A stretch of DNA of 51,863 nt from Betaproteobacteria bacterium HGW-Betaproteobacteria-12. GTDB lineage: Bacteria > Pseudomonadota > Gammaproteobacteria > Burkholderiales > Rhodocyclaceae. A program made the position numbers and the translations under genes. Below, in pieces: positions 1-51,863 of this stretch. The stretch lies in the NCBI GenBank assembly GCA_002842345.1, contig PHCU01000024.1, positions 1 through 51,863 of the forward strand. Reading direction: 5' to 3'. The first letter of the stretch is position 1. Each line of letters opens with the position of its first letter. Under the pieces are notes generated by a model. That model saw only the letters and a list, made by a program, of their open reading frames with translations, had not been told where the DNA came from and did not search any database.

Positions 1-4
1 ACAA

Positions 5-1015
5 ATGATTCTGGTCACCGGGGGGGCGGGCTATATCGGCTCGCATACCGTTGTCGAATTACTGGCGGCGGGGCATGAGCTACTGATTCTCGACAACTTT
101 TCCAACAGTTCGCCCAAGGTGCTTGAGCGTATCGAGCGGATCAGCGGCCGGCAGCCCGGTTTCGTCAATGGTGACATCCGCGACCGACAACTGCTGGCCA
201 GCCTGTTTGCCCAATACCCGCTGACCGCTGTCATTCACTTCGCCGGGCTGAAGGCGGTCGGCGAGTCGGTCGAGCAGCCGCTGCGCTATTACGACAACAA
301 TGTCGTCGGTTCGCTGCAGCTGTTCGAGGCCATGGCTACGGCCGGTGTCTTCCGGCTGGTCTTCAGCTCCTCGGCGACAGTCTATGGCGACCCGCATGCG
401 GTACCGATCGACGAGAGCTTCCCCCTCCAGGCAACCAATCCCTACGGCCGCAGCAAGTTGATCATCGAGGACATGTTGCGCGACATTGGCCGGGCCGATC
501 CGCGCTGGCGGGTGGCGCTGCTGCGCTATTTCAATCCGGTCGGCGCCCATGTCAGCGGTCTGATCGGCGAGGATCCGCGCGGCATTCCGAATAACCTGAT
601 GCCCTACGTGGCGCAGGTGGCTGTTGGCCGGCGCCAGGAACTCAGCATCTTCGGTGGTGACTATCCGACGCCCGACGGTACCGGGGTGCGCGATTACATC
701 CATGTCGTCGATCTGGCGCGTGGCCACCTGGCCGCCCTCGGGAAACTCGATCAACTCGCTGGCGTCGTTCCGGTCAATCTGGGTACCGGTCAGGGCTACA
801 GCGTGCTCGACGTGGTGGCTGCCTTCGAAAAGGCCAGTGGCCAACCGGTGCCGTATCGCATCGTCGACCGGCGACCGGGTGATGTCGCCGCCTGCTATGC
901 CGATCCCCGGCGCGCCCGCGAACTGCTCGGCTGGACGGCCGAGCGCGACATCGCCGCGATGTGTGCCGATGCCTGGAGCTGGCAATCGGCCAATCCGCTC
1001 GGTTTCGATAGCTGA
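5..1015 (+). CDS. galE: UDP-glucose 4-epimerase
   Basis: This 336-aa protein interconverts UDP-glucose and UDP-galactose (or the HexNAc forms) in the cytoplasm and so supplies nucleotide sugars for the polysaccharide genes. The N-terminus carries the NAD-binding TGGAGYIG motif of the extended SDR fold. The active-site pair is visible: a serine run near residue 124 followed by NPYGRSK with Tyr147 and the Lys four residues later. The length matches the usual ~338 aa, so the gene looks complete, although only four bases lie upstream of the ATG and its promoter is outside the window. The next gene starts 14 bases after its stop, so the two are probably co-transcribed. The epimerase fold is clear; whether glucose or HexNAc is preferred cannot be read from the sequence. 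Confidence 0.95.
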   Translation: MILVTGGAGYIGSHTVVELLAAGHELLILDNFSNSSPKVLERIERISGRQPGFVNGDIRDRQLLASLFAQYPLTAVIHFAGLKAVGESVEQPLRYYDNNVVGSLQLFEAMATAGVFRLVFSSSATVYGDPHAVPIDESFPLQATNPYGRSKLIIEDMLRDIGRADPRWRVALLRYFNPVGAHVSGLIGEDPRGIPNNLMPYVAQVAVGRRQELSIFGGDYPTPDGTGVRDYIHVVDLARGHLAALGKLDQLAGVVPVNLGTGQGYSVLDVVAAFEKASGQPVPYRIVDRRPGDVAACYADPRRARELLGWTAERDIAAMCADAWSWQSANPLGFDS

Positions 1016-1029
1016 CCGGGAGGGCGTGC

Positions 1030-2823
1030 ATGTTGCCCGGCCCTTTGCCGCCTTCGGTTGCCGGCGACAAGCTGCTTGAGGTCCTGCGGGCCAGCCGGGT
1101 GTTTGGCGGGCTGGATGAGTGCATCCTGACTGATCTGGCGGCGATGCTCGAGCCGCGCCTGGTGCCGGGTGGACAAACTGTCCTGGGCGAAGGCGAGGCA
1201 GCGGAAAGCCTGCTGGTTGTCGTCAGCGGTCGGCTGCGCGTTTCACGGCGCAACGCGGATGGCTCGCTGAAGCTCTACAACGAAATCTGTCCGGGCGAGA
1301 CCGTCGGCGAAACCGGGATGATCCTTGGCGAAGTGCGTTTTGCCGATGTTACGGCGCTGCGCGATTCGACCGTTGCCGAGTTGCGCCGCGAATCCTTCGA
1401 GATTCTATTGCGGCGCCATCCGGTAGAGCTCAACCGCGTCTTCGCCCAGGCCGTTTATCAGAAGCTGCGCCATGTGCCGCAGGTGGCGGAACAGGCCAGG
1501 GCGCACACGATAGTCGTCATTGCCCTGCGCGATGCCCGGCTCGGCCGGCGAATCGCCCGCGGGCTGGCCGAGGCGCTGGGTACTTATGGTCGGGCCGGCG
1601 AGTTTGCCGGCAGCGAGGTCGATGGCCTGCAGCTCGACCAGTTCGAGCAGCAATTCGAGTTCCTCGTTCTGGTCGCCGATGTCGATGATCCGCAGCGCAT
1701 CCATCGCCTGTTTCGCCAAGCCGACCAGGTGGTGTTTGTCGCCGACGTGGCTGAGCCGCCGGAACTTTCGGCCATCGAGGCGGAACTCGTCGGCGATCCC
1801 GGTTTCGTCATGAAGCGCAAGCATCTCGCCCTGGTGCATCCGGCCGATGTCGCCTGGCCGGGTGACATGCGTGCCTGGCAGCAGGGGCGCGACCTCGAGC
1901 GGGTCTATCCGCTACGCAGCGGTCGGCAGCGGGACATCGCCCGGCTGGCGCGTTTTCTCGGCAGTCGGGCGGTCGGCGTCGTGCTTGGCGGCGGTGGCGC
2001 CCGCGGATTTTCGCATCTGGGTGTGCTGCGGGCGCTGGAGGAAAACGGCATTCCGGTCGACCTGATCGGCGGCAACAGCATGGGCGCCCTGATCGGCGCC
2101 CAGTACGCCTGCGGCGTACCGCTCGACGAGATCAGCGAGCGGACGCAGCGTTTCGCACTGGGTGGCGAGCGGCCGACGCTGCCGCTGATTTCACTGCTCT
2201 CCGGCAAGCGCCTGGAGCGCGATCTCCGGCGCATGTTTGGCGACATTCATATCGAGCAATTGTGGCGGCCATTCTTTGCCGCCGCCTGCAACCTGAGTCA
2301 GGCCTGTACCACGGTGCAGGACAGCGGCCCACTGTGGCGCGCCGTGCTGGCCAGCAATTCGCCCGCCGGTTTGCTGCCGCCGGTGCTCTGGAAGGGCGAT
2401 CTGCTGGTGGACGGGGCGATCCTCGACAACGTTCCGGTCGCCGCCATGCGGGGCCGGCTCGGTACGCCGCTGGAGCGCCGCCGCGGCAATGGCACCATCA
2501 TCGCCGTCGACGTCGATCTGCGCGAGAAGCTGTGCGTCGATCCGGCGATGGCCCGTTTGTCTGCCTGGCGCAGCCTGAAGGGGTACCTGGGCGGGCAGGG
2601 CGGTGGTACGCCATCGATCGCCGCCATTCTCTATCGTGCTGGCCACATCGGCGGTATGCACGAACGCCGCCGGACGATGGCCCTGGCCGACTACTGCCTG
2701 GAGCCGCCGGTCGGCGACTATCCGCTGATGGCCTACCGGCGGGCTGGCGAAATTGCTGCCGCCGGCTATCGTCATGCCATGGAACAGATCGCCCTATGGA
2801 ATTATCCGTTCCACCGTCCGTGA
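1030..2823 (+). CDS. Cyclic-nucleotide-binding patatin-like phospholipase (NTE type)
   Basis: This 597-aa protein has two recognisable parts. Residues ~20-150 form a cNMP/Crp-like sensor domain (VVVSGRLRV and GETVGETGMI are the typical beta-roll segments). Residues ~315-520 form a patatin hydrolase with the oxyanion-hole motif GGGGARGF (~319), the nucleophile elbow GNSMG (~348) and the catalytic Asp of VDGAILDN (~460). This is the layout of bacterial neuropathy-target-esterase relatives, which cleave phospholipids or lysophospholipids at the membrane. The start is supported by a GGGAGG ribosome site a few bases upstream. The 3' end overlaps the NRPS start by 28 bases, so translation of the two is probably coupled. 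I infer that it could release fatty acids or remodel lipids for the pathway; whether the sensor domain binds a nucleotide is not shown. Confidence 0.9.
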   Translation: MLPGPLPPSVAGDKLLEVLRASRVFGGLDECILTDLAAMLEPRLVPGGQTVLGEGEAAESLLVVVSGRLRVSRRNADGSLKLYNEICPGETVGETGMILGEVRFADVTALRDSTVAELRRESFEILLRRHPVELNRVFAQAVYQKLRHVPQVAEQARAHTIVVIALRDARLGRRIARGLAEALGTYGRAGEFAGSEVDGLQLDQFEQQFEFLVLVADVDDPQRIHRLFRQADQVVFVADVAEPPELSAIEAELVGDPGFVMKRKHLALVHPADVAWPGDMRAWQQGRDLERVYPLRSGRQRDIARLARFLGSRAVGVVLGGGGARGFSHLGVLRALEENGIPVDLIGGNSMGALIGAQYACGVPLDEISERTQRFALGGERPTLPLISLLSGKRLERDLRRMFGDIHIEQLWRPFFAAACNLSQACTTVQDSGPLWRAVLASNSPAGLLPPVLWKGDLLVDGAILDNVPVAAMRGRLGTPLERRRGNGTIIAVDVDLREKLCVDPAMARLSAWRSLKGYLGGQGGGTPSIAAILYRAGHIGGMHERRRTMALADYCLEPPVGDYPLMAYRRAGEIAAAGYRHAMEQIALWNYPFHRP

Positions 2824-5800
2824 GCACGGCCGTGCTGCCGCTGTCGCTGAGCCAGCAAGAGGTCTGGATGGATCAGCGTGCCTGGCCGGGCAGCACGCAT
2901 CTGAACATCGGCGGGGCCGGCTTCATCGATGGCCCCTTCGACCTTGAGCGCTTCCGCCAGGCGCTGGCGCTGCTCGTCGCCGAAAGCCAGGCATTGCGCC
3001 TGGTACCCTTGGCCGAAGGCGGTCAGCGGCTGCTGGCCAGTTGGCTGCCGGAACTGGAAATGGTCGATGTTTCGGCCGCCGACGACCCGCGGGCCGCCAT
3101 GCATGCCTGGTGGCAGAGCCGGATCGTCGAGCCTTTCCCCTTCGACGGTCGGCCGCCCTGGCGTTTTGCGCTATTACGATACAGCGACACCTTGCATGGC
3201 CTGAGCATCCAGTTCCATCATCTGGTGATGGACGGCTGGGGTACCTCGCGGGTCATGCAGCGCTGGGCCGAGCTGTACAACGCCCTGACGGATCGCTGCC
3301 CGGTGGTGGCAACGAACGGTCCCGACTATCTGGCCTTCATCACCGAATCTCTGGAGTACCGAGACTCGGCAGCCTTCGCTCGGGATGCGGCGTTCTGGAC
3401 GGAGCAATTGCCGCAGCTGCCGCCGCCCCTGTTCGAGCGGCGCCATGGCGTCGCAGCCGGCGGTATCCTGCCGCCCGCCCATTTGCACAGCACCCCGTGG
3501 CCGCGTGCCGACTACGGACGCTTGCAGCAAGCCGCCGCGCGCTCCGGAACGAATGTCTTCGCGCTGCTGATCGCCGTTTTCGCCGCTTACCTGGCCCGCG
3601 CCTGCAGCCGGCACCAGGTGGTCATCGGGCTGCCCAGCCTGAATCGTGGCGGCAAACGCTACCGTGATACCCTGGGTATGTTCGTTGGTGTCTTTCCGCT
3701 GGTTGTCACCGTCGAACCGGGACAAAGCTTCGCGCAACTGCTGGCGGCCGTCACCGCCGATCTCAAGCAGGCGGTCCGCCATCAGCGCTATCCCCTCAGC
3801 GAACTGGCGCGCCGCCTGGAATTGATCCGTCATCGCCGCGACAGCCTCTTCGACGTGCTGTTCTCCTTCGAGCGCCAGGATTACGACCTGCATTTCGGTG
3901 CCGGCCGGAGTTTCGGTGCCCGGCAGACCTTCTCCGGCCTGGCGCGCTATCCGCTCGGCATCACGCTGTGCGAATTCCAGGCCGGCCAGGACGTGGAGCT
4001 CAATCTGGAGGCTTCGCCGGCCTTCTTCCGCGCCCCGGAATTGGCCTGGCTCGGCCGCCGCCTGATCAGCCTGGCTGTCGCCATGGGCGAGGCCCCGGCG
4101 CAGGCGATCGAGGAGTTCCCGCTGTGTTCGCCCGATGAACTGGCCGCGTTGGAACGACTAGCTGGTACTGCGCTGCCGGCAGCAGCGGCCTCGGCCACCT
4201 ATGTCGGCCAGTTCCGCCGCCAGGCGGCGGCGACGCCGGCTGCGACGGCACTGGTCTGGGACGGCGGGGCGCTCGACTACGCCGGCCTCGATGCCTGGTC
4301 CGACAGCCTCGCCGGGCAGTTGCGCCAACTGGGCGCGGCGCGTGACACGGTCGTCGCCATCGCCATCGAGCGGTCGCCGGCCATGGTCGCCGCCCTGCTG
4401 GCCATCGGCAAGGCGGGCGCGGCTTTCCTGCCGCTCGATCCGGATGCGCCGCTGGCCCGCCTGGAAAGCATCCTCGAGGATGCCGCAGCGATTGCCTTGG
4501 TGATCCAGCTGGCATCGGCCGGGCGTTACGCCAGTCTGCCGATTCGCTGTTTCGCTGTGCCGCCGGCCGATGCCATCCCCGGCGAAAGCAGCCCCTTGCC
4601 GCTGCCGGCCGGGGATGATCTCGCTTATGTCTTGTATACGTCGGGTTCCACCGGGCGGCCGAAGGGGGTGATGGTCGGGCATCGGGCGCTTGCCGCCCGT
4701 CTGGCGGCCATCGCGGCGCTGTTCGAGGTGCAGCCCACCGACCGCAGCGGCCAGGCCACCCAGTTGGCCTTCGATCCGGCCCTGATCGAGTTGCTGGTGC
4801 CGCTGACCCATGGCGCCAGCGTCGCCCTGGCGCCGCCCGGACGGCTGGCGCCAGGCGCCCTTGGCCCGTTTGCGCTGCGCCACCAGGTGACGATGATGGC
4901 CCTGGTGCCGTCGACCCTGCTCGGTCTGCTCGATTCCTTGCCACGCCAGCAGGCAACGGCGCTGCGCATCGCCTGCTGCGGCGGGGAGGTGCTGGCGCCG
5001 GAGTTGGTCCGGCGCTTCCACGAGCAGACGGCAGCCCGCCTGCTCAACGTCTATGGGCCAACCGAAGCCATCATTTTTGCCACCGCCTGGGTCTGCCCGC
5101 CGCGCCTTGCCGACAGCGCGCTACCGATCGGCTATGCCATCGGCGGCACGCGCATCCGCATTCTCGACGAACGGGGCCGGCCGCTGCCCTTCGGTCTGGC
5201 CGGTGAGATCTGTATCGGTGGCGCCGCGCTGGCGGAGGGCTACCTGAACCGCTCCACGGCGACGCAGCAAGCCTTCATCGCCGATCCGCTGCTCGCCGGC
5301 GAACGGCTCTATCGCAGCGGCGATATCGGCTGGCTGGCAACGGATGGTCTGCTGCATTTCGTCGGTCGCCGCGACCGACAGGTCAAGCTGCGCGGCTATC
5401 GCGTCGAACTCGGCGAGATCGAGACCCTGCTGCTCGCCGGCGAGGGCGTGCGCCAGGCTGCCGTCAAGCTGGTCAACGGCAGCGGCCGGCCGGCGCTTCA
5501 TGCCTGGGTAGCCGGCCCGCCACCGCTCGCCATCGATCGCCTGCGCCGCCATTTGGCGGCGCGCCTGCCGGACTACATGCTGCCGGCGGGCTTTTCCTGC
5601 CTGCCAGAGTTGCCGCTCGGAGCCACCGGCAAGATTGCCTATGATCTGCTGCCCGAGCCGGCGCCAGCCGCCGGCGAGATCGCCAGCCGGCCACCGTCCG
5701 GCCACCTGGAGCGCTCGTTGCTCGCCTTGTGGCGGCTGGCACTGAAGAACGAAAAGCTCGGGGTGACCGACAATTTCTTCGCTGTCGGCGGCGATTCGCT

Positions 5801-6641
5801 GGCCGCCGTCGATATCCTGGCCGGAATCGAAACCCTGCTCGGGCGGGCGGTGCCGTTGTTCCAGCTGACCGAGCATCCGACTGTCGAGCAGCTGGCCACC
5901 GTGCTCGCCGGCGGCGAACGCGCCGGCGGCAAGGAGGTCGTCCTGTCGCTGAGCCGGCAACAGGGGCGGCTACCGCTGTATCTGGCAGCTTCCGGCCATG
6001 GCGACCTGATCCGCTTCCGGCAACTTGCCGATGCCCTGGGCGACAGTTGCGAAGTGTTCATGCTGCAACCGCCGACGGGCAGCGCCGTTACCCGCATCGA
6101 CGACCTGGCCGCCGAATATGCCCGACATATCGTCGACATCGGCCGGCCAGGCTTGCTGGCGGGTTTTTCCGTCGGTGGCATCACGGCGCTGGAAACGGTA
6201 CGCCAGTTGCGCGCCGCTGGCTTCCCCGTGCCCCAGCTATGCCTGATCGATGCCGTCTATCCAGGCAGTATGCTGCGTAGCGCGGTGTTCTGGCGGGTTC
6301 TCGGCTGGGCGGCCCGCCACCTGCATGCCCAGGAGTTGAGCCTGAACGGTCGCCATCTCGGCGCACTGTTCAGCGATCAGGGGCTGTTGGCCCAGATCCG
6401 GGCCATCGCCAGCTATCAGCCCGAGCCGTGGGTGGGGGACGTCAGCCTGATCAAGTCCTCCGGGCTGCTGCGTTGGGACCGTTGGGCCTTCAAACCCTGG
6501 CGCAAACTGATGGGGCCGGCGCTGCAGGAATACGCGGTGCCCGGGCTACATGGTTCGGTTTTCGAAGCTGCCAATATCGGCGAACTGGCACAGGCGCTGC
6601 GCAGCTGCCTCGGTGCTTGTTCCCCGGAGGGCGCTTCGTGA
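2796..6641 (+). CDS. Single-module non-ribosomal peptide synthetase (C-A-PCP-TE)
   Basis: The open frame runs upstream inside the patatin gene, but homology begins at the ATG at 2796, giving 1281 aa. The domains in order are condensation (~1-430, HHLVMDG near 141), adenylation (~465-960, YTSGSTGRPKG near 613), carrier protein (GGDSL, phosphopantetheine serine near 1001) and thioesterase (GFSVGG, nucleophile serine near 1125). With a condensation domain first and a thioesterase last, the enzyme could acylate one amino acid and release it alone; this is inference. The adenylation pocket keeps the Asp that binds the alpha-amino group (FDPALIEL). My hand-read ten-residue code, roughly D-P-I-A-A-C-V-I-F-K, matches none I know, so the substrate is unknown. 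It sits between a phospholipase and a VTT protein with both ends overlapping, which points to a lipid-linked product. Confidence 0.93.
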   Translation: MELSVPPSVSTAVLPLSLSQQEVWMDQRAWPGSTHLNIGGAGFIDGPFDLERFRQALALLVAESQALRLVPLAEGGQRLLASWLPELEMVDVSAADDPRAAMHAWWQSRIVEPFPFDGRPPWRFALLRYSDTLHGLSIQFHHLVMDGWGTSRVMQRWAELYNALTDRCPVVATNGPDYLAFITESLEYRDSAAFARDAAFWTEQLPQLPPPLFERRHGVAAGGILPPAHLHSTPWPRADYGRLQQAAARSGTNVFALLIAVFAAYLARACSRHQVVIGLPSLNRGGKRYRDTLGMFVGVFPLVVTVEPGQSFAQLLAAVTADLKQAVRHQRYPLSELARRLELIRHRRDSLFDVLFSFERQDYDLHFGAGRSFGARQTFSGLARYPLGITLCEFQAGQDVELNLEASPAFFRAPELAWLGRRLISLAVAMGEAPAQAIEEFPLCSPDELAALERLAGTALPAAAASATYVGQFRRQAAATPAATALVWDGGALDYAGLDAWSDSLAGQLRQLGAARDTVVAIAIERSPAMVAALLAIGKAGAAFLPLDPDAPLARLESILEDAAAIALVIQLASAGRYASLPIRCFAVPPADAIPGESSPLPLPAGDDLAYVLYTSGSTGRPKGVMVGHRALAARLAAIAALFEVQPTDRSGQATQLAFDPALIELLVPLTHGASVALAPPGRLAPGALGPFALRHQVTMMALVPSTLLGLLDSLPRQQATALRIACCGGEVLAPELVRRFHEQTAARLLNVYGPTEAIIFATAWVCPPRLADSALPIGYAIGGTRIRILDERGRPLPFGLAGEICIGGAALAEGYLNRSTATQQAFIADPLLAGERLYRSGDIGWLATDGLLHFVGRRDRQVKLRGYRVELGEIETLLLAGEGVRQAAVKLVNGSGRPALHAWVAGPPPLAIDRLRRHLAARLPDYMLPAGFSCLPELPLGATGKIAYDLLPEPAPAAGEIASRPPSGHLERSLLALWRLALKNEKLGVTDNFFAVGGDSLAAVDILAGIETLLGRAVPLFQLTEHPTVEQLATVLAGGERAGGKEVVLSLSRQQGRLPLYLAASGHGDLIRFRQLADALGDSCEVFMLQPPTGSAVTRIDDLAAEYARHIVDIGRPGLLAGFSVGGITALETVRQLRAAGFPVPQLCLIDAVYPGSMLRSAVFWRVLGWAARHLHAQELSLNGRHLGALFSDQGLLAQIRAIASYQPEPWVGDVSLIKSSGLLRWDRWAFKPWRKLMGPALQEYAVPGLHGSVFEAANIGELAQALRSCLGACSPEGAS

Positions 6642-7228
6642 CGGCAGGGGAGGTCAGCGCGCTGCGTCGGCGCGCCCTGATTCTCGTTCTGCTGCTGATT
6701 GGCCTGGGCGGGCTCGCCGTGTTCTGGAAAATCCATGCTCCGTCCGATGTCGCGGGTTTCACTGCCCTGTTGTCGGAGCTGCGCCTGAGTGCCGGCGAAC
6801 TGCCGGTCTGGGCGGCCGTCGGCTGCATCCTGCTGGCCAGCGTCGCGGCGGTTCCACTGGGCGCCATCATTGTCGTCAGCGCGCTACTTTTCGGCCCCTG
6901 GCTGGCGACTGCCTATATCCTGACCGGCGCAACGCTGGGCGGGGCGATTAGCTATGCCATCGGCGACTATCTCGGCCATCGCGGCCTTGAGCGTTTCGCC
7001 GGCGAGCGCATCAATCGCGTCAGCCGTCGCCTGGCCGAGCGCGGTGTACTGTCGGTTGTCATCATCCGCCTGCTGCCCATCGCGCCTTTCGCCATCGTTA
7101 ACATGATCGCCGGCGCCTCGCATCTGCGGGGCCGTGATTTCATTCTGGGTACGCTGCTTGGGATGCTTCCGGGCACGCTGGTCATCAGCTTCTTGATCAC
7201 CCGAATGCATTATTGGCTGCTTGGCTGA
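6638..7228 (+). CDS. VTT/TVP38-type (DedA-like) membrane protein
   Basis: This 196-aa protein is probably integral to the inner membrane. The GTG start overlaps the NRPS stop and is preceded by CCGGAGGG at the right spacing; upstream in-frame starts would lie inside the NRPS gene. There is an N-terminal membrane segment, then several hydrophobic stretches, and the family motif RLLPIAPFAIVNMIAGAS near residues 145-165. VTT/SNARE-associated proteins of this family have been linked to lipid scrambling or undecaprenyl-phosphate and phospholipid translocation. In this operon it could move the NRPS or phospholipase product across the membrane, which is inference. It is the last gene of the galE block, and the next gene converges on it 30 bases further on. 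I see no obvious terminator in that gap. Confidence 0.88.
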   Translation: MTAGEVSALRRRALILVLLLIGLGGLAVFWKIHAPSDVAGFTALLSELRLSAGELPVWAAVGCILLASVAAVPLGAIIVVSALLFGPWLATAYILTGATLGGAISYAIGDYLGHRGLERFAGERINRVSRRLAERGVLSVVIIRLLPIAPFAIVNMIAGASHLRGRDFILGTLLGMLPGTLVISFLITRMHYWLLG

Positions 7229-7258
7229 GCAATTGGCTGCTATCAACACCCACGCCGA

Positions 7259-8383
7259 TTATTTGTTATCGATCGGGCGTGCTTCGGTGGGGGTAAAGTA
7301 CTCTTCCCTGATGCGTTTTATGCCTTTTCTGATCAGGTGAGGAAGTAGGAGCTTTAGCGGCATGCGAAGGGCATGTCCTCTAAGATAAAGCAACGAACGC
7401 GCTAATGGCGTCAGTGCATCATTGCACGAGGGATGGTCTGGTAAGAGACCTCTTAGAAACAGTTGGTCGTCGATCAGTGTGCTGAATCGACTATGGCCAT
7501 TCCGGTATATCCGATCAAGTTCTGCAGGGGGCACCGGATAACCCAGAACCAAGTGGACGTAACGCAGTGCGAGACCAAGCGGAGAGACAAGATCCAGTTC
7601 ATTGGCGCGTTGGATCAATGACGGCCAGTCACCATCATCCTGTATCGATTCGGAGAGCAAATCGGCGATGTCGAACAGGTCTCTGAGTCCATGGTCAAAC
7701 TCCCCGTCATGGAAGAGATGTACCGCGCTATGAAGAATCCTGTCGAAGGGGGCAAGTACGTAGGCCCCGGGGAATTCCGGACAGGGTACAGCTGAAGTGA
7801 AGAGCTGGGCCGGATCCAGGCGAAGGCCAGCGGTTAGCGGAACAATCGTGTGGTGAAGGTCGATGACGCTATGCCGACTTATGTGCCGCAACGGTGGAAT
7901 TTCATGCATCCAGCGCCGGTAATACTCATCGTCATAGGCATCGTGCGGTGTACTTGCCCAACCATGCATCATGAGAAGTGTTTCCGCTTCCGAGATGCGT
8001 TCGCGCGGTACCAGCAAATCGATGTCATTGAACAGGCGGCATTGCGCAGGCTTTAGATCTGCAGCTTCGTATGCGGCGCCTTTAAGGAAGATCGGTGTGA
8101 TGCCGCTACCCTCAAAGGCGTCGAGCAGATGATTGATCTCATTTACCGTTGCCTGCCGGAGATGACGTTGCTCCTCGATCGCCGCGTTCAGATGCCGAGT
8201 CACAGCTGCTGGGATACGTTGTAGATGCTCGTCATTCCACAACCCAACCGCTAGGCGGGGAAGCAGTCGCGCACTTCTCGCTTGCCGAATGCAGGTTTCC
8301 CAGTCGATCTCTGAAAAATCGTCCGTATACCTTGCAGTGAGCAGGGTGGGAATCAGCAGACTTTGATTATTCGGCGCGCGCAT
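7259..8383 (-). CDS. Nucleotidyltransferase-family protein of the HPr-rel-A module
   Basis: The protein is about 374 aa. It contains GSGITPIFLKGAAYEA followed by LFNDIDLLVP, the DxD-type signature of the PF14907 nucleotidyltransferase family, near residues 100-135. The remainder is helical, with conserved HHTIVPL and HSAVHLFHDGEF segments. The ATG at 8383 gives the N-terminus I expect for the family; an in-frame ATG at 8416 would add 11 residues. Either start overlaps the kinase gene, so the two are translationally coupled. Related proteins occur next to HprK-like kinases and PqqD-like proteins in exosortase genomes and in some lasso-peptide clusters (PadeN type). The reaction is not established. 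Base composition is lower in GC than in the neighbouring NRPS and protease genes. Confidence 0.85.
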   Translation of the reverse strand: MRAPNNQSLLIPTLLTARYTDDFSEIDWETCIRQARSARLLPRLAVGLWNDEHLQRIPAAVTRHLNAAIEEQRHLRQATVNEINHLLDAFEGSGITPIFLKGAAYEAADLKPAQCRLFNDIDLLVPRERISEAETLLMMHGWASTPHDAYDDEYYRRWMHEIPPLRHISRHSVIDLHHTIVPLTAGLRLDPAQLFTSAVPCPEFPGAYVLAPFDRILHSAVHLFHDGEFDHGLRDLFDIADLLSESIQDDGDWPSLIQRANELDLVSPLGLALRYVHLVLGYPVPPAELDRIYRNGHSRFSTLIDDQLFLRGLLPDHPSCNDALTPLARSLLYLRGHALRMPLKLLLPHLIRKGIKRIREEYFTPTEARPIDNK

Positions 8384-9287
8384 CGTCAAGCATGCCGTCA
8401 ATGCGGCGAATGACATCTTCTAGATCACTGTAGCGAGCGGTGAAACTGTCGGCACGGTTCATCGTTGCGGCGATGGTTTCGAAGCCTCGTTCGCGCAGGA
8501 TGCTGTAGTTGAAGGCATTGTCAATCAGCCGCATGAAGGTGTCCGCTTTTCCAAGGGGCTCCAACTGGGTTGCGGAGTCGGCGGTATAGCATGGAAAGAT
8601 GATCCAGCGCGGCAGGACTGGTTCATCCGTGCGTGCCACGCTGTCTGTCGTTGGTTTCATATGCGCGACCGAGCCCTTGGCGGTATCGTGAATGGGGTCG
8701 GTAATCATCGCGTTTGGCGCGAACTGGCGCAGTACATCAATCGAGCGGTTCTTCAGGCTAATCGGGCGGCCGAGCGGATTGATCATGCCTGATGCTGGAT
8801 CAATCAGGATCAGTTCATCTGAAAGCAGGCGCCATCCCCGATTCATCATTGCTGCACATAAGGTGCTTTTGCCTGAGCCTGAAGGGGCGGGAAGAATCAG
8901 CGCCTGGCCGCTACGTTCCAGGACCGCGCCATGAATGATTAGGAAGCTGTGAGCATGCGAGTAGATGCACCAGTTCATTCCCCATTCCAGCAGGGCAAAT
9001 GCCTGTTGCGCGGCGAGCGGTTTGAATGGCACTGAACCATCGAATTCGAAAACGGATTGCGGCCGTATGATCCGACGTAAACCCTTGGCGTAGCGGATCG
9101 CGATATGGAAATCGGCAAATGTGGCGTTGTCGGCTATGGAAAAGTTCTCGTAGAGCCTTTCAATACCGGCAGCAACTGCCTCAAATGGGCTGCGAAGGGA
9201 GAAAACAAAGGGGCCAGTTCTGAGTCGGAGCCCTTCGCCTTTGAGGCGATCGGCGAGCTCGGCACGGGAAAGGGCATTAACTCTCAC
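8367..9287 (-). CDS. HprK-related kinase A
   Basis: This 306-aa P-loop protein is related to HPr serine kinase. The Walker A motif is PAPSGSGKST near residue 137, followed by LLSDELILID as the likely acidic Walker B-like strand and by GRPISLKNRS. The N-terminal ~100 residues are specific to the family (TIGR04352 as I recall it). There is no HPr or PTS gene nearby, so HPr is an unlikely substrate. Relatives in lasso-peptide clusters phosphorylate the precursor peptide, so a peptide or protein target is plausible here. The gene starts in overlap with the stop of the PqqD-like gene and ends inside the start of the nucleotidyltransferase gene. The fold and kinase class are clear; the substrate is inference. 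Confidence 0.88.
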   Translation of the reverse strand: MRVNALSRAELADRLKGEGLRLRTGPFVFSLRSPFEAVAAGIERLYENFSIADNATFADFHIAIRYAKGLRRIIRPQSVFEFDGSVPFKPLAAQQAFALLEWGMNWCIYSHAHSFLIIHGAVLERSGQALILPAPSGSGKSTLCAAMMNRGWRLLSDELILIDPASGMINPLGRPISLKNRSIDVLRQFAPNAMITDPIHDTAKGSVAHMKPTTDSVARTDEPVLPRWIIFPCYTADSATQLEPLGKADTFMRLIDNAFNYSILRERGFETIAATMNRADSFTARYSDLEDVIRRIDGMLDDARAE

Positions 9288-9574
9288 GAGCGATCAATCA
9301 CAATCAGCCCGAGGTCGTGCAGGGCACCAATGCTCGCTTCCAGTAACGTATCGCGATTGGGGTCATCCCAGCCCAAGCGAGCCATGGCAAGAGACAGTTC
9401 GGGAGGTGCAAGGCCCCCGGTGGCCTCGTCAAGGGCGGCTACTACGAATCCATTCGGGTGTTTTAGCCACAGGGTATCGCCGGACCTACGGTCATACACC
9501 ACTACTTCCCCGCCGTGATGCCACCAGCGGAAATGATGCGAGGAAAGGCGGAGCAACGGCTCGGATACGCTCAA
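9284..9574 (-). CDS. PqqD-like protein, HPr-rel-A system
   Basis: This 96-aa protein belongs to the PqqD-like group, small winged-helix proteins that bind leader peptides (RRE domains) in peptide-modifying systems. The pattern is two N-terminal beta-strand blocks (EVVVYDRRSGDTLWL), then NGFVVAALDEATGG and a C-terminal ALHDLGLIVI strand. The start is a TTG four bases after the stop of the Tat-signal protein gene; I see no strong ribosome site, so coupling to that gene is likely. It overlaps the kinase start at its 3' end. Its place between a secreted protein gene and a kinase suggests that it presents a substrate to the kinase or nucleotidyltransferase; this is inference. Confidence 0.82.
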   Translation of the reverse strand: MSVSEPLLRLSSHHFRWWHHGGEVVVYDRRSGDTLWLKHPNGFVVAALDEATGGLAPPELSLAMARLGWDDPNRDTLLEASIGALHDLGLIVIDRS

Positions 9575-9578
9575 TCGA

Positions 9579-10199
9579 CTAAATGGGATCTACGTATTTG
9601 TCTGTATCCCCATCGTACTTATTGTTAGCCTCTTGAAGCGTGTCCTTTAGTATCGAGAAAGCTGTGCCAGGGTTAGGGGACAAGGCTGCAAGTTGGAACA
9701 TGCTGATCACTTTTTCAGGTGTATAGACGAAACCTTTGCCACTTGGGCTGCTGTTCGGGTAGGCAAATGCGTTTACAAATGCGCCGATAAGGTGCTTTCC
9801 AAGATTACTTGGGTTCTTATCGGATGCTCCCTCTTTCATGATCACTTCGAAAAGTGTCTTACCTGCGTAGAGAACCTGATCCTTGTAGTTGTATGAACCA
9901 AAAATACCCGTAAACGCGGCGGACTTGCTCACACTGGATGGCCAGTCATGGGTTTTCCAGTACCCCGCGGATTTGCCGCAACCGTCGAAGGTATGCTGCC
10001 CGGATAGATTTGCGGAGTCGAGTCCAGAGCGGGTGCATTTGTCACCACCCCAGGCCGAGCGGGAAGCGGCGATGGCAACCATCGCCGAAGCGCCAATACC
10101 CGATTTGATCAGCTTGCGCCGCTTCGACTGGTGGGGCAACGACTGGGATGTCTCTGTGCTGTTCGGAGTGGGGTCGATTTGATTTTGATCTTCAGTCAT
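9579..10199 (-). CDS. Tat-signal secreted protein with GYWKTHDWP motif, candidate substrate of the HPr-rel-A module
   Basis: This 206-aa protein is not a family I can name. The N-terminus is polar, then SKRRKLIKSG precedes a hydrophobic run ending AIAASRSAWG, which looks like a twin-arginine signal, so the mature part should be exported. The mature part has two cysteines (DKCTRSG and DGCGKS) and the segment GYWKTHDWP; GYWK-x-H motifs recur in many secreted bacterial proteins of unknown function. The rest is a helical domain rich in Ser, Asn and Lys. It is the first gene of the operon with the PqqD-like protein, kinase and nucleotidyltransferase, the place where a modified substrate would be expected. 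No PEP-CTERM tail is present; the protein ends in KYVDPI. Function is unknown and the substrate role is inference. Confidence 0.72.
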   Translation of the reverse strand: MTEDQNQIDPTPNSTETSQSLPHQSKRRKLIKSGIGASAMVAIAASRSAWGGDKCTRSGLDSANLSGQHTFDGCGKSAGYWKTHDWPSSVSKSAAFTGIFGSYNYKDQVLYAGKTLFEVIMKEGASDKNPSNLGKHLIGAFVNAFAYPNSSPSGKGFVYTPEKVISMFQLAALSPNPGTAFSILKDTLQEANNKYDGDTDKYVDPI

Positions 10200-10259
10200 G
10201 AGAGTTGCCCGCCAAGATTTGAATGCTAGGTGTCAGTGATTCATCAATGCCGAATTTTC

Positions 10260-10289
10260 AGCATATGACTGTTGATTGATGTTAAGCAA
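10260..10289 (-). promoter_or_regulatory. Possible sigma70 promoter of the HPr-rel-A operon
   Basis: On the minus strand, TTGCTT (10289-10284) and TATGCT (10265-10260) are 18 bases apart, about 60 bases upstream of the Tat-signal protein. Both boxes are weak matches. The 210-base gap 10200-10409 is AT-rich and is the only room for a promoter in front of this four-gene unit. Confidence 0.3.
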
Positions 10290-10409
10290 AAAACGTTCCG
10301 GTATTCTTGTATGTGTTGAAAATCAGTCTTGTATGGTGCTTTGCGTTTTCTGAGGCAGGGATTCTGCCGCATCATCGGTAGCTAGTGTAAGAAAATTCGA
10401 CAGAGCTAC

Positions 10410-11192
10410 CTAGCGCTCAATGTCGCTCGATGTGAATTCTGACACGAGGCGTTTCAGGTAATTGGCCGGAATTGCATAGCTGATACCCGACGGTTGGCTC
10501 AGTGCTGACTCCTTGCTGCCTTTGATGAAGACCATGTTGATGACGCCGATGACCTCGCCGCTGTCGATATCGAAGACCGGGCTGCCGCTGTTGCCGGGGT
10601 AGGCGGTGGCATCGAGCTGGAAGATGTCGAAGGTGCCGCGCTTGATCTGGCGTATCGCCTTTTCATTCAATTGCCGGGCCGTGCCACCCGGTAGTTTGAT
10701 CGGCGTGATCGAGGCCACCATGCCGCGATGGGTGACTGGTGAGAAGCCCAGTGCACCGCCGATGGGGAAGCCGGTGAAGCCGACCAGCTGCCCTTCGCGC
10801 ACCGAATCCGAGTCGCGCAGCTGTAGGGCTGGCAGCGGTGGCCCATCGATGCGCAGGACGGCGAGGTCGTGGTCCGGGTCCCGGTTGAGCAGTCGGGCCG
10901 GCCGCAGTTGCGCGGAGCCGTCGCTGCCGCGTGCCTGGATGACCAGCACAGGGGCGTCCGGCCCCGCTTCTTCGGGCAGGACGTGCGAATTGGTTGCGAC
11001 CAGGTTGCCATTGCCGATGACGAAACCTGTGCCGCGCATAACGAATGGCGGGCTGGCCGTCTTCTGGTAAGTGCCGACGACGACGACCGACGGTTTGACG
11101 CGGGCGATGGTGGCGATCATGTCCGCCGCCAGCGCCGGTAGCGCCAGGCAGGCGGCCAGCAAGCAGGCGGTGGTTGGCAGCAGCGGCTTCAC
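10410..11192 (-). CDS. Secreted trypsin-like serine protease
   Basis: This 260-aa protein has a clear Sec signal peptide (residues 1-22, ending ALAAD). The catalytic triad is visible: His70 in VATNSHV, Asp109 in DHDLAVL and Ser202 in YPGNSGSPVFD. It is therefore an S1C/DegP-like protease domain without PDZ domains. It should act in the periplasm or envelope. The start overlaps the stop of the lytic transglycosylase gene by four bases, so the two are coupled and belong to the prs operon. Targets are unknown; processing of envelope or exported proteins of the exosortase system is a reasonable guess. The frame is intact and the length is normal for a single-domain protease. Confidence 0.9.
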   Translation of the reverse strand: MKPLLPTTACLLAACLALPALAADMIATIARVKPSVVVVGTYQKTASPPFVMRGTGFVIGNGNLVATNSHVLPEEAGPDAPVLVIQARGSDGSAQLRPARLLNRDPDHDLAVLRIDGPPLPALQLRDSDSVREGQLVGFTGFPIGGALGFSPVTHRGMVASITPIKLPGGTARQLNEKAIRQIKRGTFDIFQLDATAYPGNSGSPVFDIDSGEVIGVINMVFIKGSKESALSQPSGISYAIPANYLKRLVSEFTSSDIER

Positions 11193-12079
11193 ATTAACCT
11201 GCGCTTGGTGATTTTTGGCAGGTCGGGTGAGGGGCTGGTGATGGCCGGGTCGAAGGGGTGCTCTTGGCGCTTGAAGATTTCACGGATGCGCCGGACATAG
11301 CCCCGGGTTTCCGGGTAGGGCGGAATGCCGCCATAGCGGTTCACGGTGCCTTCGCCGGCATTGTAGGCAGCGGCAACCAGTTCGACGTCCCCCTTGAAAT
11401 AGGCGAGCAGCCAGCGCAGGTAGGCCAAGCCACCACGGATGTTCTGTTCCGGGTCGAAGGGTTTGCGGACATTGAAGCGTTGGGCCGTTTCCGGGATCAA
11501 TTGCATCAGTCCCTGGGCGTTCTTCGGCGATATGGCACCCGGGTTGAAATTCGATTCGGCACGGATGATGGCCATGACCAGCCGCGGATCAACACCGTAT
11601 TCCGGCGCCAACTTGAGCACCAGATCCATCACCTGGCGATGTTGCGGAAACTCCGTGATGGCGACGTCATGATCTTCGGCGGCGAGCAGGCATTCCGGAG
11701 CCTTTTCGGGCGGCTCGCCAACCTGGCGCAGCATGCGTTCGGCAAGAGCGTCGCCCTGTTTGACGGCCATGCTGAAGAACCAGGCTGCCGTCGCATCGTC
11801 GCGTGCAATGCCGCGGCCGTTGGCGTACATCCAGCCGAGGTTGTACTGGGCGACGACATCACCGAGCCGGGAGGCCTCGCAATAAAGTTGCGCCGCCTTG
11901 TCCGGGTCACGCGGTACGCCATCGCCATGCTCATGTTGGGTGGCTTCAAGGCGCAGGGTGGCCGCTTTCTCCACGTTGGCCGGGTCGGCCAGCACCGGCC
12001 GAACGCAAACGCCAACTGCTAGCAGCGCGCCTAGCGCCCAGGGCAGTGAACGAATGCGATGTCGGCCGGTTCGCGTCAT
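11189..12079 (-). CDS. Lytic transglycosylase with Sel1-like repeats
   Basis: The 296-aa protein begins with a signal peptide (hydrophobic to about residue 31, RPVLADP). Two Sel1-like repeats follow (~45-115, with AAQLYCEASRLGDVVAQYNLG as the clearest). The C-terminal domain (~150-280) is an SLT fold: catalytic Glu175 in IIRAESNFNPGA, then AQGLMQLIPETAQRF and AAYNAGEGTV, all typical family 1 motifs. It should cut peptidoglycan glycan strands, perhaps to make room for an envelope-spanning export machine. It starts nine bases after the UDP-HexNAc dehydrogenase gene and overlaps the protease gene downstream. Transglycosylases often sit beside exopolysaccharide genes, so the context fits. Confidence 0.92.
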   Translation of the reverse strand: MTRTGRHRIRSLPWALGALLAVGVCVRPVLADPANVEKAATLRLEATQHEHGDGVPRDPDKAAQLYCEASRLGDVVAQYNLGWMYANGRGIARDDATAAWFFSMAVKQGDALAERMLRQVGEPPEKAPECLLAAEDHDVAITEFPQHRQVMDLVLKLAPEYGVDPRLVMAIIRAESNFNPGAISPKNAQGLMQLIPETAQRFNVRKPFDPEQNIRGGLAYLRWLLAYFKGDVELVAAAYNAGEGTVNRYGGIPPYPETRGYVRRIREIFKRQEHPFDPAITSPSPDLPKITKRRLM

Positions 12080-12088
12080 CTGGATTCC

Positions 12089-13369
<1,281 letters not shown>

Positions 13370-13452
13370 TTGTTACTCATAATAAATACGTTGCAAACAG
13401 ATTTCTGTTTAGTTGTCGCCAAAGAGGCAGCGACGAATCAATTGACGTGCGC

Positions 13453-16166
13453 TTACAGTTCCTTCTGCATACGGGCGACCTCGGCCTGGCCGGGGAACTT
13501 GTCGCCCAGTTTGGCCAGCGCCTCGAGTTCCTTGCGGGCTGCATCCTTCTTGCCATCGCTGATCAGCACGCGGGCCAGATTGAGCTGAATCAGTGCCGCC
13601 TTCGGCGCGATCTCCATCGATTTGCGCAGTAGCTCGACAGCCTTGGCTGTTTCGCCTTTGTCCGCCAGCAGCATGGCCAGGGTATCCATGAAGGCCGGCT
13701 GGTTGGGAGCCAGCTGATTGGCCTTCTCGGCGTACTCGATGGCCTTCGGCGATTTCAAGCGGCCGGATACCCAGGCCAGATTGTTGAGCACCATCGGATT
13801 GTTCGGCTGCAGCGTCAGCGCAGTCTGATAGTGCTGGGCCGCCACGGCGAATTCCTTGCGCGACGTGGCGACATCGCCCAGATGGAGGCGCAGCGCGATG
13901 TCCTTGGGATGCTCCTTGAGCCAGCTGGTCGCGCTACGTTCAGCTTCGGTCGCATTACCCGAGGCGAGCAGCGCGGAATGCAGCTTGACCGCCAGTTCCG
14001 GTGAAGGCGCCAGTTTCATCCCGTTGCGATAGGCAGCGATGGCCTCCGGCCAGGCCTTGCCCGTGCCATGAATGTCGCCTTCGAGCACGAAACCCGCCGC
14101 TTCCTTGGGGCGCTGCTTCTGTACCTGGCGGGCCATGTCGACGGCCTCCCTGGTCTTGCCTGCCTCCATGTGCATCAGGATCTGGGCACGCTGGGCATCA
14201 AGCAGATCCGGTTTGATTTCGAGCGCTTTCCGGACGCTTTTCGCCGCTTCATCGCGGTTCTTGTTTGCCATATGGACTTCGGCCAGACGCATGTGCGCGA
14301 GCGGCGACAGTGGCTGCATCGCGGCCAGCTTGCCGAAAGTGCTCAGGGCCTGGTTCAGCTCGCCCGCGGCATGCTGCGCGCGACCGAGGGCATCGAGAAG
14401 CTCCGGCTTGTCCGGCAGCGCTGCGACGGCTTCATTGGCAGCCGTCAGGGCCTTCTTCTGATCCTTCGCCTGCAAGTGATACTGGATCAATGCCAGGCGG
14501 GGCGCGATTTCTTCCGGGTTGGCCGAAATCGCCTTGCCGATCAGCCCGCTGACCTCGTCGGCAGAACCGCCGCTATTCGCCCGCAGCTCGGCCAGCGCCA
14601 GCAGCGCCTGGATGTTTTTCGGATCGACCGCCAGCACATTGTCGAAGCGCTTGCGGGCATCTTCAGGCTTCTTGTCGGCCAGATCGAGGGTGGCGAGGCT
14701 GGCGGCAGCCGGGAAGAAGGTCGGGCTGAGGGCCAGTGCCTTTTCGAAACTGGTGCGCGCACCGGCAATGTCGCGTTTGCCAAGCAGCGTGCGGGCGCGC
14801 AAATTGTGCGGAGCGGGATTGTCCGGCTGTTTCTTTTCCAGACTGTCGATGGCCTTCAGCGCCTTGTCGATCTGTCCGGTTTGCAGGTAAGCGGAAACCA
14901 GGGCGAGGTCGGCCGTGGTGCCGGTATCGGCTTCCGCGATCTGCTCGAGTTCGGCCAGGGCACCGGTATTGCCCTGGGCCAGATGGGCGATGGCCAGCGA
15001 AGTCTTGCGCGCCGTGCTGTCCGGGTCGAGCTTGCTCGCCTTGGTGAAGTACTCCGTAGCTTTTTTGGGGTCGCCGTTCTGCAGGTAGGTTTCACCCGCT
15101 AGGGAAAGCAGCGTCGGGTCGGTGTCGATCTTGTTGATGACCGGTTGCAGTGCGGACAGTGCCTTGGCCGGTTGCCCCGAGCGCAGGTAGGTGGAAACCA
15201 GCAGGCGGCGGGCCAGCGGGAGCTCGGGAGCTTTCTGCAAGGCCTTGCCCAGATAGGCTTCGGCCTGGATCAGCGAGCGCAACTGGAATTCGACGGCGCC
15301 GGCCAACTGCAGGGCATTGGGATTGTCCGGGGAACTCTTCAGCAACTGCTGCACCAGTTCGCGCGCTGCCTTGAAGTCCTTGCGCTGATAGGCGCCCTGG
15401 GCATCGAAATAGACGGTTTGCGGATGCTTCGGTGCGACTTTCTTCAGTTCCTCGATCTGCTTGCCGGCCTCGTCGATTTTCCGTTGCTGCAACAGCGAGG
15501 CAATGGCTGCCGAGTGGGCCTGCAGATAGTCGGGCTTCGCCGCGATCGCCTCGCGATAGGCGGCCAGTGCACCATCGCGGTTGCCCTTGGCGGCGAGCAA
15601 GGAGCCACTCAGCAGCAAGGCTTCGGGGTTTTTCGGGTGGCTGGCCAGAATCTTGTCGACAATCGCCTGTGCCTCGTCGAACTTGCCGCTACTGGCCCGG
15701 ATGCGGGCATCGCTGATCTGCGCCGGAATATAGTCGGGCTGTGCGGCGAGCGCAGCGGCCAGTTCGGTCGCGGCGATATCGCGCTTGCCCTGGATTATCC
15801 AGGCCGAACTCAGGGCTGTCTTCAAGGCGGCCTTGGCTTCGTTCGAGCCGAGTTCGGTCTGGCCGAACTCGTCGGTCAGTTTCTTCGCCTGCCCGGCCGA
15901 CAGCATGGCCTGGGCGAGCAGGGGGGTGGCCTCGTCAGTGGCGAACTTCAGGTTGAGCGCAAAAGGAAGCGGGCTTCGCCGAGATTCGGGTCGGCTTGCA
16001 GAGCATTCTTCAACTGGATGACCGCCGCCTTGCTGTCGTTCTTGGCCAGGAAATCCTTGCTCGAGGCGATCAGCTGCTCCGGGCTATCGCCGCCGCAGCC
16101 GCCGAGAAAGGCCGCCAGCAGGGCAGTTGAAATCGCGGAGGAAATGATCGAGGTGCGCTTTTTCAT
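13453..16166 (-). pseudogene. prsT: XrtA/PEP-CTERM system TPR-repeat lipoprotein PrsT, apparently frameshifted
   Basis: Two frames together make one PrsT. The first (16166-15948) encodes a lipoprotein signal (FLGGCGGD, lipobox Cys) and the first TPR up to NLGEARFLL, then reads RST and stops. The second is open from before 15906 to 13453 and encodes at least 817 aa of TPR repeats beginning near ALNLKFATDE. Compared with my memory of PrsT, about 20 residues of the first repeat region are missing at the junction near 15955-15965, and the loss is not a multiple of three. PrsT is a large TPR lipoprotein always found with prsK and prsR; its role in export or assembly is not well defined. The remainder looks intact, so this is either a recent deletion or an assembly error. 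If real, an exported lipoprotein is not made. Confidence 0.82.
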
Positions 16167-16190
16167 GAGGCTTACTTTCGCAGGTTGGGG

Positions 16191-17549
16191 CTACTTGAGA
16201 CCGAGGCGATGCAACAGGTCGTAGAGGGTGGGACGGCTGATACCGAGAATTTCGGCGGCGCGTACCAGATTGCCGTTGGCGCGGCCGAGCGCGGTGACCA
16301 CGGCGCCACGTTCGGCATCGTCACGAATCTTGCGCAGATCGATGAATTCCGAGGGGCTTTCGCCATCGGTTTCGAGGCCGATGTCGTCGCGGGTGATCTG
16401 GGCACCATCGGCCATGATCACGGCCCGCTTGATGCAGTTTTCCAGTTCGCGGACGTTGCCTGGCCATGGGTGAGCCTCGATGGCGCGAATGGCATCTTCG
16501 GTCAGGGTCATGCTGCCGCAATTTTGCTCGTTGGCGAAGCGGCGGACGAAGGCGTGGGCGAGCAGCGTCGCATCGCCGTTACGCGCGCGCAGCGGTGGAA
16601 TGTTGATGACGATTTCGGCCAGGCGATAGAACAGATCCTCGCGGAAGCGGCCTTCCTTGATCAGTGTCTTGAGATCCTGATGGGTGGCGCAGACGATGCG
16701 CACATCGACCGGGATTTCCTGGCGGCCGCCCAGGCGCTCGACCACGCGCTCCTGCAGAAAACGCAGTAGCTTGGCCTGCAGCGGGTGGGGCAGGTCGCCG
16801 ATTTCGTCGAGCATCAGCGTACCGCCGTCGGCGCTCTCGATCTTGCCCGGCGTCGTCTTGGCAGCGCCAGTGAAGGCGCCTTTTTCGTAGCCGAACAGTT
16901 CGCTTTCCAGCAGATTGTCGGGAATGGCTGCGCAATTGATGGCAACGAAACGCTCGTTCTTGCGCGGCGATGCCTCGTGCACGCCACGCGCCAGCACTTC
17001 CTTGCCGGTGCCGCTTTCGCCGAGCAGGAGCACGGTGGCGTTGCTGCCGGCGACTTTTTCGACGGTGCGGCAGACACGTAGCATTTCCGGGCTGCGCGTC
17101 AGCAGGCCGGCCAGCGCGTCCGGGTGCTGCGAGGCCTGCAGGCGGCGGTTCTCCTGCTGCAGGTCGTACAGGCGGTAGGCACGCTCGATGGTCAGGGACA
17201 GGAGTTCCGGCTCGAAGGGCTTGGCAAAGAAGTCGTAGGCGCCGAGACCAATGGCGCGCAGCGCATTGGCCCGGTCGTTCTGGCCGGTGAGGACGATGAC
17301 CTTGGTGTCCGGAGCGGCCGAAAGAATCTGTTCGAGCAGACGGAAGCCTTCGGAAACGGAATCGGCATCGGGCGGCAAGCCGAGATCCATGGTGACCACG
17401 GCCGGATGGTGACGGTGAATCTGGCTCAGTGCACTTTCGCGGTCGCCGGCGGTCAGCGTTTCGAACTGGTCGAAGGACCAGCGCAACTGTTTCTGCAGCG
17501 CCGGATCATCCTCGACGATCAACAGGGGGCGCGGTTTTTCCGTAGTCAA
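16191..17549 (-). CDS. prsR: Sigma-54-dependent response regulator PrsR
   Basis: This 452-aa NtrC-type regulator is the partner of PrsK. The receiver domain (~8-125) has the acidic pair ED(D) at 13-15, the phospho-acceptor Asp55 in TMDLGLPP and the conserved Lys in FFAKPFEP. The AAA+ domain has Walker [10 protein letters not shown], the sigma54-contacting GAFTGA loop and Walker [12 protein letters not shown]. The C-terminal Fis-type helix-turn-helix is [17 protein letters not shown]. It should activate sigma54 promoters of PEP-CTERM genes and perhaps of this locus. The start overlaps the prsK stop by four bases; prsT follows after 24 bases. I searched the larger gaps by eye for the GG-N10-GC sigma54 signature and found no convincing site, so its targets are probably outside the window. 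Confidence 0.95.
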
Positions 17550-19654
17550 GCGGATTCCTTTTCACGCAAATCGGATTCGGTGCGAACAGCGAACAACGGG
17601 AGGACGACGGTGATGCGCGTTCCCTTGCCGGGTTCGCTGTCTACCAGCATTTCGCCGCCCAGCTCGCGGATGTATTGCGCGCTCTCATAGGCGCCGATGC
17701 CCATGCCCGCCTGCTTGGTGCTCTGGAAGGGCTTGAACAGACGCTCGCGAATGAATTCCGGGGTCATGCCGTGGCCGGTGTCGCTGACTTCCAGTGCCGC
17801 CCGGTCGCCGCGCCGCTCCAGCGTCACCGCGACGCGGCCGCTCGCGTCGGTGGCATCCAGGGCGTTCTGTACCAGATGGCCGATGACCCGTTCCAGGCGT
17901 TCCACATGGCCGCGCGTCGCCAGTTTTTCATGCAGCTGCAATTCGACGCTCCTCCCTTGGTCCGCCTTTTCCCGGCGGATGCGTTCGATGACGTCGGGAA
18001 GATTAACACCGCAGGCGGTCCCCGGGGGCGTGGCCCCTTCGCGCAACTGCATCATCAGTTGGCGCATGCGTTCGACCGAGTGTTCGACGGTCATCAGCAT
18101 GTCCTGCTGGAACTCCGGATTGTCGCGATGGCGCTCGGCATTCTTCAGCATCAGGGCCAACTGGGTGACGATGTTCTTCAGATCGTGCACGACGAAGGCC
18201 GACATCCGGTTGAAGGCGTCGAACTTGCGCGCCTCGAGCAGGGCTTCGGTGGCCTGCATGTTGGCCAGGAAGCCGGCGGCCTGGCAGGCCGCCGTGCGCA
18301 GCAGGTCGTTGACTTCCCAATTGACATCGATCGGCGTTCGGGCGCTGGCCAGGATGACGAAACCGGTCATCTGGCTGCCAACCATCAAGGGCACGATCAG
18401 CCAGGCATTCGGCAGTGCGGACAGCCAGGGCGGGATTTCCAGTTCGCCGTAGCGCCCCGGGTAGCAGCGGAATTCCTCGAGATTGACTACCCAGCCGCTG
18501 GAAACAAGGAACTCGATCAGCGGCGAATCGGCCGCCTCCTGGGCGTCGCTGACCGGAATGTTCCAACGCGCCGTCTGGCGGTAGCTGTCCTGGCCGGCTT
18601 CGCGCAGCCACAAGCCGCCGGCCGGGCTTTCGACCATCGCCGCCAGGCCTCGGATGACTTGCTGTCCCATGGCCTGCGGCGAATCCTGGGCGGCCAGCGT
18701 ACGCGTGAAGCGCAGCCATTCCTCGCGATAGTCGTAGCGATAGCGGAAGAAATGCTTGCCGACAAGCACCCGCATCTTCGCCCGGACCGAGCCCGAGACA
18801 GTCAGTACGCCGAGCCCGAGCATGGCGGCGAAGATCAGCGCCAGTTGCAGTGCCCGCCCCCAGTCGCCGCCGAAATAGCGTACGTAATAGCCGACCCCGG
18901 CCATGAACAGCAAGTAGAGACCGGCCATCAGCAGCGTCGCCGAGTGGAAGGCGGCGCGCTGCGACAGGCGGATCTTGGTCGTCCAGTCGCGACTGCGCAG
19001 GGTCGCCAGCAGCAGCAGGGGTACCGTCAGCGCATGGACGACACCGCGCACGGCGAAGGCATCCGGGTCGAGGCGGTTGAACATCAGGGCTTCGGAGAAC
19101 ACGTAAATGTCGAAGACCATCTGGCCGGCCAACGCCAGGCACAGCGGCTTGATGTTCCACAGCGAGTCGTCGGCGACGCCGCGGAACAACTGCTCGACCA
19201 GCATCAGGCCGAGGACCGGCATGGCCAGGGCGAGGAGCAACGCCGTCCGCAACCACTGTTCGGCAGCGAGCAGGCCGAAGGCCAGCGATAGTTGCCAGGC
19301 AAGGGCGCCGCCGATACTCAACCAGCAGGCCGGCGTCAGCCAGCCGGGCAGCGGGCTGCGGCTACCGGTACTGGCCGGACGCAGCAGCAGGATCAGGAAG
19401 GCGAACCAGGCGCCATGGCGCAGCACGTCGCTCAGCGACGAGGCAAACAGCAGGACCGGGTGGGCGGCGGCAAAGGATGCCCAGGATATGCCGGTCCACA
19501 GCAGTGAGGCGGCGACGGCCAGGAACATCCAGCGGACGCGTGGGCCGGATTGCAGGGGCGGACCGAGCACCAGCAGATAAGCGGCAAAAAGGGCGTAGGC
19601 CCCCGCGGCAATGCCAAAGCTCCAGACAATCAGTGGTGCCGATGCAGTTTCCAT
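17546..19654 (-). CDS. prsK: XrtA/PEP-CTERM system histidine kinase PrsK
   Basis: The 702-aa protein is a membrane histidine kinase. Residues ~1-300 hold about eight to ten hydrophobic segments. A GAF-like domain follows (~320-460, with WLREAGQDSYRQ and WLIVPLMVGSQMTGFVIL). The H-box VVHDLKNIVTQLALM has its phospho-acceptor His near residue 489. The ATPase domain shows NALDATDASG (N-box), DTGHGM (G1) and MGIGAYESAQYI. The signal sensed is unknown. It phosphorylates PrsR, whose gene overlaps by four bases. The length matches the family. It lies 43 bases downstream of the sugar transferase gene, in the same direction, so the regulators are probably transcribed together with the enzyme that starts glycan synthesis. 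Confidence 0.95.
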   Translation of the reverse strand: METASAPLIVWSFGIAAGAYALFAAYLLVLGPPLQSGPRVRWMFLAVAASLLWTGISWASFAAAHPVLLFASSLSDVLRHGAWFAFLILLLRPASTGSRSPLPGWLTPACWLSIGGALAWQLSLAFGLLAAEQWLRTALLLALAMPVLGLMLVEQLFRGVADDSLWNIKPLCLALAGQMVFDIYVFSEALMFNRLDPDAFAVRGVVHALTVPLLLLATLRSRDWTTKIRLSQRAAFHSATLLMAGLYLLFMAGVGYYVRYFGGDWGRALQLALIFAAMLGLGVLTVSGSVRAKMRVLVGKHFFRYRYDYREEWLRFTRTLAAQDSPQAMGQQVIRGLAAMVESPAGGLWLREAGQDSYRQTARWNIPVSDAQEAADSPLIEFLVSSGWVVNLEEFRCYPGRYGELEIPPWLSALPNAWLIVPLMVGSQMTGFVILASARTPIDVNWEVNDLLRTAACQAAGFLANMQATEALLEARKFDAFNRMSAFVVHDLKNIVTQLALMLKNAERHRDNPEFQQDMLMTVEHSVERMRQLMMQLREGATPPGTACGVNLPDVIERIRREKADQGRSVELQLHEKLATRGHVERLERVIGHLVQNALDATDASGRVAVTLERRGDRAALEVSDTGHGMTPEFIRERLFKPFQSTKQAGMGIGAYESAQYIRELGGEMLVDSEPGKGTRITVVLPLFAVRTESDLREKESA

Positions 19655-19697
19655 GCGGGGTCAGGAAGGACGCCGCAACAGGAGCGGCGTCCGTGGT

Positions 19698-21080
19698 TTA
19701 TTGGGCACCCTTGCCGGTGAGGACGACACCGACGGTTTCGAAGAGCACCAGGATATCCAGGAACAATGAATGATTCTTGACGTAGTACATGTCGTACTGG
19801 AGTTTTTCGGCCGAATCCTCGACCGTCGAGCCATAGTGGTAGCGCACCTGGGCCCAGCCGGTGACGCCCGGCTTGACGCTGTGGCGCACGGCGTAGAAAG
19901 GGATTTCCTTGGTCAGCTGGTCGACGAAGAAAGGGCGCTCGGGACGCGGGCCGACCAGGCTCATGTCGCCCTTGAGGACGCTGAACAGTTGCGGCAGTTC
20001 GTCGATGCGCAGTTTGCGGATGATCCTGCCGACGCGCGTGACGCGATCGTCCTGCTTGGTGGCCCAGATCGGCTTGCCGTCTTTCTCTGCATCGCGGCGC
20101 ATGCTGCGGAACTTGATGACGTTGAACAGCCGGCCGTTGAGGCCGACGCGCTCCTGGCGATAGAGGATGGGGAAGCCATTCTCGATGACGATGGCCAGCG
20201 CGGCGATGGCCATCATCGGCAAGGCCAGAATGATCAGGATGCTGGCGCAGACGATGTCGAACAGCCGCTTGACCACCGTGCGCAGCGTTCCCTGGCGGAA
20301 GCCGTCGCCGAAAATCAGCCAGCCGGCATACAGCGATTCGAGGCGGATCTGGCCGAGCGTCTGTTCGAAATGGCTGGCCAGGTCGAGCACGCGAATGCCC
20401 TGCAGCTTGCAGTCGAGCAGTTCGCGCAGCGGCATGGCACCGCCGCGGCGCTCGCTGAGGGCGACGACGATCTCGTCGGCCTTGTGGGCCAGGGCAGAGT
20501 CGGTCAGCGAACGCTCGCGTGACAGGACCAGATTGCCGGGAACCGAGGCAACTTCCTCATTGGGCGCGGGATAGAAGCCGACGATCTCGGCTGTCGGGTC
20601 GGATTTGTTCAGCGCCCGCTTGACGGCCAGCGCCTGCGGGCCGGAGCCAAAGACCATGATGCGCCGGGAGAGGAGACTGGCTGCCGCCGGATGGGTCGTC
20701 GTGACCCGGGTGACCAGCATGCCGAAGACGGCGGACATCGCCGAGAGTTGCAGGAATTCCTGGCTGACGCCGGTCAGCGGCAGCAGGGCATAGATACCGT
20801 AGGCGACCGGCACCGCCAGGTAGAGGGAGAGTACGGCCCGGGCACGCGTGTCCATCGGCGTGCGCTGACTCAGGCGCTGGTAGAAACCCAGCCAGGAATT
20901 GATCACCAGCATGGCCGCGGCAAGCAGCGCGGCAAACAGCAGAACCTGCTTGTGATCGACCGGCAGGTCGTTGTCGATCCACATCATGGCGATCACGATG
21001 CCGACCATCACGAAGGAAAAATCGAACAACATCTGGACGACCGAACGCCAGCGCAACCAGTGATTGAATACTCTGATCAT
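19698..21080 (-). CDS. Undecaprenyl-phosphate sugar phosphotransferase, XrtA/PEP-CTERM type (TIGR03013-like)
   Basis: The 460-aa protein starts exopolysaccharide repeat synthesis by moving a sugar phosphate from a UDP-sugar to undecaprenyl phosphate at the inner membrane. It has four or five N-terminal membrane segments, a nucleotide-binding-like central part (RRIMVFGSGPQALAV), a further membrane helix (~275-300) and the catalytic C-terminal bacterial sugar transferase domain: FRSMRRDAEKDG, RKLRIDELPQLFSVLKGDMS and LVGPRPERP, followed by KPGVTGWAQV. This is the PglC/WbaP-type polyprenyl-phosphate transferase fold. It is the first gene of the long minus-strand operon, with a weak GGGA ribosome site. 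The sugar cannot be read from the sequence. The subfamily assignment to the exosortase A system is by resemblance and context. Confidence 0.93.
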   Translation of the reverse strand: MIRVFNHWLRWRSVVQMLFDFSFVMVGIVIAMMWIDNDLPVDHKQVLLFAALLAAAMLVINSWLGFYQRLSQRTPMDTRARAVLSLYLAVPVAYGIYALLPLTGVSQEFLQLSAMSAVFGMLVTRVTTTHPAAASLLSRRIMVFGSGPQALAVKRALNKSDPTAEIVGFYPAPNEEVASVPGNLVLSRERSLTDSALAHKADEIVVALSERRGGAMPLRELLDCKLQGIRVLDLASHFEQTLGQIRLESLYAGWLIFGDGFRQGTLRTVVKRLFDIVCASILIILALPMMAIAALAIVIENGFPILYRQERVGLNGRLFNVIKFRSMRRDAEKDGKPIWATKQDDRVTRVGRIIRKLRIDELPQLFSVLKGDMSLVGPRPERPFFVDQLTKEIPFYAVRHSVKPGVTGWAQVRYHYGSTVEDSAEKLQYDMYYVKNHSLFLDILVLFETVGVVLTGKGAQ

Positions 21081-21622
21081 GATCAGTTCCCGTTCCTTCC
21101 CTGCATAACGTCAATCTTCGAGAATCCGGCCCCTGCCGAGGTGCTTGGCGGGCTTTTCTTGATTGCGGCATTCCGGCAGTGCGGTGCAAAAGGCGGAAAG
21201 CCAGCGTGTTGAACGGATTCTAGGAGGCCGGGCAGATCATGCCTGTGCAGTATTTCACGATGACTTCCAATTGGCGGCAGGGGGGTCGAGGCGCTTTGCT
21301 CCCAAGCTTGGCTTGGCGGCTTGTGGCGTGGGCGGGTGGGGCGAGCCAAGGCGGCGGTTTCGGCTGGTCGATGCAGCAAAATCATCATTTTTTTTCGTTC
21401 GGGCTCCGAGTGGAGCGGTGGTGCTGCTGCGAATAATGCGGATTGGATTCCTTGAGGGCGGGCAAGTCTACCGTGTAAGTGGCGGAAAAGCTCTATCACC
21501 AAAGTGATAGGACAACGGCAATGATGACGATGCGCTTGAATGCGGTTCCGCATCCCGGGGGGCCTGGTGTATAAGTCGGCTATCCAATCAACATCAAACA
21601 CACGGGTGGCGAGGTGCCGGCA
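21081..21622. other. Divergent intergenic region between the sugar transferase and the N-acyl amino acid synthase
   Basis: This 542-base gap separates two divergent genes and must hold both promoters. I see no gene in it; the open frames are short and lack ribosome sites. It contains one clean inverted repeat (21493-21510), an A/T run (ATTTTTTTT, 21387-21395) without a convincing stem, and GAGG at 21611-21614 serving the ATG at 21623. I found no good sigma70 pair at proper spacing and no convincing sigma54 signature on either strand. Confidence 0.6.
21493..21510. repeat. Inverted repeat CTATCAC-caaa-GTGATAG, possible operator
   Basis: Seven-base perfect arms flank a four-base centre, 113 bases upstream of the synthase start. 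No T-run follows, so an operator is likelier than a terminator. A related ATCAC...GTGAT palindrome lies at 40834-40851, with different spacing. Confidence 0.45.
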
Positions 21623-22933
21623 ATGGTGAACGGGACGTTGAAGACAACACGAAAAATGGTGCACCGGGTATTGCGCCGGATGCTGGCCTCACTGCCGCGC
21701 GAAACCCGTTTTGCCGTCTATCGCTCCTTCGTCGATTGCGACCCGGCGCCGAGCGACCGCCTGCAGCTCAAGATTGCAGATACTCGCGAGGAACTGGAGG
21801 CCAGCTTCTCGTTGCTGCACGACGCCTATGTCGATGCCGGGTTCATGAAGCCCGACCCCTCCGGAATGCGGGTCACCATCTACCATGCGCTGCCGACGAC
21901 CACGACCCTGTGTGCCAAATGGGATGGCGAGGTGGTCGGCACCATCTCGCTGATTCGCGAAAGCGCCTTCGGTTTTCCCCTGCAGAAAATCTTCGACCTC
22001 AGCGGCGTCCGGCTCAAGGGCGGCAACCTGGCGGAAGTTTCCGCCCTGGCGGTGCATCCACGCTTTCGCAAGACCGGCGGCGCCATCCTCTTTCCGCTGA
22101 TGAAGTTCATGTACGAGTACGCAACCAAGTACTTCGACACCCGGCACCTGCTCATCGCGGTCAATCCCAATCGCATCGAGATGTACGAATCGCTGCTTTT
22201 TTTCGAGCGGCTGACGGCCAATGTCGTCGAGAACTACGATTTCGCCAATGGCGCGCCGGCCGTCGGCGCGGCGCTCGATTTGCAGCAGGCACCGGCCATC
22301 ATGGCGCCGGCCTATGCCGGCAAGCCGCCGCGCAAGAATCTGCTGGCCTATTTCACCGAGTTTCGCCTAGCCAACCTGCAATTGCCCAACCGCCGCTATT
22401 TCACCACCAACGACCCGGTGCTCACCCCGTACTTGCTCGACCATTTCTTCAACTGCCGTACCCAGGGCTTCGCCAATCTCGATGCGCGCAAGAAGGCCCT
22501 GCTGCATTCCATCTACGACCTGCCCGCCTATCGCGACATCCTGCCCGAACTGCCGGCGCATGGTGACGGCGTCAAACTGCGCCAGCACCAGCGCTACTCC
22601 GTCAAATGCCCCGGGCGGATACGGCTGGATGCGGCGCAAGGTGGCGGGGGCGAGTTCGACGTCCAGGTCATCGAGGTGTCCGAATACGGCTTTCAGGCCT
22701 ATGCCCGCGAGGGGCTGCCGCTCAATGTCTGGAGTTCAGCCACCGTGCAGCTCGGGCGCACCGAGATTTCCGTGGTCAAGGCCCTGGCCGTGCGGGATCA
22801 GGCCAACGGTTTCAACGGTTTCTACGGTTTTCGCGTCGGCGAGCCGGACCTGGTCTGGCGCAAGTTCGTCAGTGCCCTGGAAAACGGGCACACCCACGAG
22901 GACCTGGAACACTCGACGATGTTTCTCGCCTAG
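21623..22933 (+). CDS. N-acyl amino acid synthase (FeeM-like GNAT) fused to a PilZ domain
   Basis: The protein is 436 aa. The N-terminal ~230 residues match the exosortase-associated acyltransferase/FeeM family, an autoinducer-synthase-like GNAT fold: FSLLHDAYVDAGFM, WDGEVVGTISL, EVSALAVHPRFRKTGG and NRIEMYESLLFFE. Known FeeM proteins transfer a long acyl chain from acyl-ACP to an amino acid. The C-terminal part (~315-430) has RQHQRYSVK and EVSEYGFQAYARE, the RxxxR and [D/N]xSxxG-like elements of PilZ, so c-di-GMP may control the enzyme; the acidic residue of the second element is Glu here. A GTG at 21614 is also in frame, but GAGG eight bases before the ATG at 21623 favours the latter. The stop shares the CTAG palindrome with the stop of the converging decarboxylase gene. 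Confidence 0.85.
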   Translation: MVNGTLKTTRKMVHRVLRRMLASLPRETRFAVYRSFVDCDPAPSDRLQLKIADTREELEASFSLLHDAYVDAGFMKPDPSGMRVTIYHALPTTTTLCAKWDGEVVGTISLIRESAFGFPLQKIFDLSGVRLKGGNLAEVSALAVHPRFRKTGGAILFPLMKFMYEYATKYFDTRHLLIAVNPNRIEMYESLLFFERLTANVVENYDFANGAPAVGAALDLQQAPAIMAPAYAGKPPRKNLLAYFTEFRLANLQLPNRRYFTTNDPVLTPYLLDHFFNCRTQGFANLDARKKALLHSIYDLPAYRDILPELPAHGDGVKLRQHQRYSVKCPGRIRLDAAQGGGGEFDVQVIEVSEYGFQAYAREGLPLNVWSSATVQLGRTEISVVKALAVRDQANGFNGFYGFRVGEPDLVWRKFVSALENGHTHEDLEHSTMFLA

Positions 22934-24177
22934 ACCAGTACCTCGGTCACCGGCGGATGGCCGAGGAAGGCCTGCGGACTGGCGCTCGCCCCGTAGGCGC
23001 CGCTCTGGAAGACGACCACCAGATCACCGAGTTGCGCCATCGGCAGTTCCATCCGGTCGGCCAGCAGATCGAGCGGGGTGCACAGTGGGCCGACCACCGA
23101 AACCGCCTCCGTATCGGTAGCCCCCATCCGGTTGCCGATGGCCACCGGGTAATTTTTGCGAATGACCTGGCCGAAGTTGCCGGAAGCCGACAGATGATGA
23201 TTCAGGCCGCCGTCGACCACCAGGTAGGTTTGCCCGCGCGACACCTTGCGGTCGATCACCCGGGTCACGTAGATGCCGGCCTCGCCGACGAAATAGCGGC
23301 CGAGTTCGATGACCAGTTCGGCCTGCGGCATTTCAGCGGCGGCGCGGGCGGACAGTTCGGCCAGATTGGCGCCAATCGGTGCCATATCCAGGCGTTGTTC
23401 GCCGGGGAAATAGGGAATGCCGAAGCCGCCGCCGAGATTCAGGAAGCGCACCGGCGCCGGCGCATGTTCGGCCAGCCGACGGGCCAGTTCCCAGGATTTC
23501 TGCTGGGCTTCGCAGATCGCCTCGGCCTTCAGGTTCTGCGAGCCGGCGAACAGGTGGAAGCCCTCGAACTGCAGGCCGGCGGCGCCAATCTCGGCCAGCA
23601 ACTGCGGCACCAGCTCGGCATCGACGCCGAACTGCTTTGGCCCGCCGCCCATCTTCATGCCTGAACTTTTCAGCTCGAAATCCGGATTGACCCGCACCGC
23701 CACCCGCGCCGGGCAAGCGAGTTCGCCCGCAGCTGCCGCCAGCACGCCGACTTCGCGGAAGGATTCGACATTGACCAGGACGCCGGCCGCCACCGCCTGA
23801 CGCAACTCCGCATCCCGCTTGCCGGGGCCGGCGAAACTGATTGTCTGCGGATCGGCCCCGGCATCGAGGGCCACCTTCAGTTCGCCGGCCGAGGCGACGT
23901 CGATCCCGTCGACCAGCCCGGCCAACAGCCCGACCACGGCCGGCAGCGGGTTGGCCTTCATGGCGTAGTGCAGCTTGATGGAAGCGGGCAGCGCGGCGCG
24001 CAGTTCCGCCACGCGCGCCGTCAGCAGGCCGCGGTCATAGGCATAGAAAGGCGTCTGGCCGACCCGGGCAGCCAGGCGCTCGAGCGGCAGGCCATTGACC
24101 AGCAACTGACCGTCGGCGACGGCAAACTGGGTCATCGGGGCGTGGAAAGGCAGGGCGCGGGAGGCGGTGGCAGACAT
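22930..24177 (-). CDS. PLP-dependent decarboxylase, exosortase A system-associated
   Basis: This 415-aa protein is a fold-type III (alanine racemase-like) decarboxylase related to diaminopimelate and ornithine decarboxylases. PLP would bind Lys74 in HYAMKANPLP. The phosphate-binding glycine loop is NLGGGFGIPY, and the acidic HxFxGSQ segment (FHLFAGSQN) and GPLCTPLD carry further active-site residues. The ATG at 24177 has AGGAAGAG six bases upstream. It follows the acyl ligase by 29 bases and is surely co-transcribed with it. The substrate is unknown: it might decarboxylate a carrier-bound or free amino acid to an amine. It ends in a four-base overlap with the stop of the converging N-acyl amino acid synthase. 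Confidence 0.92.
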   Translation of the reverse strand: MSATASRALPFHAPMTQFAVADGQLLVNGLPLERLAARVGQTPFYAYDRGLLTARVAELRAALPASIKLHYAMKANPLPAVVGLLAGLVDGIDVASAGELKVALDAGADPQTISFAGPGKRDAELRQAVAAGVLVNVESFREVGVLAAAAGELACPARVAVRVNPDFELKSSGMKMGGGPKQFGVDAELVPQLLAEIGAAGLQFEGFHLFAGSQNLKAEAICEAQQKSWELARRLAEHAPAPVRFLNLGGGFGIPYFPGEQRLDMAPIGANLAELSARAAAEMPQAELVIELGRYFVGEAGIYVTRVIDRKVSRGQTYLVVDGGLNHHLSASGNFGQVIRKNYPVAIGNRMGATDTEAVSVVGPLCTPLDLLADRMELPMAQLGDLVVVFQSGAYGASASPQAFLGHPPVTEVLV

Positions 24178-24206
24178 CGATAACTCTTCCTGTTAGGCGG
24201 GCTTGT

Positions 24207-25817
24207 TCAGCCAGTGTTCTTGTCGACCCATTCGGCCGCCAGCGTCTTGCGGTCGATCTTGCCGTTTGGGTTGCGTGGCAGCGGCCCGCTGCGCACTTCA
24301 ATGCCGGCCGGCACCATGTAGGCCGGCATGCGTACCCGGCATTCGGCGAGCAGGGCGGCGACGTCGAGCGCGCCGTCGGCCGGCGGCGTGGCGATGACCT
24401 GGATGGCCTGGCCGAGTCGGTCGTCGTCGACGCCGAAGGCCACGCATTCGCCAACCAGCTTGGTGGCGTAGAGAATTTCCTCGACCTCGGTCGGGCTGAC
24501 GCGATAACCGGAAGTCTTGATCATCTCGTCGCGGCGGCCGATGAAATAGAGGAAGCCTTTCTCGTCCATGCGCACCGTGTCGCCCGAGAAGACGGCGATT
24601 TCCGGTAGCACCAGTCCGGCCTCACGGCCCGGCGCATGCACCGGCAGCGGTTTGTAGCGCTCGGCGGTCTTTTCCGCATCGTTCCAGTAACCCAGGCCGA
24701 CCAGGGCGCCGCGATGTACCAGTTCGCCCGGCTCGTTCGCCGCGCAGGGCGAGCCATCCTCGCGTAGCACCAGGATTTCGGCATTGGGAATGGCCTTGCC
24801 GATCGAGTCCGGGCGCTTGTCAACTTCGGCGGGCGGCAGGTAGGTCGAGCGGAAGGCCTCGGTCAGGCCGTACATCAGGAAGGGCTTGCTCTGCGGCAGG
24901 TGGCGGCGCAGGGCGTCGAGCGTCTGGCGCGGCAGGCGGCCGCCGGTACTGGCGAAATAGCGCAGGTGGCCGGTGATGCTTTCCGGCCAGACCAGTTGGC
25001 TTAGCTGGATGTACAGCGGCGGCACGGCGGTCAGGCCGGTGACCTGCTCGCGTTCGATGGCCTTGATCACGTCGCGCGGCAACAGGTAGTTGAGCAACAC
25101 CACCCGGGCGCCGACATGGAAGGCCGTCGTCAGCTGACTGAAACCGGCATCGAAGGACAGCGGCAGGGCGGCCAGCAGCGTATCACCGGCATGGTTTTCC
25201 AGGTAGCAGGCAACGCTCTTGGCGCCGGCCACCATGTTGCGGTGCGAGAGCACCACGCCCTTGGGTTTGCCGGTGCTGCCGGAAGTGTAAAGAATGCCGA
25301 CAACATCGGTGTCGATGACCCGGTGAGCGGGCGCCGGCGGCGCATCGAGCAGGGCGCTCCAGCGCACGATATTGAGCCCCCCGAGAACGGGCAATGGATC
25401 GCCGGCGTCGAGCACGACGACATGGCGCAGGTCGTGGCAGGCGGGCAGGGTGTCCTGCAGCAGGGCCAGGCGTTCGGGCGAGGTGACCAGCACGCGGACA
25501 TTGCAGTCGCGCAAGATGTAGCCCACCTGTTCCGCCTTGAGCAGCGGATTGAGCGGCACGAAAACGCCGCCGGCCGCCGGCGCGCCGAAGCTGGCGATCA
25601 CCGTCTCGCAGCGCTTTTCCAGATATATCGCAAGCCGCTCGCCGCGCGCCAGGCCGAGGCCGATCAGGCCGTTGGCAAAGCGGGAAACGGATTCCTGCAG
25701 TTCGCCGTAGTTGAGAGTGGTCTTGCCGTAGGTTAAGGCAGGTGACTCCGGCGCGCGTTTAGCGCTGATGGCAACGAGATCTTGCAGAAGCTCAGAGTCG
25801 GGCGTGTGGTTTCGCAA
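24207..25817 (-). CDS. Acyl-CoA/acyl-ACP ligase (AMP-forming), exosortase A system-associated
   Basis: The 536-aa adenylate-forming enzyme has all core motifs: ILYTSGSTGKPKGVVLSH, FASTGGRLPR, MYGLTEAFRSTYLP, FSGDTVRMDEKGFLYFIGR and the hinge with catalytic lysine NPNGKIDRK near the C-terminus. It would activate an acid as acyl-AMP and load it on a thiol, most likely the ACP encoded at 26723 or CoA. The start is a TTG at 25817, only 11 bases after the HEPN gene stop and without a clear ribosome site; no ATG lies in frame nearby that keeps the N-terminal domain. The usual neighbours (ACP, hydrolases) lie on the other strand beyond the HEPN/MNT pair. The ligase class is certain and the subfamily likely; the substrate is unknown. 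Confidence 0.92.
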   Translation of the reverse strand: MRNHTPDSELLQDLVAISAKRAPESPALTYGKTTLNYGELQESVSRFANGLIGLGLARGERLAIYLEKRCETVIASFGAPAAGGVFVPLNPLLKAEQVGYILRDCNVRVLVTSPERLALLQDTLPACHDLRHVVVLDAGDPLPVLGGLNIVRWSALLDAPPAPAHRVIDTDVVGILYTSGSTGKPKGVVLSHRNMVAGAKSVACYLENHAGDTLLAALPLSFDAGFSQLTTAFHVGARVVLLNYLLPRDVIKAIEREQVTGLTAVPPLYIQLSQLVWPESITGHLRYFASTGGRLPRQTLDALRRHLPQSKPFLMYGLTEAFRSTYLPPAEVDKRPDSIGKAIPNAEILVLREDGSPCAANEPGELVHRGALVGLGYWNDAEKTAERYKPLPVHAPGREAGLVLPEIAVFSGDTVRMDEKGFLYFIGRRDEMIKTSGYRVSPTEVEEILYATKLVGECVAFGVDDDRLGQAIQVIATPPADGALDVAALLAECRVRMPAYMVPAGIEVRSGPLPRNPNGKIDRKTLAAEWVDKNTG

Positions 25818-25828
25818 AGGGTTCGAGG

Positions 25829-26218
25829 CTAAATAACGGGTTTGTATTTTTCCGTCACAGCAGAAACAAAACTTTCCGCTTCTTTGACTATGGAATTTGC
25901 CTGCTGCAGTCCAATATCCTCGCCGGTATAGTCTGCCAGGAGCCGGATACTCTCTGCCTTGTTCAGGGACTTGCCAAGTTCATGTGGAAATATTCCAGCC
26001 AATACGAGATGTTTTCCGAATGCGGCTATCAGCGAACTATGCTTTTTGGTTTCGCCTGGATTTGTGCGGGCTCCAGACCACAGCAGGGCTGCGTGAGCAG
26101 CATTGAACATCGCGTAGTAGGCGCGATTGCATGCACCATCGAGTTCGTTGCCGGCAAGCAGCAGTTTTGCCGCTGAGACAGCATGCAGGGCTTTTTCCAG
26201 ATATTGCTCGGGAGTCAA
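25829..26218 (-). CDS. HEPN-domain protein (UPF0332-like), partner of the MNT protein
   Basis: This 129-aa all-helical protein carries the family signature CNRAYYAMFNAAHAALL (residues 30-46) and KAESIRLLADYTG. HEPN proteins paired with minimal nucleotidyltransferases form toxin-antitoxin-like modules. The canonical RNase motif R-x4-6-H is not visible: from Arg32 the next His is ten residues on. So activity as an RNase is doubtful. The start overlaps the MNT stop by four bases. The ligase gene begins 11 bases downstream, so this pair may drive or couple to it. GC is lower than in the ligase, which suggests later insertion into the exosortase locus. Confidence 0.88.
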   Translation of the reverse strand: MTPEQYLEKALHAVSAAKLLLAGNELDGACNRAYYAMFNAAHAALLWSGARTNPGETKKHSSLIAAFGKHLVLAGIFPHELGKSLNKAESIRLLADYTGEDIGLQQANSIVKEAESFVSAVTEKYKPVI

Positions 26219-26577
26219 AGCGCCACTCCGTCATGGCGAATGTTCTCGATCAATGCGGGATTGTTAAAAGTTTCCGGGTGTTCCCATTCGCTTTGCCAGA
26301 GAGGGAGTGCTTCTATCCGCACACCGGTTTCGAGCATGAGGTCATAAGCGATATCGGCCATTTTCACCGCTTCGTCGACGCGCCTCCCGGGGTGTCCGCG
26401 CAGTAGCACGGCGATATCCGTGTCGCTTTCTGGCTGAGCATCACCGCGCGCGCGGCTTCCGAAAACATAAGCGCCAGTTATCTCAAACTGCGCAGCGAGG
26501 CGCTGCACGAACTGGCGAGCGACCCGTTCAATGTCGGGAGCGACGACTCTGGTGCTATGCATGAGTGGGGCAGTCAT
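26215..26577 (-). CDS. Minimal nucleotidyltransferase (MNT), partner of the HEPN protein
   Basis: The 120-aa protein has the pol-beta nucleotidyltransferase signature GSRARGDAQPESDTDIAV: GS at 40-41 and the metal-binding Asp52 and Asp54. Such small MNT proteins can adenylylate (AMPylate) their HEPN partner in some characterised pairs. The active-site residues are intact here. The ATG at 26577 has no strong ribosome site; an ATG at 26562 (MHSTRVV) would shorten the protein by five residues. The gene diverges from the ACP gene, with both promoters in 26578-26722. Its role in this locus is probably incidental, but it is transcribed towards the ligase and decarboxylase genes. Confidence 0.9.
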   Translation of the reverse strand: MTAPLMHSTRVVAPDIERVARQFVQRLAAQFEITGAYVFGSRARGDAQPESDTDIAVLLRGHPGRRVDEAVKMADIAYDLMLETGVRIEALPLWQSEWEHPETFNNPALIENIRHDGVAL

Positions 26578-26660
26578 TAAGCGGATCAGGAAATATACAA
26601 CACAGCGTTTTCAGCCATTCGTGGCCTAAATCACGTATGACGAAGTGCAGTATCTCACAG

Positions 26661-26687
26661 TTGAAACGGCGTTCTCCCCCCTATAAT
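26661..26687 (+). promoter_or_regulatory. Probable sigma70 promoter of the ACP-hydrolase-glycosyltransferase operon
   Basis: TTGAAA (26661-26666) and a perfect TATAAT (26682-26687) are 15 bases apart, shorter than the ideal 17. Transcription would start near 26694, leaving a leader of about 29 bases with the GGAG ribosome site for the ACP. It could drive the long plus-strand run of coupled genes. Confidence 0.5.
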
Positions 26688-26712
26688 TTGGCCTCCCCAT
26701 TCTGGTGCACCT

Positions 26713-26716
26713 GGAG
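26713..26716 (+). promoter_or_regulatory. GGAG ribosome site deciding the ACP start
   Basis: GGAG lies six bases before the TTG at 26723. An in-frame GTG at 26705 would place this site inside the gene, so the TTG is the likelier start. Confidence 0.55.
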
Positions 26717-26722
26717 CATGGC

Positions 26723-26974
26723 TTGAATACAAAAAATGAAGTACTGGCGCTTCTCGACGAAGTTCTCAGCCTGCATGGCCGGGTCTTGGGAACCTCTCCG
26801 GATACGCCACTGCTGGGGGCGGTTCCGGAGCTTGATTCGATGGCCGTCGTGGCCTTGATTTCCGGGATGGAAGAGCGCTTCGGTTTTGCCGTCGCCGATG
26901 ACGAAATCGAAGGGACGACCTTTGCCACGCTGGGTTCGCTGGTCGCCTTCGTCGACAGCAAGCGGGCGGCCTGA
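26723..26974 (+). CDS. Acyl carrier protein, exosortase A system-associated
   Basis: This 83-aa protein has the carrier-protein pattern: LALLDEVLSL helix, then PELDSMAVV with the phosphopantetheine attachment serine at residue 39, then GMEERFGFAVADDEIEG. The start is probably the TTG at 26723 (GGAG six bases upstream); a GTG at 26705 would add six residues. It is the first gene of the long plus-strand operon behind a good TATAAT box. It would carry an acyl or aminoacyl group made by the ligase, for use by the N-acyl amino acid synthase or the hydrolases. ACPs also accompany FeeM in known N-acyl amino acid clusters. Confidence 0.9.
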   Translation: MNTKNEVLALLDEVLSLHGRVLGTSPDTPLLGAVPELDSMAVVALISGMEERFGFAVADDEIEGTTFATLGSLVAFVDSKRAA

Positions 26975-27008
26975 CCGTGCAGCGTTGGCAATAAAGCGGC
27001 CATTGGTC

Positions 27009-27815
27009 GTGCAAGCCTTTTTCCTTGCGGGCGATGCCGGCCGGCGCTTCTGCCTTTATCACCCGGCAGAAGGCGCTACGGAACGGGGGGCGGTCATTTA
27101 TCTCCATCCGTTTGCCGAAGAGATGAACAAGTCGCGGCGCATGGCGGCACTGCAAGCGCGGGCCTTGGCCGAGGCCGGTTACGCGGTCCTGCAGATCGAT
27201 CTGGCAGGCTGCGGCGATAGCGCCGGCGAATTTGTCGACGCCGACTGGCCGGCATGGCTGGCCGATGTCGAACTCGCCTATCGTTGGCTGCGCGAGCGGA
27301 GCAGTGCACCACTGACCCTCTGGGGCATGCGCCTGGGCTGCCTGCTGGCGGTCGACGCCGCGGCGCGCTTGCCCGAGCCCGCCAACTTTCTTTTCTGGCA
27401 GCCGGTGATCTCCGGCAAGCAGCACTGGCAGCAATTCCTCCGCCTCAAACTGGCCGGCGAACTGCTGGCCGGGGCCGGCACGGAAGTCGTCGGTGAGTCC
27501 GCAAGCCGATCGCTGGCGGACGAGCCCGTCGAAGTGGCTGGCTATACCGTCAATCCCCGTCTCACCCAGGCCCTGATGCAGGCCGAATTGCAGCCGCCGC
27601 CACGGCCCGCCCGCCTGAGCTGGCTGGAGATCGGCCGGCGGCAGGAGGCCGGGGTGCTGCCTGTGTCGCAGCAAACCATCGACCAATGGCGGGCCGCCGG
27701 ATTCGTCGTCGATGCGGCGGTCGTTTCCGGCCCCGCCTTCTGGCAGACCGCCGAGATCGAAGAGGTGCCGGCGCTACTTGAAGCAACGCTGCAAGCGCTG
27801 GCCGGCCACGCATGA
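27009..27815 (+). CDS. Alpha/beta hydrolase, exosortase A-associated hydrolase 2
   Basis: This ~268-aa protein has the alpha/beta hydrolase fold: GRRFCLYHPAEG, VIYLHPFAEEMNKSRRM and LQIDLAGCGDSAGEF are hallmarks of the exosortase-associated hydrolase 2 family. At the nucleophile elbow, where G-x-S-x-G is expected, it reads LTLWGMRLGCLLA, so the catalytic serine is absent (Arg in its place). I believe this is a family trait, not damage. It may therefore be a non-hydrolytic or binding member. The start is uncertain: GTG 27009 fits the family best, TTG 27003 is possible, and no clear ribosome site is seen. It overlaps hydrolase 1 by four bases, so the pair may act together. Confidence 0.85.
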   Translation: MQAFFLAGDAGRRFCLYHPAEGATERGAVIYLHPFAEEMNKSRRMAALQARALAEAGYAVLQIDLAGCGDSAGEFVDADWPAWLADVELAYRWLRERSSAPLTLWGMRLGCLLAVDAAARLPEPANFLFWQPVISGKQHWQQFLRLKLAGELLAGAGTEVVGESASRSLADEPVEVAGYTVNPRLTQALMQAELQPPPRPARLSWLEIGRRQEAGVLPVSQQTIDQWRAAGFVVDAAVVSGPAFWQTAEIEEVPALLEATLQALAGHA

Positions 27816-28657
27816 TCCCGGCCGAGCAGCCCATCGTCTTTACTTGTCAGGGTGAGAGCCTGCTCGGCATGCTGGCCGCCCCGGCGTCGCCCGCCGCGGT
27901 CGGTGTGCTGATCATTGTCGGCGGCCCGCAGTACCGCGCGGGCAGTCATCGGCAGTTCGTGCTGCTGGCCCGCGCACTGGCCGCGGCCGGGTATCCGTGT
28001 TTTCGCTTCGACCATCGCGGCATGGGCGACAGCACCGGCGAGGCGCAGGATTTTTCCGCCAGCGGGCCGGATATTGCCGCCGCCCTCGATGCCTTCATGG
28101 CCAACAGCCCCGGCTTGCAGCGCGTCGTCCTCTGGGGGCTGTGCGACGCTGCATCGACCAGCCTCATGTACTGGCATGAAACCCGGGATCCACGCGTGGC
28201 CGGCATGGTCCTGCTCAATCCCTGGATGCGTTCGGAGCAGACGCTGGCCCAGGCCCGCATTCGTTACTACTACCTGCGCCGTCTGCTGGACCGCGATTTC
28301 TGGGCGAAGATCCGGCGCGGTGGCTGGAATCCCTGGCGTTCCCTGCAGGATCTGCTGGCCAACCTGCGTCGAGCTGGTCGGCCCGACAATGCGGCGGCCG
28401 GCGATTTTCGCGAGTCCATGCTCAGCGGCTGGAGAACCTTTCCCGGGCCAAGCCTGTTGATCCTCAGCGGCAACGACATGACGGCGGCCGAATTCCTCAC
28501 GGCGCTCGGCAATCGGCCCGATGGGCCGGCGCTGCTCGCCAGGCCGTCGGTCACCCGGGTCGATGTGGCGGGAGCCGACCATACCTTTGCCAAGGCGGCG
28601 TGGCGAGATGCCGTGCTTCGGGTGATGCTGGCGTGGCTGCACAAGGAAGTGCGATGA
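27812..28657 (+). CDS. Alpha/beta hydrolase, exosortase A-associated hydrolase 1
   Basis: The 281-aa protein has the alpha/beta hydrolase pattern GVLIIVGGPQYRAGSHRQF, FRFDHRGMGDSTG and a nucleophile elbow WGLCDAAST near residue 110, with Cys in the usual serine position as in dienelactone-hydrolase-like enzymes. A likely acid (SGNDMTAAEF) and His (AGADHTFAK) complete the triad. It could cleave a thioester, for example from the ACP two genes upstream; that is inference. It overlaps hydrolase 2 upstream and the glycosyltransferase start downstream, each by four bases, so expression is tightly coupled. Confidence 0.9.
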   Translation: MIPAEQPIVFTCQGESLLGMLAAPASPAAVGVLIIVGGPQYRAGSHRQFVLLARALAAAGYPCFRFDHRGMGDSTGEAQDFSASGPDIAAALDAFMANSPGLQRVVLWGLCDAASTSLMYWHETRDPRVAGMVLLNPWMRSEQTLAQARIRYYYLRRLLDRDFWAKIRRGGWNPWRSLQDLLANLRRAGRPDNAAAGDFRESMLSGWRTFPGPSLLILSGNDMTAAEFLTALGNRPDGPALLARPSVTRVDVAGADHTFAKAAWRDAVLRVMLAWLHKEVR

Positions 28658-29901
28658 GCAGGCGGATTCTGATGGTCGCCTTCCATTTCCCGCCGTTTGC
28701 CGGCAGCAGCGGCGTTCAGCGGACGCTGCGCTTTGTCCGGCATTTGCCGAAGCACGGCTGGCAGCCCATCGTGCTCAGCGCGCAGCCACAGGCATACGAG
28801 ACCACCAGCCCCGACTTGCTGCAGGAAGTCCCCGCCGGCACCGTCGTGCGCCGTGCCTTCGCCCTGAACAGCGCCCGGCACCTGGCAATCCGCGGCCGCT
28901 ACCTGGCCTTCACCGCGCGGCCGGACCGTTGGATCAGCTGGAAATTCGATGCGATTCGCCAAGGCATGGCGTTGATCGCCCAGTACCGGCCACAGCTGAT
29001 CTGGTCGACCTATCCCATTGCCACCGCTCATGTGATCGGCGCCGAACTGGCGCGCCGCAGTGGCCTGCCCTGGGTCGCCGACTTTCGCGATCCCATGGCG
29101 CAGCCCGGCTATCCGGCCGACCCGGTGACCTGGCAGCAGTTCAGCGCCATCGAACGACGCGCGCTGGAGCAGGCCGCGCTGTCCACCTTCACGACGCCGG
29201 GAGCCGTGCAGATCTATCGGCAACGCTATCCGGCACGGGCCGAGCGCATCCAGTTGCTGGAAAACGGCTACGACGAGGAAAGCTTTCTTGCCGCCGCCAG
29301 GCAGCCGACGCATTCCGAGCCACTGCTGCCAGGGTGCCTGACCCTCCTGCACAGCGGCATCGTCTATCCGGAAGAGCGCGATCCCGTCGCCTTGTTTCGC
29401 GCCTTGCAGCAGCTGCGCGAGAGGCGGCCGCAAACGCGGCTGCGCATCTGCTTCCGTGCCTCCACGCAGGACGGACTGCTGCGCCATCTGGCCGAACGTT
29501 TCAAAGTGGCTGGCCTGATCGACCTGCAGCCGGCGCTACCCTATGCCGACGCCCTGGGCGAAATGCTGCGGGCCGACGCGCTACTGATCCTGCAGGCAGC
29601 CAACTGCAATGCCCAGATTCCCGCCAAGCTCTACGAATACCTGCGCGCCGGCCGGCCGGTAGTGGCGTTGACCGATGCCGCCGGCGATACCGCCGCCAGC
29701 GTTCGCCAGGCCGGCTTCGACTGGCTGGCGGCCCTCGATGATGCAGCGGCCATAGCCGCGTTGCTCGCGCGGGTGGAAGACCAACTGCTCGCCGGCCAGT
29801 TGCCCAAGGCCCATGCTGGCTTTGTGCAGCAAGCCTCGCGCGCCGCCCGAACCGCGCAGTTGGCCGGACACCTCGATCGACTGGCCGGAGTCGTCGCGTG
29901 A
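28654..29901 (+). CDS. Glycosyltransferase (GT4-like)
   Basis: The 415-aa protein begins MSRRILMVAFHFPPFAGSSGVQRT, typical of GT-B glycosyltransferases of the group 4 kind. The C-terminal half has LLHSGIVYPEERDP, then ILQAANCNAQIPAKLYEYLRAGRPVVAL, the acceptor/donor-binding segment with the conserved PxKxxEY(L)xxG pattern. The ATG overlaps the stop of hydrolase 1 (ATGA) and has AAGGAAG just upstream; upstream in-frame starts are inside hydrolase 1. It would add one sugar to the lipid-linked repeat in the cytoplasm. The donor and linkage cannot be predicted. Confidence 0.9.
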   Translation: MSRRILMVAFHFPPFAGSSGVQRTLRFVRHLPKHGWQPIVLSAQPQAYETTSPDLLQEVPAGTVVRRAFALNSARHLAIRGRYLAFTARPDRWISWKFDAIRQGMALIAQYRPQLIWSTYPIATAHVIGAELARRSGLPWVADFRDPMAQPGYPADPVTWQQFSAIERRALEQAALSTFTTPGAVQIYRQRYPARAERIQLLENGYDEESFLAAARQPTHSEPLLPGCLTLLHSGIVYPEERDPVALFRALQQLRERRPQTRLRICFRASTQDGLLRHLAERFKVAGLIDLQPALPYADALGEMLRADALLILQAANCNAQIPAKLYEYLRAGRPVVALTDAAGDTAASVRQAGFDWLAALDDAAAIAALLARVEDQLLAGQLPKAHAGFVQQASRAARTAQLAGHLDRLAGVVA

Positions 29902-30956
29902 GCGCCGGCACCCGATTCGTCGAACCGCTGGCCTTTGCCCGCGCTGCCCGGGCGCAGGCGGCAATGAGCGGGGCCTGGAGCGCCGGCGATCCGCATCTCA
30001 GCTTGCCGTGGTTTGCCCTGCTGGCCGAAACCGCGATGCCTGCCGAAGCACGTCTGGCCTTACTGCCGTGCGGAACAGAAGGCCGAGCCGCTTTCCTGCC
30101 AATGATGGCTTTGCCGGAGACCCCGGGGCGGGTCGCCGCCCTGGCCAATTTCTATACCCCGCTGTTCGGCCTGATCAATCCCGAGCAGGTGCTCGATACC
30201 GCCTTGGTTCAGCATTTGCGCGAGCTGCGTCAGGCTGGTGGCATCAATGAACTGCGCTTCGCCCCGCTGGCGGCAGAGGGGCAAGACATCCAGCTGCTGC
30301 AGCGCAGCCTGCGCGCCGCCGGATGGTGGGTCGGCAGCTATTTCTGCTTCGGCAACTGGTTTCACCGCGTCGAGCCGGGCGGGGCAGAACGCTACCTCGC
30401 CGGGCGACCCAGCCAGTTGCGTCATACCCTGCAGCGGGCCGAGCGCAAGCTGGCGCGGGAAGCCGATGCCCAACTCGTCATCGTGGAGGCGCCCGGCAGT
30501 CAGCTCGACGACGCCATCGCACAATTCACTGCCGTCTACGCCACCAGCTGGAAGGAACCGGAACCCTACCCGCAGTTCATTCCCGGCCTGTGTCGCCTCG
30601 CCGCCGGGGAGGGGAGCCTGCGCCTCGGTGTGCTCAAGCTCGGCGGCCAGCCCATCGCGGCGCAACTCTGGCTGGTTGCCAACGCCACCGCCAGCATCGT
30701 CAAGCTGGCCTATGACCCGGCCTTTGCCCGTTACTCCCCGGGCACCGTGTTGACCGCCGCATTGTGCCGACGGGTCATCGACCAGGACGGCGTGCATACC
30801 CTCGACTACCTGATCGGCGACGATGCCTACAAGCAGGACTGGATGAGCCAGCGGCGTGAGCGACATGGCCTGGTGGCCTTCAATACCCGGCGCCCGGCCG
30901 GCGCGCTGGGGGCAATTCGCCATCTGGCCGGTGCATGGTGGCGGCAACGGCGATGA
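29898..30956 (+). CDS. GNAT-family acyltransferase (CelD/BcsL-like)
   Basis: This 352-aa protein looks like the GNAT-fold acetyltransferase_6 group found in polysaccharide clusters. Indicative segments are NWFHRVEPGGAERYLAGRPSQLR... (FemAB/CelD-like middle part), FTAVYATSWKEPEPYP and LGVLKLGGQPIAAQLWLV followed by KLAYDPAFARYSPGTVL. It would acylate an amino sugar or similar group on the glycan or its precursor. The GTG start overlaps the previous stop by four bases; its own stop overlaps the ATG of the next acyltransferase. The substrate is unknown. The alternative reading as a FemAB-type aminoacyl transferase cannot be excluded. Confidence 0.82.
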   Translation: MSAGTRFVEPLAFARAARAQAAMSGAWSAGDPHLSLPWFALLAETAMPAEARLALLPCGTEGRAAFLPMMALPETPGRVAALANFYTPLFGLINPEQVLDTALVQHLRELRQAGGINELRFAPLAAEGQDIQLLQRSLRAAGWWVGSYFCFGNWFHRVEPGGAERYLAGRPSQLRHTLQRAERKLAREADAQLVIVEAPGSQLDDAIAQFTAVYATSWKEPEPYPQFIPGLCRLAAGEGSLRLGVLKLGGQPIAAQLWLVANATASIVKLAYDPAFARYSPGTVLTAALCRRVIDQDGVHTLDYLIGDDAYKQDWMSQRRERHGLVAFNTRRPAGALGAIRHLAGAWWRQRR

Positions 30957-31993
30957 CACCATCGCTGTCGCATTACCTCGATCTGCTGCGCATCCTGGCG
31001 GCGCTGACCGTCTTTCTCAGCCACCTCTCCTGGGCCAAGATCAGCGGCGGCTTCCTCTGGCAACTCCAGCCCTTCGGCCATTACGGGGTGATGGTCTTCT
31101 TCGTACTTTCCGGTTTCGTTATCCAGCACGTAGCGGCCACGCGGGAGCGCGATTTCTCCGCCTACACCGTCGCCCGCCTGGCCCGCCTGTATTCGGTAGT
31201 CTTGCCGGCCCTGCTGCTGACCGCCGTCTGCGACACCCTGGGCAGCAGCCTCAAGCCGGAACTGTATGACCTCGAAACCCATCGGGATCCGGCGTGGCGG
31301 CTGCTGGCCAGCGGACTCTTCCTCAGCCAGAGCTGGGGGCTCAATCTGGCAACCCTGTCCAATGGTGCTTTCTGGTCCTTGCCCTACGAGTTCTGGTACT
31401 ACCAGATGTTCGGGGCCGCCATCTTCCTTAGCGGCTGGCAACGGCTGGTCTGGCTGGCTCTCAGTATTCTGCTGGCAGGCCCGGCAATACTGCTCTATCT
31501 GCCGATCTGGCTTTTCGGCATGGCGGCCTGCCGTTGGTCCATGCATGGCCGATTGCCTGCCAGGCTCGCTCAGCCACTTTTTGCCCTGACCCTGCTGGCC
31601 CTGTTGGGGGGCCTCTATCTCGAATCGACCGGCATGTTTCCGCGAACCATCGCCGTACATTTGCCGCCCAGTTTCTCGCCAATTGATTACGTCATCGGGG
31701 GGCTGGTGGCGCTCAATCTGCTTGCCGCTGCGCAAATTGCGTTGCCCCTTGCCAGGTTTGCCGGTGTCATCGCCGTGCTCGCCGGCTTGACCTTCTCGCT
31801 CTACCTTTTCCATCTGCCCTTGTTGCACCTGTTCGCAAGCCTTGCACCGGACAGTCTTCCTCTGTCTGTTCGCACGGCAGTGATTGCGCTACCCACGCTT
31901 GGGCTGGTTGGCCTCCTCGGGTGGTATACCGAGCGGAAGAAAAGTTGGCTGGCCGCGCGTCTGGCAGATCTGCGCCGGATCTTGCCCGCCTGA
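30953..31993 (+). CDS. Membrane O-acyltransferase (acyltransferase-3/OafA type), copy 1
   Basis: This 346-aa protein with about ten hydrophobic segments belongs to the acyltransferase-3 family, which O-acetylates sugars at the membrane. Typical segments are YLDLLRILAALTVFLSHLSW near the start, then GGFLWQLQPFGHYGVMVFF and LSGFVIQHVAATRERDF, and WSLPYEFWYYQMFG. The ATG at 30953 overlaps the previous stop; an earlier in-frame start at 30935 is possible. Two relatives lie at 39668 and 43040 with the same WQ-x2-PF and FFVLSGFVI blocks. It is followed by 61 bases that contain a TAGAAT box but no good -35. Confidence 0.92.
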   Translation: MTPSLSHYLDLLRILAALTVFLSHLSWAKISGGFLWQLQPFGHYGVMVFFVLSGFVIQHVAATRERDFSAYTVARLARLYSVVLPALLLTAVCDTLGSSLKPELYDLETHRDPAWRLLASGLFLSQSWGLNLATLSNGAFWSLPYEFWYYQMFGAAIFLSGWQRLVWLALSILLAGPAILLYLPIWLFGMAACRWSMHGRLPARLAQPLFALTLLALLGGLYLESTGMFPRTIAVHLPPSFSPIDYVIGGLVALNLLAAAQIALPLARFAGVIAVLAGLTFSLYLFHLPLLHLFASLAPDSLPLSVRTAVIALPTLGLVGLLGWYTERKKSWLAARLADLRRILPA

Positions 31994-32054
31994 CCGGCGC
32001 GGACGGCCAACCGGCCAATGCTAGAATCATGGCCCCAACAAATATTGACCATTC

Positions 32055-33515
32055 ATGCGACGTACATTTCGAAGGGTATGGCTGGCCATCGTTGCGCTCG
32101 CATTGGTTGGCGTACTTGTAGTCGGGGGGCTTGTCCTGCAGTCCCCAGCGCTCCGGCAGGAAACCATCGCTCGTCTAGGGCGGGTTTTTACCGGCGAAGC
32201 CGCGTTGGCTGATGGGCGGACGCCGGGCGAGCTGATCCGCTATGCCGAGCGGCGCCTGATCGGGCACCCCAAACTGGAAACGCTATTCCTTCCCCTGCTG
32301 CATCTCGTTCAGCGGCAGATCGAGCGGCCGGTTCCCGGGAACCTGGTTTATCTCGGCAAGGGACAATCGGCTGCACTCCTGCAACTTCCGATTATTCCCA
32401 ATCTCCGTGTGGCTTCGGTGGACGAGCTTTCTGCAGCGTTCAAGGCTGCCCGTCCCGGGCAAATCATCGAGATCATGCCGGGGCAATACCGGCTCAAGCA
32501 GCGACTGCAAACGCAGTTGGCCGGCAGCACACACAGTCCCATTACCCTGCGCGCCGCCGAGCCAGGCAAGGTTGTCATCGAAACTGGCGGCGAGGTGGCT
32601 ATCAAGATCCTCCATGCCCACTGGATCTTCGAAAATCTCGTCATTCGTGGGAACTGCTCACGCGATGACGATTGCGAACATGCCTTCCAGGTGGCCGGTG
32701 GTGCGCAGCACACGGTGATCCGCAACAACCGGCTCGAGGAGTTCAATGCCCATGTCAAGATCAACGGGGAAAACGGCGCCTGGCCCGATCACGGTCAACT
32801 CACCGGCAACACCATCAGCAACAGTCGACCGCGCCAAACTATTCGTTCCGTCACCCCGGTTGATTTGGTCGGTGCCGCTTACTGGCTGGTGGCCGACAAC
32901 GTCATCGGCAACTTCGTGAAGGCGGATGGCAATCGTGTCGCCTACGGAATCTTCATGAAGGGTGGCAGCCATCATGGGCGCATCGAACGCAACCTCGTGA
33001 TATGCACTACCGATGGCATATCCCAGCCCGGTGTGCGGGTGGGCATATCGCTGGGCGGCGGAGGGACGGGCAAGGCCTACTGTCGTTCGCGCGAATGCAC
33101 CTACGAACATCAGCACGGCGTCATCGCCAACAACGTCGTGGCGCACTGCAACGATTTCGGCGTAGACATCAACCGCGGCGCCGAAAGCCTGATAGCCCAC
33201 AACACCTTGATCAATACCAGTGGAATTGATGTCCGCGAACCTGCCAGCAGCGCACGCATTCACGGAAATCTTCTGGAAGGACGAATTCGGGCTAGGAATA
33301 CCCAACGCCTGGAAAGCAGCGACAACGAAATCGGCAGCCTGGCCGAGGTGCTGGAGAAACCGGATCACTTGAGTCTGAACTGGCGACATCACCGCGACCC
33401 CGTGCCAAACGCCCTGGAAATAGCCAGTGACTTCTGCGGCCGCCCGCGCGGCGCGGTCACCTTTGCAGGCGCCAGCGATAGCCAAGGAGCCTGTTCCCAG
33501 GCACGCGATCAATGA
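32055..33515 (+). CDS. Exported right-handed beta-helix protein (possible polysaccharide lyase or epimerase)
   Basis: The 486-aa protein has a cationic start and one hydrophobic segment (~8-30), a signal peptide or anchor. From residue ~115 it shows a parallel beta-helix pattern resembling chondroitinase-B/PL6-like proteins: GQIIEIMPGQYRLKQ, PITLRAAEPGKVVI, IFENLVIRG, HTVIRNNRLEEF, LTGNTISNS, GVIANNVVAHCNDFGVDINRG and LIAHNTLIN. Several cysteines are present (for example YCRSRECTY), which fits export and disulphides. It could cut or epimerise the exopolysaccharide in the periplasm; no catalytic set can be assigned with confidence. The gene starts 61 bases after the acyltransferase and its stop overlaps a possible ATG of the next frame. 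Confidence 0.85.
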   Translation: MRRTFRRVWLAIVALALVGVLVVGGLVLQSPALRQETIARLGRVFTGEAALADGRTPGELIRYAERRLIGHPKLETLFLPLLHLVQRQIERPVPGNLVYLGKGQSAALLQLPIIPNLRVASVDELSAAFKAARPGQIIEIMPGQYRLKQRLQTQLAGSTHSPITLRAAEPGKVVIETGGEVAIKILHAHWIFENLVIRGNCSRDDDCEHAFQVAGGAQHTVIRNNRLEEFNAHVKINGENGAWPDHGQLTGNTISNSRPRQTIRSVTPVDLVGAAYWLVADNVIGNFVKADGNRVAYGIFMKGGSHHGRIERNLVICTTDGISQPGVRVGISLGGGGTGKAYCRSRECTYEHQHGVIANNVVAHCNDFGVDINRGAESLIAHNTLINTSGIDVREPASSARIHGNLLEGRIRARNTQRLESSDNEIGSLAEVLEKPDHLSLNWRHHRDPVPNALEIASDFCGRPRGAVTFAGASDSQGACSQARDQ

Positions 33516-33574
33516 GCGCTGCTGTGGAATCCGCCACAGTACTTGTCATACAACCCCTCCTATCATCCAGCCCC

Positions 33575-34726
33575 ATGAAGATTCTCTATCACCACCGGAC
33601 GGCTTCGAAGGATGGCCAAGCCGTCCATATCGAGGAAATGATCGAAGCGCTGCGACATCTCGGCCACGAGGTGCGCATCGTCGCCCCGGCGGTCAGTGAA
33701 AACGGCAAGATGGGCGGGAACGTCGGCTGGGTACATCGCCTCAAGGCCGCCCTGCCCAAGGCGGTATATGAACTGCTGGAACTGGCCTACACCCTGGTGG
33801 CCTATCGCCAACTGAAGCTGGCTGCGGCCGAATTCAAGCCCGATTTCATCTACGAACGCTACAACCTGTTCCTGATGGCCGGGAGCCTCATCAAAAAGCG
33901 GCTCGGTATCCCGCTGTTGCTGGAAGTGAACGCGCCGCTGGTCCAGGAGCGCTCCTCGCACAGTGGCGGGCTGACGCTGCAGGGACTGGCCCGCTGGGCG
34001 GAAGGCCGGGCCTGGCGAAGCGCCGATTACGTGTTGCCGGTGACGGCGGTGCTGGCCGAACACGTCAAGGCCTACGGCGTGCCGGCGGAGCGCATAAAGG
34101 TGATCCCCAACGGCATCAACAAAGCCCATTTTGCCCAAGCCCCCGAGCCTGAGGTGGCACGCCGGGCCTTGGGCCTCGATGGGCGGCTGGTCCTGGGTTT
34201 TACCGGCTTCGTCCGGCCCTGGCATGGGGTGGATCGCGTCGTGCGCTGGCTGGCCAAGCCGGGGACGCCCGACAATGCCTTTTTGCTGGTGGTCGGCGAT
34301 GGTCCGGTGCGCAGCGAACTGGAGCAGCTGGCTCGCAGCTTGGGCGTTGCAGACAAAATGCGTTTCACCGGGGTCGTCGATCGCAGCAAAGTGCCCGAAC
34401 ATGTCGCCGCCTTTGACATCGCACTGCAGCCGGCCGTTACCGCCTACGCATCGCCGCTGAAGATGATGGAATATCTGGTGCTGGGCAAAGCCATCGTCGC
34501 CCCGGCTGAGCCCAATCTCCGCGAAATTCTGGTCGATGGCAGCAACGCCGTGCTTTTTGACGGCGCATCGGCGAGCGGCTTGGAATCGGCGCTGGATCGC
34601 CTGGCCAAGAATGCGGAGCTAAGGGAAGTGCTGGCGCGCGGTGCTGTGGAAACAATCGATCAACTCGAACTCACCTGGGACGGCAACGCCCGGAAGGCAG
34701 TGGCGCTTGCACAGGAAGCACTTTGA
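33575..34726 (+). CDS. Glycosyltransferase, exosortase A system-associated (GT4)
   Basis: This 383-aa GT-B protein starts MKILYHHRTASKDGQAVH, the N-terminus I associate with exosortase A-linked glycosyltransferases. The C-terminal half has IPNGINKAHF, LGFTGFVRPWHGVD, VVGDGPVRSELEQLA and the donor-binding SPLKMMEYLVLGKAIVAP with the conserved KxxEY element. An upstream in-frame ATG at 33512 overlaps the previous stop and would add 21 residues; neither start has a good ribosome site, so I chose by family. It would extend the lipid-linked repeat. The next glycosyltransferase follows immediately. Confidence 0.9.
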   Translation: MKILYHHRTASKDGQAVHIEEMIEALRHLGHEVRIVAPAVSENGKMGGNVGWVHRLKAALPKAVYELLELAYTLVAYRQLKLAAAEFKPDFIYERYNLFLMAGSLIKKRLGIPLLLEVNAPLVQERSSHSGGLTLQGLARWAEGRAWRSADYVLPVTAVLAEHVKAYGVPAERIKVIPNGINKAHFAQAPEPEVARRALGLDGRLVLGFTGFVRPWHGVDRVVRWLAKPGTPDNAFLLVVGDGPVRSELEQLARSLGVADKMRFTGVVDRSKVPEHVAAFDIALQPAVTAYASPLKMMEYLVLGKAIVAPAEPNLREILVDGSNAVLFDGASASGLESALDRLAKNAELREVLARGAVETIDQLELTWDGNARKAVALAQEAL

Positions 34727-34728
34727 TC

Positions 34729-35934
34729 ATGACTGGGAGACCGATTCGCACCCTGTTGTTTTCCACGCTATACCCAAGCGTCGTTCGGCCGGTGCATGGC
34801 ATCTTTGTCGAAACCAGACTCCGTGAGTTGCTGAAAACCGGCGAGGTTCAAACCAAGGTTGTCGCGCCGGTTCCGTGGTTTCCGTTCAAGGGGCAGCGAT
34901 TCGGTGAGTACGGGAAATTTGCTGCTACGCCGAAGCATGAGGTACGGCATGGCATCGAAGTCCATCATCCGCGTTACTTCCTGCCGCCCAAAGTCGGCAT
35001 GCTGGTGGCGCCCCGGGCGATGGCAAGCGCAGCCATGCCGGTCATTCGCCGCTTGATCAGCGATGGCTTCGACTTCGATCTGATCGATGCCCACTACTAC
35101 TATCCCGACGGGGTAGCAGCCGGAATCATTGCCGAACAGTTGGGCAAACCCTTTGTCGTCACAGCCCGCGGAACAGACCTCAACCTGATTCCGGAATATC
35201 CCAAACCCCGCCAGATGATTCTGGAAACAGCCCGCAAGGCTGCCGCCTCGATTGGGGTGTGCAAGGCCTTGATGGACCGTCTGAAAGAACTGGGTGCCGA
35301 TTCGGACAAACTGCATGTATTGCGCAATGGGGTGGACCTTGAACGTTTCCAGCCGGTCGATCGAAGAGAGGCCAGGGAACGACTCGGCTTACCGCTGGAC
35401 CGGCGAATCATCATTTCCGTCGGACGCTTGGCCGAGGTCAAGGGACACCATGTCGCCATCGAAGCCCTTGGCAAGCTTCCGCAGGATATCCTCGTGCTTG
35501 TCGGCGGCGGGCCGGAGCGTCAGCGACTGGCCGATCTGGCGAAACGTTGTGGCGTCGAAAATCGCGTGCGCTTCGCCGGCCAGGTAGCCAACGAGGAATT
35601 GAAGAATTGGTACAGCGCCGCAGATGTCCTGGTGCTCTGCTCGAGTCGCGAAGGCTGGGCGAATGTCCTGCTGGAATCGATGGCCTGTGGAACGCCGGTT
35701 GTGGCGACGACAATCTGGGGAACGCCAGAGGTCGTTGCATCCCGGGATGCTGGAGTCCTGATGCAGACTCGCGATGCCGAAGGGCTGCTGGCGGCGCTGA
35801 ATGAATTGACCCAATCCTTGCCAGATCGCGCTACGGTCCGTGCCTATGCGGAAAAATTCTCCTGGGATGCGACATCGCAGGGGCAACTGGCATTGTTTTC
35901 CAGCGTGCTTGGGAAGGGAACCCATTGTGATTGA
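34729..35934 (+). CDS. Glycosyltransferase (GT4), EpsF-like
   Basis: The 401-aa protein is a GT-B group 4 enzyme. The N-terminal half has FSTLYPSVVRPVHGIFVE, FDLIDAHYYYPDG and TARGTDLNLIPEYP; the C-terminal half has LRNGVDLERF, SVGRLAEVKGHHV, LVGGGPERQRL and the donor site SSREGWANVLLESMACGTPVVAT with the E-x7-E spacing. I use the ATG at 34729. A TTG at 34723 overlaps the previous stop and lies closer to AGGAAG, so it may be used instead. The stop overlaps the start of the 57-aa gene. It probably adds a later sugar of the repeat. Confidence 0.9.
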   Translation: MTGRPIRTLLFSTLYPSVVRPVHGIFVETRLRELLKTGEVQTKVVAPVPWFPFKGQRFGEYGKFAATPKHEVRHGIEVHHPRYFLPPKVGMLVAPRAMASAAMPVIRRLISDGFDFDLIDAHYYYPDGVAAGIIAEQLGKPFVVTARGTDLNLIPEYPKPRQMILETARKAAASIGVCKALMDRLKELGADSDKLHVLRNGVDLERFQPVDRREARERLGLPLDRRIIISVGRLAEVKGHHVAIEALGKLPQDILVLVGGGPERQRLADLAKRCGVENRVRFAGQVANEELKNWYSAADVLVLCSSREGWANVLLESMACGTPVVATTIWGTPEVVASRDAGVLMQTRDAEGLLAALNELTQSLPDRATVRAYAEKFSWDATSQGQLALFSSVLGKGTHCD

Positions 35935-36100
35935 AGCGGCACTGCTCACCCTCGCGATCGCCTTTGTCGTACTGTTGTTGTGGAATGCCACCCGCTCGGG
36001 TGTGGAAAATCCCGACGAACGTCTCGGCTTGTTCGCCTACAAGCAGGACAAGCACGATCAGACCATCGATCCGCGTCCCAAGCGGAGGCGAAATGCGTGA
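35927..36100 (+). CDS. Small single-pass membrane protein, 57 aa
   Basis: This short gene starts with GTG at 35927, preceded by GGGAAGGGA at the right distance, overlaps the glycosyltransferase stop by eight bases and ends eight bases inside the start of the O-ligase gene. The protein has one membrane segment (about residues 4-19, AALLTLAIAFVVLLLW), then a polar stretch (ENPDERLGLFAYKQDK) and a basic tail RPKRRRN. The double overlap and good ribosome site argue that it is real. I do not know its function; position suggests an accessory to the O-ligase or to the glycosyltransferase. Confidence 0.75.
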   Translation: MIEAALLTLAIAFVVLLLWNATRSGVENPDERLGLFAYKQDKHDQTIDPRPKRRRNA

Positions 36101-37418
36101 CCTGATGATGCTGGGGGCCATGTTGTTGCTGGTCCCGCTGAGTTTGCGAAGCAGTTTTTCGGCCTACCTGCTCTGGGGCTGGGCGGGCCTGATTGCCGTT
36201 CAAACCTATTTGTACGGCTTCATGCGAGAGGTTCCGTATGTCCAGATATTTGCCCTGATCACCTTGACGTTGCTGTTATTGAGCAAGGACAAGGAGAAGT
36301 CCCGCTACCAGCTTGATCCCACTACCATCCTGATGGTCTTGTTCTCGCTTCACTGCATTTTCGCGGCGACACTGGCCTATCCATGGCTGGCACGCAATTG
36401 GGAACTATGTTCCAACGTTCTCAAGACGATCCTCTTCTGTCTCATCATGCCGGTGGTTATTACCCGGCGTTATCGATTCCATGCGCTACTGGTCGTGATT
36501 GCCATCGGTATCAGTTTTCATGGGCTGCTCGATGGGCTGAAATTCTTGGCCAGCGGTGGTGCGCACAACGCAGTCGGTGTCCAGAAACTGGGCGATAACA
36601 ACCACATGGCCATGATCCTGATCATGGTCATGCCCTTGCTTCTCTATTTGTTCCAATACGCCAAGTATCGAATTGCCAAGCTGGGATTCGCCGGGGCATT
36701 TCTGGGTACCTGCCTCGCCATTGTGGCAACAGGATCACGCGGAGCACTGATTACATTAATTGCGGTTGGGGCCTGGCTTATCTTGTTGAGCCAGAACAGG
36801 GTGCGTTATTTCTCGATAGCTGCCGTAGTGGCCACCTTGATCTTGGTATCAGCACCCGATACTTGGACCGAGCGGATGGATACGATCAAGAGCGCCGACC
36901 AGGATTCCTCCTTCATGGGGCGGGTCATCGCCTGGAAACGTGCCAGTGCGATTGCGTTGCAGCATCCGGTATTAGGTGGCGGCTTTCATGCCGGGCAGGA
37001 TCCGCAGTTGTTCCTGCAATTCAATGGCCAAAATGGCTTGCTCGGGTTTATCGAGACGGCCATCGGGACCTACCCGGCGGCAACGCATAGCATCTACTTT
37101 GAAGTCATGGGGGATCTCGGCTTCCTTGGGTTGATTTTGTTCATGCTGTTGATGATTACGCCTTTCCTGATTCGCTCGCAGATCAAGTCATTGGCCCGTC
37201 AGATCGGTCCGTCCGCCAACTGGGCGCGTGACTGTGCCGACATGATTGCAGCCTCCATGGTCGCCTTCCTGGTCGGCGGAGCGGCCCTCAGCGCAGCCTA
37301 TTTTGAACTGCCCTATATAACAGTGATGATCATGCAGGTGCTGCTGCTCGTATTGAGGCAGGAGGCAGCTACTTCCCCGGAAAAGAGGCCAATTCCAACA
37401 CGGGTTATAACGGCATGA
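36093..37418 (+). CDS. O-antigen ligase/polymerase family protein, exosortase A-associated O-glycosylation ligase
   Basis: The 441-aa integral membrane protein has about 11 hydrophobic segments. A central VATGSRGALITLIAVGAW block and a large loop (DTWTERMDTIKSADQDSSFMGR... and ATHSIYFEVMGDLGFLGLILF) are typical of the Wzy_C/O-antigen ligase family. The true start is the ATG at 36093, with AGCGGAGG upstream; the longer open frame to 35931 is an out-of-gene extension over the small membrane protein. It may polymerise the exopolysaccharide or join glycan to protein; the family name 'O-glycosylation ligase' in exosortase A systems is a prediction. Its stop overlaps the next gene by four bases. 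Confidence 0.9.
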   Translation: MRDLMMLGAMLLLVPLSLRSSFSAYLLWGWAGLIAVQTYLYGFMREVPYVQIFALITLTLLLLSKDKEKSRYQLDPTTILMVLFSLHCIFAATLAYPWLARNWELCSNVLKTILFCLIMPVVITRRYRFHALLVVIAIGISFHGLLDGLKFLASGGAHNAVGVQKLGDNNHMAMILIMVMPLLLYLFQYAKYRIAKLGFAGAFLGTCLAIVATGSRGALITLIAVGAWLILLSQNRVRYFSIAAVVATLILVSAPDTWTERMDTIKSADQDSSFMGRVIAWKRASAIALQHPVLGGGFHAGQDPQLFLQFNGQNGLLGFIETAIGTYPAATHSIYFEVMGDLGFLGLILFMLLMITPFLIRSQIKSLARQIGPSANWARDCADMIAASMVAFLVGGAALSAAYFELPYITVMIMQVLLLVLRQEAATSPEKRPIPTRVITA

Positions 37419-39607
37419 GCATCAAATCAGCCGCAATCCACGGGCTCTTTTCCCTTCTCACCCGCCAGGCAGGTCAAGGTCGGCTGACCATCCTGCAGTT
37501 TCACAAAATTCCCCGCGCCTACGATCCCTTGGTGCCGGGAGAATTGCTTCTTGAAAAATTCGAGACCGTGCTCGATTTCTTCATTGACCATATGCAGGTC
37601 ATGCCGCTGGCCGAAGCCTTATCGGCCTTACGGCGCGGCAACCTGCCGCGACACGCAGTAGCGCTGACCTTCGACGATGGCTATGCGGAATGGAATGAGT
37701 TCGTCGCGCCGGCGCTGTTGCAGCGCAATCTGCCCGCCACTTTTTACATCACAACCGAACAATTGAACGGCCCTGCCTTATGGCACGAGCGAATAGCCGC
37801 GACAGTCAGGGCGGCACCTGTTCACGGCATGGTCCTGCCCAAGGGGTTTAGCGGTTACGACGACCTTTCCTCGCCAGCCATGCGGATTCGCTTGCTTCTT
37901 CAATTGCAGGAGCGCCTGAAGTATCTGCCGCTCCGTGAGCGCGAACAGGCGATCCAGGAACTTGAAGCTCAGGCCCAATTGCCGCTGGAGCTCCCCCGCC
38001 CATTTGGCGCTTCTCAGGTTCGCCAACTGCACAGCCTGGGCTTCGACATCGGTGCGCACACCATTCGCCACCCGATTCTTGCCACCAGCAGCGATGCCGA
38101 AGCCCGTGAAGAAATCGGCGGCGCCCGGGAAGCACTGGAAGCCATCATCGGCGGATCGGTGACCTCGTTCGCCTATCCGAACGGCTTGGTGGATCGTGAC
38201 TTTTCCCGCCGCGACGTCGATCTGGCGCGCGCTTGTGGGTATCGTTCGGCAGTCGTTACAGGGGGCGGGGTCGTTGATCGCAATACGCATCCATTTCTCT
38301 TGCCCCGATTTACCCCATGGGGGCCGGGGGAAGGGCGAATGGCTCTGCAGATCGCCCGTAATCTGCGCGGTAGCCGAGGCTTACGCCAGGTGGAAGGCCG
38401 ACCGCAAAAACTCCGCGTGATGTTTGTCGAATGTGGGGCGGGCTTCGGCGGAGCGGTCACCGCTCTGGAAACTCTGCTCAAACATTCTCCGGTCTCGCGT
38501 CTGCATGCAGATATCGTCACCAATCTGCCGGTTGGCCATTTTTCTGAATATCCAGTGGTCCAATCGGTTCACATCATAGGCAACCGGCTGCTGAAACTGC
38601 GTCAGTTGAGCAAGCGCATCGAAGATGCCGGACTGCCGGCCAGAAGGGCTTTCCTGTTCGCGATCGGTCGCCTCGACGATCTGCTCAACCGGGGGCCCTA
38701 TCTGGTGCGCCTCGTTGTTCATGCGATTCAAAAACAGCCCGATGTCATTCACGGCAACAATGAACCCAGTTCTAACCGGGAGGCCATGCTGGTCGCCAAG
38801 TTGCTGAACATTCCCTATGTGCAGCACCTGCGCGGCCCCATCGCACAGAGCCCGCATACGCCGTGGCTACTGAGCAAGCCGGATGCCTTCATACCAGTAT
38901 CACGCTGGTTGGCAGAAGAACTCCTGGTTAACGGGGTGCCCAGCGGGAAAATCCACCAGATCTACGATGCTGTCGAGTTTATTGATGCCGCGGAGCAGCG
39001 AACAGATCTCCGTGCAATGTTGAATCTGCCAACGGACACCATTCTTGTTGCGATGATCGGCATGCTCGTTAACTGGAAAGGGCAAGACCTTTTTATCGAA
39101 GCTGTATCCCGGATGAAGCCTCACGCCGGGGTGACCTACCTGATTGTCGGCGGTACGCCCGAATTGGCTGATCCCGAATACGAGCAGCGCTTGCGGCAAC
39201 AAGTACTGACCAACGGGTTGCACGAGAGCGTGTTGTTTACCGGAAAGATCAATAATCTGAACGCATTCATGGCCCAGATTGATGTGGTGGTTTCCTGTTC
39301 GATAGAACCCGAACCACTGGGCCTCGTCATGCTCGAAGGCATGGCGAACGGCTGCATCTTCGTCGGCCCGGCTTTCGGTGCAGCCACCGAAATCGTCGAT
39401 GATGGCGTCAATGGATTGCTGTTCGAGCCTAGATCCGCAGATTCGCTGGCTGAGAAATTGACAAGGGCTATCGAAATGCGACTGACGAATTCGTCACTGG
39501 GAGCACGCGCTCGATGTGATGTTCGGAGGCAGTTTGTGGGCTCCGATTGTTCGAATAAAACGTACCGCGTACATGATCTCCTGATTGGCGATTCGCATCA
39601 CGACTGA
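37415..39607 (+). CDS. Fusion of polysaccharide deacetylase and GT4 glycosyltransferase
   Basis: This 730-aa protein has two enzyme parts. Residues ~25-320 form a NodB-type carbohydrate esterase: ALTFDDGYAEW with the two metal/catalytic Asp residues near 87, GAHTIRHPIL with two His residues and TSFAYPNG. Residues ~331-730 form a GT-B glycosyltransferase: VMFVECGAGFGGAV, NNEPSSNRE, YVQHLRGPIA, IYDAVEFIDAAEQ, MLVNWKGQDLF, YLIVGGTPE and CSIEPEPLGLVMLEGMANG. The two are in one uninterrupted frame with a linker near 320-330. It starts in overlap with the O-ligase stop. The last ~50 residues lose the high-GC character, at the border of the AT-rich block. It could trim an N-acetyl group and add a sugar to the same chain. 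Confidence 0.9.
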   Translation: MSIKSAAIHGLFSLLTRQAGQGRLTILQFHKIPRAYDPLVPGELLLEKFETVLDFFIDHMQVMPLAEALSALRRGNLPRHAVALTFDDGYAEWNEFVAPALLQRNLPATFYITTEQLNGPALWHERIAATVRAAPVHGMVLPKGFSGYDDLSSPAMRIRLLLQLQERLKYLPLREREQAIQELEAQAQLPLELPRPFGASQVRQLHSLGFDIGAHTIRHPILATSSDAEAREEIGGAREALEAIIGGSVTSFAYPNGLVDRDFSRRDVDLARACGYRSAVVTGGGVVDRNTHPFLLPRFTPWGPGEGRMALQIARNLRGSRGLRQVEGRPQKLRVMFVECGAGFGGAVTALETLLKHSPVSRLHADIVTNLPVGHFSEYPVVQSVHIIGNRLLKLRQLSKRIEDAGLPARRAFLFAIGRLDDLLNRGPYLVRLVVHAIQKQPDVIHGNNEPSSNREAMLVAKLLNIPYVQHLRGPIAQSPHTPWLLSKPDAFIPVSRWLAEELLVNGVPSGKIHQIYDAVEFIDAAEQRTDLRAMLNLPTDTILVAMIGMLVNWKGQDLFIEAVSRMKPHAGVTYLIVGGTPELADPEYEQRLRQQVLTNGLHESVLFTGKINNLNAFMAQIDVVVSCSIEPEPLGLVMLEGMANGCIFVGPAFGAATEIVDDGVNGLLFEPRSADSLAEKLTRAIEMRLTNSSLGARARCDVRRQFVGSDCSNKTYRVHDLLIGDSHHD

Positions 39608-39667
39608 TTGAAGAAAGGGGTTCAGCCAAATGTTTTTATCATCCAGGTTGGGCATGCTGGTGAGTCG

Positions 39668-40750
39668 GTGAATCGCGAAACATCAATCTATCTTGATATT
39701 GTTCGCGTAAGCGCAGCACTGATTGTCTTTTTTGGACATATCTCAGGACAGCGACTGACGGGTGGGGTGCTATGGCAGTTTGGTCCATTCATGGATGATG
39801 CCGTGGTGATTTTTTTTGTGCTTTCCGGTTTTGTCATAGCCCATGTGGTTAGTGTTAGGGAACAGTCACTTCAAAGCTACGCAATAGCGCGCGCAGCGCG
39901 GATGTATTCCGTTGCGCTTCCTGCGCTATTTCTTACATTTGTTCTTGATGCATTGGGAAAAACAATATCACCGGAACTGTATTCGACTAGTTGGGGTTAT
40001 GTAGACAAGAATAACTTGTTGAGGTTTGCCAGTGGTTTAATGTTTTTAAACCAGATCTGGTACTCGAATATATCGATTGGCTCTGTTCTGCCATACTGGT
40101 CTCTCGGTTTCGAGGTATGGTATTACATTATTTTTGGCATCGCATATTTTTCCTCGGTCAAATACCGATTGCTATTGCTCACGCTGTGCTGTTTGATTGT
40201 TGGGCCGAGAATAATAATTCTATTACCACTATGGCTTTCCGGTTTCTATGCCTACAAATTGATCTCCACAAGGCAGCCGGCATTTGGATTGTCTTTGACC
40301 TTATTCTTGTTGTCCGTTGTCCTTTATTTGTTCTATTGGTACGATTTGCGGCTGGTAATAAAAGGTGTCGATGTTCCGTGGTTCTTGGGTGACAACGTCC
40401 TGACCAGATATACGGTGGGCCTGTTATTCACTATTCACCTCGTAGGATTTGCGGGCATCTCGTCATTATTCCGATCTGTGTTCGCCAGATTCGAAATGCA
40501 AATAAGATGGTTCGCTGGTGCTACTTTTACCATCTATCTTTTCCATCTTCCGGTTGCCCAATTCCTATCCGCGGTCGTTCCCTGGCCCCCAGAGGCGTGG
40601 GAAACCAGGCTGGTTGTGATGGGCGGAAGTTTTGTGGTGATGTTTGTTATCGCGGAGTACAGCGAGCGAAAGAAGCAATTTTGGATTAATCTTATTTCGG
40701 ACGTTCACGAAAAGTTCAATGGACGAATAAAAAATAATCGTGCTATTTGA
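39668..40750 (+). CDS. Membrane O-acyltransferase (acyltransferase-3 type), copy 2
   Basis: The ~360-aa multi-pass protein is related to the gene at 30953: SIYLDIVRVSAALIVFFGH, GGVLWQFGPFMDDAVV, FFVLSGFVIAHVVSVREQ and WSLGFEVWYYIIFG. The chosen start, GTG 39668, puts the conserved SIYLD block at residue 5 as in its relatives. A TTG at 39608 directly after the previous stop would add 20 residues, with no clear ribosome site for either. From here the DNA is visibly richer in A and T (about 40% GC by hand count over sample lines) than the genes upstream, which suggests separate origin. It probably O-acetylates the glycan. Confidence 0.9.
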   Translation: MNRETSIYLDIVRVSAALIVFFGHISGQRLTGGVLWQFGPFMDDAVVIFFVLSGFVIAHVVSVREQSLQSYAIARAARMYSVALPALFLTFVLDALGKTISPELYSTSWGYVDKNNLLRFASGLMFLNQIWYSNISIGSVLPYWSLGFEVWYYIIFGIAYFSSVKYRLLLLTLCCLIVGPRIIILLPLWLSGFYAYKLISTRQPAFGLSLTLFLLSVVLYLFYWYDLRLVIKGVDVPWFLGDNVLTRYTVGLLFTIHLVGFAGISSLFRSVFARFEMQIRWFAGATFTIYLFHLPVAQFLSAVVPWPPEAWETRLVVMGGSFVVMFVIAEYSERKKQFWINLISDVHEKFNGRIKNNRAI

Positions 40751-40777
40751 AGAGGCCTCGCATTTTTTGCTTTAGAT

Positions 40778-40800
40778 AAATCATCGTTTCTGAATGATTT
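40778..40800. repeat. Inverted repeat AAATCAT-N9-ATGATTT
   Basis: Seven-base perfect arms with a nine-base loop, 28 bases after the acyltransferase stop. There is no T-run after the second arm, so it is not a clear terminator. It may protect the 3' end of the transcript. Confidence 0.4.
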
Positions 40801-40833
40801 GTAACAACATGAGAGCAAAGGATGTTGCAATGC

Positions 40834-40851
40834 AATCACTTCCCAGTGATT
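40834..40851. repeat. Inverted repeat AATCACT-tccc-AGTGATT
   Basis: Seven-base perfect arms with a four-base centre, in the middle of the gap. It shares ATCAC...GTGAT half-sites with the palindrome at 21493-21510, though the half-site spacing differs (6 versus 4). It could be an operator. Confidence 0.4.
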
Positions 40852-41068
40852 CAAGTTGCCCCATCTCGAATTATTCAAGATAAAAATAGAACTGCAAGTA
40901 GTGAAATGTTGTTTAAATAGCGCAATGGCCCCGATGTGTTTTTCCGATAGTTGGTTTTTGTGTGGTAATGAATTGATTAAAGTATTTGATTGACCGATGT
41001 GCAGTTGGCTATAAATGGTGATTCTGAATGACCAGCAGAGTATATATAATGCGACGAACGAGGGATCT

Positions 41069-41074
41069 GGAGGA
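41069..41074 (+). promoter_or_regulatory. GGAGGA ribosome site deciding the start at 41082
   Basis: A strong GGAGGA lies seven bases before the GTG at 41082. In-frame ATGs at 41028 and 41049 lack such a site and would place it inside the gene, so the GTG is preferred. Confidence 0.65.
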
Positions 41075-41081
41075 AATTAGT

Positions 41082-42017
41082 GTGAATAATTCTTTGTCGG
41101 TGGTGTTTTCAAGTTTTAATGGGGAGAAAACACTAAGGACTATGTTGGATGGATTTTGTCGCCTACATCCACCCGAAGCAAGTTGGCAATTAATTGCTGT
41201 AGATAATGCGAGCACAGACTCTACAAGGTCTATTCTGGATGCCTACCAAGATCGTCTTCCATTGGTTATCATCGAAGAAAATAAAAAAGGGAAGAATAAC
41301 GCATTAAATAAAGCAATCGATTATGTCGTTGGCGACCTTGTTGTTTTTACCGATGATGATGTTGTTCCGAATGAAAACTGGCTTATCAGATTGCAAGCAT
41401 CGGCGAAGGCTCACGAAGATTATGATCTATTTGGAGGTCAAATCTTACCAAGGTGGCCCGTTGTGCCTATGCCGTGGCTGATGTCTGATTTGCCTCTTGG
41501 AATGCTATACGCTATTACCGATCCCCGTTGGGAAACAGGTGAAATTGATGTCGGCAATATTTGGGGCCCAAATATGGCTGTCCGGAAAAAGATTTTTGAC
41601 ATGGGACTGCGGTTCAGCACTGGCGTAGGGCCAGATGGTAGCGAGACTTATATGATGGGCTCTGAAGGTGACTTTACCCGTCGGCTTGGAAAAATGGATA
41701 TGAAGGCTTGGTTTTGTCGGGATGCAATAGTTGAGCACCTAATCCGGCCAAATCAAATGACCCAAGAGTGGGTATTGAATCGGTTTTTCCGTCACGGGCG
41801 ATCTAGTTATAAATATGATCACTTACGCGATTCCGCAACGCCTCGATTATTCGGTGTCGAGCGTTGGCTTTATCGAAAAATTGTTGATTCGTTAGTTAAT
41901 ATTCAATACCAACGATTGCGGGGTGACGTTAATGCGGTATTCAAGGCAAAGGCGGCCTATTACCATCTAAAGGGCCAGTTATATCAAGCAAAACGGGAAA
42001 AGGCGGTTAGCGTCTAA
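41082..42017 (+). CDS. Glycosyltransferase family 2
   Basis: This 311-aa GT-A enzyme starts with GTG: NNSLSVVFSSFNGEKTLRTML is the first strand and helix of the GT2 fold. The donor site is AVDNASTDSTRSIL, followed by KGKNNALNKAIDYV and the metal-binding VVFTDDDVVPNENW. Acceptor-side residues include GSEGDFTRRLGKMD. Longer forms from ATG 41028 or 41049 are possible but less likely. It is the last plus-strand gene of the block and converges on the methyltransferase-like gene with 48 bases between; no terminator is evident there. AT-rich base composition sets it apart from the glycosyltransferases upstream of 39.6 kb. Confidence 0.9.
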   Translation: MNNSLSVVFSSFNGEKTLRTMLDGFCRLHPPEASWQLIAVDNASTDSTRSILDAYQDRLPLVIIEENKKGKNNALNKAIDYVVGDLVVFTDDDVVPNENWLIRLQASAKAHEDYDLFGGQILPRWPVVPMPWLMSDLPLGMLYAITDPRWETGEIDVGNIWGPNMAVRKKIFDMGLRFSTGVGPDGSETYMMGSEGDFTRRLGKMDMKAWFCRDAIVEHLIRPNQMTQEWVLNRFFRHGRSSYKYDHLRDSATPRLFGVERWLYRKIVDSLVNIQYQRLRGDVNAVFKAKAAYYHLKGQLYQAKREKAVSV

Positions 42018-42065
42018 TTGCGGGTTTAAATATTCGGCATTATAACTTTGCACCCAGAATAGTTT

Positions 42066-42824
42066 TTATTTTAATCCTGCTATACGAAGTAGAGTGCAGC
42101 CTTTCTCGCATTCTGGTACGTGGTGAGTTTCAATGTACTTAAAACTTTCTTTCCATCTGCAGATTGTTGTTTTTTCATCGTCTCTTTCGGAATCATCCAT
42201 TATGACGTATGCGGGTGTTGATAATTGTTGAGCAAAAATTGGCAGCGCGGGGTAGCGAGCAAGCGGTTGAAAAATTCCAGGTGGGCCATCAATGCAAAGT
42301 AGGTCGATATTTAGGTCTGGCGGTAGGTTGTCGGTAGAGTACCAATTGCCTTGCCATCCATCGAGTATTGTTTGCTTCAAGGGGGCGTCTAAGACAGTTG
42401 CCCAGGAAGATAATCCAGATCGAATCAAGGCTGCCCTAGTTTTTTCAGCGAATTCAGGATCATTTTCCAGACTGTACACATGCCCTTCTCCAAGGCGCTT
42501 TAAACAGGCTGCAACAACGAGCGTGCTAGTGCCACTACTACATTCAACAACGGTTCGGGGTTTCTTTTCTCCAATTAGAATGCTGAGATTGCGCAAGAAA
42601 TCCGGGGATGCTGCCCATCCTCGGGTTGGGGGAAGCGCATGAGTGATATCGGATTCTTTGTAAACAGCGAGAAGGGCTTCGATCTGTCGAAACTGGTTCT
42701 CCGTTGCATTCAGAATTGCTTTTGCACGGCGATCAATGGCCGCGGATAGCTTGAAATACATAACAACAACGGCAGCCAAAGTTAATGCGGAAGTAAGCGC
42801 TATGATACTGATCATAAAGTCCAT
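42066..42824 (-). CDS. Membrane-anchored class I SAM methyltransferase-like protein
   Basis: The 252-aa protein has one N-terminal membrane helix (~5-24) and a short coiled linker (AAIDRRAKAILNATENQFRQIEALL). A Rossmann-like domain then begins with TVVECSSGTSTLVVAACLK near residue 92, the position of the SAM-binding E/DxGxGxG motif, and continues with VYSLENDPEFAEKTRAAL, IDLLCIDGPPG and VIMDDSERDD. This looks like a class I methyltransferase fold with an altered glycine motif (SSGTS). The ATG at 42824 has AGGTAG six bases upstream; a longer frame from 42941 lacks support. It may methylate a glycan end to stop chain growth, but no activity can be claimed. It is the last gene of the minus-strand block. 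Confidence 0.75.
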   Translation of the reverse strand: MDFMISIIALTSALTLAAVVVMYFKLSAAIDRRAKAILNATENQFRQIEALLAVYKESDITHALPPTRGWAASPDFLRNLSILIGEKKPRTVVECSSGTSTLVVAACLKRLGEGHVYSLENDPEFAEKTRAALIRSGLSSWATVLDAPLKQTILDGWQGNWYSTDNLPPDLNIDLLCIDGPPGIFQPLARYPALPIFAQQLSTPAYVIMDDSERDDEKTTICRWKESFKYIETHHVPECEKGCTLLRIAGLK

Positions 42825-43039
42825 TGTTCTACCTAATTCTGTGAGTTCTTGGGTTAAATTGTTTTTTTGAGCATTTGGATGGGGTGCTGAAACCAGTGAC
42901 TGTCGTAATGCTGGCGGTTGTAAATGTATTTGCGATTGCACTCATCGAACGGTTGACATCGGTGTTTTTAAAGTTAATCAGTGCGAATTCAATTGCCATG
43001 AAGAAATGTTCGGCGAACAGTGGATTCAAAAATCATAGA

Positions 43040-44125
43040 TTAGGTCTGCGGTTTTGGCTGATCTGTCCGCGACAATCTTCGCAAAACCGCCGACACTCCG
43101 TTGAATATCCAAACTCGCATCCATTCGCCGCAGTGAGCTACAGCGACTACGATCGCTATCGTTCCAGAGAACAACCATAATTTTTGAATTATGGTGCTGG
43201 GTTCGTCAACTTTGAATACGGAAAAAAAATTGAGTAGTGGCCGATGGCATAGATAGAGGGCAAAGGTCAGCATCCCAAGCTGACGAATTCGCTTGTGAGC
43301 ACCACCGAATAGGCGAAATAAATATGCGTCAATCCCGGCAGACGAGTAAATGTTTAGCGCAAATAAAATGCCTATGGCGTAATAGAAAGGTGCGGTTTGT
43401 CCGTCCAGGTTCGCTTTTATGGTTGGCCCATATGCGCTGAGTGTTAGGATAAGGAGTAGGCTTGCCATGAATAAAATTGCAGAAATAAGTGGTGCAAGTA
43501 CTTTTCGTTTTTGCAAATAATAGGCTCCGGCTCCCAGGAGCCAAATTCCAGAGTAGGTCAGAATTGCTGGGCCCGCAATTGCGGCGACGAAAATGAGCAA
43601 GGCATATTTTTTTTTGCCTTTTATATATAACGCCAGGCCGAACATGACGTAGTACATTACCTCATAAGTCATCGTCCAAAACGGCCCGTTGGTACCGGGA
43701 TTCATGTTCGGAAAAATCCACGTATTGTTGAGATATAGAAAACTCAGCAAATATCGCCATCCCTGATCGTCGCCAATGGGGGTAGGGAAATCCCAGGTCT
43801 GATAAAAATCCGGATTGATGGAGAGCCCAAGCCAGTCAAATAACAGGGTTACCAACAAGGCTGGGATAATTACTGAGTGCATTCGTGCAATTCTGGCGGA
43901 TGCATAGGAAATTCCGTCACGCTCTCTCGTATCCGCGATGTAAGCAATGACAAAGCCCGAGAGCACAAAAAATCCCATGACCGCAGTCTGAAGGTGCCGG
44001 AACGGATCGAGTTGCCATAGAAAACCACGGCCGGTGTAACCATGAAATGTTGCGTGACCGATCATGACTTCGAAAGCCATGAGGAAACGGATTAGGTCCA
44101 GATAAAGAGACTGGCCATTTTTCAA
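43040..44125 (-). CDS. Membrane O-acyltransferase (acyltransferase-3 type), copy 3
   Basis: This 361-aa multi-pass protein is the third acyltransferase-3 member: SLYLDLIRFLMAFEVMIGHA, GFLWQLDPFRHLQTAV, FFVLSGFVIAYIADTRERD and MTYEVMYYVMFGLALY. The start is a TTG at 44125 with GGAA six bases before it; the first ATG in frame would cut the conserved first helix. It probably O-acetylates a sugar residue at the membrane. The 215 bases between it and the methyltransferase-like gene contain no gene I can support, though the strand and direction allow co-transcription. Confidence 0.9.
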   Translation of the reverse strand: MKNGQSLYLDLIRFLMAFEVMIGHATFHGYTGRGFLWQLDPFRHLQTAVMGFFVLSGFVIAYIADTRERDGISYASARIARMHSVIIPALLVTLLFDWLGLSINPDFYQTWDFPTPIGDDQGWRYLLSFLYLNNTWIFPNMNPGTNGPFWTMTYEVMYYVMFGLALYIKGKKKYALLIFVAAIAGPAILTYSGIWLLGAGAYYLQKRKVLAPLISAILFMASLLLILTLSAYGPTIKANLDGQTAPFYYAIGILFALNIYSSAGIDAYLFRLFGGAHKRIRQLGMLTFALYLCHRPLLNFFSVFKVDEPSTIIQKLWLFSGTIAIVVAVAHCGEWMRVWIFNGVSAVLRRLSRTDQPKPQT

Positions 44126-44169
44126 TGCTATTCCAATATATATGGTGATTCAATAACTAGGATGTTCGT

Positions 44170-45111
44170 TCATTGTGTTTGGTTAATTCCTTTAAGAAAG
44201 CTACTAATTAATCCTGCTAGGCGTTGTCGTTCAAGCAATGCGCTAATCCGCTTTTGATTATTCGGTTCTGAAAGTGCTGTTACTGAGATTTCAAAAAAAT
44301 TAATAATAATCTGCCTAATTGCATATCGAGGCATTCCAAATATGGTTGCTATATTTTCTGTTGATTTTAATAGCGCACCTTCTGTTAGGCCCATTCTATA
44401 ATAACGTTTCTTTAGCCATGATAAATTGCAGCTATCAGTTGGAACATAGTGCCATATTAGTGCGTTCGGTAAAAATAATCCTGTCAATCCATTGTTCATT
44501 AGCCGAATTTGAAGGCGTGTTTCTTCGCCAATGAAACCACTATTTATGCCATTTGGCCCATGGCTATCGTAAGTTCCCAGCTTTTCTAATTGAACTCGCG
44601 GTATGGCAAGGTTGGCACCAAGGAACAGTACGCTCTTGTCGCTTACTTCAACTATTTCATCGCCGAAGTCTAAGCCTTTTGCGGATAGTGGTAGAAATGG
44701 CATTAAACTATTGTCCGGCGGTGATTCATAATCTATCTTTACTGGGCCGCCATAAAAATGGTTTTCGCCAAACTGTTCATATGCAATCGAGTAGTTTTCA
44801 ATGCACTTGCCTGAAAATCGAATATCATCATCGAAAAAAATCAATAAGTCGCCTGTTGATGTCGAGATGCCTAAATTGCGGGCTAATGAAACATTTGGAT
44901 GCGGCAAAAACTTATATAAAATAGGAAGACGCTTCGATAATTTTCTGCAGATCGCGTCGCACCCGTAAGAATTTCCATTTTCTATAACAATGATCTCAAT
45001 TTTTCTATCTGGCAATTTTTCGTCGGCTAGGCTGCTGAGCGTTCGCTCCAGCATTTTTGGGCTACGACTACCCGCGGTTGGGATTATTATGGATATTGAT
45101 TTATGGCTCAT
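44170..45111 (-). CDS. Glycosyltransferase family 2
   Basis: The 313-aa protein is a GT-A enzyme: SISIIIPTAGSRSPKMLERT, EIIVIENGNSYGCDA, NVSLARNLGISTSTGDLLIF and the metal-binding FFDDDIRF. It then has FYGGPVKIDYESPPD and GFIGEETRLQIRLMNNG, with the catalytic-base region around EET. It starts in a four-base overlap with the upstream glycosyltransferase, so they are coupled. The gene is AT-rich. Sugar and linkage are unknown. Confidence 0.9.
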   Translation of the reverse strand: MSHKSISIIIPTAGSRSPKMLERTLSSLADEKLPDRKIEIIVIENGNSYGCDAICRKLSKRLPILYKFLPHPNVSLARNLGISTSTGDLLIFFDDDIRFSGKCIENYSIAYEQFGENHFYGGPVKIDYESPPDNSLMPFLPLSAKGLDFGDEIVEVSDKSVLFLGANLAIPRVQLEKLGTYDSHGPNGINSGFIGEETRLQIRLMNNGLTGLFLPNALIWHYVPTDSCNLSWLKKRYYRMGLTEGALLKSTENIATIFGMPRYAIRQIIINFFEISVTALSEPNNQKRISALLERQRLAGLISSFLKGINQTQ

Positions 45112-46295
45112 GGGTTTGCACGTTGCATGCTTGTGTTAATGACTTTGAATTTGTTTCCAAGGCTTTCAACGCTTAGTGATGACCTTATTGTTATAAGATT
45201 ATTCAATAATTGCTCGTGCTCATTAGGTGTTTGATTTAATTCATGGTTAATTAGATATGTTGCTGCGGTCTTAATGCTTTGAAATGTGTGGCCAATTGCT
45301 AGGCCTTGATTTTTCCATTCTGCAATCTGCCCGGTTTCCCTTGCAACCAATGGGACGAGAAAATTTATTGCATCATAGACAACCCCGCTGGCAGCCATTG
45401 TGTAATATTTTTCATTGTGCCAAGCGAAGATATAATCCATATTGCTAACGTTTTTTACATATTCTGCTCTGGGCAGGGTGCATGGCTTGGCTTTTGTCGT
45501 TAGTGCGGATTGGTCAAGGCTTTTGGATTCATCTGGTAAATATCCGAAGGCATGGAATTCGAATTGCCCGGGTTTTTCCCGATGCAGCGTCATTGCCAGT
45601 TCGATGAATTCCGGGAAGCCTTTGGCGATGCTGGCATTTCCCGCGAACGCAATTTTTATTGGGGAGGTCAGTTTACGGTTTTCGAGAATGGGCGCGGCTT
45701 CTTCCGGTGCAATCGGGTGTGGCAAACACCTTAGGCTGGGTGCGAGCCAAGGTAGTTTTTTGCCAAGTTCGATTCGAATGATGTCCTCAAGAACGATAGC
45801 GGTGCCACCTCGTTTGCAGAACCATTTCATGGCGCCCTGATAGTCGAAGGCTTTACGAAATGGGTTACGGGACCTCCATCCAATGAGATTGTTGGCGTTG
45901 CCGTGAAGTACGGCAAAGCTCTTGGGGGCGAGCCCCAGCAGGGTTGCTGCTGCCAATGTGGTCGCGGTGCAGGATGAAAAAATGATCCGTGTGGCTGTCG
46001 CGGTGAATTCGGCCGGCAGCTTGCGAAGCTTCTTATAGGTACGGTAGACATCGGCAGGAAGGGTGTCTTGGTCTTCGCCCGTTGTCCACGCATGGAAGGC
46101 AACGTTGATGAGCACGTCAGCCGGTGCCATTTCTTTCAGGAATTCAATTTGTTCGGCACCACCAACAAAGTTGATTCTGGCTGAGGGGTAGGCTTCCCGT
46201 ACTACTCGCAGTACACCGAGGTTGGCGGGTAGATGTGTGCGGTGGTTCCAGGTCGGCTCGATGATGGAAATGCTGATCTGTTCGAAATTAGTCAT
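45108..46295 (-). CDS. Putative glycosyltransferase (GT-B-like)
   Basis: This 395-aa protein is less typical. The first half has SIIEPTWNHRTHLPANLGVLR and YPSARINFVGGAEQ; the second half has IKIAFAGNASIAKGFPEFIELA, FEFHAFGYLPDE and YTMAASGVVYDAINFLVPLVA, which resembles the donor half of GT-B glycosyltransferases (the segment where the chosen sugar-donor site is ASGVVYDA...). I see no classical E-x7-E motif. It sits between two GT2 genes, overlaps the next one by four bases and follows the previous by six, so a role in the same glycan is likely. Another GT-B-like function, such as sugar recognition, cannot be excluded. Confidence 0.72.
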   Translation of the reverse strand: MTNFEQISISIIEPTWNHRTHLPANLGVLRVVREAYPSARINFVGGAEQIEFLKEMAPADVLINVAFHAWTTGEDQDTLPADVYRTYKKLRKLPAEFTATATRIIFSSCTATTLAAATLLGLAPKSFAVLHGNANNLIGWRSRNPFRKAFDYQGAMKWFCKRGGTAIVLEDIIRIELGKKLPWLAPSLRCLPHPIAPEEAAPILENRKLTSPIKIAFAGNASIAKGFPEFIELAMTLHREKPGQFEFHAFGYLPDESKSLDQSALTTKAKPCTLPRAEYVKNVSNMDYIFAWHNEKYYTMAASGVVYDAINFLVPLVARETGQIAEWKNQGLAIGHTFQSIKTAATYLINHELNQTPNEHEQLLNNLITIRSSLSVESLGNKFKVINTSMQRANP

Positions 46296-46301
46296 TGGAA
46301 T

Positions 46302-47291
46302 CTAGTGAGATTGTTGGCTGAGTTTCCAGAGTGCCTTACGTAAACCCGATGGCAGCCTGGTAATCACGCATTTGAGAAGAAATTTTATGTTGGATGGCGC
46401 TTCGGTTATCTGGGTAAGCGTTTTTTTTGCTAAATCGAAATTTCCAAGTCCAAAGGCGGCATCAAAGACTCTGATCCGACGCTCATTGATCGTTCTTAAT
46501 ATTGCCATCTGATAATTCGCTGCGTTCGGGTGGTTCTGCAATCCAAATTCGAGAATCTCTGCTTCGCCAATATTCATGTGCATGGCGTTTGCGGAGTCGT
46601 TGCCCGGATGACGGCGCACTCTGGCCAGTGAGCGCGAGCACAGCGCAATATTTCCGCAGGCAGCAGCTCGCAGGGTGAATTCCCAATCTTCGGCACCGAT
46701 CCCTTTGAAGCGCAGATCGTAACCACCGATGGCATTGAAAAAAGCCTTTCTGAACGTTAATCCAGATTGAAACAGCGGTTGGAATTCGAGCATGCGCCGG
46801 TAAAGGTCGGGAATGCCTGTCAGGAAATCGTCATCCTGTTCGATGGCTCTGTCGAAGTAACCTGCTGGCGCTTGAGAGAACTTGTCGGAATACGTGCCGT
46901 GCTGATCGAAGGTGGTGAAGTTACAGAAGCAGCAATCAATGTCGGGATGGGCTCCCAGCCACGCGGCCAGGGTTTCGGAAAGTGTTGGCTCCAGTAGGTC
47001 ATCTGAGTCGCACAGCGTTATCAGATCCGTTTTCGTGGCGGCAATGCCGGTATTGCGGGCTGCTTGGACGCCGCAGTTGGTGGTGCGAATGACGGTAATC
47101 CGATTAGCGTATTGGGCCAGGACTGTGGGGGTGTTATCGGTTGATCCGTCATCGACGACAATGATTTCGCTGAAGGGCCATGTTTGGTCGAGGGCGCTTT
47201 CGATGGTTTCGGCGACGAGATCGGCCCGATTGTAAGCAGGTATGACCAAGCTTATGGTTGGCAGCGGATTAGACAGGGCTGGATGAGGCAT
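46302..47291 (-). CDS. Glycosyltransferase family 2
   Basis: The 329-aa GT-A protein has PTISLVIPAYNRADLVAETI, SEIIVVDDGSTDNTPTVL, GVQAARNTGIAATKTDLITL and the metal-binding CDSDDLLEP. Later it has GIGAEDWEFTLRAAACG, which includes the ED(W) catalytic-base motif. The open frame is longer (to 47504), but similarity begins at the ATG at 47291, which overlaps the flippase gene by 23 bases; no good ribosome site is seen, so coupling is likely. It is the first glycosyltransferase after the flippase in this minus-strand unit, and its base composition is between that of the GC-rich and AT-rich parts. Confidence 0.9.
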   Translation of the reverse strand: MPHPALSNPLPTISLVIPAYNRADLVAETIESALDQTWPFSEIIVVDDGSTDNTPTVLAQYANRITVIRTTNCGVQAARNTGIAATKTDLITLCDSDDLLEPTLSETLAAWLGAHPDIDCCFCNFTTFDQHGTYSDKFSQAPAGYFDRAIEQDDDFLTGIPDLYRRMLEFQPLFQSGLTFRKAFFNAIGGYDLRFKGIGAEDWEFTLRAAACGNIALCSRSLARVRRHPGNDSANAMHMNIGEAEILEFGLQNHPNAANYQMAILRTINERRIRVFDAAFGLGNFDLAKKTLTQITEAPSNIKFLLKCVITRLPSGLRKALWKLSQQSH

Positions 47292-48753
47292 GAATGAATT
47301 TGTTGATACGTCGGGCGATGGCGGAAGGGAATATGCGATCGACGATACCAGGCAGTTCGTCGCGCATGGGATGACGGAATCGGACGAGACAATATAGCCA
47401 GCAAGCGATGACACCGGCACTCGCAATTCCGAGTGTAGCGACGGCGGGCAAGGGCGACGGGAGAACCAGCTTGATGCCCGCAGCGACAGCGAAAACAGCA
47501 GCATTCAGTTTAAAGCTGGCCCAGTGTGCATCCATCGCCATCCGGAAGCTGTAACCGAGCTTGGATGACATCAGGTAGATCGGTAGTACTACCGACAAGA
47601 TATCCGCGACGCAGATGGCCATGGCGAAGGTGTAGGCATCATGCGCGGCAAGGAGGTAAATGGCGGTGATCCGGACCAATAAGCCAAAACCCGAGGACAT
47701 CGACGAAAGATACGGGCGGCCGATGGCCATCAGCGCAGGAGCGGTCAGTGAGTAGCCAGTGCGAACCATGGCCTGTATGCAGATGAAAACTGCGATTGGC
47801 GCGGCCGCGATCCATTGTTCCCCGTAGAGCACGCGGATGATTTCGACCGGGAATAGGAGCGTGACGATGAAGAATGGCCAGGAAACTGCGGTCAGGTAAC
47901 TGGTTGCCTTAGCCAGGATGGGCGCCAGGGGTTCGTTGTTGTGGAAATTCTTGGCGATATAGGGGACGGCGTTGTAGTTGATCGTTGGGCTGGCGATCTG
48001 GGAAAAGATACCTACTAGTCCGTTGGCTCGCGAATACAGGCCGACATCGTGAGGGCCGCTGAGTTTGCCCAGTACAAGGTCGGGTACTGCGCCGTGGATG
48101 CGGTCAATCAGGTTGCCCAGAATCGCACCGCCGCCGAATCGTGCCGGCGGGCCCCATCCGGAGAGTGAAGGGCGGCAGGGGACATCCTTGGGGCGTAGGA
48201 ACAGATAACAGACAATGGTGACGGCGATGTTGACGACATTGGCCCAGGCCAACGACATGTAGCTGAAGCCAAGCCACGCCAGGGTGATGCAGGAAACCGC
48301 GTAGGCGATGGTGCTGACGCCATTGACAATGGCTTGCTTGCCGGCTTCCAGGTTGCGTGCCAGTAGTGCGTAGAAGAATGAGGCGAAGGGAACCAGCACG
48401 AAGCTGATGGTCAGGACATGGAGAACTTCCTGGATACCCGGTTGTCCGTAGAAGCCGGCCAGTAGTCCGCTCGTCAGATAGATTAAGACCGCCAGGCTCC
48501 AGGACGTGGTGAGCAGGAGCCCGAGCGCGGCGCGGATTTTTTCAGGCGAGAGTTCTTTTTCCCGTTGCAGGTAGCTGGAGACCCCAAAGTCCCGGAAAAC
48601 GGCAACGATTCCAACGAAGACGACCGTGATCGAGAATATCCCGACCTCGGACGGGGTGAGCAGGCGGGAGAGGATGAGCGTGACGCCGAATTGAATTGCT
48701 GTAGCGGCGTTGCTTGAGAAAAAGGTTATGAATACGGATCTTCTTAGGTGCAT
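47269..48753 (-). CDS. wzx: Polysaccharide flippase (Wzx/WzxC-like)
   Basis: This 494-aa protein with about 12-14 hydrophobic segments belongs to the polysaccharide-transport flippase superfamily. The N-terminus reads SVFITFFSSNAATAIQFGVT, then LSRLLTPSEVGIFSI, FRDFGVSSYLQRE and the central LGKLSGPHDVGLYSRANG, all typical of the WzxC/RfbX group. It moves lipid-linked repeats across the inner membrane for polymerisation. It lies 19 bases downstream of the large secreted-protein gene and overlaps the next glycosyltransferase by 23 bases. It is the only flippase in the window, so it probably serves the whole locus. Confidence 0.93.
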   Translation of the reverse strand: MHLRRSVFITFFSSNAATAIQFGVTLILSRLLTPSEVGIFSITVVFVGIVAVFRDFGVSSYLQREKELSPEKIRAALGLLLTTSWSLAVLIYLTSGLLAGFYGQPGIQEVLHVLTISFVLVPFASFFYALLARNLEAGKQAIVNGVSTIAYAVSCITLAWLGFSYMSLAWANVVNIAVTIVCYLFLRPKDVPCRPSLSGWGPPARFGGGAILGNLIDRIHGAVPDLVLGKLSGPHDVGLYSRANGLVGIFSQIASPTINYNAVPYIAKNFHNNEPLAPILAKATSYLTAVSWPFFIVTLLFPVEIIRVLYGEQWIAAAPIAVFICIQAMVRTGYSLTAPALMAIGRPYLSSMSSGFGLLVRITAIYLLAAHDAYTFAMAICVADILSVVLPIYLMSSKLGYSFRMAMDAHWASFKLNAAVFAVAAGIKLVLPSPLPAVATLGIASAGVIACWLYCLVRFRHPMRDELPGIVDRIFPSAIARRINKFIHASSSPV

Positions 48754-48772
48754 TTGTCTGTTTAAGTCTTAT

Positions 48773-51430
48773 TTATTGTTTTTGGACAGGAGCTTCAGGC
48801 GGGCTTGCCGGTGAACTGCCCCGGGAGGTCGTCGGGATGATTGCCCAGGTTGGTTCATACCTCATCGCATTCAGAGACTTTGGGATTTTTCCCGACAACC
48901 AGCTATAGCTTTGTTCGGCACCTTGTATGCCCAAATCAGAGCTAATGGCCAGCATGGCCAGGGCAACCGCCGGGTAACCACCAGCAGCCTCGGGATATCC
49001 GTCAAGTGGTTTTGGACTGTCGCAGGGTGGATCAGTTGGCCAATTGGCTTTGTAGACCTCTTGCCACGTTTGGTAAGGGCTACCGGATTTGTCTCGAATT
49101 CTTATCCAGTAACCGGGGGAGCGGAAGCGGCAAAATCCATTGGTTTCGTTGTTGAATCGATTCACGGTAAATCGACTTAGCCAGTCAAAATACTCCTTAG
49201 CCAATGGTTCCTGTCTTTGGGCTATCAAGCCGACAACCAGTGCCATGAAATCATTTTGCCAAGGTGCCGTTTGACCAAATTTGTCCGATTGCTCCATCGC
49301 CCCCAGTGGGGAAACCTTCCACGGCGCGGTGTTTCGCGGGTAATTGTCAACGTACCATTGCAGATTGTCGGTAAGTTTTCCGCGGTAATAGGCTTGCTCT
49401 GGGTGGTCTTCCGGCAGGGCATAGGCAGATTCCGAAATGGACCGTAGTGCCCAAGCCTGCGCGCGCATCTGTTCCGCGTGGATCAGGCCTTTTTCTCGTT
49501 CGCGGTAATCTGGATCAATGGCGAACAGGTTCCAGGCAGACCAGAAGACGACTTCGTCAAGGTAGAAACTGTCACCGGAAACAAGGTAGGGAATGAAGGC
49601 AAAGGAAGCCTGATGCGAAATGTCCGGTGACCACGGGCTTTCCCTATTCACGATAGGTGGTGGTGCATCTTTCGGGGCAGACTTTCCGTAAAGAAGGGCA
49701 AGTCCGGGATGCTTGTCCAGATTAACGGGTTGATCGGTAGAGGCGTCACGATAGTGAATGGGGATGCCTGCTGCTGCATCGGCATTGGCAAACATCGACG
49801 CCTCGGCCCTTTCATCCAGGGAAATCAAATAGAGCACGGTCCAGCGTGGCAAGGGGCCAATGTCGGCTCGTCCACCGGTGGTCGGGAAGTATGGTGTGAT
49901 GAAGACGCCGCTCATCGGACCCAGGTTTCGCTTTGTCAGGTTGGCTTGTTCTTCCGCCAGAACGGACTCGGGAATCTGCAATGCAAGGTTGTAATTCCAG
50001 GTTGCTTTGCTTGCCAGGAAATAGGGCATGTTATGCCGTATCCGCGCCTGTGGCGCTTCCCCGCGAGTCCATAGCACTCTGTGCCAGCGTGAATGGTGGT
50101 AATGAGTAAACGGCTCCTGGCGCAGTAACGTTTGTTTGCCTTGGGTAATTGTCAGGTCATAGATGAGGTTGCCGGGGTTCGGTTCATATGCCCAGTTGTT
50201 CTCCAGGACCACGTCGCTTCGAACCCGCTGATTATTCTCGACGAAGCGAGTGTGAAGCCTGGCTGTTAGTTGAGGATGCTTCTTTGCCGAACCAATCTCC
50301 AGGAAGGGGGTAACTAGCGTGTATTCGCGAGCTACTGGTCCGATTAGCCGGGGCGTCCCTCTGCTCTTGATGATGCGTTCCAGCTCAATTCGAGGTGTCG
50401 CCTCAAATTGCTTGGGGGGCTGGAACTCTCGTTGGAGGACGGTACTGATCTTGGCTTTGCCGCTGTAGGTGATGGTTACGGTGAAGGCTGGCGCGTTCGG
50501 CAAGCGGGGCGTAATCCATAGCCTTTCAAAGCCACCACCTTCGCCTACCTTGTAGGCACGGAAAGCATTGCTGCGGCTATTGATCAGATCGCGAAACTTT
50601 TCCGCAATTTTGGTCAGCGTGGGGAATTGACCACCCGATTGTTCTGCGGTGATGACGTGTGTAAAGCGTTCTTCGGGTGCATTGCTCAACTGCAACGTTA
50701 TTTGCTCGCCAGTTTCAAAGGGAATTCCTGAACTGCTAGCACTGCGATTGCCAAAAATGATTTGGCTTACCTGGGGCGAATAGATGGTTGCAGCGAGTCT
50801 GATATCGAGGCTTTCAGGAACTGGCGCAGCAGACGTACGCATTGACGCATTGCCGGATGCCTCTCGAAAAAGGTTGATGACCCGCTTTTCACCGGCAGCT
50901 AGGTTGTCTACTTGGGTGCTCAGTACGGCAAAGCGCAGCGATCCATCCTTGTGCCGTGATTCTTCGTCTTGTTGCAGGGGGACAGAACCGGTGTTGGAGC
51001 GAGCGGAAAGCCGGCTGCCTTTGGGTATGTCTCCCGCCTTGAAGGGTTGCCCGAAAGTTAGAGGAACGCTGGGTTGCGTCTTGTTGCCGGTGGAAATGAC
51101 CTCAATGCAGGTGATTGCACCTTGGGCGCATTGAGGAGGCGCATTGTTGAAAGTTGCTTGTCGGACCGGTGGGACGGGGGCGTCGTCCACTTGTTTCGTA
51201 TCCGCTCTACTTGATGGGCTAGTTTTCGCAGGTGGCGGGGGCGTGACTGACTGCACCTTTTGTGGTGGCGTGGCGGAGGGGGTAACGCCATCCTGGGTGG
51301 TTTGTTGCTCGGGCGCTGCGATCAGTTTTCCGTGTTCATCACGCTTAATATCACCAATGAGCGATGATGCCGGAGGGAGTTCTGCCAGACAGGTCGTGGC
51401 AAAAAACAAGGGCATCAAAACGCGCCACAT
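48773..51430 (-). CDS. Large secreted protein of unknown function, possible glycan-active enzyme
   Basis: The ~885-aa protein has a signal peptide (MWRVLMPLFFATTCLAEL) and a Pro/Thr/Ser-rich linker (~30-95). A region of beta character follows (~100-430). The C-terminal ~450 residues are helical and Trp/Tyr-rich, with segments such as WNLFAIDPDYRERE, RAQAWALRSISESAYALP and WQNDFMALVVGLIAQR. The layout resembles glycan lyases or hydrolases with a beta-sandwich followed by an alpha/alpha toroid, but I cannot name the family or a catalytic residue. The ATG at 51430 is preferred over the GTG at 51448 because AGG lies nine bases before it and the signal is cleaner. It is between ugd and the flippase, so a role in cutting or remodelling the exported polysaccharide is the likeliest guess. 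Confidence 0.72.
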   Translation of the reverse strand: MWRVLMPLFFATTCLAELPPASSLIGDIKRDEHGKLIAAPEQQTTQDGVTPSATPPQKVQSVTPPPPAKTSPSSRADTKQVDDAPVPPVRQATFNNAPPQCAQGAITCIEVISTGNKTQPSVPLTFGQPFKAGDIPKGSRLSARSNTGSVPLQQDEESRHKDGSLRFAVLSTQVDNLAAGEKRVINLFREASGNASMRTSAAPVPESLDIRLAATIYSPQVSQIIFGNRSASSSGIPFETGEQITLQLSNAPEERFTHVITAEQSGGQFPTLTKIAEKFRDLINSRSNAFRAYKVGEGGGFERLWITPRLPNAPAFTVTITYSGKAKISTVLQREFQPPKQFEATPRIELERIIKSRGTPRLIGPVAREYTLVTPFLEIGSAKKHPQLTARLHTRFVENNQRVRSDVVLENNWAYEPNPGNLIYDLTITQGKQTLLRQEPFTHYHHSRWHRVLWTRGEAPQARIRHNMPYFLASKATWNYNLALQIPESVLAEEQANLTKRNLGPMSGVFITPYFPTTGGRADIGPLPRWTVLYLISLDERAEASMFANADAAAGIPIHYRDASTDQPVNLDKHPGLALLYGKSAPKDAPPPIVNRESPWSPDISHQASFAFIPYLVSGDSFYLDEVVFWSAWNLFAIDPDYREREKGLIHAEQMRAQAWALRSISESAYALPEDHPEQAYYRGKLTDNLQWYVDNYPRNTAPWKVSPLGAMEQSDKFGQTAPWQNDFMALVVGLIAQRQEPLAKEYFDWLSRFTVNRFNNETNGFCRFRSPGYWIRIRDKSGSPYQTWQEVYKANWPTDPPCDSPKPLDGYPEAAGGYPAVALAMLAISSDLGIQGAEQSYSWLSGKIPKSLNAMRYEPTWAIIPTTSRGSSPASPPEAPVQKQ

Positions 51431-51469
51431 TGAATTTTGCCTACGCACCTGGAAGCAGTCGGCTCACGT

Positions 51470-51863
51470 TCAGCGTCCGATGGCGAAATACTCGATGCCC
51501 ATGCCGCGCACAAACTTCGGGTCGTAGAGATTGCGGCCGTCGAAGATCAGCGGCTGCTTGAGCTTTTGCTTGATGGTGTCGAAGTCCGGACTGCGGAATT
51601 CCTTCCATTCGGTGGCGATAAGCAGGGCATCGGCGCCGTCGAGGGCGCCCATCGGGTTCTCGGCATACGACAGGCGCGGCTCGGCGCCGTAGATGCGCTG
51701 CGTCTCATGCATGGCTACCGGGTCGTAGGCGGTCACCGTGGCGCCGGCGGCGAACAGGTCGTCGATCAGCTCGCGGCTCGGCGCTTCGCGCATGTCGTCG
51801 GTGTTCGGCTTGAAGGACAGGCCCCACAGCGCGAAATGCTTGCCCTGGAGGTCGCCGAAGCGC
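51470..51863 (-). CDS. ugd: UDP-glucose 6-dehydrogenase, C-terminal part (cut by window end)
   Basis: Only the last ~130 residues lie inside the window; the frame stays open to the right edge. The visible part matches the UDP-binding C-terminal domain: ALWGLSFKPNTDDMREAPS, VTAYDPVAMHETQRIYG, LLIATEWKEFRSPDFD and FDGRNLYDP. This is the UDP-glucose type, which makes UDP-glucuronate, and differs from the HexNAc type at 12089. Base composition is GC-rich again, unlike the block to its left. The stop is 39 bases before the start of the large secreted protein, on the same strand, so they may be co-transcribed. Confidence 0.93.
   Translation of the reverse strand, partial: RFGDLQGKHFALWGLSFKPNTDDMREAPSRELIDDLFAAGATVTAYDPVAMHETQRIYGAEPRLSYAENPMGALDGADALLIATEWKEFRSPDFDTIKQKLKQPLIFDGRNLYDPKFVRGMGIEYFAIGR

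Follow-up and report, generated by a model that had tools for sequence, protein, structure and literature searches.

In the sections of the published accounts drawn on here, the lasso peptide clusters for paeninodin and pseudomycoidin encode a kinase and a nucleotidyltransferase as tailoring enzymes together with an RRE (B1); the C-terminal Ser is phosphorylated, and a further addition of hexose depends on PsmN (PMC9266682). Linear polyphosphorylated peptides (LPP), described from Bacillota in 2026, are made with an RRE, an HprK-like kinase, an NTP transferase and their own signal peptidase and transporter, from precursors of 35-200 aa with a conserved N-terminus and a variable C-terminus; Ser phosphorylation has been demonstrated, and the clusters often lie in capsular polysaccharide loci (PMC13381572). 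The relatives with tested chemistry are PadeK and PsmK/PsmN (PMC9266682) and LppK (PMC13381572). A further system, HPr-rel-A (TIGR04352, TIGR04353), is known here by its family names, which RefSeq applies to a Sphingomonas cassette. In the PEP-CTERM/EpsH (XrtA) system, a 17-nt box ending TTTACA (motif 1) is followed after a spacer of 32-92 nt by a sigma-54 site, with the start codon 23-221 nt further on (PMC1569441), and floc-deficient mutants of Aquincola tertiaricarbonis map to prsT, epsB2 and prsK (PMC9850573).

We analysed a window of 51,863 nt (contig PHCU01000024.1 of Betaproteobacteria bacterium HGW-Betaproteobacteria-12), the features of which are collected in Table 1. A sequence-only reading had described a compact minus-strand operon for a Tat-signal protein, a PqqD/RRE-like protein, an HprK-related kinase and a nucleotidyltransferase; ORF coordinates and family matches confirm all four genes, which follow one another with a gap of 4 nt and then overlaps of 4 and 50 nt, and sit inside an XrtA/PEP-CTERM exopolysaccharide locus. 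Its statement that no asparagine-synthetase-like cyclase is present is borne out by the proteins scanned from 2262 to 15906. It considered the chemistry and substrate undescribed; a cyclase-free trio has since been described in the LPP report (PMC13381572). The cassette resembles the paeninodin/pseudomycoidin clusters in its kinase, nucleotidyltransferase and RRE-type gene, but differs in having no cyclase in or beside it and a Tat protein as partner. It resembles the LPP clusters in combining a discrete, here tentatively assigned, RRE with an HprK-like kinase and an NTP transferase without a macrolactam cyclase. Whereas LPP clusters encode a signal peptidase and an MsbA-like transporter of their own, the four-gene operon contains neither a dedicated signal peptidase I nor such a transporter, and the protein carries a Tat signal; the core Y..P.[VLI]L.HQ of the LPP precursor motif YxxPxVLxHQxIxFETxxS, as given in that source, occurs in 0/84 Tat partners. 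Two RRE papers (PMC12710340, PMC7470986) contain no match for kinase or HPr. We found no earlier description, in the literature searched, of an export-tagged protein as the partner of such enzymes, and RefSeq labels the Tat protein 'hypothetical protein' in two records.

Table 1. Features of the cassette and its surroundings in the window.
Feature	Position	Strand	Evidence
Tat-signal protein, 206 aa, presumed substrate, type A	9579..10199	-	ORF; leader KRRKLIKSGIGASAMVAIAASRSAWG
PqqD/RRE-like protein, 96 aa, TTG start	9284..9574	-	TIGR04353, 29.7 bits (cut-off 35; model positions 2-73 of 74 covered)
HprK-related kinase A, 306 aa	8367..9287	-	TIGR04352, 376.1 bits (cut-off 200)
PF14907 nucleotidyltransferase, 385 aa	7259..8416	-	PF14907, 186.4 bits (cut-off 31)
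Predicted twin-arginine signal, residues 27-51, behind 26-residue N-terminal extension	10047..10121	-	translation, rule
C-x-x-S-G-x-x-S-x-N-x-S segment, mature N-terminus (C55, S58, S62, S66)	10002..10037	-	type A alignment
GYWKTH motif, residues 79-84	9948..9965	-	translation; W81 in 21/23 type A
Sigma-54 -24/-12 type site CGGAACGTTTTTTGCT	10285..10300	-	9/11 scored positions, GG and GC in place
PEP-CTERM-type enhancer box TGTCGAATTTTCTTACA, 17 nt	10386..10402	-	exact match
Trypsin-like serine protease, signal-like N-terminus, conserved neighbour	10410..11192	-	HtrA-type matches
PrsT, XrtA/PEP-CTERM TPR protein	13453..15906	-	TIGR02917, 855 bits
PrsR, PEP-CTERM-box response regulator	16194..17549	-	TIGR02915, 753 bits
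PrsK, XrtA/PEP-CTERM histidine kinase	17549..19654	-	TIGR02916, 895 bits
XrtA/PEP-CTERM system glycosyltransferase	19701..21080	-	TIGR03013, 523 bits

We consider it likely that the operon carries out protein-scale tailoring, that is RRE docking, Ser phosphorylation, an addition by the nucleotidyltransferase and Tat export, as part of the exopolysaccharide programme of the XrtA/PEP-CTERM system. Judging by the box and site, the operon would be turned on by PrsK-PrsR and sigma-54, and the Tat protein would be made first, its N-terminal part being bound by the PqqD-like protein, acting as RRE, and presented to the kinase. To judge from its conserved active site and tested relatives, the kinase would phosphorylate at least one Ser in the cytoplasm, and the nucleotidyltransferase would add a group, most likely a hexose, onto that phosphate. 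Nucleotidylation is one option for this step; with PsmN, the nearest relative of tested chemistry, the outcome was hexose on phosphorylated Ser (PMC9266682). The Tat protein, thus phosphorylated and perhaps sugar-bearing, would leave via the Tat route indicated by its signal and may end in the extracellular matrix.

By score the kinase belongs to the HPr-rel-A system as its HprK-related kinase A, and its profile matches the HprK structure 1jb1 (E 4.4e-05). H119, the P-loop residues 137 and 139-142, D157 and E158 are each kept in 70-72 of 72 aligned sequences; lasso kinases are described with His-Lys-Asp-Asp, whereas here the putative counterparts H119, K140 and D157 are followed by E158. Seven residues of the nucleotidyltransferase (K112, G113, R127, D131, D133, D186 and H188) are each kept in 59/59, and its profile has no match among solved structures up to E 1. 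The window genome holds one kinase match and one PF14907 match, and encodes TatC. TIGR04353, which the window PqqD-like protein matches below the cut-off, is matched by 31/31 aligned cassette members at E up to 0.01. Weak matches in a PqqD-like profile search include the lasso RREs TfuB1 and TbiB1, the best lasso RRE standing at E 0.018 and ranked below a myosin light chain. Folded alone, the window protein gives a low-confidence model (pLDDT 54.6) of three strands, three helices and one strand, for which the top five Foldseek matches are TbiB1 chains (E 0.07-0.7, TM 0.31-0.34). Family name and fold together hint at an RRE. None of 84 partners has the published lasso RRE motif in its first 80 residues. 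As a common docking site, P-x-h-h-T (48/84 partners, 0/9 type C) was dropped; the scan for this pattern and for C-x(2,3)-S-x(2,4)-S picked the wrong RR in at least one protein (L045).

Across 398 Pseudomonadota genomes the kinase occurs in 61, and 58 of these 61 also encode a Tat partner, mostly directly upstream, a near-exclusive partnership; a lack of co-occurrence between secreted protein and trio, which the sequence-only reading had named as refuting its proposal, was thus not observed. A Tat rule, homology-free but written after these leaders had been viewed, is matched directly upstream of the kinase cassette in 50/58 loci, against 175/2468 other ORFs of at least 90 aa in the same loci, the set comprising those 58 of 60 other kinase loci with at least 700 nt upstream. 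Curation by hand, which removed one spurious match (L101) and added a truncated (L069) and a mis-started gene (L097), gives 51/58; at L095 the rule matched the wrong ORF, the true Tat protein being nonetheless present. Of 24 additional kinase loci, one is cut by a contig end, and a Tat partner is present in each of the other 23: upstream by the rule in 21, interrupted in one (L153) and downstream after rearrangement in one (L164). The association is beyond chance. At 20 control loci with weaker HprK-like matches there is no credible Tat partner, the one rule match being a spurious 460-aa ORF, and the nucleotidyltransferase is present in 14. For two genomes with both kinase and nucleotidyltransferase (G069, G268) we found no Tat partner. 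The ten loci other than its own found with the window Tat protein, plus L042, all have kinase and nucleotidyltransferase adjoining. This single-sequence search found 11 of 100 relatives although 36 of them carry the kinase, because of which we regard the Tat partners as fast-diverging.

The Tat partners are about 130-290 aa long and fall into three types whose mature parts share no profile similarity and no common acceptor residue. On the kinase tree, loci with the same type of partner group together (9 changes against a shuffled mean of 34.0). The window protein, of type A, is a predicted Tat substrate by rule and by reading of its leader, with TatC in the genome; RR is present in 23/23 type A proteins, which were chosen by an RR pattern, and NCBIfam signal models gave no match to the window protein at E 0.1. 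Behind the signal, S58 is kept in 23/23, S62 in 22/23 and C55 in 21/23 type A proteins, and the pattern C-x(2,3)-S-x(2,4)-S occurs in 35/45 type A and relative proteins; S58, S62 and S66 are candidate acceptor serines. Structure prediction from a two-row alignment was uninformative (pLDDT 32.8). GYWK-x-H, considered as a possible defining feature of the partners, did not prove to be one: many partners lack it, and it also occurs in larger proteins (L135, L136, L137) from genomes without a kinase above cut-off. A looser G-aromatic/other-W motif is found in 17/23 type A partners and, by design, is missing from the type B and C sets. Two more type A profile matches (G300, G346) have internal stops and were set aside.

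The Tat protein might instead be a precursor from which, after export, a protease frees a small modified peptide, as in an ordinary RiPP with unusual export. We judge this unlikely. The adjoining trypsin-like protease is a possible processing enzyme, and its family occurs in 14/71 loci analysed, mostly of type A, but no member was seen in the neighbourhood of types B and C. In these two types the sequence C-[WFY]-x-S lies close to the C-terminus (in 28 and 9 proteins; it served to sort the types, so the counts hold by construction) and is reminiscent of the C-terminal Ser of paeninodin; type A, however, has no such C-terminus and conserves residues well inside the protein, such as W86, F100 and N143.

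In a second alternative the two enzymes have a target other than the Tat protein (a lipid carrier, a sugar or an exopolysaccharide enzyme), and the Tat protein is a matrix component regulated along with them. That scheme, which we hold to be quite improbable, draws on the position of all the genes within an exopolysaccharide locus and on the few loci (L061, L086) with kinase and nucleotidyltransferase but no Tat gene. Against it, partners with unrelated mature sequence hold the same position, and the type B mature profile matches 33/398 genomes, all 33 kinase-positive and 9 outside its seed, with 0 matches in the 337 genomes without a kinase above cut-off. Tat-PqqD pairs moreover persist away from the kinase's contig in G022 and G125, and as a second pair in G185, an assembly with 8% contamination; in G214 a type C protein lies about 160 kb from the kinase. 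A gate, in which a reversible tag governs export or activity in place of lasting decoration, is very improbable: kinase/phosphorylases occur among HprK enzymes, and chaperones that bind the signal exist for some Tat substrates, but no phosphatase family is prominent among the recurrent neighbours of the representatives.

The proposed tailoring of the Tat protein would be placed in the XrtA programme by its regulatory DNA, in which an enhancer box and sigma-54 site of the PEP-CTERM kind accompany a PrsK/PrsR/PrsT locus. The box fits motif 1 of PMC1569441 apart from its CTTACA end and has 9 exact matches genome-wide, 5 of them before PEP-CTERM genes identified by pattern. The sigma-54 site lies 85 nt beyond it and ends 85 nt before the start codon, so that box, spacer, site and start distance all agree, on sequence grounds, with the published regulon (PMC1569441). 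In contrast to members of that system, the window protein has a Tat signal and no C-terminal PEP sorting signal (C-terminus KYDGDTDKYVDPI, pattern negative). The sequence-only reading made no mention of this regulatory DNA or of the XrtA exopolysaccharide locus. The box precedes 20/23 type A genes and 18/20 relatives against 6/218 other ORFs in type A loci, and 0/27 type B and 0/9 type C genes, and the regulatory link therefore holds for type A. Sigma-54 sites score in 12/23 type A genes and 6/20 relatives against 28/482 other ORFs in type A and B loci. Those of type B (12/27) were discarded, since 10/12 fall within an ORF upstream on the same strand (for 8 of the 10, one of the glycosyltransferase family), and none has a box. 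No sigma-70 site was found in a scan of 7100-10500.

If the tailoring reading is correct, modification by kinase, RRE and nucleotidyltransferase is no longer confined to small peptides but reaches entire proteins exported by Tat, the named HPr-rel-A system gains a substrate, and the PrsK/PrsR/sigma-54 programme gains a member without a PEP-CTERM signal. It would also bear on the question, raised in the LPP report, of why modified peptides often occur in polysaccharide loci (PMC13381572). More speculatively, and on balance doubtfully, the Tat signal could serve as a RiPP-type leader, with the RRE binding the signal region, keeping the protein from the Tat pore and handing it to the kinase and nucleotidyltransferase, so that export is open to the phosphoglycosylated form alone; outside the cell its sugar-phosphate would prime or anchor exopolysaccharide, giving a bacterial proteophosphoglycan in the floc matrix. 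The kinase is present in 25/35 XrtA genomes (odds ratio 22.7), and the amidotransferase near type B cassettes, scanned in one representative, scores 245.9 against the lasso cyclase model (cut-off 525) and is of the XrtA type (TIGR03108, 863.8 bits).

Four genes that abut or overlap on the minus strand from 10199 to 7259 (listed in the table) form the cassette of Tat protein, PqqD-like protein, HprK-related kinase A and PF14907 nucleotidyltransferase that the sequence-only reading had described, and all four were located as it had them. TIGR04353 is matched by 31/31 aligned cassette PqqD-like members. The window's genome holds one match to the kinase and one to PF14907, encodes TatC, and carries an XrtA exosortase on a different contig. 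The unit is, judged by its genes, a variant of predicted tailoring by a kinase, a RiPP-type recognition element (RRE) and a nucleotidyltransferase; such tailoring is already known from lasso peptides and linear polyphosphorylated peptides, and the window's variant is distinguished by being Tat-borne and from Pseudomonadota. NCBI family names exist for the kinase and for the PqqD-like protein, the latter named within an 'HPr-rel-A system', and the adjoining Tat gene is labelled 'hypothetical protein' in the RefSeq entries for Vibrio alfacsensis and for Sphingomonas parapaucimobilis. Among the papers listed by searches of open PubMed Central text, none was recognised as describing a Tat substrate for such a system.

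Cassette genes of the window and predicted regulatory sites upstream of its Tat gene
Feature	Position	Strand	Details
Tat protein	within 10199-7259	minus	206 aa, twin-arginine signal
PqqD-like protein	within 10199-7259	minus	96 aa; TIGR04353 29.7 bits, under cut-off 35
HprK-related kinase A	within 10199-7259	minus	306 aa; TIGR04352 376 bits, cut-off 200
Nucleotidyltransferase	within 10199-7259	minus	385 aa; PF14907 186 bits, cut-off 31
PEP-CTERM-type box	10386-10402		TGTCGAATTTTCTTACA
Sigma-54-type site	10285-10300		CGGAACGTTTTTTGCT

The Tat protein had also been proposed as the candidate substrate, and a partner survey with controls supports this as far as comparative genomics reaches. The kinase scored above cut-off in 61 of 398 genomes drawn from the phylum Pseudomonadota; 60 loci were retrieved apart from the window's own, 58 of them with enough upstream sequence. 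A homology-free Tat rule, devised after the leaders had been inspected, found a signal-bearing ORF directly upstream in 50/58 loci, against a background of 175/2468 other ORFs of at least 90 aa in the same loci. Manual review gave 51/58, with a spurious match at L101 removed and the truncated gene of L069 and the wrong start of L097 both counted; at L095 the rule had matched the wrong ORF, a real Tat protein being nonetheless present. For the seven remaining loci, the Tat gene is adjacent on the opposite strand at L059, on a separate contig for L062, L068 and L076, and about 160 kb distant for L101; searches found no partner for L061 or L086. Contig ends cut the kinase loci of G173, which has its Tat gene on another contig, and of G189, in which a search found none. 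A Tat partner is thus counted in 58 of the 61 kinase genomes, the window's included.

This association was replicated in relatives, among which the kinase was found in 36/100 and the Tat protein as sole query gave matches in just 11/100. The replication set comprised 24 kinase loci new to the analysis, or 23 once L149, cut by a contig end, was set aside, and the rule placed a Tat gene upstream in 21 of these; at L153 the gene is present and interrupted in this assembly, and at L164 the Tat and PqqD-like genes lie downstream of the nucleotidyltransferase. In the reverse direction, kinase and nucleotidyltransferase adjoin the Tat gene in all 10 loci, other than the window's own, that the Tat protein search matched, and also in L042. 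As a control we took the 20 best HprK-like loci below the kinase cut-off, skipping a G173 fragment: 14 contain a nucleotidyltransferase and one matches the Tat rule, through an ORF of 460 aa that lacks a plausible signal, so the linkage of kinase and nucleotidyltransferase is broad and the presence of a Tat partner tracks HprK-related kinase A.

Most partners were sorted into three types. Type A, to which the window's protein belongs, is 192–287 aa as called, with C-x-x-S near the mature N-terminus and often a GYW motif; type B (28 proteins, 158–214 aa) carries [ST]CW-x-S-[FLI] and type C (9 proteins, 129–168 aa) TC[FY]ASLQ near the C-terminus, counts that hold by construction because types B and C were sorted by those motifs. 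L088 was assigned to type A only loosely, and the partners of L074, L100 and L164 fall outside all three. Profile comparison of the mature parts found no relation between types (probabilities under 1%), and types B and C align over the last eight columns only (SCWTSF vs TCFASL). On the kinase tree the types are clustered, with 9 label changes against a shuffled mean of 34.0, related rows being counted individually.

The type B mature profile, its seed drawn from kinase loci, matched 33/398 genomes, all 33 kinase-positive and nine outside the seed; five of those nine (G022, G081, G125, G137 and G173) have no same-strand type B copy directly upstream in the retrieved kinase locus. The type A profile matched 16 genomes, 11 of them kinase-positive, its other matches being three larger GYWK-domain proteins in genomes without an above-cut-off kinase and two with internal stops. 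Run on 17 chosen genomes only, the type C profile matched 2/2 known positives and G214, none of the 12 chosen genomes without an above-cut-off kinase, and neither of the kinase-positive G268 and G303. GYWK-type domains occur in larger proteins at L135 (1842-4091), L136 (2490-3353) and L137 (3-1262), in genomes with no above-cut-off kinase; the window's version has no Pfam match at E 0.01. In G022 and G125 a Tat gene and a PqqD-like gene of its own lie side by side on a contig that lacks the kinase, and G185 (8% contamination) has a second copy of the pair so placed, as expected if the PqqD-like protein were a substrate adaptor and the enzymes acted in trans.

Our main new result is that type A cassettes are tied to predicted PEP-CTERM-type regulatory DNA. 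In the published layout of the PEP-CTERM regulatory region (PMC1569441), a 17-nt motif with TTTACA at its end is separated by 32–92 nt from a sigma-54 site, itself 23–221 nt before the start codon; the window's regulatory DNA fits this layout, its box ending CTTACA instead of TTTACA. In Aquincola tertiaricarbonis, a PEP-CTERM gene of this kind is RpoN-dependent (PMC9850573). A loose box pattern occurs upstream of 20/23 type A genes and of 18/20 further genes from relatives (L153, L160 and L164 left out), counts that are partly fitted because the pattern was derived from the same upstream regions; it occurs upstream of 6/218 other ORFs in type A loci, and of 0/27 type B and 0/9 type C genes. 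More independently, a strict pattern has nine exact matches in the whole genome against two for a reversed control: five ahead of PEP-CTERM proteins (by pattern), one each ahead of a protein with a PVPG-type end, the window's Tat gene and a large secreted-looking protein, and one, at window 25286-25302, within the coding sequence for the acyl-CoA ligase associated with XrtA.

The window also holds PrsT, PrsR and PrsK with an XrtA/PEP-CTERM-associated glycosyltransferase, ligase and decarboxylase. Many other cassettes have such genes close by: XrtA glycosyltransferase relatives in 23 of the 71 loci analysed, a PrsR-like regulator in 26, an amidotransferase in 18 and PrsT in 14, family names resting on one representative per family. 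The kinase is present in 25/35 XrtA genomes vs 36/363 without XrtA (398 genomes; Fisher p 2e-15, kinship uncorrected). Type A cassettes have as conserved neighbours a trypsin-like protease (window 10410-11192; 14/71 loci) and a Sel1/SLT lytic transglycosylase (11189-12079; 8/71), and the window's cassette adjoins a single-module NRPS-like protein (2262-6641) with condensation, AMP-binding, carrier and thioesterase domains. Type C cassettes have phosphate-uptake and glmU/glmS genes as neighbours, not XrtA-type genes, and many (L091-L101, and L170 from Sphingomonas) lie between pst/pho genes and glmU/glmS.

Both enzymes retain highly conserved residues: H119, the P-loop residues, D157 and E158 of the kinase are each conserved in 70–72 of 72, and K112, G113, R127, D131, D133, D186 and H188 of the nucleotidyltransferase in 59/59. 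The kinase profile matches HprK 1jb1 over the active-site stretch (E 4.4e-05). Across 31 PqqD-like members T34 is invariant and G32 nearly so. A search with their profile recovers two lasso RREs, TfuB1 at E 0.018, one place below a myosin light chain at the head of the list, and TbiB1 at E 0.35, in the company of unrelated entries that score about as well. Modelled from its sequence alone (pLDDT 54.6), the window's protein is predicted as three strands followed by three helices and a last strand, and with this model Foldseek placed five TbiB1 chains on top, none significant. These profile and model matches are suggestive of an RRE; in the 84 partners examined, the first 80 residues do not contain the lasso RRE motif [YW]xxPx[LVIFA].

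We propose that PrsR and sigma-54 would switch the operon on, that the RRE-like protein would hold the Tat protein as the kinase phosphorylates one or more of its serines, and that the nucleotidyltransferase would add a group to the phosphate before the Tat pathway exports the modified product. The chemical steps are seen on peptides in relatives: PadeK and PsmK are kinases that act on a C-terminal Ser, and PsmN is required for one or two hexoses, possibly by an indirect route (PMC9266682); LppK puts several phosphates onto a Ser (PMC13381572). S58 is conserved in 23/23 type A alignment rows, and serines at the mature N-terminus are our first choice of candidate acceptor for type A; for types B and C it is the C-terminal C-[WFY]-x-S. 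In 13/71 loci (L048, L056, L057, L058, L066, L070, L071, L072, L075, L077, L078, L079 and L102) the gene after the kinase is of a TPR-sulfotransferase family, with the nucleotidyltransferase beyond it in eight, which hints that type B has a third step of tailoring. On a Vibrio alfacsensis plasmid (L169, 7920-10987), a Tat-type protein, kinase and nucleotidyltransferase adjoin 2-aminoethylphosphonate genes.
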